Shown here: piece after piece, positions 1 through 64,000 of the stretch | Numbering within the stretch: the first letter of the stretch is position 1 | Layout of the letters: every line of letters begins with the position of its first letter | DNA from: Rhizophagus irregularis | Taxonomy: Eukaryota; Glomeromycota; Glomeromycetes; Glomerales; Glomeraceae | DNA length: 64,000 nucleotides | Assembly (NCBI RefSeq): GCF_026210795.1 | Contig: NC_089451.1 | Coordinates: forward strand, 2,588,001 to 2,652,000 | Direction: 5' to 3' | The notes under the pieces: model-generated | Seen by the model: the letters and a program-made list of their open reading frames with translations, nothing else | What the model was told of the DNA's origin: nothing | The model's database searches: none | Made by a program: the position numbers and the translations under genes

Positions 1-426
1 AAACTTCGATATACCGATACTGTCGGGACAGGGAAAAAGTATCGGTACATTGAAACATCGGTACATATATATTATCTGTAGATTATAATGCGGGCCAAAA
101 TCTAATTCTGGCTCGCACTATGCTTAATTCCGAAAAACCAAAAAAATATGATTTTGCCAGACGCTCGAATTATAAGTTTACAATTTTTTTAACTCGGGCC
201 AAACCAGCCCAAATTAAAACCAGTGTAACCTAAATTATCGGTACATCTTTATTATACGTTACTATAAAGGGACAAAGAAAGAGTATCGTTACATGTTACA
301 TCGCGAAACTATATATAATATCGGTACAACAAGGTTTTTTTATTAATTATGAAATGGGATAATTGAAATTTATCGGTATAGATCATTTATCGGTATATAG
401 AATATCGGTACATCGAGGTTTGACTG
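1..426. mobile_element. pogo/Tc1-mariner-like inverted-repeat element (5' tip lies outside the window)
   Basis: The right end reads CATCGAGGTTTGACTG followed by TA at 427-428. Its reverse complement, CAGTCAAACCTCGATG, matches the first bases of the window (AAACTTCGATATACCGAT) apart from the missing CAGTC, so the element begins about five bases before position 1. Short ATCGGTACAT motifs recur through both arms. CAGT termini and a TA target site are typical of pogo/Tigger-type Tc1-mariner elements and their MITEs. No transposase is visible. Confidence 0.65.
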
Positions 427-428
427 TA

Positions 429-792
429 GTTACCTTTGTTTTCGTTCTCATTTAACTTTAGAAATGACCTAATTAAAAATAGGTTTGTTTATACCTTTTA
501 TAAATATATAAGATTAAGAATATTATTACATATACATTTTTTTTTTTGTGCTTCAACAATATCTAATGACTGTTATTTGTCTTTTTTTTATGGCTTAAAA
601 AAATTGTAATTGTTAAACAATAATACTTTTTTTCAATTAATTTTTTTGGATTCTTGATAAATGAATAAAATTAGCCAATCTAAATATTTTAAAATCATGT
701 GATAAAATAATAAACGTCCTTTTATTTATTATAAAATGGATAAAACTATGAAACATATAAAATTAAAAATCTATAAATTATTAATTTAATTG
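429..792. other. AT-rich spacer, nothing recognised
   Basis: This is the 3' flank of the minus-strand kinase gene. It is A/T-rich with homopolymer runs and shows no coding pattern on either strand. Confidence 0.5.
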
Positions 793-3700
793 TCAATTTT
801 TATTAACAATTTTAATGCGCTTTTCTACAATAAATCAATATATTAGCTTGTTATTTAATTTTATTATAAAAATTAATAAAGTCTTAATATTTACCTTGAT
901 CTGGAGTTTCAATTTGTAATATTTTAGTAATATTACGCTTTTTTGATTTATTACTAATAAAAATAATAAAAATTGTATTTGATTAAGATAAAATAGTGTT
1001 AAAATTAGAAAATACACTTAAAATTTTTACAGTATAATTTAATATCAATACCTTATTTCTATATCAAGATCTTTTTCCTTAGAATTATATTCTAAAAAAA
1101 TTTAAACTGATTTTAAAATTAACTATTCATAATATTATTTTGTATAATTCAGTAACTTACCTTCATTGTCTTCAATTAGTATATTATCTAAAATAATAAA
1201 AAATAATTATTAATTTCAAACATAAATCATTTTTTTGGTGCAAATAATACATACCTTGTTTTATACTAAATGATCTCATTGAAGATAAATTAGAAATCAT
1301 ATGGCTTAGTGGTCTACTAGTATATATAGCACCAGGATGTGGTTTTTCACTGAATTCAGGACCAAGTTGTTTCAATTGTATTAATTCTAATCTTTTTCGT
1401 TCTGCCTGTTTGAATATTTCTACGTATTTATTCTTATGATACCAATTATTAAAACTTTCTATAATTTCAGCAATTAAAGGTCTTTTTGAAGGATCAGAAT
1501 CCCAGCATCTTTTCATTAAATTAGCAAAACATTCAGGAGTATCTTTTGTAATTTCAGGTTGTTTTCCATCAATAATTTTATAAATCAGATAAACGTCATG
1601 ATCAATATTAGCAAAAGGTTTACAACCTGTTGTTAATTCCCACATAATCATACCTATACTATAAATATCTGATTCTTTTGAAAATGCACCACCTTTAAAT
1701 ATTTCTGGTGCAATATAGGGTATTACTCCATATACTTCATTATCTGATAAACTATAATTTGCAGGTAATGATAATCCTAAATCACAAATCAACCATGTTT
1801 GATGTGCTAACAATATATTGCCACTATGAAAATCCCGATGTATAAAATGGTTTTTATGAATTACATTTAGTCTGAAATAAATAAGTAATAATAGTTAATA
1901 TTATAATTTTTAAACAAAATTAATAAATATATTAATAATACAAATACTGACCCTTCTGAAATTTTCCATAAAGTATATAGTTTTTTTTTCCATGCAATAT
2001 TACTAAAATTCTTTTGCAAATGGTTATGTAGATTTCCACCACTTGCATACTTCATTACTAACATATAATCCTTTGATTCAATATCTTGTAAAATACCATA
2101 AACTTCAATGATATATTCCAAACTATAACATTGGAAAAGTGATTTTACCTAAATATATAATTAATTTAATAAATGTAATAAACATATAAATATAATAAAC
2201 AAATAGAAGAAATCAATTACCTCATTTAAAAAATATTTACTAATGTTTTGTGAATTCAAAAATCTTTTTACAGCAACATCTTGACCTAACCAAGTCGCCT
2301 TATAAATAATACCAAATCCCCCTTTTGTAACATACTTAAAATTTGTAATTTGAGTATGTGGAATTTCATTTATTGATAGCTGGTTTGTTCCAGAATCAAG
2401 GAATATTTTCCTAACATAGTCATATACATATAATATGTTTGAATTCTCTTTAATAGTGTCTAAACAATTAGCAATCTTACAATTAAAACTATCAAGTGCT
2501 ACTGTACTCTGTATATAATATAGAACATCATTAATGTCTCTACATGTATCAATATCATCTTTGGTATTAATAGTGATAGATACTTCTTCTATTCTTTTAC
2601 ATCCTTTACATTGAGATTGGTCTGTAATTCCAAATATGATATTTGTTGTCAAACAATATTTACACCCAACATAAATAATCTTGCAATTTGAACAAAATTT
2701 TTGATAATTATATTTAAATTTTAGAAATTGATCACAAGCTATACATTGATTATAAGCATCCCACCAAGGTAAGTAAAGAATTGAAATAACTTCTTTAGTT
2801 AAAGTTGATTCTATCCATCCAGAAGAAATTTTATAACAATATAAACACAACTTAAATTCAATAATATTTACAGACATTTGTTTATAAAGTATTTTGCCAC
2901 ATAATTTACAGTCTTTTTCATTTTCAATCAATTTTTGTTGTCTATATTTATCCTTATTATTATTAATTTCATAAAATCTATTATTTGTGACTATTTGCTT
3001 AAAGCATAAAATTTCAGAGCAACTATTACACCACTCATGGATATTTTGTATACAAAAATCTAAACTTCTTGACCTATGTCTATTACTACATTGATTATCT
3101 ATTGTAGTTATATGCACATCTAAATTGTTGCTAGCTGTATATTTAACATATAATATCAAGCAGTGTTTACAATATTTTTGTTTAAATAAAAGTGTTGCAG
3201 AATAAGACCTTTTACAGTAATAACATTCATCCTCATCATTATTAAAAGGAATAAACATGATTGGTATAATAGGGTTAGAAGGATCTTTCATATTTTCCAA
3301 ATTTGCAATTTGAAAATATGAAATCAAATCTATTAATGGTTTTAAAGGAAGATAAAGTCTACTTATACAATTATATATTTCTAATTGATTAGAATTGTTT
3401 CCATTTGTATAATTAGCTATTTGATTATAATTATATGTATTTATTTTTGTAGAAATAAAACTTTCTTCCTCAATACCATTGGTAATATCAATGGTAATAG
3501 ATATCATTCTTTTGCATTTTTTACATTGAGATTGATCTGTAATTCCAAATATAATATTTGTTGTCAAACAATATCTGCATCCAGTATAAATAATCTTACA
3601 ATTTAAACATGACTTTTGACAATTGGATTTAGATTCTAGAAATTTATCACAAGTTACACATCGATCGTAAGCATTCCACCAAGGTAAATAAAGAATTGGA

Positions 3701-6042
3701 ATAGATTTTTCAGTTAAAGTTGATTCTATCCATCCAGAAGAAATTTGATAACAATCCGAACATAACTTAAATTCAATGTAATTAGGCTCATTTAAACATT
3801 CTTGCTGATAAATTGATTTACCACATAATCCACAATTTTTTACTTTTTCAAAATATTTTTTTGCATAAATTAGCCTAGTACTATTATTCATGACTATTTT
3901 TTTAAAGCATAAAATTTTAGAGCAACTATTACACCACTCCTTAATGTTTTGTGTACAAAAATCTGAGCTTCTTGGTTTATGTTTTCTATTACATGGAAAA
4001 TAATAATTGTAATTATTACATATATATACATCCAAATTATCATTAATAACTGTATATTTAATATATAACATCAAGCAATGCTTGCAATATTTTTGTTTAA
4101 ATAAGAGTGTTGTGGAATAAGACCTTTTACAATAGTAACATTCATTCTCATCATTATTAAAAGGAATAAACATAATTGGTATAATAGATTTAGAGTAATC
4201 TTCTATATTTTCCAAATCTGTGAATTGAAAATATGAAACCAAATCTATTAATGGTTTTAAAGGAAGACAAAGTCTACTTATACAGTTATATATTTCTAAT
4301 TGATTGGAATTCTTTCTATTTATATAATTAGCTATTTGGTTATAATTATATGTATTTATTTTTGTAGAAATAAAACTTTTATCTTCAATACCATTGGTAA
4401 TATCAATAGTAATAGATATAATTCTTTTACATTTTTTACATTGAGACTGATCTGTAATTCCAAATATAATATTTGTTGTCAAACAATATCTGCATCCAGT
4501 ATAAATAATCTTGCAATTTGAGCATAACTTTTGACAATTAGATTTAGATTCTAGAAATTTATCACAAGTTACACATCGATCATAAGCATCCCACCAAGGT
4601 AAATAAAGGATTGGAATGACTTTTTTAATTAAAGTTGATTCTACCCATTCAACAGACATTTGATAACAATCTGAACACAACTTAAATTCAACATAACCAT
4701 AATCTAATTCATCTAAATGTTCTTGCTGATAAATTGATTTACCACAAAATCCACAATTTTGTATTTTTTTAAAATATTTTTTTGAATAAAGCCTAGTACT
4801 GTTATTTGTAACTATTTGTTTAAAGCATAAAATTTTAGAGCAACTATTACACCACTCCTTAATGTTTTGTGTACAAAAATCTGAGCTTCTTGGTTTATGT
4901 TTTCTATTACATGGAAAATAATAATTGTAATTATTACATATATATACATCCAAATTATCATTAATAACTGTATATTTAATATATAACATCAAGCAATGCT
5001 TGCAATATTTTTGTTTAAATAAGAGTGTTGTGGAATAAGACCTTTTACAATAGTAACATTCATTCTCATCATTATTAAAAGGAATAAACATAATTGGTAT
5101 AATAGATTTAGAGTAATCTTCTATATTTTCCAAATCTGTGAATTGAAAATATGAAACCAAATCTATTAATGGTTTTAAAGGAAGACAAAGTCTACTTATA
5201 CAGTTATATATTTCTAATTGATTGGAATTCTTTCTATTTGTATAATTAGCTATTTGGTTATAATTATATGTATTTATTTTTGTAGAAATAAAACTTTTAT
5301 CTTCAATTCCATTGGTAATATCAATAGTAATAGATATAATTCTTTTACATTTTTTACATTGAGACTGATCTGTAATTCCAAATATAATATTTGTTGTCAA
5401 ACAATATCTGCATCCAGTATAAATAATCTTGCAATTTGAGCATAACTTTTGACAATTAGATTTAGATTCTAGAAATTTATCACAAGTTACACATCGATCA
5501 TAAGCATCCCACCAAGGTAAATAAAGGATTGGAATGACTTTTTTAATTAAAGTTGATTCTACCCATTCAACAGACATTTGATAACAATCTGAACACAACT
5601 TAAATTCAACATAACCATAATCTAATTCATCTAAATGTTCTTGCTGATAAATTGATTTACCACAAAATCCACAATTTTGTATTTTTTTAAAATATTTTTT
5701 TGAATAAAGCCTAGTACTGTTATTTGTAACTATTTGTTTAAAGCATAAAATTTTAGAGCAACTATTACACCACTCCTTAATGTTTCGTGTACAAAAATCT
5801 AAGCTCCTTGGTTCATGTTCTTTACATTGAGAATAAATTGTACATATAGATACATCCAAATTGTCATTGTCTGTATATTCGATATATGATATTAAGCAAT
5901 ACTCGCAATATTTTTGATAAAATAGACGTGTTGTAGAATAAGACCCTTTGCAATTGTAACATTCATTCTCACTATTAATAAAAGGAATAAACTGAATCAG
6001 ACCAGGACTAGATCTTGAATCAAGGGAATTTGCAAATTCCAT
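793..6042 (-). CDS. TKL-type protein kinase with four tandem cysteine-rich repeats
   Basis: Seven exons read in phase: 6042-2221, 2148-1952, 1871-1255, 1187-1161 (27 nt), 1091-1052, 953-895 and 824-793, giving about 1597 residues. ATG at 6040-6042 opens the long frame. Residues ~17-1190 hold four copies of a ~306-residue module rich in CxxC pairs (ECYYCKRSYS, RCVTCDKF, CRYCLTTN), probably zinc-binding (inference). The kinase domain follows: glycine loop GGFG near 1241, lysine in VAVK near 1259, HRDFHSGNIL near 1351, DLG in place of DFG near 1370, then an APE motif. Repeats 2 and 3 are almost identical, so they duplicated recently or are kept alike by conversion. It lies convergent to none of the plus-strand kinases and belongs to a different subgroup, because it keeps HRD. 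Likely a cytoplasmic signalling kinase; the substrate is unknown. Confidence 0.85.
2900..5990 (-). repeat. Tandem ~915-bp coding repeat in exon 1 of the kinase
   Basis: Units recur at 915-918 bp spacing; for example the TTGATTAGAATTGTTTCC-type segment at ~3385 reappears at ~4300 and ~5218. The stretch ~3912-4827 is nearly identical to ~4827-5742, differing at very few sites, while the outer units are more diverged. Confidence 0.85.
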
Positions 6043-6449
6043 ATGGTTATATTTAAAAGGTCAGAAAAGATTCAAAAAGGGTTGAGCTCAATTATAACGA
6101 TATTTATGTTTATTTGGCGTTATTTATAATTTCCATTTAAATTTATTATAAATTCTTTATAGAACTTGTATTTTTCTATTTTTCGATTCAAAAGTTCTAG
6201 AATTCCATGGAAGAAATGCTGATATAACAATTTCTTATTTCGGCTAGTATTTAGTATGCAGATCAGGCAAATCGAAAAAAGTCCGATGATCTACAAGTTG
6301 AAAATCTTTTTACATCGAAATAATATTTTCTTTTAAAGAAAAAATTCTTTAAACTTTATAAAGAAATTATTACTCGATTCTTTTAGTTAATAATTTGTCA
6401 ACTTTAATAATCATTCACCTAAAATATTATTAGTATTTATTTACATAAT
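6043..6449. promoter_or_regulatory. Upstream region of the cysteine-rich kinase
   Basis: This is the ~400-bp 5' flank of the minus-strand kinase. It is AT-rich without a coding signal and presumably holds the promoter. No specific motif could be defined. Confidence 0.35.
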
Positions 6450-6568
6450 GGTGCAGTTAGCCGAAAAACGAAGCTGAATTCCTGATTGCCGATCATCCGG
6501 GTCCGGTTTAATCGCAGAAAATCCCTGGAATTCCACGATGATCTAATTATTTTTCGGCTAACTACACC
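6450..6568. mobile_element. 119-bp miniature inverted-repeat element
   Basis: Ends are GGTGCAGTTAGCCGAAAAA and TTTTTCGGCTAACTACACC, an imperfect inverted repeat of ~19 bp around a partly self-complementary core. It abuts the left end of a larger inverted-repeat element. The right flank of that larger element (near 9221) carries the same GGTGTAGTTAG sequence, which suggests nested insertion. Confidence 0.6.
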
Positions 6569-6894
6569 GGTAGGTAGCAAGTAAGTAACGGAAATTGGCT
6601 AAGTAAGTAACGTAAAATTACTATTTTAGGTCAATTTACGTTACTCCCCTTATATATGGTACTAAACATCATCTGGGTTATTTTTTCAAATATTTCACAT
6701 GATGTACAATATATAAAGTAAATTTATTAATCGGCTGATGGCTGATTTTTTTAACTTAGCTAATTTTTGATCGGTTAAAATTTTATTGATTTAATGAAAT
6801 TTTATTTGCAAATATTAAAATTTAAATCACTGTATTTATTTTTAATGAAGATACAATAACAATAAATAAAAAATTACCGACATTGATCAAAGAG

Positions 6895-7270
6895 AAAGAT
6901 GCTAATAAAAAAATGAAATAACAATGGAGTAATGGAAAGTAATAGAAGAAGAAAGGGAGTAAAAAAGAGTAATTAGAAGTGATAGGAAACAAAAAGGAGA
7001 AATAGGACATGATGAATAATGAAAAAGAGTGATGGGAGACGAAAAGGAGTGATGGGAGACAAAAAAGAGTGATGGGAGACGAGCAAAGAGGAGTGATGGG
7101 AGACAAAAAGGAGTGATGGGAAACGAAAAGAAGCGATGAGAGACATAAAGAAATGATGGGAAGTAAACAGGAGAGAAAAAGAAATAATGGAAAATGAAAA
7201 TATGTAATAGAAAATAATGGGAGACGAATAATGAGAAGTAATATGAGGTTAAAAATGATGAGAGACAAAA
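6895..7270. repeat. Purine-rich minisatellite (GTGATGGGAGAC-type units)
   Basis: Imperfect tandem units of ~15-20 bp built on GTGATGGGAGACAAAAAGGA cover the stretch, best preserved at ~7020-7120. The minus strand has a long open frame here only because the low-complexity repeat lacks stops; it is not called a gene. Confidence 0.75.
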
Positions 7271-7829
7271 AATAAAAAAAGATCATGATAAGAGGTTGGG
7301 TAATGATAGGAAACCAAGTAAAAAATAAAACCATAAAGTAAAAAAAAATGAAGTTAGTAAGAAACGAAATATAAGATAAAAATGAAATAAAAAAAATAAA
7401 TAAAAAATAAAAAAGCATACCTTTATTAATTGTAGAACCGAAAGAACTAAAATATCTAAAAAAAAATGAAATAAATTAGTGAAAAACGAAATATGAAACA
7501 GAAACAAATAAATAAAAAATAAAAAAATGAGTAAGAAACGAAACGTATAGTAAAAAACAACTGAACCTTAATTGCAGAACTGGAAGGACTAAAGGACCTA
7601 AAAATGATGAAATAAAGTTAGTAAGAAACAAAGTGTAATCAAAATGTAAGTTAGAGATAAAAATAAAAATACCTTGAGACCGAAAGAACTGAGGAAATAA
7701 ACATGACGCGACCATGTGGCCAATTTTGCCAATCAAAAATATTAAATCCGTCACGTGATCGATGACCTTAGTAATAAGAGTAGCGTAAAGTATTTACCAA
7801 AAAAAATTATTTTATTTTATTTTATTTTA

Positions 7830-7909
7830 TTTTATGTGAAGTTGGACAGATAATTAAACAGAACATATACCCCCGAAAGGGAATTTATCCTACTTCTCGC
7901 TATCATCCA
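7830..7909 (+). repeat. Dispersed ~80-bp repeat, copy A
   Basis: Begins TTTTATGTGAAGTT and contains CCCGAAAGGGAATTTATCC; a second copy lies at 46959-47040. It is preceded by a TTTTA microsatellite. It may be the end of a retroposon (inference). Confidence 0.6.
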
Positions 7910-8347
7910 TTACAGAACGGACCCAAACTTCTAATTAAATGATGAACGTAGTCTAATCCTATGCTACTACCAACAAAGGAATAATAAAATCCTAAGATAA
8001 TAAAGACTAACTAATAAGAGAACAATATACGAAATATATATAGAAGTTGTTGGCGTACTACACATTATAAGTGCAATCTTAAAAAAACAATCTTAAAAAA
8101 AAGATCCGTATTTTCTTTCAACCAAAAGGTCGCCAACCGTAAATACTGTCATGGTTGGATTGATTCACACTATTCTAAATTGTTTTTGAGAAAAAAAAAG
8201 AGAAACACAAATAGCAATAGCTATACTAAAAGTAAGAGAGAAAAACCAAAATTATGTGAGAAAATAAAATTTGACTCTATATATATCTAAAAGATAATTA
8301 TTTGTTAGGTGCGTGACGTGAAGGACCTGCTTCTGTATAGTCATCAG

Positions 8348-9116
8348 CTAAGGCAGGATAAGGTCGTCTTCATTTGGGAACTTGTGATCTAAAATCAGGG
8401 AGTAAATTAGTACTTGACGCGTATATGCGTTTATTAGGCCTGCGTTCGATTTCTTTGGTGTCATCTGAAGTGTCAGTCGATGCTCCTGGCGGTAAGAAAT
8501 GATAAACTCGGTTGCGGACAGTAGTGTGGGTATTGGAACCAAAATGTTTATTGAATTCTTCCATCTCTTTATAGAGTATAATTTGATGTTCACTATTATT
8601 GGAGTCGCAATAGCTTTTCATAAAATCTGTCATTGTATCATAGTGTTCGATACTTCTATCTGTTAAAATTTTCTTTATGTTTTTGCGCTTGAAGAATCGC
8701 TTTGCAGACGTGCCATGTAGGGGAAATCCTTCTCTGAGTTCTTGTTGTACTCGGTTTTCTTTCGTCAATTAATCTCTGTGCCCGACGTGTTGCGCGAGTA
8801 GAGCGTGGAGGTAAATTGCGTTCTAAATTATACATATAGGTAAACCATTCACGAGAACCAGGAACTATTGGTCGGTATAAAGAGGTTCTTGAGGAATAAT
8901 ATTTCTATATTTCATAGGAATAAACATGTTGGGAACGGGATTATACGGTTCCACTGTAGAAATCAGTTCATTAGTAAGAGTGTTCGGGGCGTCCTCATTA
9001 ATAGTCTGCAATGTCACATGACCGATATTACGGTTGATGTAAGAAGTTTCAAAACCATAGTTAGGGTAATCTAAACCATGAGTGTATTTAAGATGCTTGA
9101 TCGGTTTGTTTACCAA
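8348..9116 (-). pseudogene. Decayed coding region inside the inverted-repeat element, unrecognised
   Basis: Three overlapping minus-strand frames can be followed as one broken protein. The first part (9116-8865) runs from MVNKPIKHLKYTHGLDYPNY to EPLYTDQ and a stop. The reading then shifts by one frame to a segment with REWFTYMYNLERNLPPRSTR. It shifts again near 8765 into a 130-residue segment containing FFKRKNIKKILTDRS and ending RSQVPK. Two frameshifts in ~770 bp, without plausible introns at those points, indicate decay. I recognise no domain. Position inside terminal inverted repeats suggests an element-encoded protein. Confidence 0.5.
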
Positions 9117-10908
9117 AAAAATTTACGTTCCGTACCTTATATAAGAGAAGTAACGTAATAGATCATGTGACTTTACGTTACTTACTTAGCCAATTTCCGT
9201 TACTTACTTTCTATATATTCTAACTACACCATTATTTATTTAACTAGGACAGTATTGAAGATTGTGTATTAATAAGAAAATATGCGAAAGATATTTATAT
9301 ATTAAGTAAAACAATTAAATTTATAAGGATGAAATTGATGAAATAAATAAATAATGAATAAAAGTACATTTATTAAATATATTTTGTAAATTGAGATAGT
9401 ATAACTATTGATATTCTCATTGGTGATTCATAGTCATTACATATCATTATCATAAAAATATATATATTTATTTATTTATTTACCTAATACGATAATTGAA
9501 AAATTATTTCCTTCAATATTCCGTAATTGTAATATAAAATTCTTAACTCATTAGAATATCCAATGACTTTTGTATAAATAAAGTTTATTTAATGTGTATA
9601 ATTAAGTTCATAATAAATTTTTATTTGTAAAATGGAACGATAAATTTCATAGCTTAATTTATGAACTGATAAAAAATTTGCTAAAATAAAATGAAATAAA
9701 TGATATTTAAACGTCTATTAAATTTAGAGATATTAAACTGCGCATTGGGCCTTTATTATGTTCTAATAACTGTGTATTGTCAAACAGAAATATTTTTAAC
9801 ATGAGTATAAATATGAAAACATGAATTTGATAGTTATGAAAATCAGTCTAATTAAATAGTATGGTGACTATTAATTAAATGCACGTTACTTGCGAATTAG
9901 AACCGTTTATACTTTAACATATTCATATTTATTTTTATCTATAGGGAAAGCGGAATATACATATATGATTTTTAAATCAAGTAAGATTTCAAAATTTTTT
10001 TCGTGTCGTTAATGTTAAAGGAAAGAAACTTATTATATTTATTAAATTTTTAATATGTATTATTTTTTTTATTGAATTATTGTTATTGCGATTTTAAAAT
10101 ATCTTTTAGGTAATTAATTATTACAAGTGAGCATATATTTCTTTTGAAGGAAGAACGGAAAGAATAAGAAAAAAAAATAAATACGATATACTATATATAA
10201 TTCCAATAATAAATTTTACGTCATTGATAATTATGAATTGTTACTTGTTTTGGACGTGGGTTGTAAGATGAGAAAATAGTAACTAATATCTTTCTGATTA
10301 CTAATTGGGAATTTTTAATTTTTGTTATTCTTAACCATTTATAATAAAATATCATGTCTGTATTTAAAAAAAATAGTTTAGAGATTTAAATTTAAACTAA
10401 TAAACTTATCAGTGATGATTTAGAAATTATTTCATAATTTATTCCGATCAATAGAGAAACCATTGTCCATTCAAATATTAACATTAATTAATAATTTTCT
10501 AAGTTTATAAAATTAAAATTTTTTAAACAATGATATGATATTTAATCCTAATATTCTATCATTACACTCATTACCCATAATTTGCGTTCAAAGGATTTAT
10601 TATTTGAAGTTGAGGTCTTGAGGATGTATTTGTGCTTATAACGGAACCATACGTTCCAGTAAAAATATCCGGTAATAACTAGTATCTACAAAGTGTTGTG
10701 GGGATATAAAAGTTTTTGCGACCAAATTGGGAATTACGATTAGATTAAAAAATATAAAAACTAATCCATAAAAATACTAATAATACACCAAATTTACATG
10801 CATTTTAGGATATGATTGATTATCAATTCATCATAAATCTCTCGTATCATTTGTTTGCTTCGATAATTAAATTAATATTAGTACATAGAAAATATAATAA
10901 TTCGTGAC

Positions 10909-10946
10909 AAACAGGTTTTCTTTTTTTAAAAAAAGAAAATCTGTTT
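10909..10946. repeat. 38-bp near-perfect palindrome
   Basis: AAACAGGTTTTCTTTTTTT is followed directly by AAAAAAAGAAAATCTGTTT, a hairpin with one mismatch and no loop. Confidence 0.8.
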
Positions 10947-11024
10947 GATTACGGAAGTTAACGGAAAGTTTATCAGAAAAATGAAAAAATCTTATTTTCT
11001 ATCTATTACCTAGAAAAGACGTTG

Positions 11025-11185
11025 TTAAATGATTGCGATACGTAGCAGTCGTAGCATGCTTAAAAATCATAAAATCTATAAATAAACATAATAAATTAGC
11101 CAATAGTAATTATGACCTATAAAGATCATAATTTCTATTGGCTAATTATTTAGGATTTTTAACCATGTTGCAATACGTATTACAA
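11025..11185. mobile_element. ~160-bp inverted-repeat element (MITE-like)
   Basis: AATTAGCCAATAGTAATTAT at ~11095 faces ATAATTTCTATTGGCTAATT at ~11130. Outer arms GCTTAAAAATC and GATTTTTAACC, then TGCGATACGTA and TGCAATACGTA, extend the pairing. Confidence 0.6.
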
Positions 11186-11564
11186 ATTAAATTCCTAATT
11201 CAATGACGAAAATAGTATAGCCCAAAATGATCTACAAAATAAACGTATTTCCGAATTTATAATAAGGAGGTTCGGCTAACAATGGCGAAACGTTTCACTA
11301 CATCATAACAATATGTCGATTATGTCGTAATAAAACCCATTTTTGGCTTTTACACAAAGAGAAAGAACAACTATCGTCTTAAATTTATGATTTTATGGTA
11401 TATGACATGCATGTCATTTGCATAATGATCACTTTCATCATGTAAATGTGGTCTGCAATCTTATCGGATCTTGCATAATAGCCATAATTTATTAATTTAA
11501 ATAATCAAAATGACAACGGCATTACATAATCCGTTTCATTGTAACTTCTGATTGTGTTATTGGG

Positions 11565-11840
11565 ATGTACAGATAGACAGATAGTTCTTATTTGGGAATT
11601 GGGATAGCTCAGCCCTGTAAAAAAGTCGATCTGTTTTTTATATTCCATCTTTTTTCCGTAATATCCTTATATCACGGAATTTATCAAATTATTTACATTT
11701 TCCATGAATGGATCTGCGAAAGCCTCATTTTTATGGAGTTTTACAGAAATAACGATAGAATTTTTATAGGGCAAGGGTATCACGAGTTAGAGTTGAACAA
11801 CTAGTATTAATTTAGTTAGATTAGTACAACTTGTAGATAT
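11565..11840. repeat. Dispersed repeat shared with 24115-24220
   Basis: Contains TGTACAGATAGACAGATAGTTCTTATTTG and, further on, GTATCACGAGTTAG followed by a stretch ending AGTATTAATTTAGTTAGATT. The same blocks occur in the same order, more compactly, at 24115-24220. Here it lies just upstream of the channel gene, so it may contribute promoter sequence (inference). Confidence 0.55.
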
Positions 11841-11938
11841 TTATATATATCTTCATTATCACCTCTACTTAAAATAAATTGACTTTCATCAAATATTCCT
11901 TTTTTTTAAAAAAAAAAATAAGTTATTTTAACGAAAAC

Positions 11939-14900
11939 ATGATTAAAAACTTTTTAAATTGGATCAAAACTATAAATATCAAAGATATATACTCATTTAG
12001 GAATCAAGTTCCGATTAAAGAAGTAAATTATGGAATTGATGATATTTCTAAAAAGGAAGATTATCGAATTGCAATTTCTCAAAATGGAAAATTTATTGTT
12101 ACATTTGATACGGGTAAGTTATTAGAAAATAATTTATATATATTTTAATATAATAATTTTAATGATTTTTTTTTTTATTAAATAAATGAATAAATAAATA
12201 GCAAACCTTCGGATTAAAATATTGGAAAATAAAGATCATCGTCCATTCACATCCAGTAAGAAAGAAGTCAATTCCAACGATAATAATAAATATTGTGGAC
12301 TCGACAACCTTGATGAACTAGATGATATTGGTCAAACTATCACTTATTTTAAAATAAATAATGACTTTATGATTGAAAAATTCTATAAAGAAGAATATAA
12401 ACCTTCTTTATTTGAAGTCGATTCTTTAGACAGCGATATAATCAATGCAAGCGACTTTGAATGGTCTATTGATATATCAAACATGCAAGAGATTAATGAT
12501 GGCGGATCTTTTATTCTTATCGCTATATCTCATATAAACGTTAACATGGATATGAGGAGAACTGAAAATAAAAAAATTGATAATAAAAAGAATGATTATA
12601 AAAAAGAAAATCTTAATAAAATAAGATTTAAATGTTCGTCACTGTCTGAAAAGTATGAATTAAAAGATGAAGGTAATAAACCTGACGAAGCTTGCGATAT
12701 TGCAATTAATATGAAACCAAGACCTACAAATAAGATTAGTGAAATAAAAAAGGAATCGCTATTTATCGTTTTGACCTAAAAAAAAATCAAATTGGAAAGG
12801 AAAATTACGTTTTTAATACAGTGACTTGTCATTATTCTAATCAAATTTCAGGAATATGTAGATTTATTGATGATTCAAGTAAAGACGATTCAAAATCGTT
12901 AAACGATTCTCGAATAAAAAGATTTATAATATTGAATTTTCGTGGGATATATAATTTTGAATTTGATGATCATTTTGATTCTTTTAATTTGAATGAAAAG
13001 TTTGAATATCCAACTAATATTAGACGTGAATTAGATATTTGGTACACTGATAATTGCATGAAACGACTTTTATCATGTATTTATGATAAATATTTTTTTG
13101 TTCCACAATACAAAAATGATGTGTTATTACTTAAAGGTGAAGCTTGAAGTCCTTTCCTCTTAAAGATATTATAGTAGATGTATTATTATTAATATAACTA
13201 TAATCTATTTCTAGTTTATGATCTTGCAAAAATGGAATTAGAGACTACTATAAAAAAAAGTAAAAACAAGAATTATTTCACATTAAACTCCAACGACAAC
13301 GCCTTTTCTTTTAGTAGATTACAACTTTGTTTTACTCGAGGAAATAATACTATAAGGTAAGTTACATGGTAGGATGGTACGTGAGTGAATGTAGTTGTAA
13401 AATTTTACATTATGACTAATTTTGTGTTTATTAGGTTGTATTATATAAAAAATGGTTTAGAAGTTGCTTTTAAAAGTTTTAAAGAAATAGAACGAATATA
13501 TTTATTGGAATTTATTGAAAATGATGAAAAGTTGCTTATAATAGGGAAAGGTCTGGAAAAAGAAGGGCTAATATTTGCAATTTGGGATTTATATAAATGA
13601 AGAAAATAAAGAAATAAATGAAATAGAACAAAAATTAAAAGAGATTAATGAAAACAAAGAAATGAACAAAGAAGAAAAGGAGAAAAGAAAACAAGAGATA
13701 ATTGAGATAATTGATAAAAATGAAGGTATAAAGGTGAAAAGGAAAGAAAAAGTAATTAAATTAAAATATATTATAGAAAAATTTCATATGGTAACACACG
13801 CTTGTAAAGCATTAGTACATCTTAATAAGCGTTTTAAAAGTAGTAACCATCTTGCAAATAATTACATTAGAATACACGAAGTAGGTTGATTTTAATAAAT
13901 GAATTTATTCATTTTTAGAAAACAAAGCAATTAATATTTTTTTTTTTTAATCAAAAAGTACGAAAAAATGTTTAGCTATATTGAACATATAGTTTGGAAA
14001 TTTGCTAAATATGAACCAGAAAATTTTAGATTGTTGGATGTTCGATATAATGTTATGAAAAATTTGATTCTTGGTGATTGTGATTATTTGATAAAATTCA
14101 TACTATTTGGAGATGAAGAGGAAACTACTGAAAGCAGTGTGGTTCGACATATACCAAATAGTGAATTATGGCCAGGAAAAATGTTTTTAAGAGATGATGA
14201 TCTTGACTTTGATGAAAGCAATGATATGCTAATAGGTAATAAAAAAATCGTGCCAAGAAATAATATGGAATTAGTAATTTATCATTACAAAGGCAAGTCC
14301 AATAGCATTATTTAACATCATTAGTTACTTGGGTTTTCAAATAATTTAACAATCATTAATTAGTAAATATTTTTGTAATTTACAACTAAATTGCTTTATT
14401 ATTATAGGACGTGAACTTAAAGATACGAATGCTATTGCTTATTTTTTGGAATATTATTCTAGACGTGCAACTAATTATGCAGATTGGATGTGTACCGTTT
14501 CTAAGGCAATTCCTTTGTTATTTAAATATAATTATGGTTTGTATTTTTATTCTAATTAATTTTTATTCGGAAAGAATAAATTTACAATTTTTATATTATT
14601 AAATAGATGATTATGCTAGAAAATTATTTTCTAGAGAATGTTTTATAAATCAGGATCATTCCTTGATTCAAGATTCTAATGAAATTATTCCAAGGGTATA
14701 CTTAGAAAGACGTAATCATAACATTAAATTTAGAGCATTCAGTCCTATAGTCAAACTGAAGTCTATTAAATATGGGTGGTACGATTATTGGATTCGAACC
14801 CCATTTAAATCTTTGTATGATAGTATAATCAAATTAAAAAATGATATAGTAATAATGTATGAAAATTTTGATAATGAACTTGGAAAATCGACGTTAGCTT

Positions 14901-16732
14901 TACGAGTGGTTCCACTTCCCGGTTTTACTACAAATAATATTGTAGAGAAAAAAGTAGAGTATAATTTTTTAAAGATATTATTAAATATTATTCTATTGCT
15001 ATTCATACCACGATTGTACAAAATTGGTCAATCTGAGAGAATTAAGCTAAGCCCCTTTTCTAGGACAATATTGTGTGAGAATGATGATACACATGATATT
15101 TATGACAATCCAGCAATTGAAGCGGTTATCAATTTTCAATGGCAAAAAGCAAAAAATTTCTTCTTTTCTCTCTTCATTCGGTTTCTTGTTTTTGCCACTT
15201 GTTTTGGGTTAGTTAGCTGGGCATATTTGGATCATAGCACTATTATTAATCAAAATTTTTTGTTTATATTGATTATTGTGTTCTATTATTTATCAATTTA
15301 TCAACTTATTACTGAAGTTTTACAGCTTCGTTATCGTGGATTTAAGAAATATTTTAGTGAAATATTTAATATTTCTGATGTAATTTCTACTGTATTTGCT
15401 GTAACAATAATGACAATAATGCTTAAAAATTATCAATTTTCTGATGGTTTTGAAAGTGTTAAAGAAATTAACAATGGATTAATTATTGCGATTTCATTCT
15501 CAATTTTCTTGGTTTGGATTGAATTGGTAATCTTTGATTTGTATTTGATTATTTAAGCTTTTATATGATTAATTAACTAATTTTAGCAATCTTAGATCCT
15601 CTACCTTCGTCTAATATCAGGTAATAATACAAAATTTATATAAAATTATTATTCATATAACTAACATATTCTATTTCGTTTGATACTAGTAATTGGAATT
15701 TATATTTACCACTTCATAATTGTCTTTAAAAAAATACTTCCATTTTTTATATTTATGATGATTGTGGTATTTGCATTTGCACACACAATGTATGGAAACA
15801 TTTTTCTTCCCAATTTATTCAAATTTCAATATTATTAATTTTTCTTACTTTTTTAATTTATGTAGGGTTGTGTTGCTCAAGGATCCTGCAAATATTAGGA
15901 TGAAAGATTCTACATATAGTGGAGTTGCTACAAATTCTTTAACAAATGAGACATTTAATATTAAACTTAAGTCCGATTTTGATCCCAAATCTGACGATAA
16001 TCCATTTACATCCTTTTCTAAAGCAATAATGGCTGCATATTTTTGGACTAGTAATATTTGGGTTCAAATAGATAGATTTGATTTTTGGGCTGTTGATTCA
16101 TATACTTTTATTGCTAGTATATTCCTGGTATTCGTTTTACAAAACATGTTAATAGCTTTTATGAGGTAAGCTTTTTGTAAATATGAATTACTTAATATTT
16201 CCACTTATTTAATTGCTTTGTCTTTTTTAGTGGCGTATATGAAAGTGTAACAGCTACAAGTAGGCTAATTTTGTTAAGACATCAAGCAAATTTCATAGCA
16301 GATTATGAAGCATTGCATCATATTCATCTTTGGAGTCCCGAACCTGAACCAAAACATATTTATTATTATTGTCAAACTAAAACTATTGAAGAATGGTATA
16401 ATGTAAGAAAAGATGGACCCGGTCTTATTTATAAAGATATTGAAGAAAAATTCATTGATAAACATGTTTTTAAAGAAAAAGATTATGATAAATTTTCTAT
16501 TTTGGAATGTAATGATGATAATAATATTAAAAAGAGAATTGAAAATTTTAAAAATATAGGTAATGAAATGAATAATAATATTGAATATTTGATTAAAAGA
16601 TTTAAAAGTAAAAATTTAATTGAAGAAATTGAAGAAATTGAAGAAATTAATGATATGAAAATTGATTTAAAAGCTAATGTTGAAAAATTGTATCATAAAT
16701 TAGAGAAAATGGAGAAATATGAGATTTTGTAA
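11939..16732 (+). CDS. Ion_trans-type (TRP-like) membrane channel, with two frameshifts
   Basis: Eleven exons: 11939-12113, 12202-13136, 13215-13355, 13435-13880, 13959-14292, 14408-14536, 14607-15526, 15596-15620 (25 nt), 15690-15789 (100 nt), 15866-16165 and 16231-16732. The N-terminal half is soluble, with a WD-like ISQNGKFIVTFDT segment. The C-terminal half has about six hydrophobic helices (e.g. FLVFATCFGLVSWAYL, then FIASIFLVFVLQNMLIAF as the last) with a pore-like stretch DRFDFWAVDSYTF between the final two. An acidic, coiled-coil-prone tail follows (EEIEEIEEI). One base is missing near 12745, before an A-run. One extra base is present near 13595, after IWDLY. The intron at 14293 begins GC rather than GT. 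It is either a recently broken gene or carries assembly indels. The ion carried is unknown; membrane location is inferred from the helices. Confidence 0.75.
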
Positions 16733-16939
16733 ATTTTATTTTAATTTATTTAACAATTTTGTGATTTTCTTTTATATATATATATATACACATAATATAT
16801 TAATTTCTTTCAAATAAATATGTCAGCTTATATATATATATTTCTTTTTTACAAAAATGGAAAGTGATTCCATCTTTATTTTAAATTTTTTTTAATAAAA
16901 ACTGTTTTTTATTACGAAAAGAGAAAAGAATAAATTAAA

Positions 16940-17765
16940 AATGGTGTTCATTCTATGGACAATAAAAATAAGAAAGTAGCTTGAAAGAAGATGAAAAGAA
17001 CGATTCATTTAAATGGTCTTTTGATATATCAAATATGTCATACTAAGAATACTAAGAAGAATGATAGTGGATATTTTATTTACAGCATGTCACAATATCT
17101 CACGTAAACATTGAAGAAGACATGAAATAAGCAAAAGAGAAGAAAATAAAAAGTACGAAAGAAAGATATCTTAGTAAAATAAGATTTGCCATTCGTTTGA
17201 TCATAAATCTGATGAAGCTATAATTAATACACGATCAGAGATTAAAAAAGGAATCGCTATTTATCTTTTGATCTAAAAAAAATGAAAAGGAGAGAAGAAA
17301 AATTACGCTCTTAGCAATGAGATCAATTAAGAGGTGAGATTTTTTTATTATTTGATAGTATCTTTTATTTATACATTCATTTTTTTAGTGGTGTGCATGG
17401 AAATATAGAAACTAAATATAGACAAACTTTATTACGACATCGAGTAATCACATAGCTGATTATGAAGCATTGTATTATATTCATTTTTGGAATCCTGAGC
17501 CTGAACAAAAATATCTTATTATTTTTGACAATCAAAATCTTTAGAAGAATGGTATGATATCGTACAAGATAGGGTGATCAAGGTGCTATATATAAAGATT
17601 TTGAAGAAAAAAAGACATTTACAAAACGTATTTTAAGGAAGAGATTTCGATAAAAGTTCAAGTTGTGATTATGATGTTGTTAATGTCAATATGGAATTTA
17701 AAAAAAATCAAAAATATAAAAAGTGATTTGAATTTTAGTATTCAATACTTGACTAAAAAACTTCT
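16940..17765 (+). pseudogene. Internally deleted copy of the channel gene
   Basis: The first part matches channel exon 2 with stops (an ~EWSIDISNM-like segment, then ISHVNIEEDMK). It then jumps at ~17390, via TTTTTTTAG and TGGTGTGCATG, to the last channel exon (LLRHR, ADYEALYYIHFWNPEPE). Everything encoding the transmembrane helices is missing. Multiple stops and frameshifts follow. It lies directly downstream of the parent gene, so it is a tandem duplicate that lost its centre. Confidence 0.75.
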
Positions 17766-18637
17766 TAAGTAATCTTACCCGCGTATTATACTATGAGCGA
17801 TCAAGAATCTATATAACTATGTCTAACGTTTAGATTACTCTCCCATATAAATAAATTGAATTGTATGCATGATATAATGTGTAAGTTCCAATGGCAATCG
17901 AATGAAATTTGTGTGGCTAATCCAAATTAAATTTTGATCATTGTTTACGGGGACATCTATTATTAGTGTAACACCTATGCCCGTGATAAGTCACGTTGCC
18001 ACCATAGGTATTGACAAAATAATACCCTAATAATAATATAAATAAATACAATATTATGCTTGGTTTAATAATATTATATAATGGTTAAATATTTATCCTA
18101 AAATTCCAAAATTATTTTCCAAAAATTCGTAACTTGATTTTTAAGTCATGATCTTTCCCTTTTTATGTATATTTTTGTATCACCTTAACCTGTTGGATTA
18201 TCCTTTACTGCATTAGACATTTTCTCAAAAATATTCAAGTGGTAAAAAATGTTGCTCAAAAATAAATATTTTCCCAACAACAAAAATGTTGTTCCAAACA
18301 ATGTCCATCTTTGGGTTTTACAAATTTCATTTTCCTTAACGTCCTGATCTATAAATTAATCACCTGATGTTCTAGTCATCTGACTTAATATTCATTAGTT
18401 TAACGTCATTGCGGACCAATATCCTATTTGTTGGTAGTTTAATGTCATTCCGGACCAATTAAAATACAATTTTAAACTAAAAATTTATATACTAATATTA
18501 AATATAATACTGCGCACCGCAATTAATAAATTTACTAGGTAAGTTACGGCATTACATTAGCAATTCTGATCCGCATTATTTACGATACTTCCATATTGGG
18601 AATTCGATATTAATGCACTTAAATCCTGAATTCTTTA

Positions 18638-18852
18638 CCGTATTTTGCGGGCCACAGTGCACAGTACTACAAAAAAGAACTCCCATTTTTTACCGATTTT
18701 ATTATTTAAAATAATTTAATAAATACCTAGGTATTACTCATGATAAATACCCAATTATTATATAAGTTTTATACATATCTACTAATAATAAAAACTCACG
18801 CAATGGTGGGAATCTGTATCATACCCGGGGTACTGTGGCCCCCGTTATACGG
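18638..18852. mobile_element. 215-bp MITE with TA target duplication
   Basis: CCGTATTTTGCGGGCCACAG on the left pairs with CTGTGGCCCCCGTTATACGG on the right. TA flanks both ends (636-637 and 853-854). TA duplication fits the Tc1/mariner group. Confidence 0.7.
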
Positions 18853-19073
18853 TATTTATAGTAATGTATATTTTATAAACATTGTACATAAAAAAAAACA
18901 AATTTGTATTTTATGTTATATGGATTTTATTTCTGGCTCGTTCGAATCAGCTGCTATCACCGCAAGTATCCAAACTTTAAAAAATTTCAAATTTTTTTTT
19001 CCGAAATTTTTTTATATTTTTAATTTTTCTTTTTGATTTGGTTTTTTTAACCAGAATTTTTTTTCATTTGGTA

Positions 19074-19201
19074 TTGCTAAACATCACCGGTGGTGAAATT
19101 ATGATGTAATGCCGGCCAGTATTTTATTAGATTTTTAATTCTGGTCGAAAGTACATCATAATGCTAGTACGGTGATCATCACCTCCGGTGAACTTTAGCA
19201 A
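19074..19201. mobile_element. 128-bp palindromic MITE
   Basis: TTGCTAAACATCACCGGTGG pairs with the right arm CACCTCCGGTGAACTTTAGCAA. An inner pair, TTATGATGTA / TACATCATAA, extends the fold. The target duplication is unclear. Confidence 0.65.
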
Positions 19202-20820
19202 TTTTCATTTTTTTTTTGCCTTTTAGGTTTGGATCGCAATATAAACGAAATAAATAATTTTTTTAGTTAGAATAAATATGATTTTTGAAAAATATCCAGC
19301 CAAAAAAATAAATTAATTAATAATTTTTAAATTATATAACTTTTTTTAAATAATTATTTGTCCTCGCCACATACAACAATTCCTAGTTATAATATATAAA
19401 AACCAATACAGCGGGGCATATTTATGGAGTCCAATCAATTCTTCAAATTTTCAAACTACCCTAGTGTTACTCCAAAAAAAGCACAGCTGGCCTGGTTATG
19501 CAGAATTATGCACTGTTATCATGATACTCAACAAGAAGAGTGATAAATAAGGCGTGACAATAGAGACTGAACCGTTATCCGTTTGAATTTTCAGTAAAAT
19601 TGTAATTTAAAATTACAAGTAAGTGTTTGAAGCAGAAAATTTTGAAATAAATATTCTTTCCGGAATTGATGTTTCAGTCATAAAATTTATTTCGATTTAT
19701 ATATAGCAATAGATTCGCTATACACAAATTACACTTTAGATATCCATTATCTGCTGGATATCCATCGGATATTAAATTCTAAATCAATTATAAGAATAAA
19801 ATTTATTACTTTATCATTATAGATTATCATTGGCTTAATGACTACCTGCTAAACCATTTAAATCTATCTATAAATCTGAACGATCTTTCAAACAATGGAT
19901 TCAACCTCTACGTGATAAATAAGATCCGTTCCTCCAATACTTAATGGAGTGTGATGCCGTGTGATGATTATTTTTATATGATCATGTGCTTGAGTTTTTT
20001 GGGTAATTGAGCAATATCTAAATAGTACAATGGGTGTGCTGTCAACTAATTAAATCAAAACTATGTATGATCAATTAATATGATAGAATTTTCTTTGTCT
20101 TTTATTAGAAAAATCCCCAAGTTTTAAAATTCGATAACTTTTGCATTTAATTAGGATTTAATAAATATTAAAAATATAAAGAATACTCAATAACTTGAAT
20201 AACATAATATCTCGCTTTTTCGAAAAAATACTAAAGAAAAAATTTTATCTTATGGAAATGTATTCAAGAGTAAATACTTATTATTGTCGAAACTTAAATA
20301 ATTTTTTATTGGAAAAAGCTTTCTATTACATGAAAGATGTACAGTAATTGTTTGGGATACTTTTGCTGAATTTTGAAAAAAAAAAAAATAGTGAAAAGAA
20401 TTCGGAGTTATGAAAGTGGGGAATTGCATCAATTTAATAGGAAACTTCTTAGAAAAATTTATATAATAGCCAATATGACGAATTGACGATCACAAAAAAA
20501 AAAATATTCAATAGTAAATTTTACTATATAACCAGATATAGTTTTGTTAAACTATGCTGACAGTGCACCCCAATAGTATATTTGATTTTTTTTTTTAACT
20601 TTAATTTTTATCAGAATTATTTATTGTTTCAAATAAAAAAGATTTTACCTTTCATAACCTGATAAAACCTGCTGTAAAAAATTTAATAATGATACTTGGA
20701 TTACCAAATTCGGTGATAACCATATAATTTTATTAATTAATAGCCTACACCATTTTAAATTACATTGCTTTTCTTAACGCTAATACAAGTATTTAGGCTT
20801 TGTTAATAACTTTCCAACGG

Positions 20821-23498
20821 CTAAGAATAATTCCTGCCTCGTTTGGAAGACAAATCATTTGCCAATTTCTCAAGCCTTTGAATCTCCAATTCAGCGTTCT
20901 TTCGTAGATTAATATTTTGTATCATTCTCGAATCCTGTTTCATACTCTCAATATGTGTATGAAGTTCATCAACAAAATTGAATCGAGAACAAATTTTACT
21001 TAAATCATGGCAAAGTTTGTGAATATGTCCGTATTTAGCGTTAGCAGCCGTTTGGAGAGTTGATAAGGATGATTGGTAACTGGTTACATCATTGCTGTAT
21101 TTTTGATGTTGTTGATTGGCATCGTCATATTGTGCTTTAATATCTTCAAGAACCTTGTTGATCGTTTGGGTTTGTTCAACTAATTTGACCTTATCGTGAA
21201 CATGGCTATATAAAATCATATATAGAGACTAACTAAGAATTGCTAAATATTAAAAATTATAAAATAGTAGAGTTTGAAGATTACCTTGAAGGCCCACATC
21301 CACATTGATTACATATACCATCCGATCCCATACAAAAACAACCACTAAAGTAGCTAGTTCCAGAACTAGTATTATTAAACTCAAGCCCACAATTATCATG
21401 ACAAACAATGCTATCCTTCAGATGAAAGATACAAAGGGTACTATGGTAACTAGCATTAACGATTTTCTTAAGTTTAATTGTTTCAGTCTTTGTATAGTTG
21501 GCGAAATTATTCTTTTGGTTTCCCGTTTTTTGGAGAGCTTTCTGGGCTGCATCAATAGAGTCCTGAACTCGCTGAATATTTGCAATGTCCCGAGTCACTT
21601 TAGTGATTTCAGATTTGATTTTGTCTCCGTAATTCTTAAAGGCTTGAGTTGAAATAGAAGACAGCTCAGTGATTGACATCAATAAATTATCAATCGTTCT
21701 AGCAGACTTATCCCAATTAAATTGAACATTAGGACGTTCATCTTCATCATTTTTCCAGATTTGAGGATTAGTACAGAAAGCTTGGTTGTCCATGTAAAAA
21801 ATTTTCTAAGGATAAAAAAAGCAATAAATGTGGTTATATATCTAAATGCATAATTAATTAAAAAAGTAATGAATGACATGCTAACCTTTGGTTTTGCGAT
21901 TTCTTTCGTGAAAGCATCTTCTGAGAAAGAAGCGCTACTTTTTGTACATTTTGTTAAAATAAGCAATAGATTTCGATCGATCAGGTCATCAGAGAGGTTA
22001 TTTGCCAATATAACTAAAGTGCTCTTGATCGATGGTGTCACTCTAGCTTCAGTTCCATTTGCGATGATCACGATAGCAGATAATGAACCGGCAGAAATTG
22101 CAGTATCAATAATCTCTTGAATGTTCTTGTCGTCTTGCTTTACACCATTTGTATCGCTCAGTCCAGGAGTGTCAATGAGGATGAATTCGTGGGCAGGATT
22201 ATCGGAGTGTTTAAAAGTATAATTATAGCACTTTGTGGTTTGACTCTTGGTTACATCGTCAAATTTTGCTTCTGAATGTTTACTAGCGAACTCTGAAATC
22301 GTAATTATATAAAAATGCAAATTAATGGCATTCGAATTAGATCTAGGATCAATTCCTATAACCAATATTTTGATGATATCTACCTTTTTCAGTAACTTCA
22401 TAATACTTAGTGGGAATGACAATTTTAGGATTATCAAGAGTACCGCCTAAAAAGTAATTTGCCATCGTATTAATGATGGTAGATTTTCCGGTCCCGGTTC
22501 CACCTAATAAAAGAACTTTGAAAACTCCTTGACCAGATAGGTTGATCCTATTTCGCGTAGTACCGGGAGTATTATTACGTCTGAAGTGATCAGATTGGTT
22601 ATAATTGTTATAATCGGGTTGGCCATAATTATTATTACGCTTGAAGTGATCAGATTGGTTAAAATTATTATAATCGGGTTGGCCATAATTATTATTACGC
22701 ATGAAATGATCAGATCGGTCATAATTATTATTACGCGTGGGATCAGGTTGGTTATTATTTTGCTGGTTTTGTAATGCTTCCAAGACCTGCGCTAGCATTC
22801 CTTGCAGGTTGGATTGGTCAGGAGAAGTCTGTTGTTTTTGGTTCCATGGCATTTGCTGAGATCTCTGAGAAGAATCGTTATTATTATGCCAAGGATTGTT
22901 ATCGTTATATACAGACGTTTGAAGAGTACTATAAGGAGGTGGTGTATCATCTTCATCAAAATAATTTCCTATGTTAACATTCTCTTTTTGGCTTTTAGTT
23001 TTATTTGAATATGTTTCCTCTTCATAATCTCGATGTTTAAACGTCATTTTACTCATACGAGGGACAATATCTAAAAATTTAAATTTCATAATTTGAATTA
23101 AAGAACATATTAAAAATTCATACTACAATTACCATACTTGCCTTCATAACCATTTTCAAAGGCGTCCTTTTTTTTATCATACATTTGTTGTAAACTCAAA
23201 GCAATAGCATCGTTGTTTCCATAGGCACCCATTTCTTCTTCAATATTAATAGCTACAATATCAGGATCATGTTTTAAAAAATTTTAATTTTCGTTTTACT
23301 CGTAGCATAATTTATTTTTTCAAGAAAAAAAAAAATATTTCATATACATATAACAATATAATATAATAGAAAGTGGTTGCAAATATGAATATTCAATTTA
23401 CCATTATTATTATTTGTACGGTATTCATCATCAAATTGTTTTTGCAATTGCATAGCAAGAGCATAATCATCGTCGACATTTCTACCGTTGTTTTGCAT
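20821..23498 (-). CDS. AIG1/dynamin-like P-loop GTPase with UIM-like and Asn/Gln-rich N-terminus
   Basis: Six exons: 23498-23402, 23252-23142, 23070-22384, 22292-21886, 21805-21285 and 21205-20821, giving 735 residues. All phases agree. Residues ~9-27 (DDDYALAMQLQKQFDDEYR) and ~46-60 (NNDAIALSLQQMYDK) resemble ubiquitin-interacting motifs (inference). Residues ~90-245 are Asn/Gln-rich, with a 20-residue repeat (NNNYGQPDYNNFNQSDHFKR). The G domain follows: P-loop GGTGTGKST at 259-267, Walker B/G3 DTPGLSD at 339, G4-like LTKC at 411. The C-terminal third has a Cys-rich patch (FSGCFCMGSDGICNQCGCG) and a coiled coil to the stop. Intron 2 starts with GC. AIG1/septin-like GTPases act in membrane or defence processes; the role here is unknown. 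Confidence 0.85.
22580..22740 (-). repeat. In-frame 60-bp tandem repeat in the GTPase gene
   Basis: About 2.5 units of 60 bp encode the 20-residue NNNYGQPDYNN(F/Y)NQSDHF(K/R)R repeat. The repeat lies in a low-complexity, prion-like segment just before the G domain. Confidence 0.8.
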
Positions 23499-24114
23499 GG
23501 TATTAGTCTTGATTGTAGTTGAATTAAAACAAAAAATATTTGTTTATCCAAACATTTTAATTTTCGTGGTTTCTTAAATAAATGAACAATTGTCATAGAT
23601 TGATTTTTTTGTTTAAAATTGGGGATGATATTCTTTGGGGCGATTTCATACTTCAATAAGAAAAAAAAGAATCAAAATAACGGTTTCTATTTTTCGTTAT
23701 TGATAGTGCCGAAATGATGATCATATCCTGGAATGTATTAATCATATCTTGAAGCATTTTTATGGATTAGATTTGCATTTAATCTAACCATAAATTCTTT
23801 TTGATTTTTTTTTTGGTAAAATGAAATACTTTCTAACCCATAAATCCAAATTTGGGATGAAAAAGTTTTTCTGATATGATAATTTTATATATATGTTAGT
23901 GTGACAAAGCTAACGTTTTTAAATTTTAATAAATTTATGAGTTGAACCTTAAAAAAAAAAAGTAACAAAGCTAGCGTTTGCAAGCGCCAAAGTTTAAAAG
24001 GTTTTTTTTCAGTCGTCTTTTAGCTTCTTTTTCATGGAAGGTTTTGGAACATTACGTACTGTGCATGTCATTCCATATAATTCCGAATCTGACCCAATTT
24101 CCTTTTAAGATGAT

Positions 24115-24220
24115 TTGGGCTGTACAGATAGTTCTTATTTGAGATGGTCTATGTGTATCATGAGTTAGGGTGAACAAACAGTATTAATTAAATTAGATTA
24201 GTATGACATGGTAATTTTCC
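24115..24220. repeat. Dispersed repeat shared with 11565-11840
   Basis: GCTGTACAGATAGTTCTTATTTG, TATCATGAGTTAG and AGTATTAATTAAATTAGATT occur in the same order as upstream of the channel gene. No coding sequence follows here. Confidence 0.55.
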
Positions 24221-26409
24221 TTTATCATTGAGCTCAACCACTACACCTAGCAAACAAGACCAAAAACCTATACCGGAACATGTTTATTACGCTTCTACAA
24301 AAGTCTTGGTATTCACATTGTACATCTAGATAATACCTTATAAGGTTAAGACCAGAAGCATTTACAGATTCGTACGATCCACAACATTAGCCCTGTTCAT
24401 TTCCGGTCGGTTGCATTTTTCGGTCAGATTTTGTTGTACAAAAATTATCCAATAAATTTTTTTTATTTTCGATCGCAAATTGAACTGCTTTAGATTGAAA
24501 TTTAGTTCGAACTCCTTCTATTGATATATATTTTTTTTTTAAATGTCACCTAAACAGAAATTATCTAATTTTGGTTGGTCATTTTTGGCGTTCGACCAAA
24601 AAACCCAAAAAAAAATTGGGCTAAAAGTTCAGAAAATGCAGATTCTAATAGAGACCCAAGTAATAAATGGAAACCTCATATATCTATTCAAAAAATCATT
24701 ACATTTCAACTTGAAAGATTAATCTCAAAATGAATTGATAAATTAGTTACAAGTTAATTAAGTTAATTTCTTTATAGGATCTCGTCCCCTAAAAATTTCA
24801 TGAAATTTGCGCTCAAAAATTGTGTATTTGCAATCATAATTTCATGTAGTTTAGGATGAAACCGATGTAGTGGCGCAGCTACACGTAAATATTTTTTTCC
24901 CTTTTTAATTAAAAGACCGTAAGTACAGGCACGAGAGTTCAACAAGATGTTCTAAGCTCAAGAATTATCATAGCAGTTACAAAAATTTAACACGTTAGCT
25001 AATTTATTGACATAATGATAATTATACGGTAAATTTTACTTTTTTAAGAAATGAATTTTTTTTCATCTATCACAAGGTATGCATCTTGAATCAACTTAAT
25101 GTTTAATCTTATAATATTTGAGAAAATAAAAAATTATATATCTAAAAATTATTTGTTCTTAAAGATTAAAGATTGATCAGGTCAAAAGAACCGATTTCAC
25201 CAATTACTTGAACATTCACATAGATAATCTATTAAGAAAGTTGAATTTAATGACATCCCGGATTAATACTTTATAAATTATGAGCGATTCATTGGACATT
25301 AAATTATACTTTTTTAAAATATCTATAAAAAAAAAGATTGCTATTAATTAGTATATAATAGTGTGATTGATGATGTACTTTGGACTAACGTTTAAATGCA
25401 TTTAAAATTCTCGAGAGAGAATTATTGAAATAATGAGCGATGATTCTATTATAATATTTCATCGTTTAATAAAGCTCTTAATGAATTCTGGATAATTTAA
25501 CTCCTAAGTAAAACATAGCTTCACATTTAATTTTGCCAATAATTTAAGAAAAATCCACGCGAGCTTTTATTGATTAAAAGTTTTTTTTTTATAGCCATTA
25601 TTTAAAAAGAAAAAAAAAACTGTCCGAGGTTTAATTAATTTAATTAATTTATTAAAGAGTTTATTGAAGTTCAAAAGCCGACTAATGAGAATTTCCTTGA
25701 TACCTGCTAAATTTTTAAAGTTCAAAGCTGATATTTGCATTTGAGGGATCACTATCTTAATTATGAATATTTTATTATATCTGAATTTTCTTAAATATCT
25801 GAAACTCCAATCCAATAAAAAATAAGTTAGCACTTAAAGAGTTTTTCTAATGAACAATGAACAAAAATATTACACCTTGCATTATTTCACTTGCATCTCA
25901 AAAGGTCCGTATTCGAAATGTTTATCATGTATAGCAATAAAGTATTTTTGAGACAAATATTTGTTAACTAATGTTCGTAAAATTTTGTTTAATTAGAGTT
26001 TCGCACAGGTCGAATTTAGTTAAGATTTAATGAACCGAAACGGATTATTATTAAAATAGAAAAAAATTTAAATAATGGAATTTCATAAATGATTTATTAT
26101 GCGTGAATTACCTTTGAGGGGCAAATTTTTTAGATTTTTTGAAGTGGTGAAAAGATATTAAAGATATTCGTCACCTTAAATAATTAGAATTTAATCTTTT
26201 CGTCCAAATGTGTTATTTTAAATTTTGACTTTAAAGTTTCAATGATTTAATATTAGAACAAAGTTGAAACCGTCTTTTGCAAGAAAAGTATTACAAGATT
26301 TTAGAAGAAAAACAAAAGAAGGAAATATTTCTAACAATAATGGTGTTGAGTTAGTTTGGTAAAATATAAAACTTAGTGGATATCCGTCTGTGAATATTTT
26401 TTACCCATT

Positions 26410-26451
26410 CACCTGATCGGCAAAGGAACTTATGCATTTGCCGATCAGGTG
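26410..26451. repeat. 42-bp hairpin with perfect 15-bp arms
   Basis: CACCTGATCGGCAAA and TTTGCCGATCAGGTG are exact reverse complements around a 12-base loop, ~170 bp upstream of the kinase-channel fusion start. Confidence 0.85.
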
Positions 26452-26552
26452 AGGACACTGTGAGGACTATTCAATTGCTTTATCCGCAATATCTTGATAG
26501 CACAGATTATCATCCACTTACTAATTTAGTTAAATTTCACAATTACGCCAAG

Positions 26553-26567
26553 TATGTAGTGTAACTT
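26553..26567 (+). promoter_or_regulatory. Conserved upstream block of the kinase paralogues (copy 1)
   Basis: TATGTAGTGTAACTT lies 58 bp before the ATG, preceded by ACGCCAAG. The same block precedes the other plus-strand kinases at 34881, 50509 and 59922. Conservation in otherwise divergent flanks suggests a promoter or transcription-start element. Confidence 0.5.
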
Positions 26568-26624
26568 GTGTAAGTATTTAAATGAAAATGCTCGCCGATC
26601 TTTCTTAGAGGGAAACAAAAAAAA

Positions 26625-29036
26625 ATGTCAATTCATAAAACCAATCCAACGTTTAATGATTTGTTAGAAAGAATAACCACCGAAGAACATATCATACATT
26701 ATGAAATTTCAGAATTCAAAAATTTACAACCAATAGGAAGTGGTTCATTTGGAAGTGTCTTTCGTGCTAATTGGAAAAATACTGATAAATATTTCGCTCT
26801 AAAAAGGTTTAATAACGATAAAACGACGCTAAAAGAGGTTGTCAACGAGGTATCAAGATTCACCATTATAATAATAATGTATATAATTTTTTTTATATAA
26901 TAACTAATTTATAGTTGTTTAAAGATAAAATTACATAAGAGAGTTGATTTTCATGAAAATATTTTGCAGCTCTATGGAATCACAAAAATAGAAGAAACTG
27001 GTAGGTTTATCATGTACCATACAATATTATTAAATGAGTTATTTTTAATAGATGTAATTTTTTTTTATGTGTAGTTCAACAAACATACACACTGGTTTTG
27101 GAATACGCTGACAGTGGTACATTAACAACTTATTTAAATGAGCATTTTAACGAGCTTAAATGGAATGATAAATATCAGTTAGCATTGCAACTAGCCAGTG
27201 CGATAGCGTATATGCATGAATGTGATATTATTCATTGCGATCTGGTAATAATTCATAACTTTGATTTATTGATTTTTATACCAAATAAACTAATCAATAT
27301 TAATGCAATTATAACAGCATTCAGGTAATATACTTATGCATCGGAAAAAGATAAAAGTAGCAGATTTTGGTTTATCAAGAAAAATTTCTTCGTCAAGTAA
27401 TCCGTCAAAACTATTTGGTGCAATACCTTATATGGATCCAAAAGCTTTAAATAAAGATCTAAATTATAAATTAAATAAAAAATCTGATGTATATAGCGTT
27501 GGAATTTTAATGTGGCAAATTTCAAGTGGATATTTACCGTTTTCTACAAAGTCCGCTAATTATGATGAACGTTTTATCTTCATATCTATAATAAATGGTA
27601 AACGAGAAGAAATTATTGTTGGTACTCCCGTTAATTATAGTAATTTATATACAGGTAAATAATAACTAATGATTTTTTTTATGGAATTTACATTTATAAT
27701 TAACAGTAATTCATATTATTTAGAATGTTGGAGATATGAACCAAATGAACGTCCAAATATGCAAGATGTTGTTTCAGAACTTAAAACAATAATTTCTTCT
27801 GAAAAACATGATATAGTTATTGATTTTATTAATGAAACGGAGAATAATTCATTTAATTCATTTGAAATACATAAAATAGCTTCTAGATCAAACAAAGGAA
27901 CTTTAGACTTAAATGATGAATTAATGTTATCAAATAATAGATTGAATATTAATAATATTGATAGTAAAAATAGCTATATACGGTATGATTGGATTTTGGA
28001 TTTATTTAAAATTTTATGGATAATATTTTTAACAAAATCATACAAAATCAAACAAAATGAGAGAAATAAGTTGGGCCCTTTTTCATTTCTTCGATTTCTT
28101 ATTTTTGCCATTTGCTTTGTATTAATTAGCTGGGCATATTTGAATCATAGTACTATTATAAATGAAAAATTTTTAATGGCATTAATTATTATATTCTATT
28201 ATTTGGCATATTACCAACTTGTAACTGAATTGTTACAGTTTAATTATCTTGGACTTAAAAAATATTTTGGTAAAATATTTAACAGTTTTGACATGATTTC
28301 CATTGTACTATCGGTAGCGGTAATGACAAAATTGCTTAAAAATTTTCAAATTTCTGATGGTTTTGAAAGTGTTATAGAATCTGATACTGCGGGAATATCA
28401 TTCTCTATTTTCCTGCTTTGGATCAAACTGGTAGGTTATTTATTGATCATCATCTATATATAAAAATATATTTACCAGATTTTATTATTTTAGATTTTAT
28501 ACCTTCGAAAAATATCAAGTAAAAAAAATTATTCGATTTAAATTAAATAATTTTTACATATAATTTTTATTAATTAACTTATTTTATTTCACTTGATAGA
28601 TATTGGCATCTATATCTATCGCGTCACAATTATTTTCAAGAAAATATTTCCGTTCTTCTTATTTATGTTAATTGTTATACTTGCATCCGCACATACAATG
28701 TAATACAAAAACTTTATTAATTTATTCATTTAGTTTATAAAATTAATTCAACTTTTATTTTTCATATGTAGGTTTATTTTACTTAGAGATACTAAGAATA
28801 TTAAAATAAAAGAAACGACATACACCGGTAGTGCCGCAGATGTTGTTACAGATACAACGTTCAATTTCGAACTTGAAACCCTACGTCTAAAGGAGATAGT
28901 TTCCATTCTTTCCGAGAACATTAGCATTTCCAAAAGCAATACAAAGCTGATAGATACAACATTTGATATCGAACTTGAAATCCTACGTCTAGAGATAGGG
29001 ATGGTTAGGTCGGTCCTGGTCCGGTCTTGGTCCTAG
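26625..29036 (+). CDS. Protein kinase fused to an Ion_trans-type channel, truncated by a transposon
   Basis: Eight exons in perfect phase: 26625-26849, 26925-27000, 27075-27244, 27318-27654, 27724-28430, 28494-28518 (25 nt), 28600-28699 (100 nt) and 28772-29036, giving 634 residues. The N-terminal kinase has glycine loop GSGSFGSV near 38, lysine in ALK at 60, catalytic loop HCDLHSGNIL at 154 (Cys for Arg), DFG at 173, and an [11 protein letters not shown] end near 270. Within exon 5 it passes without an intron into channel sequence (from ~360: [14 protein letters not shown], then [20 protein letters not shown]). It covers the early helices and the pore-proximal exons. Exons 6 and 7 have exactly the lengths of channel exons 8 and 9. 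The pore exon is cut by an hAT element, where the frame stops at 29034-29036. A functional channel is unlikely today. Confidence 0.8.
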
Positions 29037-31620
29037 GACCTTCAAGTCCTATTGAACGGACCCGCGGACAGGTCCTAGCATAAAGAGTCCTAGGACTTAA
29101 GTCCTATCAGGTCCGGTCCAGGACCAGGTCTCTGGACCTGGTCCTGAACTTTAAGTTCTTATGATAATTATTTAATTTATTATAGATATACATAATAATT
29201 TAAATTTTATTCGGGATAAATCAATGATAATCTTTTATTATATGTAGTAAAAAAATGTAATTCAATATAATATTTTAATTTTTTACAATTTATTGTGGTT
29301 TATTTATACTAAACCTTATTTAGTTTAGATCGTTAAACACTAATAAATGACATAATATAAATTCTAATTAAGCCACATTTTTTTCTCCAACGCAATTATC
29401 TATCCAACTCTTCGCACACAAGGACGCTCTTGCAGTTTCCAGTTGCAGTCGATTTTGGGTTTTTGTAATTGTATTACCAGCAATGGAAAATGCTAATTGT
29501 GTAAAATAAGTACGAAATGTGTAAAAAATAAGACGTTAAATAATTATTTTAACCACCAAACCACCTACCCTGTTCACATGCAACGCTTGTGGATTGTATG
29601 GCTAAATAATACCTTGCCATTAATGACAATACCGGAAATTCAGTGAAATGAGCTTGCCACCAAAGAATTACTTCTACATTCTCATCACAAGGCAACGCTA
29701 GGTAGCGTTCTATTTCTGCAAAATCAGGATTATGTGAAGGTAATGAGGGTGAAGCTTGCGGTGTTTCGCCAATTTCTCCTAAACGTTGTTTCTTTAGTTG
29801 GCGAAAATATTCCCTTCCTGATGCATTATTTTCTTTAGGAATTTTAGGAATAGAAGTTAGTAGTCGTGGGTTTAGCTATAATAAAGTGCAAATTGTTCTT
29901 TTAAGGTAACAATTGCTTTTGTTGTTGGTTCGCCTGATTCAAAGACAGTAATTTTATTTCGTGGGTCTAAAATTGTTGCAATTGTAGTAGCATCATCAAG
30001 AATCGTCCAGTATTCCATGATCTTTTGATTTATTGAATCGGCTAACATGTACTGATCATTTTTTTCCATACAGTACTTTAAGTGATCCCGAATTTCATTA
30101 AAATAGAATCGCACGTCGGCTATGGTTGGATATTTTGAACCCGAAAGATTTTTTGTTGCTCTTTCAAGTGGTTCTAAAATGATTATTGTTTCCTATAGTT
30201 ATTTTAAGTAAATTGAGTATTTTATTATTATTTTGATTGTTTATTATTATTCTTAAGTATTTTACGATTAAAGTGATTTCTAATTTTGTGAAAAAATAAA
30301 TAAAAATATATCTTTATACCTTTATTTTTTTCCATGCTGAAGTGTTTGGCATTAAATCTCGTACATTTTCATGTTTGATTGCAAGCATTTTTAACGCCAT
30401 TTCCATTCGTTGAAGTTTGCAAAGCATGTAATAAGTGGAATTCCACCTGGTTTCTACATCAACTTCAGGTCGAAGATATTCCATTTTTTCCATAGAACAT
30501 GACTCACGTAAATCATCACATAACAAAACTGAATTTTTAATTTTTACCATCAACTTACGCACACGTAAAATTTCTTCATCAACTATTTCCAATCCTTGTT
30601 TAGCTGCAAGGTTAAGAATATGTGCTGAGCAGCGGTAATGACTAAAAGAAGTATTATAATCTAAAGCTCTTTCAAATTCTTCTGATAACCTTCTTCCACA
30701 TACTATCATAGCAGATTCATTATCAATAGTGAGTGCTAGTGCTTTACTCACTAAATTGAATTCACTAAGAACACTATTAATCGCAGACGCCATATTAATT
30801 CCTGTATGATAAGTTTTGAACGGAATTATGTCAAGTAAAAAATGCCGGAGAGTCCAGTTTTCGTCAATATAGTGAATGGTTAATCCAAGATATGCTTCAC
30901 TACTTAATGTTGAGGCCCACAAGTCAGCAGTGAATGAGACTTTTCCGGGTATTTTTTTTATATCATAATGGATATTTAGACGACGTTTATTAAATTCTTG
31001 GATAGTCATCTCTTTAATTTGGTGGCAGTCAGGAATTTTATAGCAAGGATCAAAAACATTCATCATATTAACGAATTTTTCATTCTCAACAACTCTAAAA
31101 GGTTGCTGGTCAGCAATTATCCAAGTAATAACAGCATCATCTCGCTCTTCTTTCTCTTTTGCAGGCCATGGGTCTTTACATTTAAACTTTAAGGTTGTTT
31201 GTTTTCGAACTTTTTGAATTACTATACAATGTTTACTTGTAAGATGCCATCCAATACTAGAATTTCCTGACTTAGTAGAAAATACATAACCACAAGTTTT
31301 ACATACAGGTACTCCAGGATGAGAGGGATTTTACAAGTTACATAAGACTATATTGAAGCAGTTTTACGTGAAGGTTCCTCTATTTCATCAACTACTATGT
31401 CATCAATATCTGGAATAAACGCGTCATTTGGATTGTTAAAGACACTGCTCATTATTACATGTACACGTTAAAAAATTAAAAATGTGAAAAGATTAGAATT
31501 ACGAAAATCGGAAAATCTGATCATTATATCATTATATAATATTATTAGCTATTTTATTGGTTAGGACTTTTTAGGACCAGATCTTCACCAGTCCTAAATC
31601 AGGACCTAAAGATCCAACAT
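28996..31620. mobile_element. hAT-superfamily transposon inserted in the channel pore exon
   Basis: Both ends carry clustered GGTCCT/AGGACC motifs. The left end begins near TAGGGATGGTTAGGTCGG and the right end finishes near AGGACCTAAAGATCCAACAT. Host sequence homologous to the channel exon resumes at 31621 (CAATAGAAGCTGGATATTT against CAATAATGGCTGCATATTT in the intact paralogue). The enclosed minus-strand gene is a BED/hAT transposase. The 8-bp target duplication is no longer clear. Confidence 0.8.
29368..31452 (-). pseudogene. BED-finger hAT transposase (broken)
   Basis: ATG at 31450-31452 starts MSSVFNNPNDAFIPDIDD. After a stop and frameshift near 31348 comes a BED zinc finger (CKTCGYVF ... 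HLTSKH). The RNase-H-like core is open from 31066 (SFTADLWAS, LTIDNESAMIV, HYRCSAHILNLAAK, RWNSTYYML). An intron at ~30194-30320 joins it to a helical segment ending FALYYS. A second frameshift at ~29872 leads into a segment with LNPRLLTSIPKIP. An intron at ~29480-29568 joins this to the hATC dimerisation motif (SVACEQ | AFSIAGNTITKT). Stop is at 29368. About 680 residues in all, usual for hAT. Two disablements suggest it is inactive or carries sequence errors. Confidence 0.8.
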
Positions 31621-31650
31621 CAATAGAAGCTGGATATTTAAGGATAGGTA

Positions 31651-32079
31651 CAGTGCATGCAACTTAGTCACAACAAAAAAATTTTAAGTGGCCAAATTTA
31701 AAATGTCAATTTATATCACATGATACATTAAACTTGCAATTTTATTGGTTAGATTTATATAATTAAAATTATAATTCTTAATTCTGGCCAGATTTATATA
31801 TAATTTTAGCCAGATTTATATAGCTAAAGTAATTTTAGCCAGATTTACACATAATTTTGGTCAGAGTAAAGTGGCCAAAATATAGTAAAATATTTTAACT
31901 TTGAATTGCTACTATATTAAAAAACATTTTATAGAAAATTTAAAACTATAGCTTTGTTAAGTTTGTTTTGTTTTATTATTGTATAATTAATACTTTACAT
32001 TTATTATTTTTTTTTTTGAGGGAGTAGTAGTAATTTGAATTTTATCAATTTGGTTGTTGTGACTAAGTTGTATGCACTG
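31651..32079. mobile_element. 429-bp pogo-like MITE in the channel pore exon
   Basis: CAGTGCATGCAACTTAGTCA on the left and TGACTAAGTTGTATGCACTG on the right form near-perfect inverted repeats, flanked by TA at 31649-31650 and 32080-32081. Removing it joins GGATATTTAAGGATAGGTA to GTAATTTGAATCAAAG, which aligns continuously with the intact channel exon (CATATTTTTGGACTAGTAAT). It is therefore an independent insertion close to the hAT element. Confidence 0.8.
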
Positions 32080-32081
32080 TA

Positions 32082-32200
32082 GTAATTTGAATCAAAGAGA
32101 TGAATTTGATTTTGGGCTGTAGATTTAGTTACTTTGATCGCTAGTGTTTTATTTGTAACAATTTTACAGAATATGTTGATGGCTTTTATGGGTAAGTTTT
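32082..32200 (+). pseudogene. Downstream remnant of the kinase-channel fusion (pore and last helix)
   Basis: GAATTTGATTTTGGGCTGTA corresponds to the FDFWAVD pore segment with one T lost. It continues through the last helix (LFVTILQNMLMAFMG) to a donor-like GGTAAG. This shows that the hAT element and MITE split a once continuous exon. Confidence 0.7.
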
Positions 32201-32858
32201 TTTTATCAATTATTTATATATATTTTATTTGTTGTTGTAGAGTCAAATATTAAACAATACAAACTAAAGGTAGTGTTAGGTCAGTTCTTTAACACTTAAA
32301 AATATTAAGCAGATTATTTAATTATGTAAGCAGAAGGTTTATATATAATAATAAACAGTATATAATATATGGTACAGTATATCGAAAAATATCCAATCAG
32401 ACGTGTAGTATAGTCCTTTATGTCAGCATATATACATTCAATCACGAATAAAGGATTTCACACAAATAAAACTTATCAATAAACAATAATGAGATAACCT
32501 TTTATTATTTTAAATAAAACTTTATTATCTTTTCGTTATCTGTTGTTATCTGAAAGAAATATCACTACAAAAAAATTGACCTGTATTTATAATAAAATTG
32601 TACATATAATATATATCTAAATAATTAATAAATTTAACATATTTAACATATTTAACAAATTTCACATATTTAATGAATTTAATATATCTAATCTATCTAA
32701 ATCTAATATATTTTATATATTTAATATGTTCGATATGTCAATCACTCGATCATATTAAACATATCAACCTTTTCGTAATTCCGAACAGCACATGATAATC
32801 ACATGACAGTAGCGTTACATCATCAAAATTCGAACTGATAAAACATTAAGAACCTAAA

Positions 32859-32955
32859 AGAAGATCCCGGTGCTATTTTATAAAGGATTTGTAGAAAAAT
32901 CTACATTTACAAAACATGTCTTTAATTGACGAAGCTTCAATTTTTGTGTATAAAA
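32859..32955 (+). pseudogene. Remnant of the channel last exon
   Basis: The RKDGPG-LIYKDIEEKF segment survives as AAAGAAGATCCCGGTGCTAT and following bases, ending with GACGAAGCTTCAATTTTT. Similar debris is found at ~44690-44860 and ~48960-49200. Confidence 0.6.
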
Positions 32956-33944
32956 TGATGATTAATTACAAATTGCTATGTAATAATTATTGTTTAAATA
33001 AATTAATGAATATATCTTAAAGACTTGACTTACATTATAATAAAATACTGTATATTTATTTATATTATTTATATTTGAATTATATAGTTCATTTTGAAAA
33101 ACGTGGATTATGAATTATCCCTTAAATGATTACAATTTCAAAATTGGTTAATTCATATATACGCAAAATTTCACTAATTATTAATTGGTTTTTTTTATTA
33201 CTGACTTGGAAGTAAATGTTTGTCGACACAAAAAAAATTGCAGGCAATTTCCCTGAAATTTTCAATATTATTTATACCATATATATGTATGTACTGTACA
33301 TTATATTAAATGATTGTGAATTTTTTTTCATTTTTATATAAGAATTAATACAAATTTATTATAAATGTATTATTTTTTTTTAGTAGGATTTTTGATATTA
33401 ATAGTTGTTTTATGTTTATACTTTATACAATACTTTGATATCAATAAACTATGTCGTACTCCTTATGCATAATTTTGATATTTGTGTAAGGTGTAATTTG
33501 ACCTACTTCACAACTATAGTAATTTAGATGGTTGTTGTTGGTAAAAATTTGCAATTTATTTTTACAAAATTATAAAATTCAATAAAATATAATAAATAGA
33601 TAAATATTAATCGTAAAAAGATAAAATTTAGTTTGATTTGTCTTATTGTAATGCACAAAATATTAGTAATTACGTTTATAGTGTTAATAAATAGTGTAAG
33701 AATATGTTATTAACTTTTATAAAAATTTAAGTCATAATAATTCACTGCTAAGACTATAAATGGCCACAATTTAGTACAACATGTTGAGGTATCCCTCTAT
33801 GACTACTAGTATCTAATAATTTACTTATTTTTAAATTATTTTATCTGAAAATTGGTACCATTTTACTAATTTATACCCAGTTTCCGATTGGCTTTCCTTA
33901 TTCTGCTTTCTTATTGGCTTATTCTGCACACGTGATTTTACAAC

Positions 33945-34036
33945 CAATAGAAAATGGTTCATTTGGAAGCGTCTTTCATGCTAATTGGAAAAGTACTGAT
34001 AATACTGAACGATGATAAAAGAGGTTGTTAACGAGG
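33945..34036 (+). pseudogene. Kinase exon 1 remnant
   Basis: Encodes QPIENGSFGSVFHANWKSTD, followed by a shortened, shifted end and GTTGTTAACGAGGTAT, which is the conserved exon 1 donor of the paralogues. No other kinase exons follow before 35100. Confidence 0.75.
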
Positions 34037-34878
34037 TATAAAGATAAATATATATATATCTCTCAGTATACTATGAAATCTATCAAAAGAGTTACAAACT
34101 AATATATATACTGTATTCCGCTCTTGGCCTGTACGACAGATCTGACATTTTACAATGAGGAGGGTTCAGCCGATACATTTGTTTCTGCAACGGAGATGTA
34201 ATCTTGCATAAGTTTGCATAATCTTACGTAATTTATGATTTATAATGTAAACTTACGCATGGTTACGGTATACCGGTTAAAGTAAAAAACAATAAAGCAT
34301 AATACCGTAACAAATATATCATTAACCGAAATTTTATTTTTACTTAATATTTTATATTTTATTGAAAAATTTTTTCTAGCCTATTAAAGAAATATTATCG
34401 CTACTCAATATGATATAAACATTTTAGACGTAAAAAAGAAACTACTTTCACATGCTTTTCTTGATATGAATTCTAGAAAAATCATTAATAGCAGCATTTT
34501 AGTGTGCTACACTTGTTTTTTTAAAATCATTATTTTTCGTTATTTTTTAATAAATACTTTTAAAGACAATTGAAGGAAAATAAGGTTTAGTAATATAATT
34601 ATATTGTTAAATGTGGTTAACACAATGAACTTTGTGTAACATTATCCATCCCATTTAGAAAAAAACACTTCTTTTTATCAAAAAAAAGAAAAAGTTTATT
34701 GTAACCAAGGTTTGATAATCCGAATTATTACTTACGGTCAACTAACCTTAGTAATGTATAGTCTTTTTTAACACGATGTGGTTATGTGTCGAACTTTAGA
34801 AAGAAAAAAAAATGACTAAGTCTTATATAAATAGCAACCAACAACTCCTTATATGGTTATGATAAATAAAATGATCAA

Positions 34879-34893
34879 CGTGTAGTGTAACTT
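34879..34893 (+). promoter_or_regulatory. Conserved upstream block of the kinase paralogues (copy 2)
   Basis: CGTGTAGTGTAACTT lies ~227 bp before the ATG at 35120. It is the most diverged and most distant copy of the block seen at 26553, 50509 and 59922. Confidence 0.35.
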
Positions 34894-35119
34894 TATGATT
34901 TTACGTAGTATATAATAAACGAAAATACGAAATTATCCCACCATAAACTAATATAAAATACCCCAATATTTTTTGCTTAACTATAATTTTTGTTAAAACT
35001 AAAACTATCTAAAAAAAAACTATCGAATAAATTAATTACTAACATAATATATTTCTCTTCCTGGTTCTTTTGAAATTAATAAAAACCAACACTTTGATTA
35101 TTATAAAATATTGAAAAAA

Positions 35120-37274
35120 ATGGCGTTTTCTATCGGACAAATTATTTATTTTATTTTATCGGTACTTATATTTGCTATAAAAAGAAAAAAGACCTCAAGA
35201 AATATGTCAGATTTTGTAAACAATCCACAAGATTGGTTTGATAAATCGATTGTCGAAGAATATATCACACTTTATGAATTTTCAGACTTCAATAATTTAC
35301 AACCAATAGGAAGAGGTTCATTTGGAAGTGTCTTTCGTGCTAATTGGAAAAATACTGATACAATTTTCGCTATAAAAAAGTTTAATAATAATAATTCGAC
35401 GCCAAATCAGGTTGTCAACGAGGTATTAGAAATTACAATAATAATAATATAATATTTGTGTTGATACAGTATATGGGGACGCCCGTAGCAAAAAGGGGGG
35501 ATAGGCCAAAAAATTCAAATTTGAGATTTTATTATAATTATATGTCTATTAGTCTAATTATTAAGAAAATATGGTTTTTTATTAATAATATATTAGTAAA
35601 AAAGTTTAATTTTGAAATTTTCTTATTATTTGCATTTTACTTTTATAGAATTAACAAGCAACATAAACTTATTAAAAGAAAATCAATACTCTTAGTAAAT
35701 TGCCTGTAAAATTTAGTTTTAGATAAAAAAAAAAAGGTCTGAAAGTCAATTTATTTCACAATTAAGTGATGATCTGCCAAATTTATCATGTGATTTAAAT
35801 TGCGATTTTTTTTAAAATTACGGAACTATCCCATTCCCCTTTTGCTACGGGCGTCCCCATATAATAATAATTGTTAATTAATATTTTAATTCTTTTAAAG
35901 GTAAAATTACAAAAAAGAGTCGATTTTCATGAAAACATTATACGATTCCATGGAATCATAATAGAGAAAGAAACTGTTAAGTCTTATCGTATGTCATAAT
36001 TTATTATTAAATTATTCTTTTTTAATAGATAAATTTTTTTCTCTAACTAATGCGTATTCAGATCAGTCAGATGTAATTTACTCACTCATTTTAGAATATG
36101 CTGACAGTGGTACATTGTCAACTTATTTAAATGAGTATTTTAATGAGCTTGAATGGAATGATAAATATCGGTTATCGTTACAACTAACCAGCGCAGTAGC
36201 GTGTATACATGAATGTGGTATTATTCATTGCGATCTGGTAACAATTTTTAACCCTAATTTATTGTTTTTTGTACAATCTAATTAATACATACTAACGTAA
36301 TTTTTATAATTATAGCATGCAGATAATATATTTATACATCAGAAAATGATAAAAGTAGCAGATTTTGGTTTATCAAGAAAAATTTCTTCGTCAAGTAACC
36401 CATCAAACCTATTTGGTGCAATACGTTATATGGATCCAAAAGCTTTAAATAAAGATATAAATTATAAATTAAATAAAAAATCTGATGTATATAGCGTTGG
36501 AATTTTAATGTGGCAAATTTCAAGTGGATATCCACCATTTTCTTCAAAATCTACAAAATGCATCAGTAACGACAAACGTTTGACCGTATCTATAGTGAAT
36601 GGTAAAAGAGAAGAAATTATTGATGGTACTCCTGTCAAATATAGCAATTTATACACAGGTAAAGTGATTGTTTTTTAAGTAACTATACAAATACTAGTAT
36701 AATAAATTTTAATAATTAACAGTAATTTACATTATTAGAATGTTGGAGATATGAATCAAATGAACGTCCAAATATGCAAGATGTTGTTTTAAAACTTAAA
36801 ACAATGGTTTTTTCTGAACAACAGGATATAATTATTGATGCTACTAACAAAAAAGTAGATAATTTATTTGAAACATATGGATTAATTTTCGAATCAACCA
36901 TAGATCTAAATAATAAATTAATGACATCAAATAGAAGATTAAATATTAGTAATATTTATATTAATAATATCTTAATTTTACGAAATTGGGTGATAAGAGT
37001 TCCTAGTAATAATTCAACAAGTTTAACTGCATCAGTAGATTTTTATGATTTGATATTTAATAAATTAATTCTCCTTATAAAATTAATAATAATTCCAATT
37101 AAAAAGTATTACCGAGGTTATACTTCTAATCAAATTCAACAACTAATTAATCAAAAAAAATTACAACTAAATCAATTAAATCAAGAAATAGATAATGCCA
37201 TTATAAAAAAATTAATTGGTATTATAATATATTTTGTTTCTTGGATTATTTCTATTATTTCAATATTTGAGTAG
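35120..37274 (+). CDS. TKL-like kinase without Sel1 repeats, possibly splice-defective
   Basis: Five exons: 35120-35422, 35901-35976, 36062-36237, 36316-36658 and 36739-37274, giving ~477 residues if intron 2 is spliced as in the paralogues. ATG at 35120 adds a hydrophobic leader ([16 protein letters not shown]); a second Met at ~35204 ([11 protein letters not shown]) aligns with the usual start. Glycine loop GRGSFGSV, lysine in AIKKF, catalytic loop HCDLHADNIF, DFG in VADFGLS. The C-terminal ~60 residues are hydrophobic and end ISIISIFE. The donor of intron 2 reads ACTG|TTAAGT where the paralogues read ACTG|GTAAGT. Using the GT one base earlier shifts the frame into a stop (ATC AGT CAG ATG TAA). 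Intron 1 carries a MITE. The product may be kinase-dead or absent. Confidence 0.7.
35474..35859. mobile_element. 386-bp MITE in intron 1 of the second kinase
   Basis: TGGGGACGCCCGTAGCAAAA on the left faces TTTTGCTACGGGCGTCCCCA on the right, a perfect 20-bp inverted repeat, with TA at 35472-35473 and 35860-35861. Tc1/mariner-like by its target site. It lengthens the intron from about 75-90 bp in the paralogues to 478 bp. Confidence 0.9.
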
Positions 37275-37881
37275 GGCAGTAGGCAATTGTGACGATAATA
37301 ATCATTCAATGGATACTTCTTATTTCATCACGCAGTAAAGGATAACTAGGTTGTCTATTCATTGGTTCTATTTAAATTGCATTGTGCTGCGTACATATGA
37401 TTCTATGTAGTAACCTATTGGATAACCTAATTACCCATTATGTAGTTGGAATAATAGGTTTATCTCATTATATATCAACTAAACATCGGCGATGTATTAG
37501 TCTTTAGTTAGAGTGATATTTATTACATTTTTTTTTGTTAATTTCATTTTTTTTTATTAATTTTTTTTAAGCATTTGACAATAATTTCTAATTCAACAAA
37601 ATTAATTCAAATTAGAGGAAAAGTGGTGGTTTAATTTTTTTGAGAAAATTTTTTGAAAGGTTTCACATGACTTTAATCAACACATTCACGTAATTTAATA
37701 AATTTAGTCTATTATCCAGATTTAAATTCTCAAATTTTGCGGATTCTTTTTTTTCTTATGTTCTATTAACAAGTTTCCATAAATTTTGCATTGCTGTAAC
37801 AAATGGGAGAGAAGACCTTTTCTGATATTTATACTTATTTGTATACACCAGTAAAATTCTTTATTACTTGTCAGTTCTGCC
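37275..37881. other. 3' flank duplicated with the third kinase locus
   Basis: Immediately after the stop, GATAATAATCATTCAATGG resembles Sel1-repeat codons of the fourth kinase (GATAATTACTCAATAG), so it is a dead Sel1 remnant. Blocks down to ~37810 (AACAAATGGGAGAGAAGACC) correspond to 52260-52700 plus ~57000-57100. Confidence 0.6.
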
Positions 37882-38370
37882 TAAAGATAGTCATTGGTCC
37901 TAAAAGACCATGGTCTCGCAGTCCTACACCTTAAAAAGACAGACTGGTCCATCTTGGTGTAGGACCGCGGTCTTTCGGTCCTGTAACACGTACAATAAGA
38001 CTGATGGTCTTTTAAGGACTGCAGTCTTTTTAAGACTGATCAGTCTTTTTTCTTTTTTCTGCAAATAAAAACTTTTTTCTATTACTTTACTAGGAACAGT
38101 CTTCCTTTATAAATGAACACTAATTGTATAAATTTATAGGAACCATTCCAGACGTATATTATAAGAAAATATCATGTATAAAGATGGATTTATTATACTT
38201 TATTAACGTTAATTTTCTTTTTTCCTTGGAGACAGTCTTTTCTAAAAATAAGGCGAATCAATATGCATGTAATAACTTATATACAGTATAAAAACCGATA
38301 CAAAGACCAGGTCAGTCTCAGGACCGGCCCTACTGCGCCAAGAAAAATGAAAGACCGATGACCATCTTTA
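37882..38370. mobile_element. 489-bp hAT-like MITE
   Basis: Inverted ends TAAAGATAGTCATTGGTC and GACCGATGACCATCTTTA are flanked by GTTCTGCC (37874-37881) and GTTCCGCC (38371-38378), an 8-bp target duplication with one change. Internal GGTCT/AGACC motifs repeat many times, as in hAT subterminal regions. Confidence 0.8.
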
Positions 38371-38510
38371 GTTCCGCCCAGTTGCTATTTTTAATGCAAT
38401 AATTATTACATATACTGTATGAATAAAAAAATCACATAACATTAATCACGTGAAATGACACATCGAAAACTGCTAATTAACAATAGTAAAAAAATGTTAT
38501 TTTGAAATTT

Positions 38511-41500
38511 TTTAATTAATTCGTAATTCGTCGATCATGTGTAGCACGTGCATATAAGCCACGTAATTGATTTTCGGGTTAATAACTTATAATTTTTTCA
38601 TATTCTTCGTGAATCTCAAGAAACCCATAGTGATTCTGTGTTTGTTAAGGCTAGTTTCGTTATAGTTAACAATTTTACATATTAAATAATAATCATATAA
38701 ATATACAAATAGTTATTGTTTAAAAAATTGTGTAAATATTATCGTACTTATGATAAAACGACGCGAACTAGCAGTTACGTTAGTTTCTTGTGGAATAATT
38801 GAACCCCGCTTACATTATGGACCGTTTTCACGAAACTGGTGGTTTATTCCAACAATAAAAAGTAGTAATGATATAGAAATGATGTATCCTATTCGGATTG
38901 GTATGAGAACACAAGTAGAAATAAATGGAAAAAAATTTACTATGCGTATTTTAGAAGGAAACAAATTTGATTTGAACCAACCTGGTTATACTTGTCAATG
39001 TGATTCTGATTCCAGTGAAATTGAAGATAATCCAACTAATGCAATTACTTCTTTATATAGACAAATTTTCAAAACTCAAACAAAAATTTCGGGTTCAATG
39101 GTTATGGGTTTTGATAAGGATTCAATATTTACCGAATTATTACAAGATATAGAATTCCGCCCTTATTCTATTAGTATAGCAGATAAACTGACCATTATGG
39201 TTTTCAGTTTAGGTGCTTCTAAAAAAGAAAGTTGGTTGGGTGCTGGAGAAGGATATATGGCTTCTTTTATTCATATTTTTAGAAAAGAACGTTGTATTTT
39301 TGTTCAAAAATTTATAAAAAACAAGTCCATAGTAGAAGTATGGAATAATAGCACTAAAATTTCACATTATGAAGGTAGTTCACCTGTAGAAGTTTGGCAA
39401 AAAATTGGAATTTTGGGAAAATTCCAAGGTACACAATTATTTGGGCTTGAGCATGCATATACGCGATCTGCGTTACGACGATTATATATTCCAAAGTGTC
39501 AACCATCTCAATGGAGTAATGAAGAACTAATGAATAGTTTATACGAATATCACCTCAAAAGACGAACTATTGTTGGAATAAATTGGTTACATTTATTTAA
39601 ACAGTGGGAGTCTGGTGGAAATATTATTGAAATAAATACAATCCTTACAAATTTATATCCAAAAAATTACCAATTTAGTGATTGTGAAATGCAAGCTTGG
39701 AGCTCTATGCTTAAAGCTGCTGGTTGTACAGATATAACACCTTTTAATAGTGAAGTATCTCCGGTAATTGTATTTTATAATTGATTTATCTCGTCTTACA
39801 TTAGGAATTATCAAAATTCATATAAAAAACAGCATAAATTTTGGTCACGATCTTTAGATCCTACGGATGATAAAAATGCTTTGAAGAATCTCTTTCAACT
39901 AGGCTTTTTAAATCCATATCCATCAAGTATTCAAAATCCGTCACAAATATTTTGGGATTGTTTTGCGAAAAGTTTAACACAAAATCCAAAAGGTCCTGAT
40001 GGGATACGACGAATTTTATCCATTATTGCACATCAATTTTCTTATCAGGAATTACAAAATAGACTTGGAGTAAATATAATATGAACTATATTCTTGTATA
40101 TCTTCGTGAAATATTCTAAATAAATTTGATGATATTAATTTAGGTTTCACCTACAACTATTAATGCGGCAAGAAAATATGCTACACTCAATGGTTCAGGA
40201 TGCCGACAAATAAAAAAACCTATAATTATACGTAGCCCACCTTTTACTAAAGAAATAGAAGACCAATTTGAAGCTTTTTTTTCAGACAAAGCAAATGTTA
40301 GTATGAGTTCGTATAAGGTTGATCCAAGAACTAATCGTCCGATTCTTTACCTGCTTGATCAAAAAGAATCATTATGGAAAAGATTTTCAGAAATTTATCC
40401 TAATGGTATGAAAAGAACGGCATTTATGGGACGGATTGAAGATGGTCCATATAGGTATCGTGAAGACTTGGGAGGGTTGTGTTCAATTTGTGCAGAATAC
40501 GGATATGAAGTATTTGATGATTTAGCTAAAATTATAAGATTGCATGTTGAAAATCTTTCAGTTCAAGTATGTAATTTACATAATTTCCGTACTTTATTCA
40601 TAAATTATTTTTTACATTTTTTTTTTTTTTTTTAAAAAAAAAAAATATAGAATAAATTATTACAAGATGTAGAACTAATTAAACGTCATATGAAAAGAGA
40701 ATATGTACGTGAAATTAGCGTTGAAAGTAATGGTCATGCTGAACATGATGAATGTATTGATCACTGCTTACCTTATGCATTTGGTGAATGTAATAAGATG
40801 CATAGTATAAGGTGTTCGCATTGTCCAAAACTTTATTCATTTTTTGATAAATTGGAATCAATTCTCCCAGCTGAAGAAATACAACTTATAGATGATAAAA
40901 AAGAAAAATTACTTCATTATTTGGCACATCAAACGCGAAAAGTATATCTTAATGCACAGGTTCAAGCAAATTTATTAGAATTAGATAATGATGGGGCTAT
41001 ACTTATTGTTGACTATAAGATGCGTATCTTACCAAAATCAGCACGAGAATCCAAGTCTGAATTTTTTGGAAAAAAGGGTTGGACTTTACATTCTATATTG
41101 ATGTATACCAAATCGGAAAATGAAAAACTAAATGTGGCCGCATTTGACCACTGGTCAGCAGATACAAGACAGGACGCATGGTTTACTGCTTCTTCACTTC
41201 ACGCAGTATTTGAAGTTATGAACAATAAGCCAAAATGGGTTACATTAATCTCAGATAACGGACCTCATTACCACAACAGTGAAATGATGATTATAATGGC
41301 ACATTGGAAGGATTGGTACGATATTGAAGTAAAGAGTTGGATTTTTTTGGAGGCTGGAGAGGCAAAAACGGCTATAGATTCTCACCACGCACAGGTCAGA
41401 TCTAATAAATACATAACAATTATTATTTTTTTAGAGTACTAAAAATGGTTCACATAGATTGCGCATTCCATTAAAAGATATGTTAGAATTGGGTTTGAAA

Positions 41501-42801
41501 TTAGAGAAGGCAGTGATATAGAAAATTCAATCAAAGATCTATGTGGTACATCAGTAGGGGAAATAAATCCTAATCGTGAAAAAACTGATAAAAAGATAAA
41601 ATCATTGGTTGGGATATCTAATATGAATGAATGGAAATGGCCAATCAATGGGCCATTTGCAGGGTCTATACAAGCACGTACCTTGCCAAATATAGGTAGT
41701 TTTACCAATTATTCTCCTATACAAACACGAAATTCATCAAAAATTGAAATAACGAAACCAAATCCAATGATTTCTACACCTTCTGTGCCAAAATCTTTGT
41801 GGACTATACCAGTGCCGAATTCTGGTGATTTTTTTCTAATTTGTTACTCTATAAACCCAATAATTGCTAAATTATTCAATTTTTAGATACCTCTTCTAAG
41901 CATCTATGAATAAATACACCTAATGAAAATTTAGTGCAAATTAACAATGGAATTGTAGATACAGAAAATAATTTCAAGTAAGAAAACCAACCCTATTTTA
42001 TATTACTTGTTTTTAAACTGAGTTATAAAATAATTAGATTGACTTCTGCTTATATTATAGTGTTAATGCAGAATTTCAACTTGCATCTGGACGGGCGTTA
42101 AAAGCAAATCAAAAGTTTGGAAAAAGAGGTGGAGCAAGAATGTCAAAAAAGGTTATTGCATTATTGCAAGGTTTTTTTCATGCAGGTAATGCTGATAAAA
42201 GTGATCGATACTCAGCTAATGATATGTTATCAGAACTTATCCATATGGCAAATAGTGGAGAGTTGGATCCTGAAATAATACCAAAAATAGAAACAATTGA
42301 AAATTGGATTAGTAGATATTCTGCAGCTTGTAAACGTGAAATGGCGGCTATAGCTTTAGAGCGTCAAGTGCAAAATCAGCCATAGTACTTACGTTAATAA
42401 TACATAAGTTTTGAATAAAACAATATTTCAAAAATACAAATTTATATACAAAAAAATGGTTATAAACTTATAAATTATAAATAGAAGTTAAGTAAATTAA
42501 TTTTCAGTTTATTCAGAGCGAAATTGTTAAAATATTATATATAGCGTCATTGCTGGAATCCACAGGTGCCCCAAATAAAACATAAAAATGAACATATAAA
42601 CAAAAAATTTTTTTTTCGTCTAAAAATGATACACGTTTCACAAACAACACATGTGATTTTTAGTACAATTGGATTATTCTAGAAAAATTTTTAATAGTAT
42701 GGTATTTCTTGTATTTGACGATCATTTGCATCTATAAATAGTAAAATCCCCCGAAAATTAATTATAAAAATACTACACGTGATTGCCGAATTACGAATTA
42801 A
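38511..42801. mobile_element. 4.3-kb inverted-repeat transposon encoding a DDE-like protein
   Basis: TTAATTCGTAATTCGTCGAT at ~38515 is the inverse of ATTGCCGAATTACGAATTAA at 42782-42801. Similarity continues inward over ~60 bp (AATTGATTTTCGGG / CCCGAAAATTAATT). True outer tips and target duplication were not resolved; AT-rich similarity (AATGTTATTTTGA) continues outside both arms. It encloses one large multi-exon gene. Confidence 0.7.
38750..42385 (+). CDS. Large DDE-like transposase of unassigned family, one in-frame stop
   Basis: Seven exons in phase: 38750-39763, 39833-40069, 40144-40566, 40651-41394, 41458-41824, 41887-41977 and 42061-42385, about 1066 residues. Splice choices were fixed by frame (acceptor AACAG|CATAAATT and ACATAG|ATTGCGCA). 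A Cys/His-rich segment (HDECIDHCLPYAFGEC ... CSHCPKLYSFF) precedes a putative catalytic core: D in ILIVDYKMRI, D in LISDNGPHYHN, and E in LEAGEAKTAIDSHHA, the last two 34 residues apart. The C-terminus (FGKRGGARMSKKVIALLQGFF) is basic. TGA at 41907-41909 interrupts exon 6, where CGA would fit. It sits between inverted repeats, so it is element-encoded. I cannot place it in a named superfamily. Confidence 0.7.
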
Positions 42802-42959
42802 CTGTAAAAAAAACGTTATTTTGACATTTTTTTAAATTAACTATAATAAAAAAAATGTTATTTTGATGTTTTTAACTTTTTTAACATTATTTTAAATTAG
42901 CTATAATAAAAAAATGTTATGTTTTTTTAATAATAACAATTGTGTATACCTCCTTTCAA

Positions 42960-44860
42960 GAATAATCAATCTTATGACAATGGTTTCTTTTGAACAACAT
43001 GAAGAAATTTTTGAAACTATTATTAAAACGAAAAGGAGAATAATTTGTTGGAGATAAGTAAAAAAATTTCTGGATCAAGCAAAAGAACTATATAACTATA
43101 TATAGACTTGAATTATGTAAATATTAATAATACTGATAGTAATAATAACTATAAGTAGTACGATAGTATTTTGGATTTATTTAAAACTAATGGATATTGT
43201 AGGCTAAGCCCTTTTTCTAAGATGATATTGAATGAGAATGATGACAATATTTATGACGATCCAGTAACTGAAACAATCATTAATTTTCGTTGGCAAGAAG
43301 CAAGAAATTTATTTTTGTTTCTCTTTATCTGATTTCTATTTGTTTTATATTAACTAGCAGTTAGTTGGGCATATTTGAATAATGGCAATATTATAAATGG
43401 AAATTTTTTATTGGTATTAATTTTCGTGTTTTATTATTTGGCAGTTTATCAACTTATTACTGAAGTATTACAATTCTATTATCATGGACCTAAGAATTAT
43501 TTTGGTGAAATATTCAATATCTTAACTTTTAAGCACAACTTCCATTAAATGAAAATACAGTCAGAACTCGATATAATGAACCCTCCGGTTAGGCAATTTT
43601 GGATCGTTATATCAGATATTTGATAAATCAAATATTCTTAATATACTGATTATATAGTAAAAAATATAAAAATTCGGTATACCAAATTTTTATTAATAAA
43701 AAAAATGATTTTAATTGTATTACATGTTGTGCTAATTTGTTTATTATTAATATCATATTCTTACAGAAATTATTAAATTCCAAAATTAAGGCATAAATGT
43801 CAGGTGATCTGCTGCGCTGCATAGTGCCAGCTGGGAATAAGTTAATTCTGGCCAGAGTTAGGTGGTAATCGGCTTATCGCGAATAATAAATACATATAAC
43901 TGGTTTATGATCAAACTTCGTTATATATAATATCACGAAATTTATAATAAAATCGGTATATAGTGATAAAATTTAATATAGACGGTTTTGGTTTGAGAAA
44001 AAAGTTCATTATAGGCTAAAATCGGTTTATCACGAATCGTTATATCAAGTTCTGACTGTAACTTAAATGCTTATAAATGTTCATTTTTCCATTTTCTTAA
44101 TTGGTAAGTTATTAATTTGCAATTGATCATCATCTATATAAAAATATACAAATTTTTTATATCTCCGATTGACAGGTACGTATAAAATATGTATTAGCTA
44201 TTAATTTAATAAGAAGTATTATTCTTACTTATCTTCCTCTCAACAGATATTGGTATTTATTTTTATAGTATAATAATTATCGTAATTCTGCTCCTTTTAC
44301 TTATGTCGATTGTAATGTATAAATTCGGACACATAATATTGGTAACTTGGTATGAAAACTTTATTATTTTATTCGTTTCATTTTAAATTAAACTATATTT
44401 ATCTATTTATTATAAATAGATGCACAGATTTTATGAATGAGTATGATGAATCTATTTGCTATAAATCTTTTTCCAAAGCTATAATATTTGCTAGGATTAT
44501 TGATAATTTGGTTCAAAAAATGAAGATAATTTGCTTACTTTGATTGTTTGTATATCCCTTGTAATTATTACAAATCATAACTGATAATTGCTATTCTTAC
44601 GGTGTAAAGTCTTTTTTTTTTTAAAATAAATTTAATTATTATTAACTTTTATTTATACATTTGTTGTTTTAGTATAATATCATAAACTAAAATAGATGAG
44701 CATTATTAAGTCATCGAGCGAATCTTATAGCAGATTATAAACTTGAACCAAAACATATTTATTATTTTGGACAATCTAATATATTAGAAGATTCTTATTT
44801 ATAAAGGATTTGAATTTTAATTGATGAAGCTTCAATTTTTTGTATATAAATATGAAGATT
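42960..44860 (+). pseudogene. Second kinase-channel fusion, decayed and split by a MITE
   Basis: It starts with kinase-tail sequence (MVSFEQHEEIFETI, like the [18 protein letters not shown] of the fourth kinase). It continues with SNNNYK*YDSILDLFK, the same junction as the intact fusion ([16 protein letters not shown]). Then come channel helices (VSWAYLNNGNIINGNFLLVL, FYYLAVYQLITEVLQFYY), the IGIYIY exon at ~44247, an FSKAIIFA segment at ~44460 and last-exon debris to 44860. Stops and frameshifts are many. The kinase catalytic domain itself is missing upstream. A pogo-like MITE interrupts it at 43558-44058. Confidence 0.75.
43558..44058. mobile_element. 501-bp pogo-like MITE
   Basis: CAGTCAGAACTCGATATAA and TATATCAAGTTCTGACTG are terminal inverted repeats, with TA on both sides (43556-43557, 44059-44060). 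Internal ATCGTTATATCA motifs repeat near both ends, as in the element at position 1. Confidence 0.85.
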
Positions 44861-44889
44861 AAATAAAAATCATTGTATTATAATTTATA

Positions 44890-45000
44890 ACACAGGTTGA
44901 AAAGTGAAAAATCAGTCACCAATCGGTCACCAATCAGGTACCTGATTGGTGACCGATTGGTAACTGATTGATGCCTGATTTTTCACTTTTCGACCTGTGT
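44890..45000. repeat. 111-bp palindromic mini-element
   Basis: ACACAGGTTGAAAAGTGAAA and TTTCACTTTTCGACCTGTGT are the arms. The centre CCAATCAGGTACCTGATTGG is a perfect palindrome. The right arm carries ~12 extra bases made of a duplicated ACTGATTG-type motif. Confidence 0.85.
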
Positions 45001-45072
45001 AACATGAATTGAAAATTTTATTTTAAAATTATATAATCAATTAATGAAATTAATGAATATAATGATGAGATC

Positions 45073-45242
45073 TTTATCACCGTTTTCAGAATGGTGTATG
45101 CAGTTTATTTGTGATTGTATACTCGAATACCAATATTCGCCCAGTTTTCATTTGGTTATTATCTATATTTTGTCCAGTTTTTATCCAGGTTTCAGTTTTC
45201 TTCAAATTTAACTGCGTACATCATTTTGAAAACAGCGATAAA
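45073..45242. mobile_element. 170-bp MITE
   Basis: TTTATCACCGTTTTCAGAAT pairs with ATTTTGAAAACAGCGATAAA. Inner GTATGCAGTT / AACTGCGTAC extends the arms to ~32 bp. Confidence 0.7.
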
Positions 45243-45595
45243 GTATATATAATAATAGAAAATTATGATTTATCACATATGTGATTTATCGCTATACCCA
45301 TTTGTCATGTGATTTGATTGGTTTAATTATGTAATAGATATGGATTTGCGTAATCATTTTATTGTAATGATGTAAAATAAACTATAATCACGTGAATTAT
45401 ACTTTTAATAAACTTTCAATTATCAAGTAGATCAGTATTTCCCACGGCTTTTCTCTCTCTCTTTCAAAATGTTTTCATTTTAGCTATTACTTTCATTAAT
45501 ATTTGAACGTAAAACACTATTTTTTCGCTAATATTGAACATAAACATACCTTTTTTTCATTAATATTGAATGTAAACTACTTTATTTACTACTTT

Positions 45596-46760
45596 ATGGA
45601 AAATATGGAAGAAGAGGCTAGCAAAGACACTCAAACCTCAGAATTTACATATGGTATGTATAGGTTAGGGTTAGGGTTAGGGTTAGGGTATGTTGGATTA
45701 GGGTTTGGATTAAGGTTAGGGTTAGATTAGGATAGTGGGTTAGTGTTAGTAATGTGGACTTTATAATTTACTAATTATTTATTTATTTTTTTTTAGATGA
45801 TTGCAATAATATAGGTAACGAAATGATCTTGTCTAATGAGAATCACCATACATTATTGTATTCGGAAAGGAAGTTTGAATCATGGGAAGCTTGTGAAAAT
45901 TTTATTATCATGTGGGCCAAGTAGCAGGGCTTTCGGATTATTAAGGATCGTGTAGTATATTTGGAACGTATCATCCGTCATCACACATATATATGTTCTC
46001 ACAGTCGTACCTATGAATCAAATTCTACTAGAGACACTGTTACAAAAAAAATTGGTTGTCCGTTTGTTGTTAATGCATCATGCCCAAAATTGAAAACCCC
46101 TGAGGAATATGTGATTATTAATAAGATAGTTGAACAATATAACCATCCTTTAGATGTATCAATAGTTGAATTTGAAGATTCTAGAAAATTTACTGATTCA
46201 ATGATCGAAGATATCAAATTTATGACAGTTTCTTGTAAGTTTGGAGCTACAGTACAAAGAAAATTCCTTGAGGGGAAATATCCAACCCACCCACTTTATT
46301 TATGAGAACTTTACAACACTATTCAAAGATTTTGACCTACAAAGGAATCATTATTAAATGATGCAGCTAAACTTTCTAATTGGCTTGATAGTCAAAAGGA
46401 AATTGATTCTCGTTGGCTTATATTTCGTGGTTTGGATGAAGATAATACTTTAACTCATTTGTCTTGGATGACGCCATATCAAGTTGAGAATTGGGTGAAA
46501 TATTCTGACTGTGTTATAAATGATGTTACTCATAAGACTAATCGCTATGGTATGGCGTTGTCTTTAATTGTTGGATTTAATAATGATCGAAAAAATTTGA
46601 TACTTGCTCAAGGACTATTGATTGATGAAAGTCTTGATTCGCATATTTGGATGTTCAATAATATTGTTGAAGCTACTGGAATTCGACCAGTTGTTATTAT
46701 CACTGATTCTGATCCGGCTATAGCATATGTAAATATTATGGTTTCTTACACAAGTTACAT
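45596..46760 (+). pseudogene. FAR1/MULE transposase relic, 3'-truncated
   Basis: Exon 1 (45596-45653, MENMEEEASKDTQTSEFTY) and an intron with TTAGGG repeats are followed by an exon from 45797. That exon holds a FAR1-like DNA-binding segment (ERKFESWEACENFIIMWAK) and a partial MULE core: D in VINDVTHKTNRYG and D in VVIITDSDPAIA. Stops occur at 45922 (TAG) and twice near 46303-46337 (TGA). Sequence similarity ends near 46750, before the expected HRLCQWH motif and catalytic Glu. The stops sit where CAG and CGA would give the expected residues. It is a dead copy, distinct from the near-intact MULE at 52.7 kb. Confidence 0.75.
45665..45688 (+). repeat. Interstitial telomere-type repeat, (TTAGGG)4 plus degenerate units
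   Basis: Four exact TTAGGG units, with variant units (TTAGGGTTTGG, TTAAGGTTAGGGTTAG) to ~45730. They lie in the presumed intron of the MULE relic. Confidence 0.9.
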
Positions 46761-46958
46761 TAAATTTTATTTCTATAACTAGGAACAAGAAATTTAATGT
46801 CAGGAATAATTAATTAGAATGCATGAATAGAAATAATGTATCAATAGAAAAAATGTATTAATCGAAAGAATGTATCAATAGAAAGATAATAGTAATATGT
46901 TAATAATTGTTAATAATTAATTTGTATAGTTATTGCTTTGCTTTAATTAATTAATTTA

Positions 46959-47040
46959 TTTATTTTATGTGAAGTTAGGATAAACAATTAAACAGGATAT
47001 ATACCCTCGAAAGGGAGTTAAACCTACTTCTTGTTATCAT
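46959..47040 (+). repeat. Dispersed ~80-bp repeat, copy B
   Basis: TTATTTTATGTGAAGTTAGG and CCCTCGAAAGGGAGTTAAACC match the copy at 7830-7909 in the same orientation. Confidence 0.6.
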
Positions 47041-47566
47041 TGCTTTGCTTTAATAAAAATAACAATAAACTAATCACATGATAATAGTCTAAACACATGA
47101 CATTTGAGGACTAGCGATATATCGCCGTAGCGATAAAAAAAAATCCATAGTAATATATGTTATTTTTGAAATTGAATGTGTCCGGAATAAGGCTAGTGCT
47201 AACTGAAATTACAATAGCGTTGGCCAACTGTTGGCCGGCGTTAATAATATCATGTGATTCTATATGGTTCGAGTTAAAAAATTCTCTTGTCTCGAGAGTT
47301 TAACTCAACTTGAATACACAAATGCGTTTAGTAAACGGGTTAATGTTTTTATTTTGAGTGTCTCTTCTTTTAGTAGAATTTGTAAACAGTTCCGCAATCC
47401 ATTGATCTGCCGGATATATCTGTTACTGTAAACCCGATTGAAAATTTGTTGAACGGATAGTTTTATTCACTTAAAAATGATCATTTGATCGGATTTGTCG
47501 CCTTTTCAAATTAGTTGCGACCTATAAGTAACACCCTTAAAATAAGATCACCCTTAAAATAAGGTT

Positions 47567-47763
47567 TTCAAAAATTCGTGATTATCATCAGTTGAAACCA
47601 AAAAGACTGATTACTAGCGATTCTTCTAGTAGTTTCCTTGTTTAAAACATTAATGTTACACAAATTTTAACGTGAAGAATTGAGGGTTCACCAATATTTC
47701 CTCCAGGAATCAGTCTTTTTTTAAATAATGGTTCAATAAGATTGCTGATAATCACAAATTTTG
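47567..47763. mobile_element. ~197-bp inverted-repeat element
   Basis: AAAATTCGTGATTATCATCAG faces CTGATAATCACAAATTTT, and an inner AAAAAGACTGATT faces AATCAGTCTTTTT. This is MITE-like; no target duplication is clear. Confidence 0.65.
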
Positions 47764-48346
47764 GAAATCAATTGTGTTATTTAGATTTGAAGAAGGCGAT
47801 AAATATTCTCTTTTTAGCATTTTTGTTCTAACTTTTTTCAATCACTCATATTTTTCGTAGAACAAGTCTTTACCACAATTTTTCAACTATATCTAAATAG
47901 ATGAAAGTGCTGAAATTTCATGACGGTTTGGCATATCAGTCTCTCACCGTCAACATTTGAATACACCTCTTTTTGATTGGGATATAGTGGTCTATATAAG
48001 TGAGATCTTATCTTGTATGTATAAAGCCAAATGATTTTTCTTTTAAAATAAACTATTTTTTTTTTAAAAAAAAAATTTCTTTATTTCAGAACGATCCCTA
48101 TAAAAAAATTTTCAAAAAATTGATCACATGTCTTAGTTTCTCCAGAATAAAAACTAGAAAAATGATCATTTATCGGAGATTTTTCCAAAATTTTTTTTAT
48201 AGGGTAACATTTTTTGTAATACATAAAAATTTGTGTACGCAATTGCCGCAGTAAATTATCCTCCTCTTCCGCAGTTATAACATTTTTTTGTTGTTGTTGT
48301 TAAATGGTATTTGTTAACGATTTATTAGTATAAGATGCAGAACTTA

Positions 48347-48615
48347 GGCTGTTGCAACCTAATTGTTTGTTTAACGTCCAGGCCTTTTGAAAAAATTAAG
48401 GGGGGAGGGGGGCTTAAGTTAAACAAACTAAATAAATAAACATAGGAAAATTTGAAAATTTCAGAAGGGATTATTTATCATTATATGTTTATTAGCTTTT
48501 AAATTTTTTCAAAAATAGAGGGGGTATTTAATAATAAGTGTTTATTAGATCTCAAATTTTTAAAAAAATAGAGGGGGGTGGTGGACGTTAAACAAATAAT
48601 CAAGTTGGAACGGCC
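48347..48615. mobile_element. 269-bp PIF/Harbinger-like MITE
   Basis: GGCTGTTGCAACCTAATTG and CAAGTTGGAACGGCC end the element, and inverted similarity extends over ~33 bp (TTTGTTTAACGTCC). TTA lies on both sides (48344-48346 and 48616-48618). A TTA target site fits PIF/Harbinger. Confidence 0.7.
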
Positions 48616-48944
48616 TTACACAGACAAAATGCGTATAACCTACATTCATGCACATCTATAGATGTCATTCCTGTCATACCAAATTCCGCAGTTATAACAT
48701 TCAAGATTATGCCATTATCAGTTAAATAGGTGACGTAGATTATCAAAGTGGAGGTTACATGATTTATTACGTTACTCCATAACAGGAAATATTTTACATT
48801 AATACTCAAATTTGTTATAACGCAAAAAACAGATGGGCGTTGTACTAATCAAGATACGATGTGATTGGAAAATTCTTGTACTACCGTGTAACTGAAATTT
48901 TTTATATTGTATACTCCCTTCGCTTTGGGCAATTAAATTTTTGT

Positions 48945-49200
48945 TTTGTGGCGTGTATAAAAGCAACACAAACTAAAAAGTAAGCAAAATTTGTTAAGAC
49001 ATTGGGCGAATCTTATAGCAGATTATGAAGCGTCCATCATACTCATTTTCAAAATCGTGAACCAACGAAACGTATTTATTATTTTGGTCAATATAAAACA
49101 TTAGAAGATTGATATGTTAATAGAAAAGATGACCAAAAGAAAATCTACAAATGATTTTAATTGATGAAACTTCAATTTTGTAAATGAAAAATGATGATTA
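48945..49200 (+). pseudogene. Third remnant of the channel last exon
   Basis: GGCGTGTATAAAAGCAACAC, then sequence like LLRHWANLIADYEA and EPTKRIYYFGQYKTLED with stops, ending GATGAAACTTCAATTTTGT. It precedes the third kinase just as the remnant at 32859 precedes the second kinase. Confidence 0.7.
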
Positions 49201-50505
49201 AAATATATTGCAATTTGTAAAATAAGAATTGAAAACAAAAAATTTTAAAAAAATCATAAAATCAAATATATCGACAAGAAAATTATTTTACAGTATACAA
49301 AATATGAATTAATTTAAACTTATTTTGAAAAAATATGATTTAATATTTATTATACTAAACTTAATTATTTAAATTTAAAGTACTTAGCATTCTGGAAATT
49401 TTTTTAGGCGACGGGGTGTAATCTTGCATAAATTTGTTTTTATAATTTATAACGTAAGCTTACGTATGGTTACACCCGGTACAGGGTTACGTATCATGAT
49501 TATTCCCAATTCCACATTATCCGATAATTTAAAATTCATGAGAAAAATTTTTTCTGGCCTATGAAATACTTTTAATGAAATATCAGATATTGTTATGATG
49601 TTCCAAAAATCATCATATCTAGTAATAGAATATTTATTAAGTTGATTGGACCGACATAGTATGCTGTATATTAATACAGTTGTTATATTTAATATAGTTT
49701 TATTAGTATTAAATTCTACTTCTAAATTAAGGTTATCTCGCTAGTGTTACCTTTATTTGTAGTTGCTATACTCTATTTACGTCTGATTAGAATTTTCGTT
49801 TACATGCTAATTAAGTAATTTGATAGACTGTCATGCGCTCTACAAATGACGCATTTAAAAAATGAAATCTTACTTTAATATAACTTTAATAAGACAGGTC
49901 AATAATGGATAAATTTCGGTCCTTACGTGTTATAATAATATTATACGTCATAAATAAATATTCCGAAATTTTTAGGGGATAAAAAGTAATAACGGTTATT
50001 AAATACTTATTATCTTTCAACTTTCTCTTTTTTGATCTGAATACAGTAATAGCTGCATTTAATGTTTTAGTGTGCTACACTTTTTTTCTGATCATTATTT
50101 TTAGTAAAAAAAAAATAAATTTTTATAAAAATAACTATTAATATCATGACAAACACTTTTTAACTGTAAAATAATATTTCATTTAACAATGAATAGTGCT
50201 TAAACTATACATATGTGGTTAAATGAAAAATTTTTTTTTGCAGAAATTTGATTAATATGTGTGTTAAAATATATCAAATAATGTACCGTTCAGTCTTTTT
50301 TAACACGAAAGCATCTAAATTTGGAAGAAATTTCTTTGAACCATTGAATGATACAAACTTAAAATACAAATATGTTCAACAATTTCCCCTTATTTGTTAT
50401 AAATGATTATTTTGCAAGTGATCAACAAATGTTTATTTAGGGTGGACATGTCCGGTGACTGAATTACTAACCCTATTTGGTCAAGAAGCATAACAATTTT
50501 GCCCC
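49201..50505. other. Upstream region of the third kinase, partly duplicated from 34.2-34.9 kb
   Basis: Shared blocks include GGTGTAATCTTGCATAA (~49426 / ~34198), TTTTAGTGTGCTACACTT (~50079 / ~34497) and CAGTCTTTTTTAACACGA (~50291 / ~34760, where it reads TAGTCTTTTTTAACACGA), in the same order. No gene is visible. Confidence 0.6.
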
Positions 50506-50508
50506 GAG

Positions 50509-50522
50509 TATGTAGTGTAACT
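50509..50522 (+). promoter_or_regulatory. Conserved upstream block of the kinase paralogues (copy 3)
   Basis: GCCCCGAGTATGTAGTGTAA, then CT, lies 118 bp before the likely ATG at 50640. It is the same block as at 26553 and 59922. Confidence 0.5.
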
Positions 50523-50639
50523 AACTTAATAACTATTATTAAATAGTGTTAGTAAATGAGAAATAAATTAAATTTCTTCTCTCTTTATAAACCTAATAAA
50601 AACCAAAAAAAAAAAATATTAATAAAAATTCCAAGAAAA

Positions 50640-52255
50640 ATGTCAGATTATGAAAACGAATCACGGGATTGGTTAGAAAGATCGATTGCTGAAGAACATA
50701 TTATATATTATGAATTTTCAGACTTCAATAATTTAGAACCAATAGGAAAAGGTTTATTTGGAAGCGTCTTTCGTGCCAATTGGAAAAATAATGATACAAT
50801 TTTTGCTATAAAAAAGTTTAATGATAATAAAACGATAAAAGAGGTTGTGAACGAGGTATTAAAATCATAGTAATAATAAAATATAAATATGCTGATATAT
50901 GACTTTTTGGTAATTATTAACTAATATTTTTAATTTTTCTAAAGTTAAAATTACAAAAAAGGGTTGATTTTCATGAAAACATTATACGGTTCTATGGAAT
51001 CACAAAAGGAGAAACTGGTAAGTCTTACCGTCAGTGTATCATGCGTAAATGATTCTTTTTTAATAAGATAAATTTCTTATTCAGGTCAATCACGCGCAAC
51101 TAGAACGTACTCACTGATTTTAGAATATGCAGATAGTGGTACATTGTCAACTTACTTAAATGAGCATTTTAATAAGCTTGAATGGAATGATAAATATCGG
51201 TTAGCATTGCAACTAGCCAGTGCAGTAGCGTGTATACATGAATGCGATATCATTCATTGTGATTTGGTAATAATTTATAACTTTTGATTTATTGATTTTT
51301 GTATAAAATAATTTATTAATATTAACATAATTATTACTATAGCATGCGGAAAATATATTAATACATCAGAAAAAGATAAAATTGGCAGATTTTGGCTTGT
51401 CAAACAAAATTACTTCGTCTAGTGATCCATCAAAAATATTCGGTGCAATACCTTATATGGATCCAAAAGCTTTAAACGAAGGTCAAAATTACAAATTGAA
51501 TAAAAAATCTGATGTATATAGCGTTGGGATTTTGATGTGGCAAATTTCAAGTGGATATTTACCATTTTCTAATCATGATGAACGTTTAGAAATTATTGAT
51601 GGCACTCCCGTTAAATATAGTAATTTATATATAGGTAAGGTAATAAATTGAAGCTATTTGTTTTTATAGAAGTTATATTTATAATTCACAATAATTTATA
51701 TTATTAGAATGTTGGAGATATGAACCACATGAACGTCCAAATATGCAAGATGTTGTTTTAGGACTTAAAACAATAATTTCTTCTGAATATAATATAATTA
51801 TTGATACTACTACTAATAAAAAGGAATATAATTTATTAGTAAAATATGGAACAATTTCTGAATCAAACAAAGGAACCATAGAATTAAATAACGAATTAAT
51901 AATATCAAATGATAGAAGATTAAATATTGAAAATATCTATATTGATAATAAAATAAATTCAAAAAATCGGATGATAACGGATTCTAGTAATAATTCAACA
52001 AGAAGATCAGTATTGGTAGATTATTTTGGTCCGATATTTAATAAATTAATTCCACCTATAAAATTAATAATGATTCCAATTAAAAAGCGTTATCGAGATT
52101 ATGATTTTAATCAAGTTCAACGACTAATTGATCGAAAAGTATTACAATTAAATCAATTAAATCAAGAAATAGACAATTTCATTATAAAAAAAATTATTAA
52201 TATTATAATATCATTTGTTTCTTGGGTTATTTTTATTATTTCAATAGATGAGTAG
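50640..52255 (+). CDS. TKL-like kinase without Sel1 repeats
   Basis: Five exons: 50640-50855, 50945-51017, 51085-51266, 51343-51634 and 51708-52255, giving 436 residues. ATG at 50640 ([13 protein letters not shown]) is preferred because it matches the paralogues; an upstream in-frame ATG at 50556 would add 28 basic residues. Glycine loop reads GKGLFGSV (Leu where the others have Ser). Lysine in AIKKF, catalytic loop HCDLHAENIL, DFG in LADFGLS, and end motif [11 protein letters not shown]. The hydrophobic C-terminus ends VIFIISIDE. All introns have canonical donors, unlike the paralogue at 35120. Just past the stop, GATGATAATTACTCAATAG matches Sel1-repeat codons of the fourth kinase, so the tail was lost by truncation. 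Likely an active signalling kinase of the non-RD type. Confidence 0.85.
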
Positions 52256-52718
52256 GCAAAGATTGAGAGATGATAATTACTCAATAGATCCTAAGATCCA
52301 TCACGTATTAGGTTATATTCATGGGTCCTATATAAATTCGCATGTGCTGTGACACGTGATTCTATGTAGCCTAGTTAAAGTTGGAAATCACATTATGTAC
52401 AATATGTATAAACTAAACATCGACGAATTTTATAATATACTAGTCTTTAACTTCCTCCGCCTGACGGACAGTTAGGGCGCCTTAGAGCATTTAACCTTTT
52501 TTTCAACTCTTTTAAAGCGGCATTTATTGCATATTTTAGATTAGTTATAATTTCTACTTTTTTTTTAAATTAGCTAAAAAAAAAGCATTTGACGATATTT
52601 CTGATTCATCATAATTAGAAAAAGTGATAGTTTAATTTTTATATTTAAATAGTAAATACAGTAGTAAGCAAAATTTTTCACGTGACTTTGAAATTAAATT
52701 TTTTTTTCTTTTTTTTTA

Positions 52719-55700
52719 GAGAAAACTTAACCTAGACCGGGGGTTCAAGTCAATTATTCTGGACCATGGGGGTTCAGGTTTATTATCCTAGACCTATAAC
52801 TTAATTTGGAAAGAAGATTTATTTCCATATACAGTATTTACAGTTATTATTGGTTATTTATATAATAAAAAAAAATTACGCGTAAAAGTTTACACGAAGT
52901 CTTCCGCAGTATTTTCGGAATAAAGTTTTTCCTAAAAGTTTTTCCATATATCGTAGTAAAATATAATAGAGCCACAGTATGACTAAAGACTTGACCTCCC
53001 CCCAAACTTATCAACCTCAAGTTGGCGATAATTTCAAAAATCATGATGAGTTTGTTAATAAAATTAAAAGTTATGCACGTAATCTTGGTTTTGTTATTAG
53101 ACTTGGAAAGGTTGAATATGTAAATACTACCAAAAATAAAAATACTAAAGAACAAGAGAATATAACAAAAAAACTTCGAAAAAGAACATTATTATGCTCT
53201 AGAGCTGGTTGTTCTGAGCCAAAGGAATATATTTTAGATAATGAAAACTCAAATATCAAAGAACGAAATCGAAAATCTCAACGTTGTAACTGTTCTTTTT
53301 ATATTCGTGCTTCTTTGGATAGTTCCAATGGTTTATGGTATATTATTAACATGAACCTTACTCATAATCATCAAATGGTTGATGAATACCATCGATTTTT
53401 CATGTCTAATGAACGGAATATTCCTGATGATGTTAAGCAACGAATTGCATTATTACGTCGTGCTGGTGTAGATGTTCCAACTATACGTGCAATTTTAAAA
53501 GAGGAGTTTGGTGATTGTGTTACATGGGTATACAATGATATTTATAACTTTATCTATCAATTGGAAGGTTCTGGTTCAGAAAAGAAGGAATTTGACGCTG
53601 AAGAGTTTATAAAAGTATTAGAGCAATTTAAATATGATAATGACGAATTTTTTTATTATATAGATATTAATAATAATACACAAAGATTAGAGCGTGTAAT
53701 TTGGATGTTCCCTGAACAACGTATTAATTATAGTAGATTTAATGATATAGTGGTATTTGACAATACGTATAAGACAAATCGCTTTCAAATGCCATTTGGT
53801 ATTTTTACGGGAGTAAATAACTATGGGCATAGTATATGTTTTGCCGGCGCGCTGATGATTGATGAAACAGAAGATAATTTTATTTGGGTATTTACCAAAT
53901 TCCTTGAAATGGTTAATCAGCATGCACCGTTAGTTATTCTTACTGATGATGATCGTGCAATGGCTAATGCTTACTCAAAAGTTTTGCGACCATTAGGTAC
54001 AAAGCATCGCTTATGTCAATGGCATTTAATGAAAAATGTTATGAAAAATTTATCTGCGAAACTTGGTAATAAATGGACATCATTTATAAATGACCTTTAT
54101 AAATGCTTTGGAGAAATGGATATTTCAAAATTTCTCTCTCAATGGGATGTGATTAAAACATCTTATCCACTTGCATCAACTTATTTATCACGAATGGAAA
54201 AAACAAAAGAAAAGTGGGCAGCTTGCTTTAATTGTAATGTATTTATGGCTGATATGACTACCACGCAACGTGGAGAGTCTATGAATAATATGATGAAAGG
54301 TTACTTAGATGCAAGCACATCTTTATTGACATTTATTACTGCATTTCAATCAGCATTAGACGCGCAAATAGAAAAAACTGAATTTTATGTATATCAACAA
54401 GATAATTTTAACGTTTTATACAAAACTATAAGTCCATTTGAACGTCAAGCTGCGTCAATATTAACTACCTATTCACTTAAAAAAACTCAAGAACAACTGA
54501 TGCAATCTTTTACATATAGCTGTGAAAATATTTCAAGGTATTATATATTTATTATACAATTATTGTAATTAATTATATTTTATAGTAATAAATTTATTTA
54601 CATTTATACAGTCAAGAAAATAATGCTGAATTAATTTTTCAAGTTCAAAGATTTGAAAAAGAAACAAATGGAAGAATTGTAAAATACAATTCTAATTCTA
54701 ATTGTTTTACATGTTCTTGTGGATATACTCAATTTTCAGGTTTTATATGCCGACATATTTTTCGTACTGCAGTACAATTAAATTTAAAAGAGCTTCCAAC
54801 TAGCCTTTTTTATGAACGATGGAAAAAAAATCCAAGTGAAGAAAATCTTATTAATGCTTATATCAATTTTTCAACTTCACCAACTTCACAACAATTATCT
54901 AACAATCAATCTAATGATGATCAAGATCAAAATCATCAATATATGCTTACACGATTATTACAAAAGATACAACGATTTGTAACGCAAAATCCTATAATAT
55001 CTAAAACTTTATATATTTCTTTCAATGAAATATTTACTTCTGAAGTTGAAAATCTGAATAAAGCACAATTCAAAGTACAATCCAACACTTTGAATATTAT
55101 ACCAACAGTAAAAAATCCCTTAGTAGTTCGTGGAAAAGGTCGTCCATCTAATAAGAGAATTAAAAGTGCAGGAGAATTAACTGATAAATCTAATAATAAA
55201 AAAAAGAAAAAAACTGATGAAAATACTAATAATAATATGTCAGAAAACATTGGTTTTGATAATTGTGAACCAATTTACATAACACAGAATATACAACCAT
55301 TACATGAAATTCAAAATCTTACAACACTTTCACAACATTGTACTTTACCTTCTCCTCAAGTTCCACATTTTGACGAACCTGATTTTCTTTCTAATAAATT
55401 AAATTTAGGTAAGTGTATTTTTAAATGTTCATGCATCTGATCCTTTATATTAATGGTTAGTATATCATTAATTTTAAAAATCATTAAATTAAGAAAACGA
55501 TCAAGACAAAAATATTGAATGTCCTTATTGTGATGAAACTTTACCAAATCCATTACCATCAAAAGTTTCAGAGTATTTAAATGATATCTCAACGGGAAAA
55601 AGTAAGTATTACAATGTTTTAAATAAAATTCCCTTTAATAAAATGATTAACTTAATTTTCTGATTTATATAACAGAATCAGCTTGTACTATAGTTGAACA

Positions 55701-56984
55701 ATATGAGTTTTGTCTAGTTCATAAAGGTGAAGGAACAATCATTCCCTGTGGGATTGAAAAAGGATATCCATTGTATATAGATTTTGCAAAGTTACCTAAT
55801 CGAATTACAGAATTGAAGTCAGATTTGCTAAAAATTATAAAAGGTCAACGTTATAGTGAATTTCGTGTAGATGCAGTTAAAAGAATTCAAGAAATAGGTA
55901 AATCAAAAGTGGATCATCCATTATATCAAATCAATTATTTTGAATCTTTTCAAGTAAGTCTAAAATTGGCATTTTTTCGTTTAATATTATTAATTTAATT
56001 TTAATAAATTTTATTCACAATTTTTAGCCTGGATATTACGGGCCTAAAGGTTTAGAAGTTATCTCAAAGACTTTGATCGAAATGTTTGTTCAACCTAGAA
56101 TATTGACCGAAAACCTTTGTGCTCCACAATCCTCATCACAGTATTTAGTCCAAGTTTTGGTACCTGAAACTGCGATTAGGCTTATTGCAGAGGATCTTGG
56201 AGGTATTCCTTTAAATATGGCAAAAAATGTTATGAACGATAGTGTTGAATTTGGATTTTATGTTCATAAAGATAGTAATACGTAATTTTACTTATTCAAT
56301 GTATTGTAATTATGTTTAATCAATGCATTATATTTTACCAAAATATATTTTCTTTATTACACTATTTTCAAATACACCAAGTAAATAATTAATATAAAAA
56401 ATAAAAAATACTCAAGAAAAATTAAACCACTTTTTGAAACCAACTCACAGCCCAAGAGGAGAGAATAAGATAATTAAAAGTGTTATATCCCAAAAATTTA
56501 TAACAGCACCAAGAAATTTAACGTATGTAAATAAATAGTATAATCTACAAATTCCATTAAAATTTATTTAAAATACCTCTTGAATCTTAAAAGAAAAATG
56601 TTCTATTAAGCAGTATTCGTCTTCTTTTATTGTAAATATAAAGGTTCAAACAAATGTGCTTGTTAGTCATCGCTCTCAAAAGAAAAAAACTAAAAAAAAT
56701 TTAATAGAGTTCTGAAGACTAAAAGAAATACCGTATCACTTTAAATTGGCATATTTATGTTATAGCATCCTAAGTATAAATATAATAATATTTTATTTCG
56801 CTAGCCAATTTTTTGGTAGTCGGTAAGAAAAGTGTACGATAAAAAAATGTTTATTTAAAAAAATAAGGTACAATTTTGGTAATTAATTTTTTACTAAAAA
56901 AAGAAGGAGGTCTAGCTTGCTTTGTCTGAACCCCGGGGGTCTAGGATAATGATCCTGAACCGGGGGTCTAGGTTAAGGACGCTC
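52719..56984. mobile_element. 4.27-kb MULE with long inverted repeats and a 9-bp target duplication
   Basis: The left end GAGAAAACTTAACCTAGACC and the right end GGTCTAGGTTAAGGACGCTC are inverted. Similarity extends ~80 bp inward (CTGGACCATGGGGGTTCAGG against CCTGAACCGGGGGTCTAGG). TTTTTTTTA flanks both ends (52710-52718 and 56985-56993), the 9-bp length typical of Mutator-like elements, though low in complexity. The paralogous locus at ~37750 lacks the insert. Confidence 0.85.
52979..56285 (+). CDS. MULE/FAR1 transposase with SWIM finger and C-terminal RTC4-like domain
   Basis: Five exons in phase: 52979-54537, 54612-55408, 55494-55601, 55676-55953 and 56028-56285, giving 999 residues with no disablement. 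Residues ~20-140 are a FAR1-like DNA-binding region (CSRAGC, CNCSFYIRA, HNH). The MULE catalytic core follows: D in IVVFDNTYKTNRF (~260), D in VILTDDDRAMA (~325), the HRLCQWHLMKN motif, and an E in TTTQRGESMNN. A SWIM zinc finger follows (CFTCSCGY ... GFICRHIF, ~557-575), then a basic linker (VRGKGRPSNKRIK). The C-terminus has a CPYC pair and the RTC4-like fold signature (FCLVHKGE, GIEKGYPL, FQPGYYGPKGLEVI, LIAEDLGGIPLNMAKNVM). RTC4 is named from a yeast telomere-capping gene; its role here is unknown. Confidence 0.85.
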
Positions 56985-56993
56985 TTTTTTTTA

Positions 56994-57520
56994 TTACAAT
57001 GACTTTTTCACAATTCGCTTATAATGTCTTAACTAAATCATTTATTACTTTATTTGAACCAATATCCCACATTGCCATAACAAATGGGAGAGACCGGTTA
57101 AAACTAATTTGACCATAAATTTTACTGAATGCATTCTCGCGCAAAAAGTTTAGGATCACCCGGTAAATTGTAGAAAAAATGGCTTTTTCTAATTAATCAA
57201 TATTTTAATAAGCCGTAAAAAATTATGTATACTTTAATAAAGAATAATTTTTTTATTATTACAAAACATTTATTAGCATTTAATGTTTCGCATAGTCCCG
57301 TGACATTGTTTTATATCACGTGATTCTTCGAGAGAAAAAAAAAATCGTTAAAAAATAAAATATAAAACTCTTTTTAAATAAAATTCTTATTATGTACAAC
57401 ATAACAAAAAGAAATTCCCAGCTTGTAACTTCATAAAATTTAAAACTACAATATTGATAAAGTTTTTTAATAAAAATGCTTAATTTTTGGTGAAAATTAT
57501 AAGTAATAATAAAACATTCC
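56994..57520. other. Duplicated 3' flank and spacer
   Basis: The first ~110 bp (to AACAAATGGGAGAGACCGG) continue the segmental duplication interrupted by the MULE. CAAAAAGTTTAGGATCACCC at ~57140 resembles a Tc1-type inverted-repeat end and may mark the boundary of the Tc1 relic (inference). Confidence 0.45.
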
Positions 57521-58485
57521 TCAGTACCTGGTGGGATAACCACAAGCTTTTATTACTGCTTCTATTCTACGATTCATGCTCTCTACAAGCTTTTGGTAAA
57601 CCTCATGTGAAATTTCAGACCAACATTCTTGAAGAAGTGCCTCCACTTCTCCTAAATTTTTGGTTTGTTTGGTTTTTCCCGTATACGCCGTTCAAAGTTC
57701 ATCCCAAAAGTGCTCAATAGGATTGAGATCTGGGCTTTGTCCTGGCCATTATAATAAATTTATTCCCATTTCTTTTAGAAAATTTCTTGTTCTCGCGCTT
57801 GTATGAATGGGTGCATTATCTTGTTTGAATAGATAATCACCATTTAGCTCTATAAAAAAATGGATCACGTATTTCTTTGTGCTATCAACTCGACCATCAA
57901 TTCTTACTAAAGGTCCTAATAAACCATGAAAACCACCCACATACCCCCTCCATGCTTCATTGTCGGAACAAGGCAATTAACGTTATATTTTTCCTCCCGG
58001 AGGCAAAACCGAAATTTTTACATCATTTTGAAACATAGTAAATCGAGATTTGTCACTCCATACTATTTTTTTTACAATCATCTATGGTCGATAAACGTCT
58101 TCCACGAGCCCAATTTAAACGTATTCGTATTTTTCGATTATTTTCACTAATACTAGGATTTCTAAGGGCTGTACAACTGTTATAGCCCATTTCATATAAT
58201 TTTTGCTGCATAGTACACCTACATGCATTATTACCAGTAGATTCATTGAAATTTTCTCTTATTTTTTCCACAGGTTTACGCCAGTTTTTGGTAACAATGG
58301 CCTTAAGGTGTCGTTTATCCCGTTCAGTCAACTTTTTTGGGCGTTCACTTGCTTCGGGAAGCAACGGTAATAGCACCTTTTTCGCGATATTTTGTTATTA
58401 TATTATGTATAGTAGTTTTACTATAGCCTGTTTTTTCTGAAATGGTTCGTTCATAAAACCAATAAATTTTCCACGCTCAAAAATC
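57521..58485 (-). pseudogene. Tc1-like transposase (broken)
   Basis: Reading from ~58470: a helix-turn-helix region (RTISEKTGYSKTTIHNIIT, then TERDKRHLKAIV), then WSDKSRFTMFQNDVKI with the first Asp, KQDNAPIHTSARTRNFLKE with the second, and WPGQSPDLNPIEHFW with the third acidic residue. The Tc1 motif order and C-terminus are kept. Frameshifts (near 58380 and 58060) and stops (near 57980, 57745 and 57690) break it into pieces. Stop codon is at 57521-57523. Confidence 0.8.
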
Positions 58486-58539
58486 CATTAGTTCTCTTTT
58501 TTAACATCTTGCGTTTAAAATGAAGCTAAAACATTACTA

Positions 58540-58688
58540 CCGTAAAGTCGCAACCTTTTTTTGTTATAGGTGCTTATATTTGGGTAAATTTATATATTTG
58601 GTATATTGTAGTATTGGCCAAAATTATCATAGTGCTTACTTTCGGGTAATATAAAAATCCGGGGGTGCTTATATTCGGGACTTTACGG
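58540..58688. mobile_element. 149-bp MITE
   Basis: CCGTAAAGTCGCAACC and GGGACTTTACGG are flanked by TA on both sides (58538-58539, 58689-58690). A GGTGCTTATATTTGGG-type motif occurs near each end. It may be a solo end region of the adjacent Tc1 family. Confidence 0.65.
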
Positions 58689-58751
58689 TAATACCTAAAC
58701 AATAATGATTATGTATTTGTGTGATTTAAATGAAATGTTTATGCAGATCTT

Positions 58752-59232
58752 GATAGTGGTTTTCGCAACTGTCTATAATCACCTCATATATAATCACATC
58801 ATGTCTATTATCACCGAATTTTAATGTCACGACAAATACCCTTTTATAATCACTATCATATGCTAATCACTAATCACTATCATTTGCTAATCACTGTCAC
58901 CGGTATAAAAGAAAAATTTAGGTCCAACTTATTATAAAATAAACTATCTATAATCACATATCACATGACAATTATTTTATAATAAGTTAAAATTGGGCCA
59001 AATACATAGTGCCAGCCAGGATTATAATTTTAAAATCTAATTAGTAAAATAAAATTTTCGGATTTTTTTTTGAAAATATCATCTAAAAAAAAGCTGCATA
59101 CAATCATAACAAATCATAATATAATCTTATTACATACTGTGATTAGATATGAAGTTCACTATATAATCACACCTATCTATTATAACCTATTATCACTTTT
59201 ACCGAAAGTGGTGATTATTGACAAGTCTGACT
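58752..59232. mobile_element. ~480-bp pogo-like inverted-repeat element
   Basis: AGTGGTTTTCGCAACTGTCT, then ATAATCACCTC, on the left matches the complement of GTGGTGATTATTGACAAGTC, then TGACTG, on the right. Multiple TAATCACTATCAT motifs repeat inside (58850-58905). The tips are imperfect. Confidence 0.55.
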
Positions 59233-59915
59233 GTTATAAGGACAATCATGTAATTGTGGTCACGTGTTACAAAAAATTTAAAATCGAATATTTTTTTTTT
59301 TTATTTATTGATAACGGCATTAATGAAATATAATTCCCCAATAGCTAAATATGTAAACTCTGCGGCCAAGAAGATTTCAGTTATAATGTTGACCTGTTAA
59401 TTAACCGGTTAAGCCGGTCAGATTTTTTTTAGAGCAATCTCTAAAAAAAGTGCGTGCGTTACTGAATTTTTGGTTAATTTTATTATTTCATAAAAGATAT
59501 TAGGTTTGATAATATTTTCAAATTTTTCGCGGAGGCGAAAAAAAATATCATATGATATGACAACCAATAATTTTTTTTTTTTTTTAAACTATACGACTAC
59601 ACCTGAAAAACCAAATAACTAACGTTTTAAAAAAATGTAAGGAAAAGGGTAAATAAAATTGGGGTGAATAAAATTGGGGTGAATAAAATTGGGGTGAATA
59701 AAATTGGGGTAAATAAAATTGGGGTAAATAAAACTGGGGTAAATAAAGTTGGCTCCCACTAATTCTAAAGCTTAAACTAAATTAGTTTACGTAAATCATA
59801 GATTTCCGCCAAGATCTTTGATCGTGACATTAACTTGAATGCTGTAATGCATCAAATGCATAACAAATAAGTATTCACTACATTCATTAATTACCAGTTT
59901 CGATGATTTCGCCAC
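59233..59915. other. Upstream region of the Sel1 kinase
   Basis: AT-rich, with an AACCGGTTAAGCCGGT inverted motif at ~59403 and the 15-bp minisatellite at 59647-59751. No gene is visible. Confidence 0.5.
59647..59751 (+). repeat. Minisatellite: seven 15-bp units of GGGT(A/G)AATAAAATTG
   Basis: Seven consecutive 15-bp units; four are GGGTAAATAAA-type and three GGGTGAATAAA-type, with changes only in the last two. It lies ~270 bp before the kinase ATG. Confidence 0.95.
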
Positions 59916-59921
59916 GAGTAC

Positions 59922-59936
59922 TATGTAGTGTAACTT
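59922..59936 (+). promoter_or_regulatory. Conserved upstream block of the kinase paralogues (copy 4)
   Basis: TATGTAGTGTAACTT, preceded by CGCCACGAGTAC, lies 87 bp before the ATG at 60023. It matches the blocks at 26553 and 50509. Confidence 0.5.
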
Positions 59937-60022
59937 AAAAGCATTAAATGAAAGTGTCGATCAAGGGTGAATATTTCTTTCTTTCTTCCTTTTACTCCCT
60001 TAATCTAATAATAATAAAAAAA

Positions 60023-62832
60023 ATGACAAACCATGAAACCAATCCAATATTTCACCGTTGGTTAGAAAAATCAATTAATCAAGAACATATTATATATTAT
60101 GAATTTTCAGACTTCAATAATTTCCAACCAATAGGAAAAGGTTCATTTGGAAGTGTCTTACGTGCTAATTGGAAAAATACTGATACAATTTTCGCTATAA
60201 AAAAGTTTAATAACGATAAAACGACGTTAAAAGGGGTTGTTAACGAGGTATAAGGAATCATCATCATATAATGTATGATATATATATTTTTTTATATAAT
60301 TATTAATCTAATTTTTAATTTATTTAAAGATAAAATTACATAAGAGAGTTGATTTTCATGAAAATATTTTACGATTCTATGGAATCACAAAAGTAGAAGA
60401 AACTGGTAATTCTATAGTGTATTGTGTTATATTATTATTAAACAAATCTTTTTAATAGAGACAATTTATTTTGATTTGTGTTCAGATGTAACTCGAACAT
60501 ACTCGCTGGTTTTAGAATATGCAGACAGTGGCACATTAACAACTTACTTAAATGAACATTTTAATGAGCTTGAATGGAATGATAAATACCAGTTAGCGTT
60601 GCAACTAGCCAGCGCAGTAGCATGTATGCACGAATGTGATATTATCCATTGCGATCTGGTAACAATTTTTAATCCTGATTTATTGGTTTTTGTAAAATCT
60701 AATTAATACTAACATAATTATTATAGCATGCAGATAATATATTTATACACCAGAAAAAGATAAAACTTGCAGATTTCGGTTTATCAAGAAAAATTTCTTC
60801 ATCTAGTAATCCATCAAAAATATTCGGTGCGATACCTTATATGGATCCAAAAGCTTTAGATAAAGGTCTAAATTACAAATTGAATAAAAAATCTGATGTA
60901 TATAGCGTCGGAATTTTAATTTGGCAAATTTCAAGTGGATATCTACCATTTTTTTCAAAATCTACAAAATGCACCAATTACGATGGACGTTTGATCTTAT
61001 CTATAATAAATGGTGGGAGAGAAGAAATTATTGATGGTACTCCTGTCAAATATAGCAATTTATATACAGGTAAAATGAAAAATAATATTTGTTTTTAAGT
61101 AACCATACAAATACTATTATAATAGATATTAATTATTAATGATCATTTACATTATTAGGATGTTGGAAATACGAACCAAATGAACGTCCAAATATGCGAA
61201 ATGTTGTTTCAGAACTTAAAACAATGATTTCTTTTGAACAACGTGATAAAATTATTGAAACTATTATTAACGAAGAAGAGGATAATCATTCATTGGAAAT
61301 ATATACTGAATCAAACAAAGGAACCATAGATTTAAATAATGAATTAATATTATCAAATAATGGATTAAACATTAATAATATAGATATTAATAATAACTTA
61401 ATTTCACAAAATCAGATGATAATAGATACTAATAATAATTCATCAATATCATTGATATCAGTAGATTCTTTTGATTCAACATTTTATAAAACAATTGTTG
61501 ATAAATTAATAATAGTTATAATTAAGAAACATGATCAAGGTTATACTTTTGACAAGATTCAACGTTTCATTGATCAAAAAATATCACAATTAAATCAATT
61601 AAATCAAACAGTAGATATTCTCATAAATTGGCTCATAAAAAATCAATCAATAATACAATATGTTTGGTTTCTTGGATTATTGTATTATTACGAAATTGAA
61701 GTAAATAAAGATGACAATAAAGCGTTTGAATTGTTTTTTAAAGCAGCAAATGATAATTACTCAATAGCACAAGTTTATCTTGCCAAATGTTATAATGATG
61801 GATATGGAACACAACAAAATAAAAATCTAGCATTCAATTGGTATCAAAGAGCTGTAGAAAACAAAAGCATCATTGGACAGTTTTATTTAGGATACTGTTA
61901 CGAATTTAGTATTGGAACAGAAAAAAATGAAACCAAATCTATTGAGTGGTATCAAAAAGCAACTAAAAATGGAAATGGGACAGCAAAACTTTACCTTGCA
62001 AATTGTTACAAATTAGGAAACGGAGTTGAAAAAAATGAAATTAAAGCTTTTAAATATTATGAGACATTAGCAAAAAAAAGGAAACTCTGATGCTCAACAT
62101 CAACTTGGGAATTGTTTTTATTATGGAATTGGAACAATAATAAATAAAAAACAAGCCTTTTATTGGTATGAAAAAGCAGCTAATAATGGAAATATTATCG
62201 CAAAAATTATTTTTGAACGATATTATAATAAAAAAATCAATCGTATTAAAAAGGATAGAGGTACGAAAATTAAATTTCATAAATTAATTTATTTTGAAGG
62301 ATTAAGACGGATTGGGATTAACAATTATTTTGGAACTGGGACAAAACAAAACTATGAAAAAGCATTTAATTATTTCCAAAGGGCAGCGACAAATGGAAAT
62401 AAATTTGCACAATATGATTTAGGTAATTGCTTCAAAAATGGGGAGGGCGTAACTAAAGATGAAAGAAAAGCTTTCGAATTATATCATAAATCAGCTGAGC
62501 AAGGGTGTAAAAATGCACAATATCAGCTTGGTAACTGTTATAATGAAGGAATTGGAATTGACATTAATAAAATGAACGCGTTTGAGTTATATAAAATTGC
62601 TGCTGAAAGAGAAAATCATATTGCATATAACAAAGCAGCAGAAAATGAAGACAAAGAAATCGAAACTAAGCTTAATAAATCAAAAGCACGTAAGACAAGA
62701 TTTTCGAGTGGACTTTTAATTGTCTTAAATCTCTTTAATAGGCGATTGCGAGATCAAGACAAAGACATTAGTATTTTTCAACTATTAATTTATTTAAGCG
62801 AACAAAATTTTCGGTTTGTATTCATTTTATAA
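60023..62832 (+). CDS. TKL-like kinase with Sel1 repeats, frameshifted in an A-run
   Basis: Five exons: 60023-60247, 60330-60405, 60486-60658, 60727-61069 and 61159-62090. Translation ends after 582 residues; the same coding sequence resumes one frame over to 62832. ATG at 60023 ([15 protein letters not shown]) aligns with the paralogues. Glycine loop GKGSFGSV, lysine in AIKKF, catalytic loop HCDLHADNIF, DFG in LADFGLS, end motif [11 protein letters not shown]. From ~residue 420, about eight Sel1 (TPR-like) repeats follow, e.g. [20 protein letters not shown]; such repeats usually bind partner proteins. At ~62074 a run of eight As stands where seven would keep the frame ([14 protein letters not shown]). 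This is either a sequencing error or a recent break, since the remaining ~250 codons have no stops. It probably represents the ancestral layout of the group. Confidence 0.8.
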
Positions 62833-63888
62833 GATTTTAAGATATATATACTTTTATTTGCAATTTAAGCTTTATGATAAGTACCCAAAAGCACGTAAGA
62901 GAATATTTTCGAATGGACTTTTACGTATATATATATTCGCAATTTAACGTTAATTACTGATCCGTCTAAGATTGGCATTTGGCACTATCTTTATATTAAA
63001 AAATCGGGTGAAATTTAACGTTTCGCAATAAATAAACAAACACTATATTCGCGAAAGCTTATTTTTATTTCATAAAAATCATACTATGTATGTAAAAAAT
63101 CTCAAGGAAAAAGAATAAACTAAAAAAATCGCATTTTTATTAGATGTGGCTTTATTTTGCGTTTTTTTTTTGCAAGATTAGTAAACACTAAAATTATTAA
63201 AACTTAATTATATGCCATAAAATTCATCACATATGCAGAATATTATAAGAAAAATAGGATAAGCAAAAAAAGTTGAACAATTATTATGGTAAATGGGGAG
63301 TTTAAAATTTCGCAGTTACGGAAACTAATTCGTATAGTTTTCTTTATAACCGCGCGTGTTATTTAAGAATAAAATTATACATAAGTATTTATAACTGGTA
63401 TCATTTGGTTCATTTAATAATGTCATTTAATAATGTATTTTGAACATTTGTTTTCAGTTATTTAAAAGTATTTGTAGAAATTCCACATTATTACCTTCGA
63501 ATTATTTAACGAATAAATAATTACATCCTAGTTCGCCAGATAAACCAAGAGAAAGATTTTCTCAAAAATACTTTCTATGGATTTACTGCATGAAACTTTT
63601 ATTCCTTTAGAATATTAAAGATGTTGTTACTTTTTCTTTCCACCAAAATTTTTGATGAATTTCCGCCTAAACGGTTATGGACGTTAGATAGTGCCACAAC
63701 GTAACGTATGTTGGTATATATGTATATATTTATCATATATTCGATCTATGCACTTCTTTGTGTTATGCTTGATGTAATAATTTTTTTACTGAGCTCAATA
63801 AAGAAGTGCTTGTTACCAATAAGCTACCATCACGTGACATTTTAATTGCTGCGCGATAAACTCAAAATAAGAATAACTACCAGCTACA
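62833..63888. other. 3' flank of the Sel1 kinase, nothing coding
   Basis: A piece of the gene tail is duplicated here: AAAAGCACGTAAGAGAATAT and CGAATGGACTTTTA at 62887-62923 repeat the coding segment at ~62685-62719. The rest is AT-rich spacer. Confidence 0.55.
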
Positions 63889-63997
63889 TTTAACCGGGGG
63901 GAAATTAACAGGTGTGCAGAATTACATAATTCCTAGCCAAGTTTCAAAACTGGATTGTACCAGAATTAACGTAATTCCTTACTTCCCCCTGTTAAAA
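63889..63997. mobile_element. ~109-bp palindromic MITE at the window edge
   Basis: TTTAACCGGGGGGAA and TTCCCCCTGTTAAA are the arms, with inner AGAATTACATAATTCC and AGAATTAACGTAATTCC adding pairing. The outer limit could not be checked beyond 64000. Confidence 0.6.
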
Positions 63998-64000
63998 TTA

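Follow-up and report, generated by a model that had tools for sequence, protein, structure and literature searches.

The window analysed here is a 64,000-nucleotide stretch of the Rhizophagus irregularis genome (C23:2588001-2652000), in which kinase genes of the K family and TRPV-like channel genes are interleaved in one chromosomal array (Table 1). Genome-wide searches covered 146.7 Mb in 32 contigs. Searching with the channel part of the fusion gene described below gave 61 match rows at 59 loci, two loci having two rows each (76 of 76 candidates scored), and 28 of the 59 loci lie within C23:2.25-2.84 Mb. The C-terminal 615 residues of channel A contain a Pfam Ion_trans match (7.3e-9), and its best solved-structure matches are to TRPV1, although weak (0.014). 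A 38-exon profile built from channel A and 37 paralogues matched TRPV5/6 best, again weakly (0.018), and a Pfam scan of those exons called PKD_channel in four and Ion_trans in one, such an exon alone being a weak match. Of 47 usable exon stretches, 37 entered the paralogue alignments, ten short or distant ones being omitted. Genome-wide, PF00520 matched 26 times (84 of 84 candidates scored), never on C23, so this model misses these channel exons when they are taken one by one. When PF00520 and PF07714 matches were paired by eye, the closest pair lay on C26, about 4 kb apart and on opposite strands; with PF07714 drawn from 145 of 4199 candidates, the pairing proves nothing.

Table 1. Features of the kinase-channel array and of the two fusion copies (positions within the window)
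Feature	Position	Strand	Description
Channel A, separate TRPV-like channel gene	11939-16732	+	Start from the earlier note; C-terminal part modelled
Copy 1, spliced model	26625-26849, 26925-27000, 27075-27244, 27318-27654, 27724-28430, 28494-28518, 28600-28699, 28772 onward	+	Eight exons
Copy 1, kinase exons 1-4	26625-27654	+	Glycine loop, ALK lysine, HCDLHSGN catalytic loop, DFG; GT-AG model; Pkinase
Copy 1, junction exon	27724-28430	+	Kinase domain end and kinase tail (to about 27975), then pre-S1 and S1-S4
Fusion junction stretch, common to copy 2	27976-28004	+	27983-28022 matches copy 2 at 34/40 positions
Deletion site relative to L001	28084-28086	+	About 105 nt (35 residues, in frame); removes pre-S1 motif DNPATEAV..RW
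25-nt exon (S4-S5 region)	28494-28518	+	Same length in channel A and L001
100-nt exon (S5 region)	28600-28699	+	Same length in channel A and L001
Pore exon start	28772-28998	+	Net 14-nt loss after about 28870 shifts the frame; alignment to L001
hAT transposon in pore exon	28998-31612	-	Transposase frames; PF14372 1.3e-9, PF05699 4.7e-10
MITE	31649-32081		35-nt terminal inverted repeats, 91% complementary; TA at both extremes
S6 exon remnant	32079-32204	+	89% DNA identity to L001; two 1-nt gaps, the second at the exon end
Channel C-terminal remnant	32857-32966	+	74% DNA identity to L001 6317-6436; separated from S6 by unmatched sequence
Kinase paralogue K2	35204-37274	+	
Copy 2, decayed	42971-43520	+	Kinase tail, same junction, pre-S1 and S1-S3, with stops; DNA homology
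Second MITE-like element, within copy 2	43556-44060		24-nt inverted repeats, 92% complementary; TA at both ends
Kinase paralogue K3	50556-52255	+	
Kinase paralogue K4 with Sel1 repeats	60023-62832	+	Upstream of channel L001, same strand

Among the 150 of 449 genome-wide candidates scored, the closest three relatives of the kinase tail of the fusion gene are K2, K3 and K4, all in the window. K4 is 80% identical in DNA to the fusion kinase and has Sel1 matches (6.4e-31 and 9.7e-40) on two downstream frames; its Sel1 region is split over the overlapping frames 61143-62090 and 62071-62832, the result of a frameshift or else of an intron missing from the model. At the point where K4 runs on into Sel1, K2 (36726-37274) and K3 (51695-52255) end in a similar hydrophobic C-terminal stretch (a string of 24 residues and its like), and these two genes may be forms of K4 that are either tail-anchored or cut short. 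An isolated fragment at 33937-34045, matching exon 1 of the fusion-family kinases at 92% and 89% over 66 and 38 nt, represents another broken kinase copy. Channel C-terminal fragments at 17443-17760, 44691-44798 and 48979-49201 are apparently left over from additional channel copies; the one at 44691-44798 might belong to the distal end of copy 2, and the one at 48979-49201 sits just upstream of K3. Directly downstream of K3 is a MULE transposase (52970-54568; PF10551 1.7e-24, FAR1 9.9e-11). On the minus strand, a 1299-aa open frame (2161-6060) is composed of repeated cysteine-rich units with near-identical internal copies, for which no Pfam match exceeded the cut-off; the frame runs into an apparent kinase N-lobe (GGFGIIYKA, VAVKRF), and kinase similarity goes on at 1364-1900. 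Outside the window, the channel loci L002 (C23:2531170) and L003 (C23:2492970) have short open frames over S1-S4 (171 and 134 aa), and their matches change frame near the pre-S1 motif, so that both look damaged at about the same place as the fusion gene.

All seven introns of the fusion gene, copy 1, are GT-AG, and in the spliced model a 634-aa frame is open as far as a stop at 29036. Pkinase (4.9e-49, aa 32-287) and PK_Tyr_Ser-Thr (1.3e-47) are the best Pfam families of its kinase, both within aa 32-289, and the alpha-kinase family is absent among the nine Pfam families listed for it. Kinase exons 1-4 share 77-80% DNA identity with K3 and K4 in the window. Their translation contains the catalytic motifs of a protein kinase: a glycine loop, the ALK lysine, HCDLHSGN and DFG. 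The motif set of an active kinase is complete, with phosphotransfer as the predicted activity.

Kinase and channel transmembrane sequence form one open frame in copy 1, and a single exon holds the junction. This exon (27724-28430) is open for 235 codons; none of 5000 single-base shuffles stayed open. By homology to channel A and to the nearest channel, L001, the transmembrane part comprises S1-S5 only. The channel half is 86% identical in amino acids to L001, and Pfam called neither Ion_trans nor any other channel family in the fusion protein. The next two exons correspond in length both to L001 and to channel A (15596-15620 and 15690-15789).

These results bear out the core of an earlier note on this DNA, which had described a kinase running in frame into TRP-like transmembrane sequence from 26625 onward, then two exons whose lengths (25 and 100 nt) recur in channel A, and a domain order that reverses that of TRPM6/7, with the kinase N-terminal and the channel sequence after it. 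Two points need amending. The note placed the run from kinase to channel in a single exon, which is correct for the junction but not for the kinase domain, spread over five exons. Its interval of 26625-29036 is kinase-channel sequence except for a final stretch of some 39 nt, starting near 28998, which is transposon, and the frame of copy 1 ends inside that element. That two adjoining genes were misread as one, or that the assembly is wrong, is highly improbable: the acceptor of the last kinase exon lies just before 27724, no stop stands ahead of the transmembrane segments, and the same junction occurs at another place.

DNA homology to K4 stops at 27975, and DNA homology to L001 starts at 28005. 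A genome-wide DNA search with the copy 1 junction returned four candidates, all scored: copy 1 itself, K4, K3 and a second locus in the window, copy 2. The K4 and K3 matches end at the junction, and copy 2 alone crosses it (E 3.1e-14): positions 42971-43196 align with 27780-28022 straight over the junction at 68.5%, after which comes channel sequence with S1-S3. In the reverse genome-wide search from copy 2 (25 matches), the junction was crossed only by copy 2 itself and the fusion. Judged from the genomic sequence, the kinase-channel fusion is real and present twice, given that copy 2 is the only other locus genome-wide to cross the same junction; this second locus in the window is new here. 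In copy 2, stop codons interrupt each of the three frames of 42960-43560, and the kinase query detected no kinase domain in it. The earlier note had held that the lack of any other locus with the same domain order would count against it; since copy 2 crosses the junction, that objection stands by half at most, though copy 2 is without a detectable kinase domain.

Besides the fusion there are 58 channel loci, of which 53 were taken with 1,400 nt upstream and 50 nt downstream, L001-L003 with longer flanks, and channel A and copy 2 (L004) within the window. Copy 2 is the only credible one among them with kinase sequence upstream (1,400 nt examined for 53), and the kinase query found nothing better than E 1.2 in the fetched channel loci. 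Partial overlaps with the junction query upstream of S1 in L007, L025, L031 and L048 were taken as probable ordinary channel sequence.

The channel halves of the two copies are strongly divergent. Copy 1 is at a dS of 0.15 from L001 and of about 1.1 from copy 2 (127 codons), the latter a rough value, as are all codon comparisons with copy 2, in which the alignment runs over stops. The nearest channels also differ, being L006 for the channel part of copy 2 and L001 for copy 1. That the channel of copy 1 is far nearer to L001 than to copy 2 is not what a simple duplication predicts, and either later gene conversion or two independent fusions at nearly the same point would be needed. With a slightly longer query, the junction stretch of copy 2 alone scored 45 against L006, where shuffles reached no more than 38; some of the sequence shared at the junction thus probably derives from a channel, as independent fusions could allow. 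However, the junction stretches of the two copies (27976-28022 and 43146-43196) score 47 to each other, compared with 40 and 39 for the best of 57 other channel sequences. Like-for-like stretches over the junction score 88 between the copies (maximum of 29 in 200 shuffles), compared with 40 and 45 for the best of the 57 other channels. With the junction crossed at no other locus genome-wide, we regard independent fusions as quite improbable.

Both copies carry disabling lesions, a frameshift and insertions in copy 1 and stops in copy 2. L001 4897-5002 has no counterpart in copy 1, and the 35 residues missing there include four columns conserved at a level of at least 90% when the fusion is aligned with 37 paralogues (38 rows). 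The pre-S1 motif is likewise conserved when channel A replaces the fusion in the alignment, and the lost residues lie in the profile segment with the weak TRPV5/6 match (0.018). The pore exon of copy 1 is without 10 and 4 nt relative to L001, which causes a frameshift ahead of the pore, and contains a partial tandem duplication (28850-28899 and 28952-28998, a direct repeat). The hAT element that interrupts this exon has edges uncertain by a few bases, with channel homology restarting at 31613, and no right terminal repeat was identified for it. Both flanks of the MITE at 31649-32081 match adjoining parts of L001 around 5907. Pore and S6 are out of frame and interrupted, leaving copy 1 without pre-S1 motif, in-frame pore or in-frame S6. 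As far as its DNA can tell, copy 1 is not a working channel now, and any protein made from it today would consist of a kinase and five transmembrane segments without a pore. Although the junction is in frame and a second locus shares it, the idea that copy 1 is at present a working N-terminal kinase-TRPV channel, or reversed chanzyme, is extremely improbable, given the frameshift before the pore, the transposon in the pore exon, the two 1-nt gaps in S6 and the missing pre-S1 motif; the genomic sequence already contradicts it, unless splicing restores pore and S6.

Between the channel half of copy 1 and L001, differences at codon positions 1, 2 and 3 number 12/190, 11/190 and 13/189, and aligned bases are identical at 533/569 exon and 205/214 intron positions. 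The pairwise dN/dS is 0.58, with a 95% interval of 0.32-1.09 that includes 1 (here and below, counts for dN/dS omit codon pairs with a stop in either sequence), and this interval is compatible with weak constraint. On the fusion branch, synonymous and nonsynonymous changes in the channel half stand at 5:27 with channel A as the outgroup, 4:15 with L002 and 6:23 with L003, indistinguishable from neutral (about 1:3) in all three cases. The L001 branch departs from neutral with two of the three outgroups, and the difference between the two branches is significant with just one of them (p 0.018, 0.19 and 0.20). These counts give no clear sign that the channel half of copy 1 has been constrained since its split from the closest channel. 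Pointing toward constraint and against a relic are the gap columns between copy 1 and L001, 25 in introns and 10 in exons, and the frame is open through S5, more intact than would be expected of an old pseudogene. The proposal in the earlier note of a past physical link between phosphorylation and ion flux is left unsupported by a channel half without clear constraint, pre-S1 motif, in-frame pore or in-frame S6. A functional kinase-channel phase before the split from the closest channel might have existed.

The kinase half differs from K4 at 34/348, 29/346 and 64/346 of codon positions 1, 2 and 3, a third-position excess (the codon-position comparison omits K4 against K3 and channel A against L001, for which exon bounds were guessed and were partly out of phase). 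Pairwise kinase dN/dS of copy 1 is 0.22 against K4, 0.30 against K3 and 0.59 against K2. On the fusion branch, the kinase domain has synonymous and nonsynonymous changes of 13:26 with K3 as the outgroup (p 0.26, neutral-like) and 16:23 with K2 (p 0.025). The K4 branch compares with it at 21:9 versus 13:26 (K3 outgroup, p 0.004) and 24:17 versus 16:23 (K2, p 0.18), the fusion branch being proportionally richer in nonsynonymous changes, and much of the pairwise constraint (0.22 against K4) may predate the fusion. The kinase function of copy 1 may persist, since the motifs are kept, third positions are in excess against K4, and the fusion branch is non-neutral with K2, although not with K3. It is conceivable that the gene is useful today as a membrane-tethered kinase, in which five transmembrane segments would anchor an active kinase while channel function is gone. 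Complete kinase motifs, a frame open through S5, intact splice sites, the third-position excess and the three pairwise dN/dS values would all suit such a protein, but the excess of nonsynonymous changes on the fusion branch over the K4 branch (significant with K3 and not with K2), a transmembrane half without clear constraint and a frame that terminates inside a transposon argue against it, and we consider it unlikely.

The best-known joining of a kinase to a TRP channel is that of the TRPM6 and TRPM7 chanzymes, in which, as described in passages of PMC12799467, a TRPM channel carries a C-terminal alpha-kinase within the same polypeptide. Copy 1 also encodes a kinase and a TRP-type transmembrane domain in one polypeptide, but its kinase is conventional and stands ahead of a TRPV-like, pore-less S1-S5 remnant. 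By that description, copy 1 is not a chanzyme in the TRPM6/7 sense, since it departs from TRPM6/7 in kinase type, in order and in channel family, and its channel is incomplete. Phytophthora parasitica has Ion_trans and guanylate cyclase proteins, with an N-terminal Ion_trans followed by a nucleotide cyclase, according to portions of PMC12223298, which cites, by title, adenylyl cyclase/channel proteins of Plasmodium and ciliates. As characterized there, the P. parasitica proteins resemble copy 1 in having an enzyme domain joined to ion-channel transmembrane sequence; however, their cyclase follows the channel domain, whereas in copy 1, a damaged gene, the kinase comes before the channel part. 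The Phytophthora infestans kinome includes a kinase with RyR domains, which is not an Ion_trans fusion in the sections cited here (PMC3019232). In the open-licence literature, none of the matches listed reports a kinase placed N-terminally to a TRP channel, which is weak evidence of absence.

Within R. irregularis, passages of Manley et al. 2023 (PMC10234402) report 32 TRPV-like genes, many with neighbouring gene numbers, and the channel loci described here are presumably those published genes. The channel half of copy 1 is a copy of such a gene, going by its identity to L001 and the weak matches of its paralogues to TRPV1 and TRPV5/6. It differs from that family, as outlined there, in having no N-terminal part, pre-S1 motif, in-frame pore or S6, and in having a kinase in the N-terminal position. 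The same source gives 2,533 kinase genes, and excerpts of PMC8647823 describe high-copy kinase and Sel1-like genes as well as Mutator-like elements near highly expanded gene families. The fusion kinase groups with K2-K4, of which K4 has Sel1, and it departs from the high-copy kinases of that account in that its own C-terminus has been exchanged for channel sequence. So far as these sources go, the number of kinase genes and the Mutator-like elements near expanded families fit a rearranging background, and the MULE after K3 is in line with them.

Taken together, we think it very probable that the locus records a fusion born by recombination in a mixed kinase/TRPV-like array, which was duplicated and has since become a decayed chimeric pseudogene or, at most, a pore-less, five-segment tethered kinase. 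The parental kinase and channel genes would have been arranged in tandem on the same strand, as K4 and L001 are today. Ectopic recombination or deletion could then have fused a K-family kinase tail with the terminal portion of a channel gene just before S1, replacing both the kinase's own C-terminus and the large cytosolic N-terminus of the channel; the frame and exon structure of both parents run on through the join. The shared junction suggests that the fused segment was duplicated after one such event, in which case gene conversion or a second recombination must later have affected one copy, and the deletion at 28084-28086 could mark its breakpoint. Both copies have decayed, partly via transposons, and the order of duplication and decay given here is the one we infer. 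Before the damage, the fused gene might have produced a working membrane protein, a TRPV-like channel with a conventional kinase at its cytosolic N-terminus that would constitute a reversed-order channel-kinase independent of TRPM6/7, duplicated and maybe intact in other isolates or species, but we give this little credence.

The locus preserves the breakpoint, a second copy and the decay of the fusion, and so shows how a mixed array can give rise to an in-frame signalling chimera that is then broken by transposons. The junction can serve as a marker for other isolates, in which an intact orthologue would be an unusual channel-kinase. Absence or decay in all isolates would make the locus a clear example of a new gene that arose by fusion and failed.
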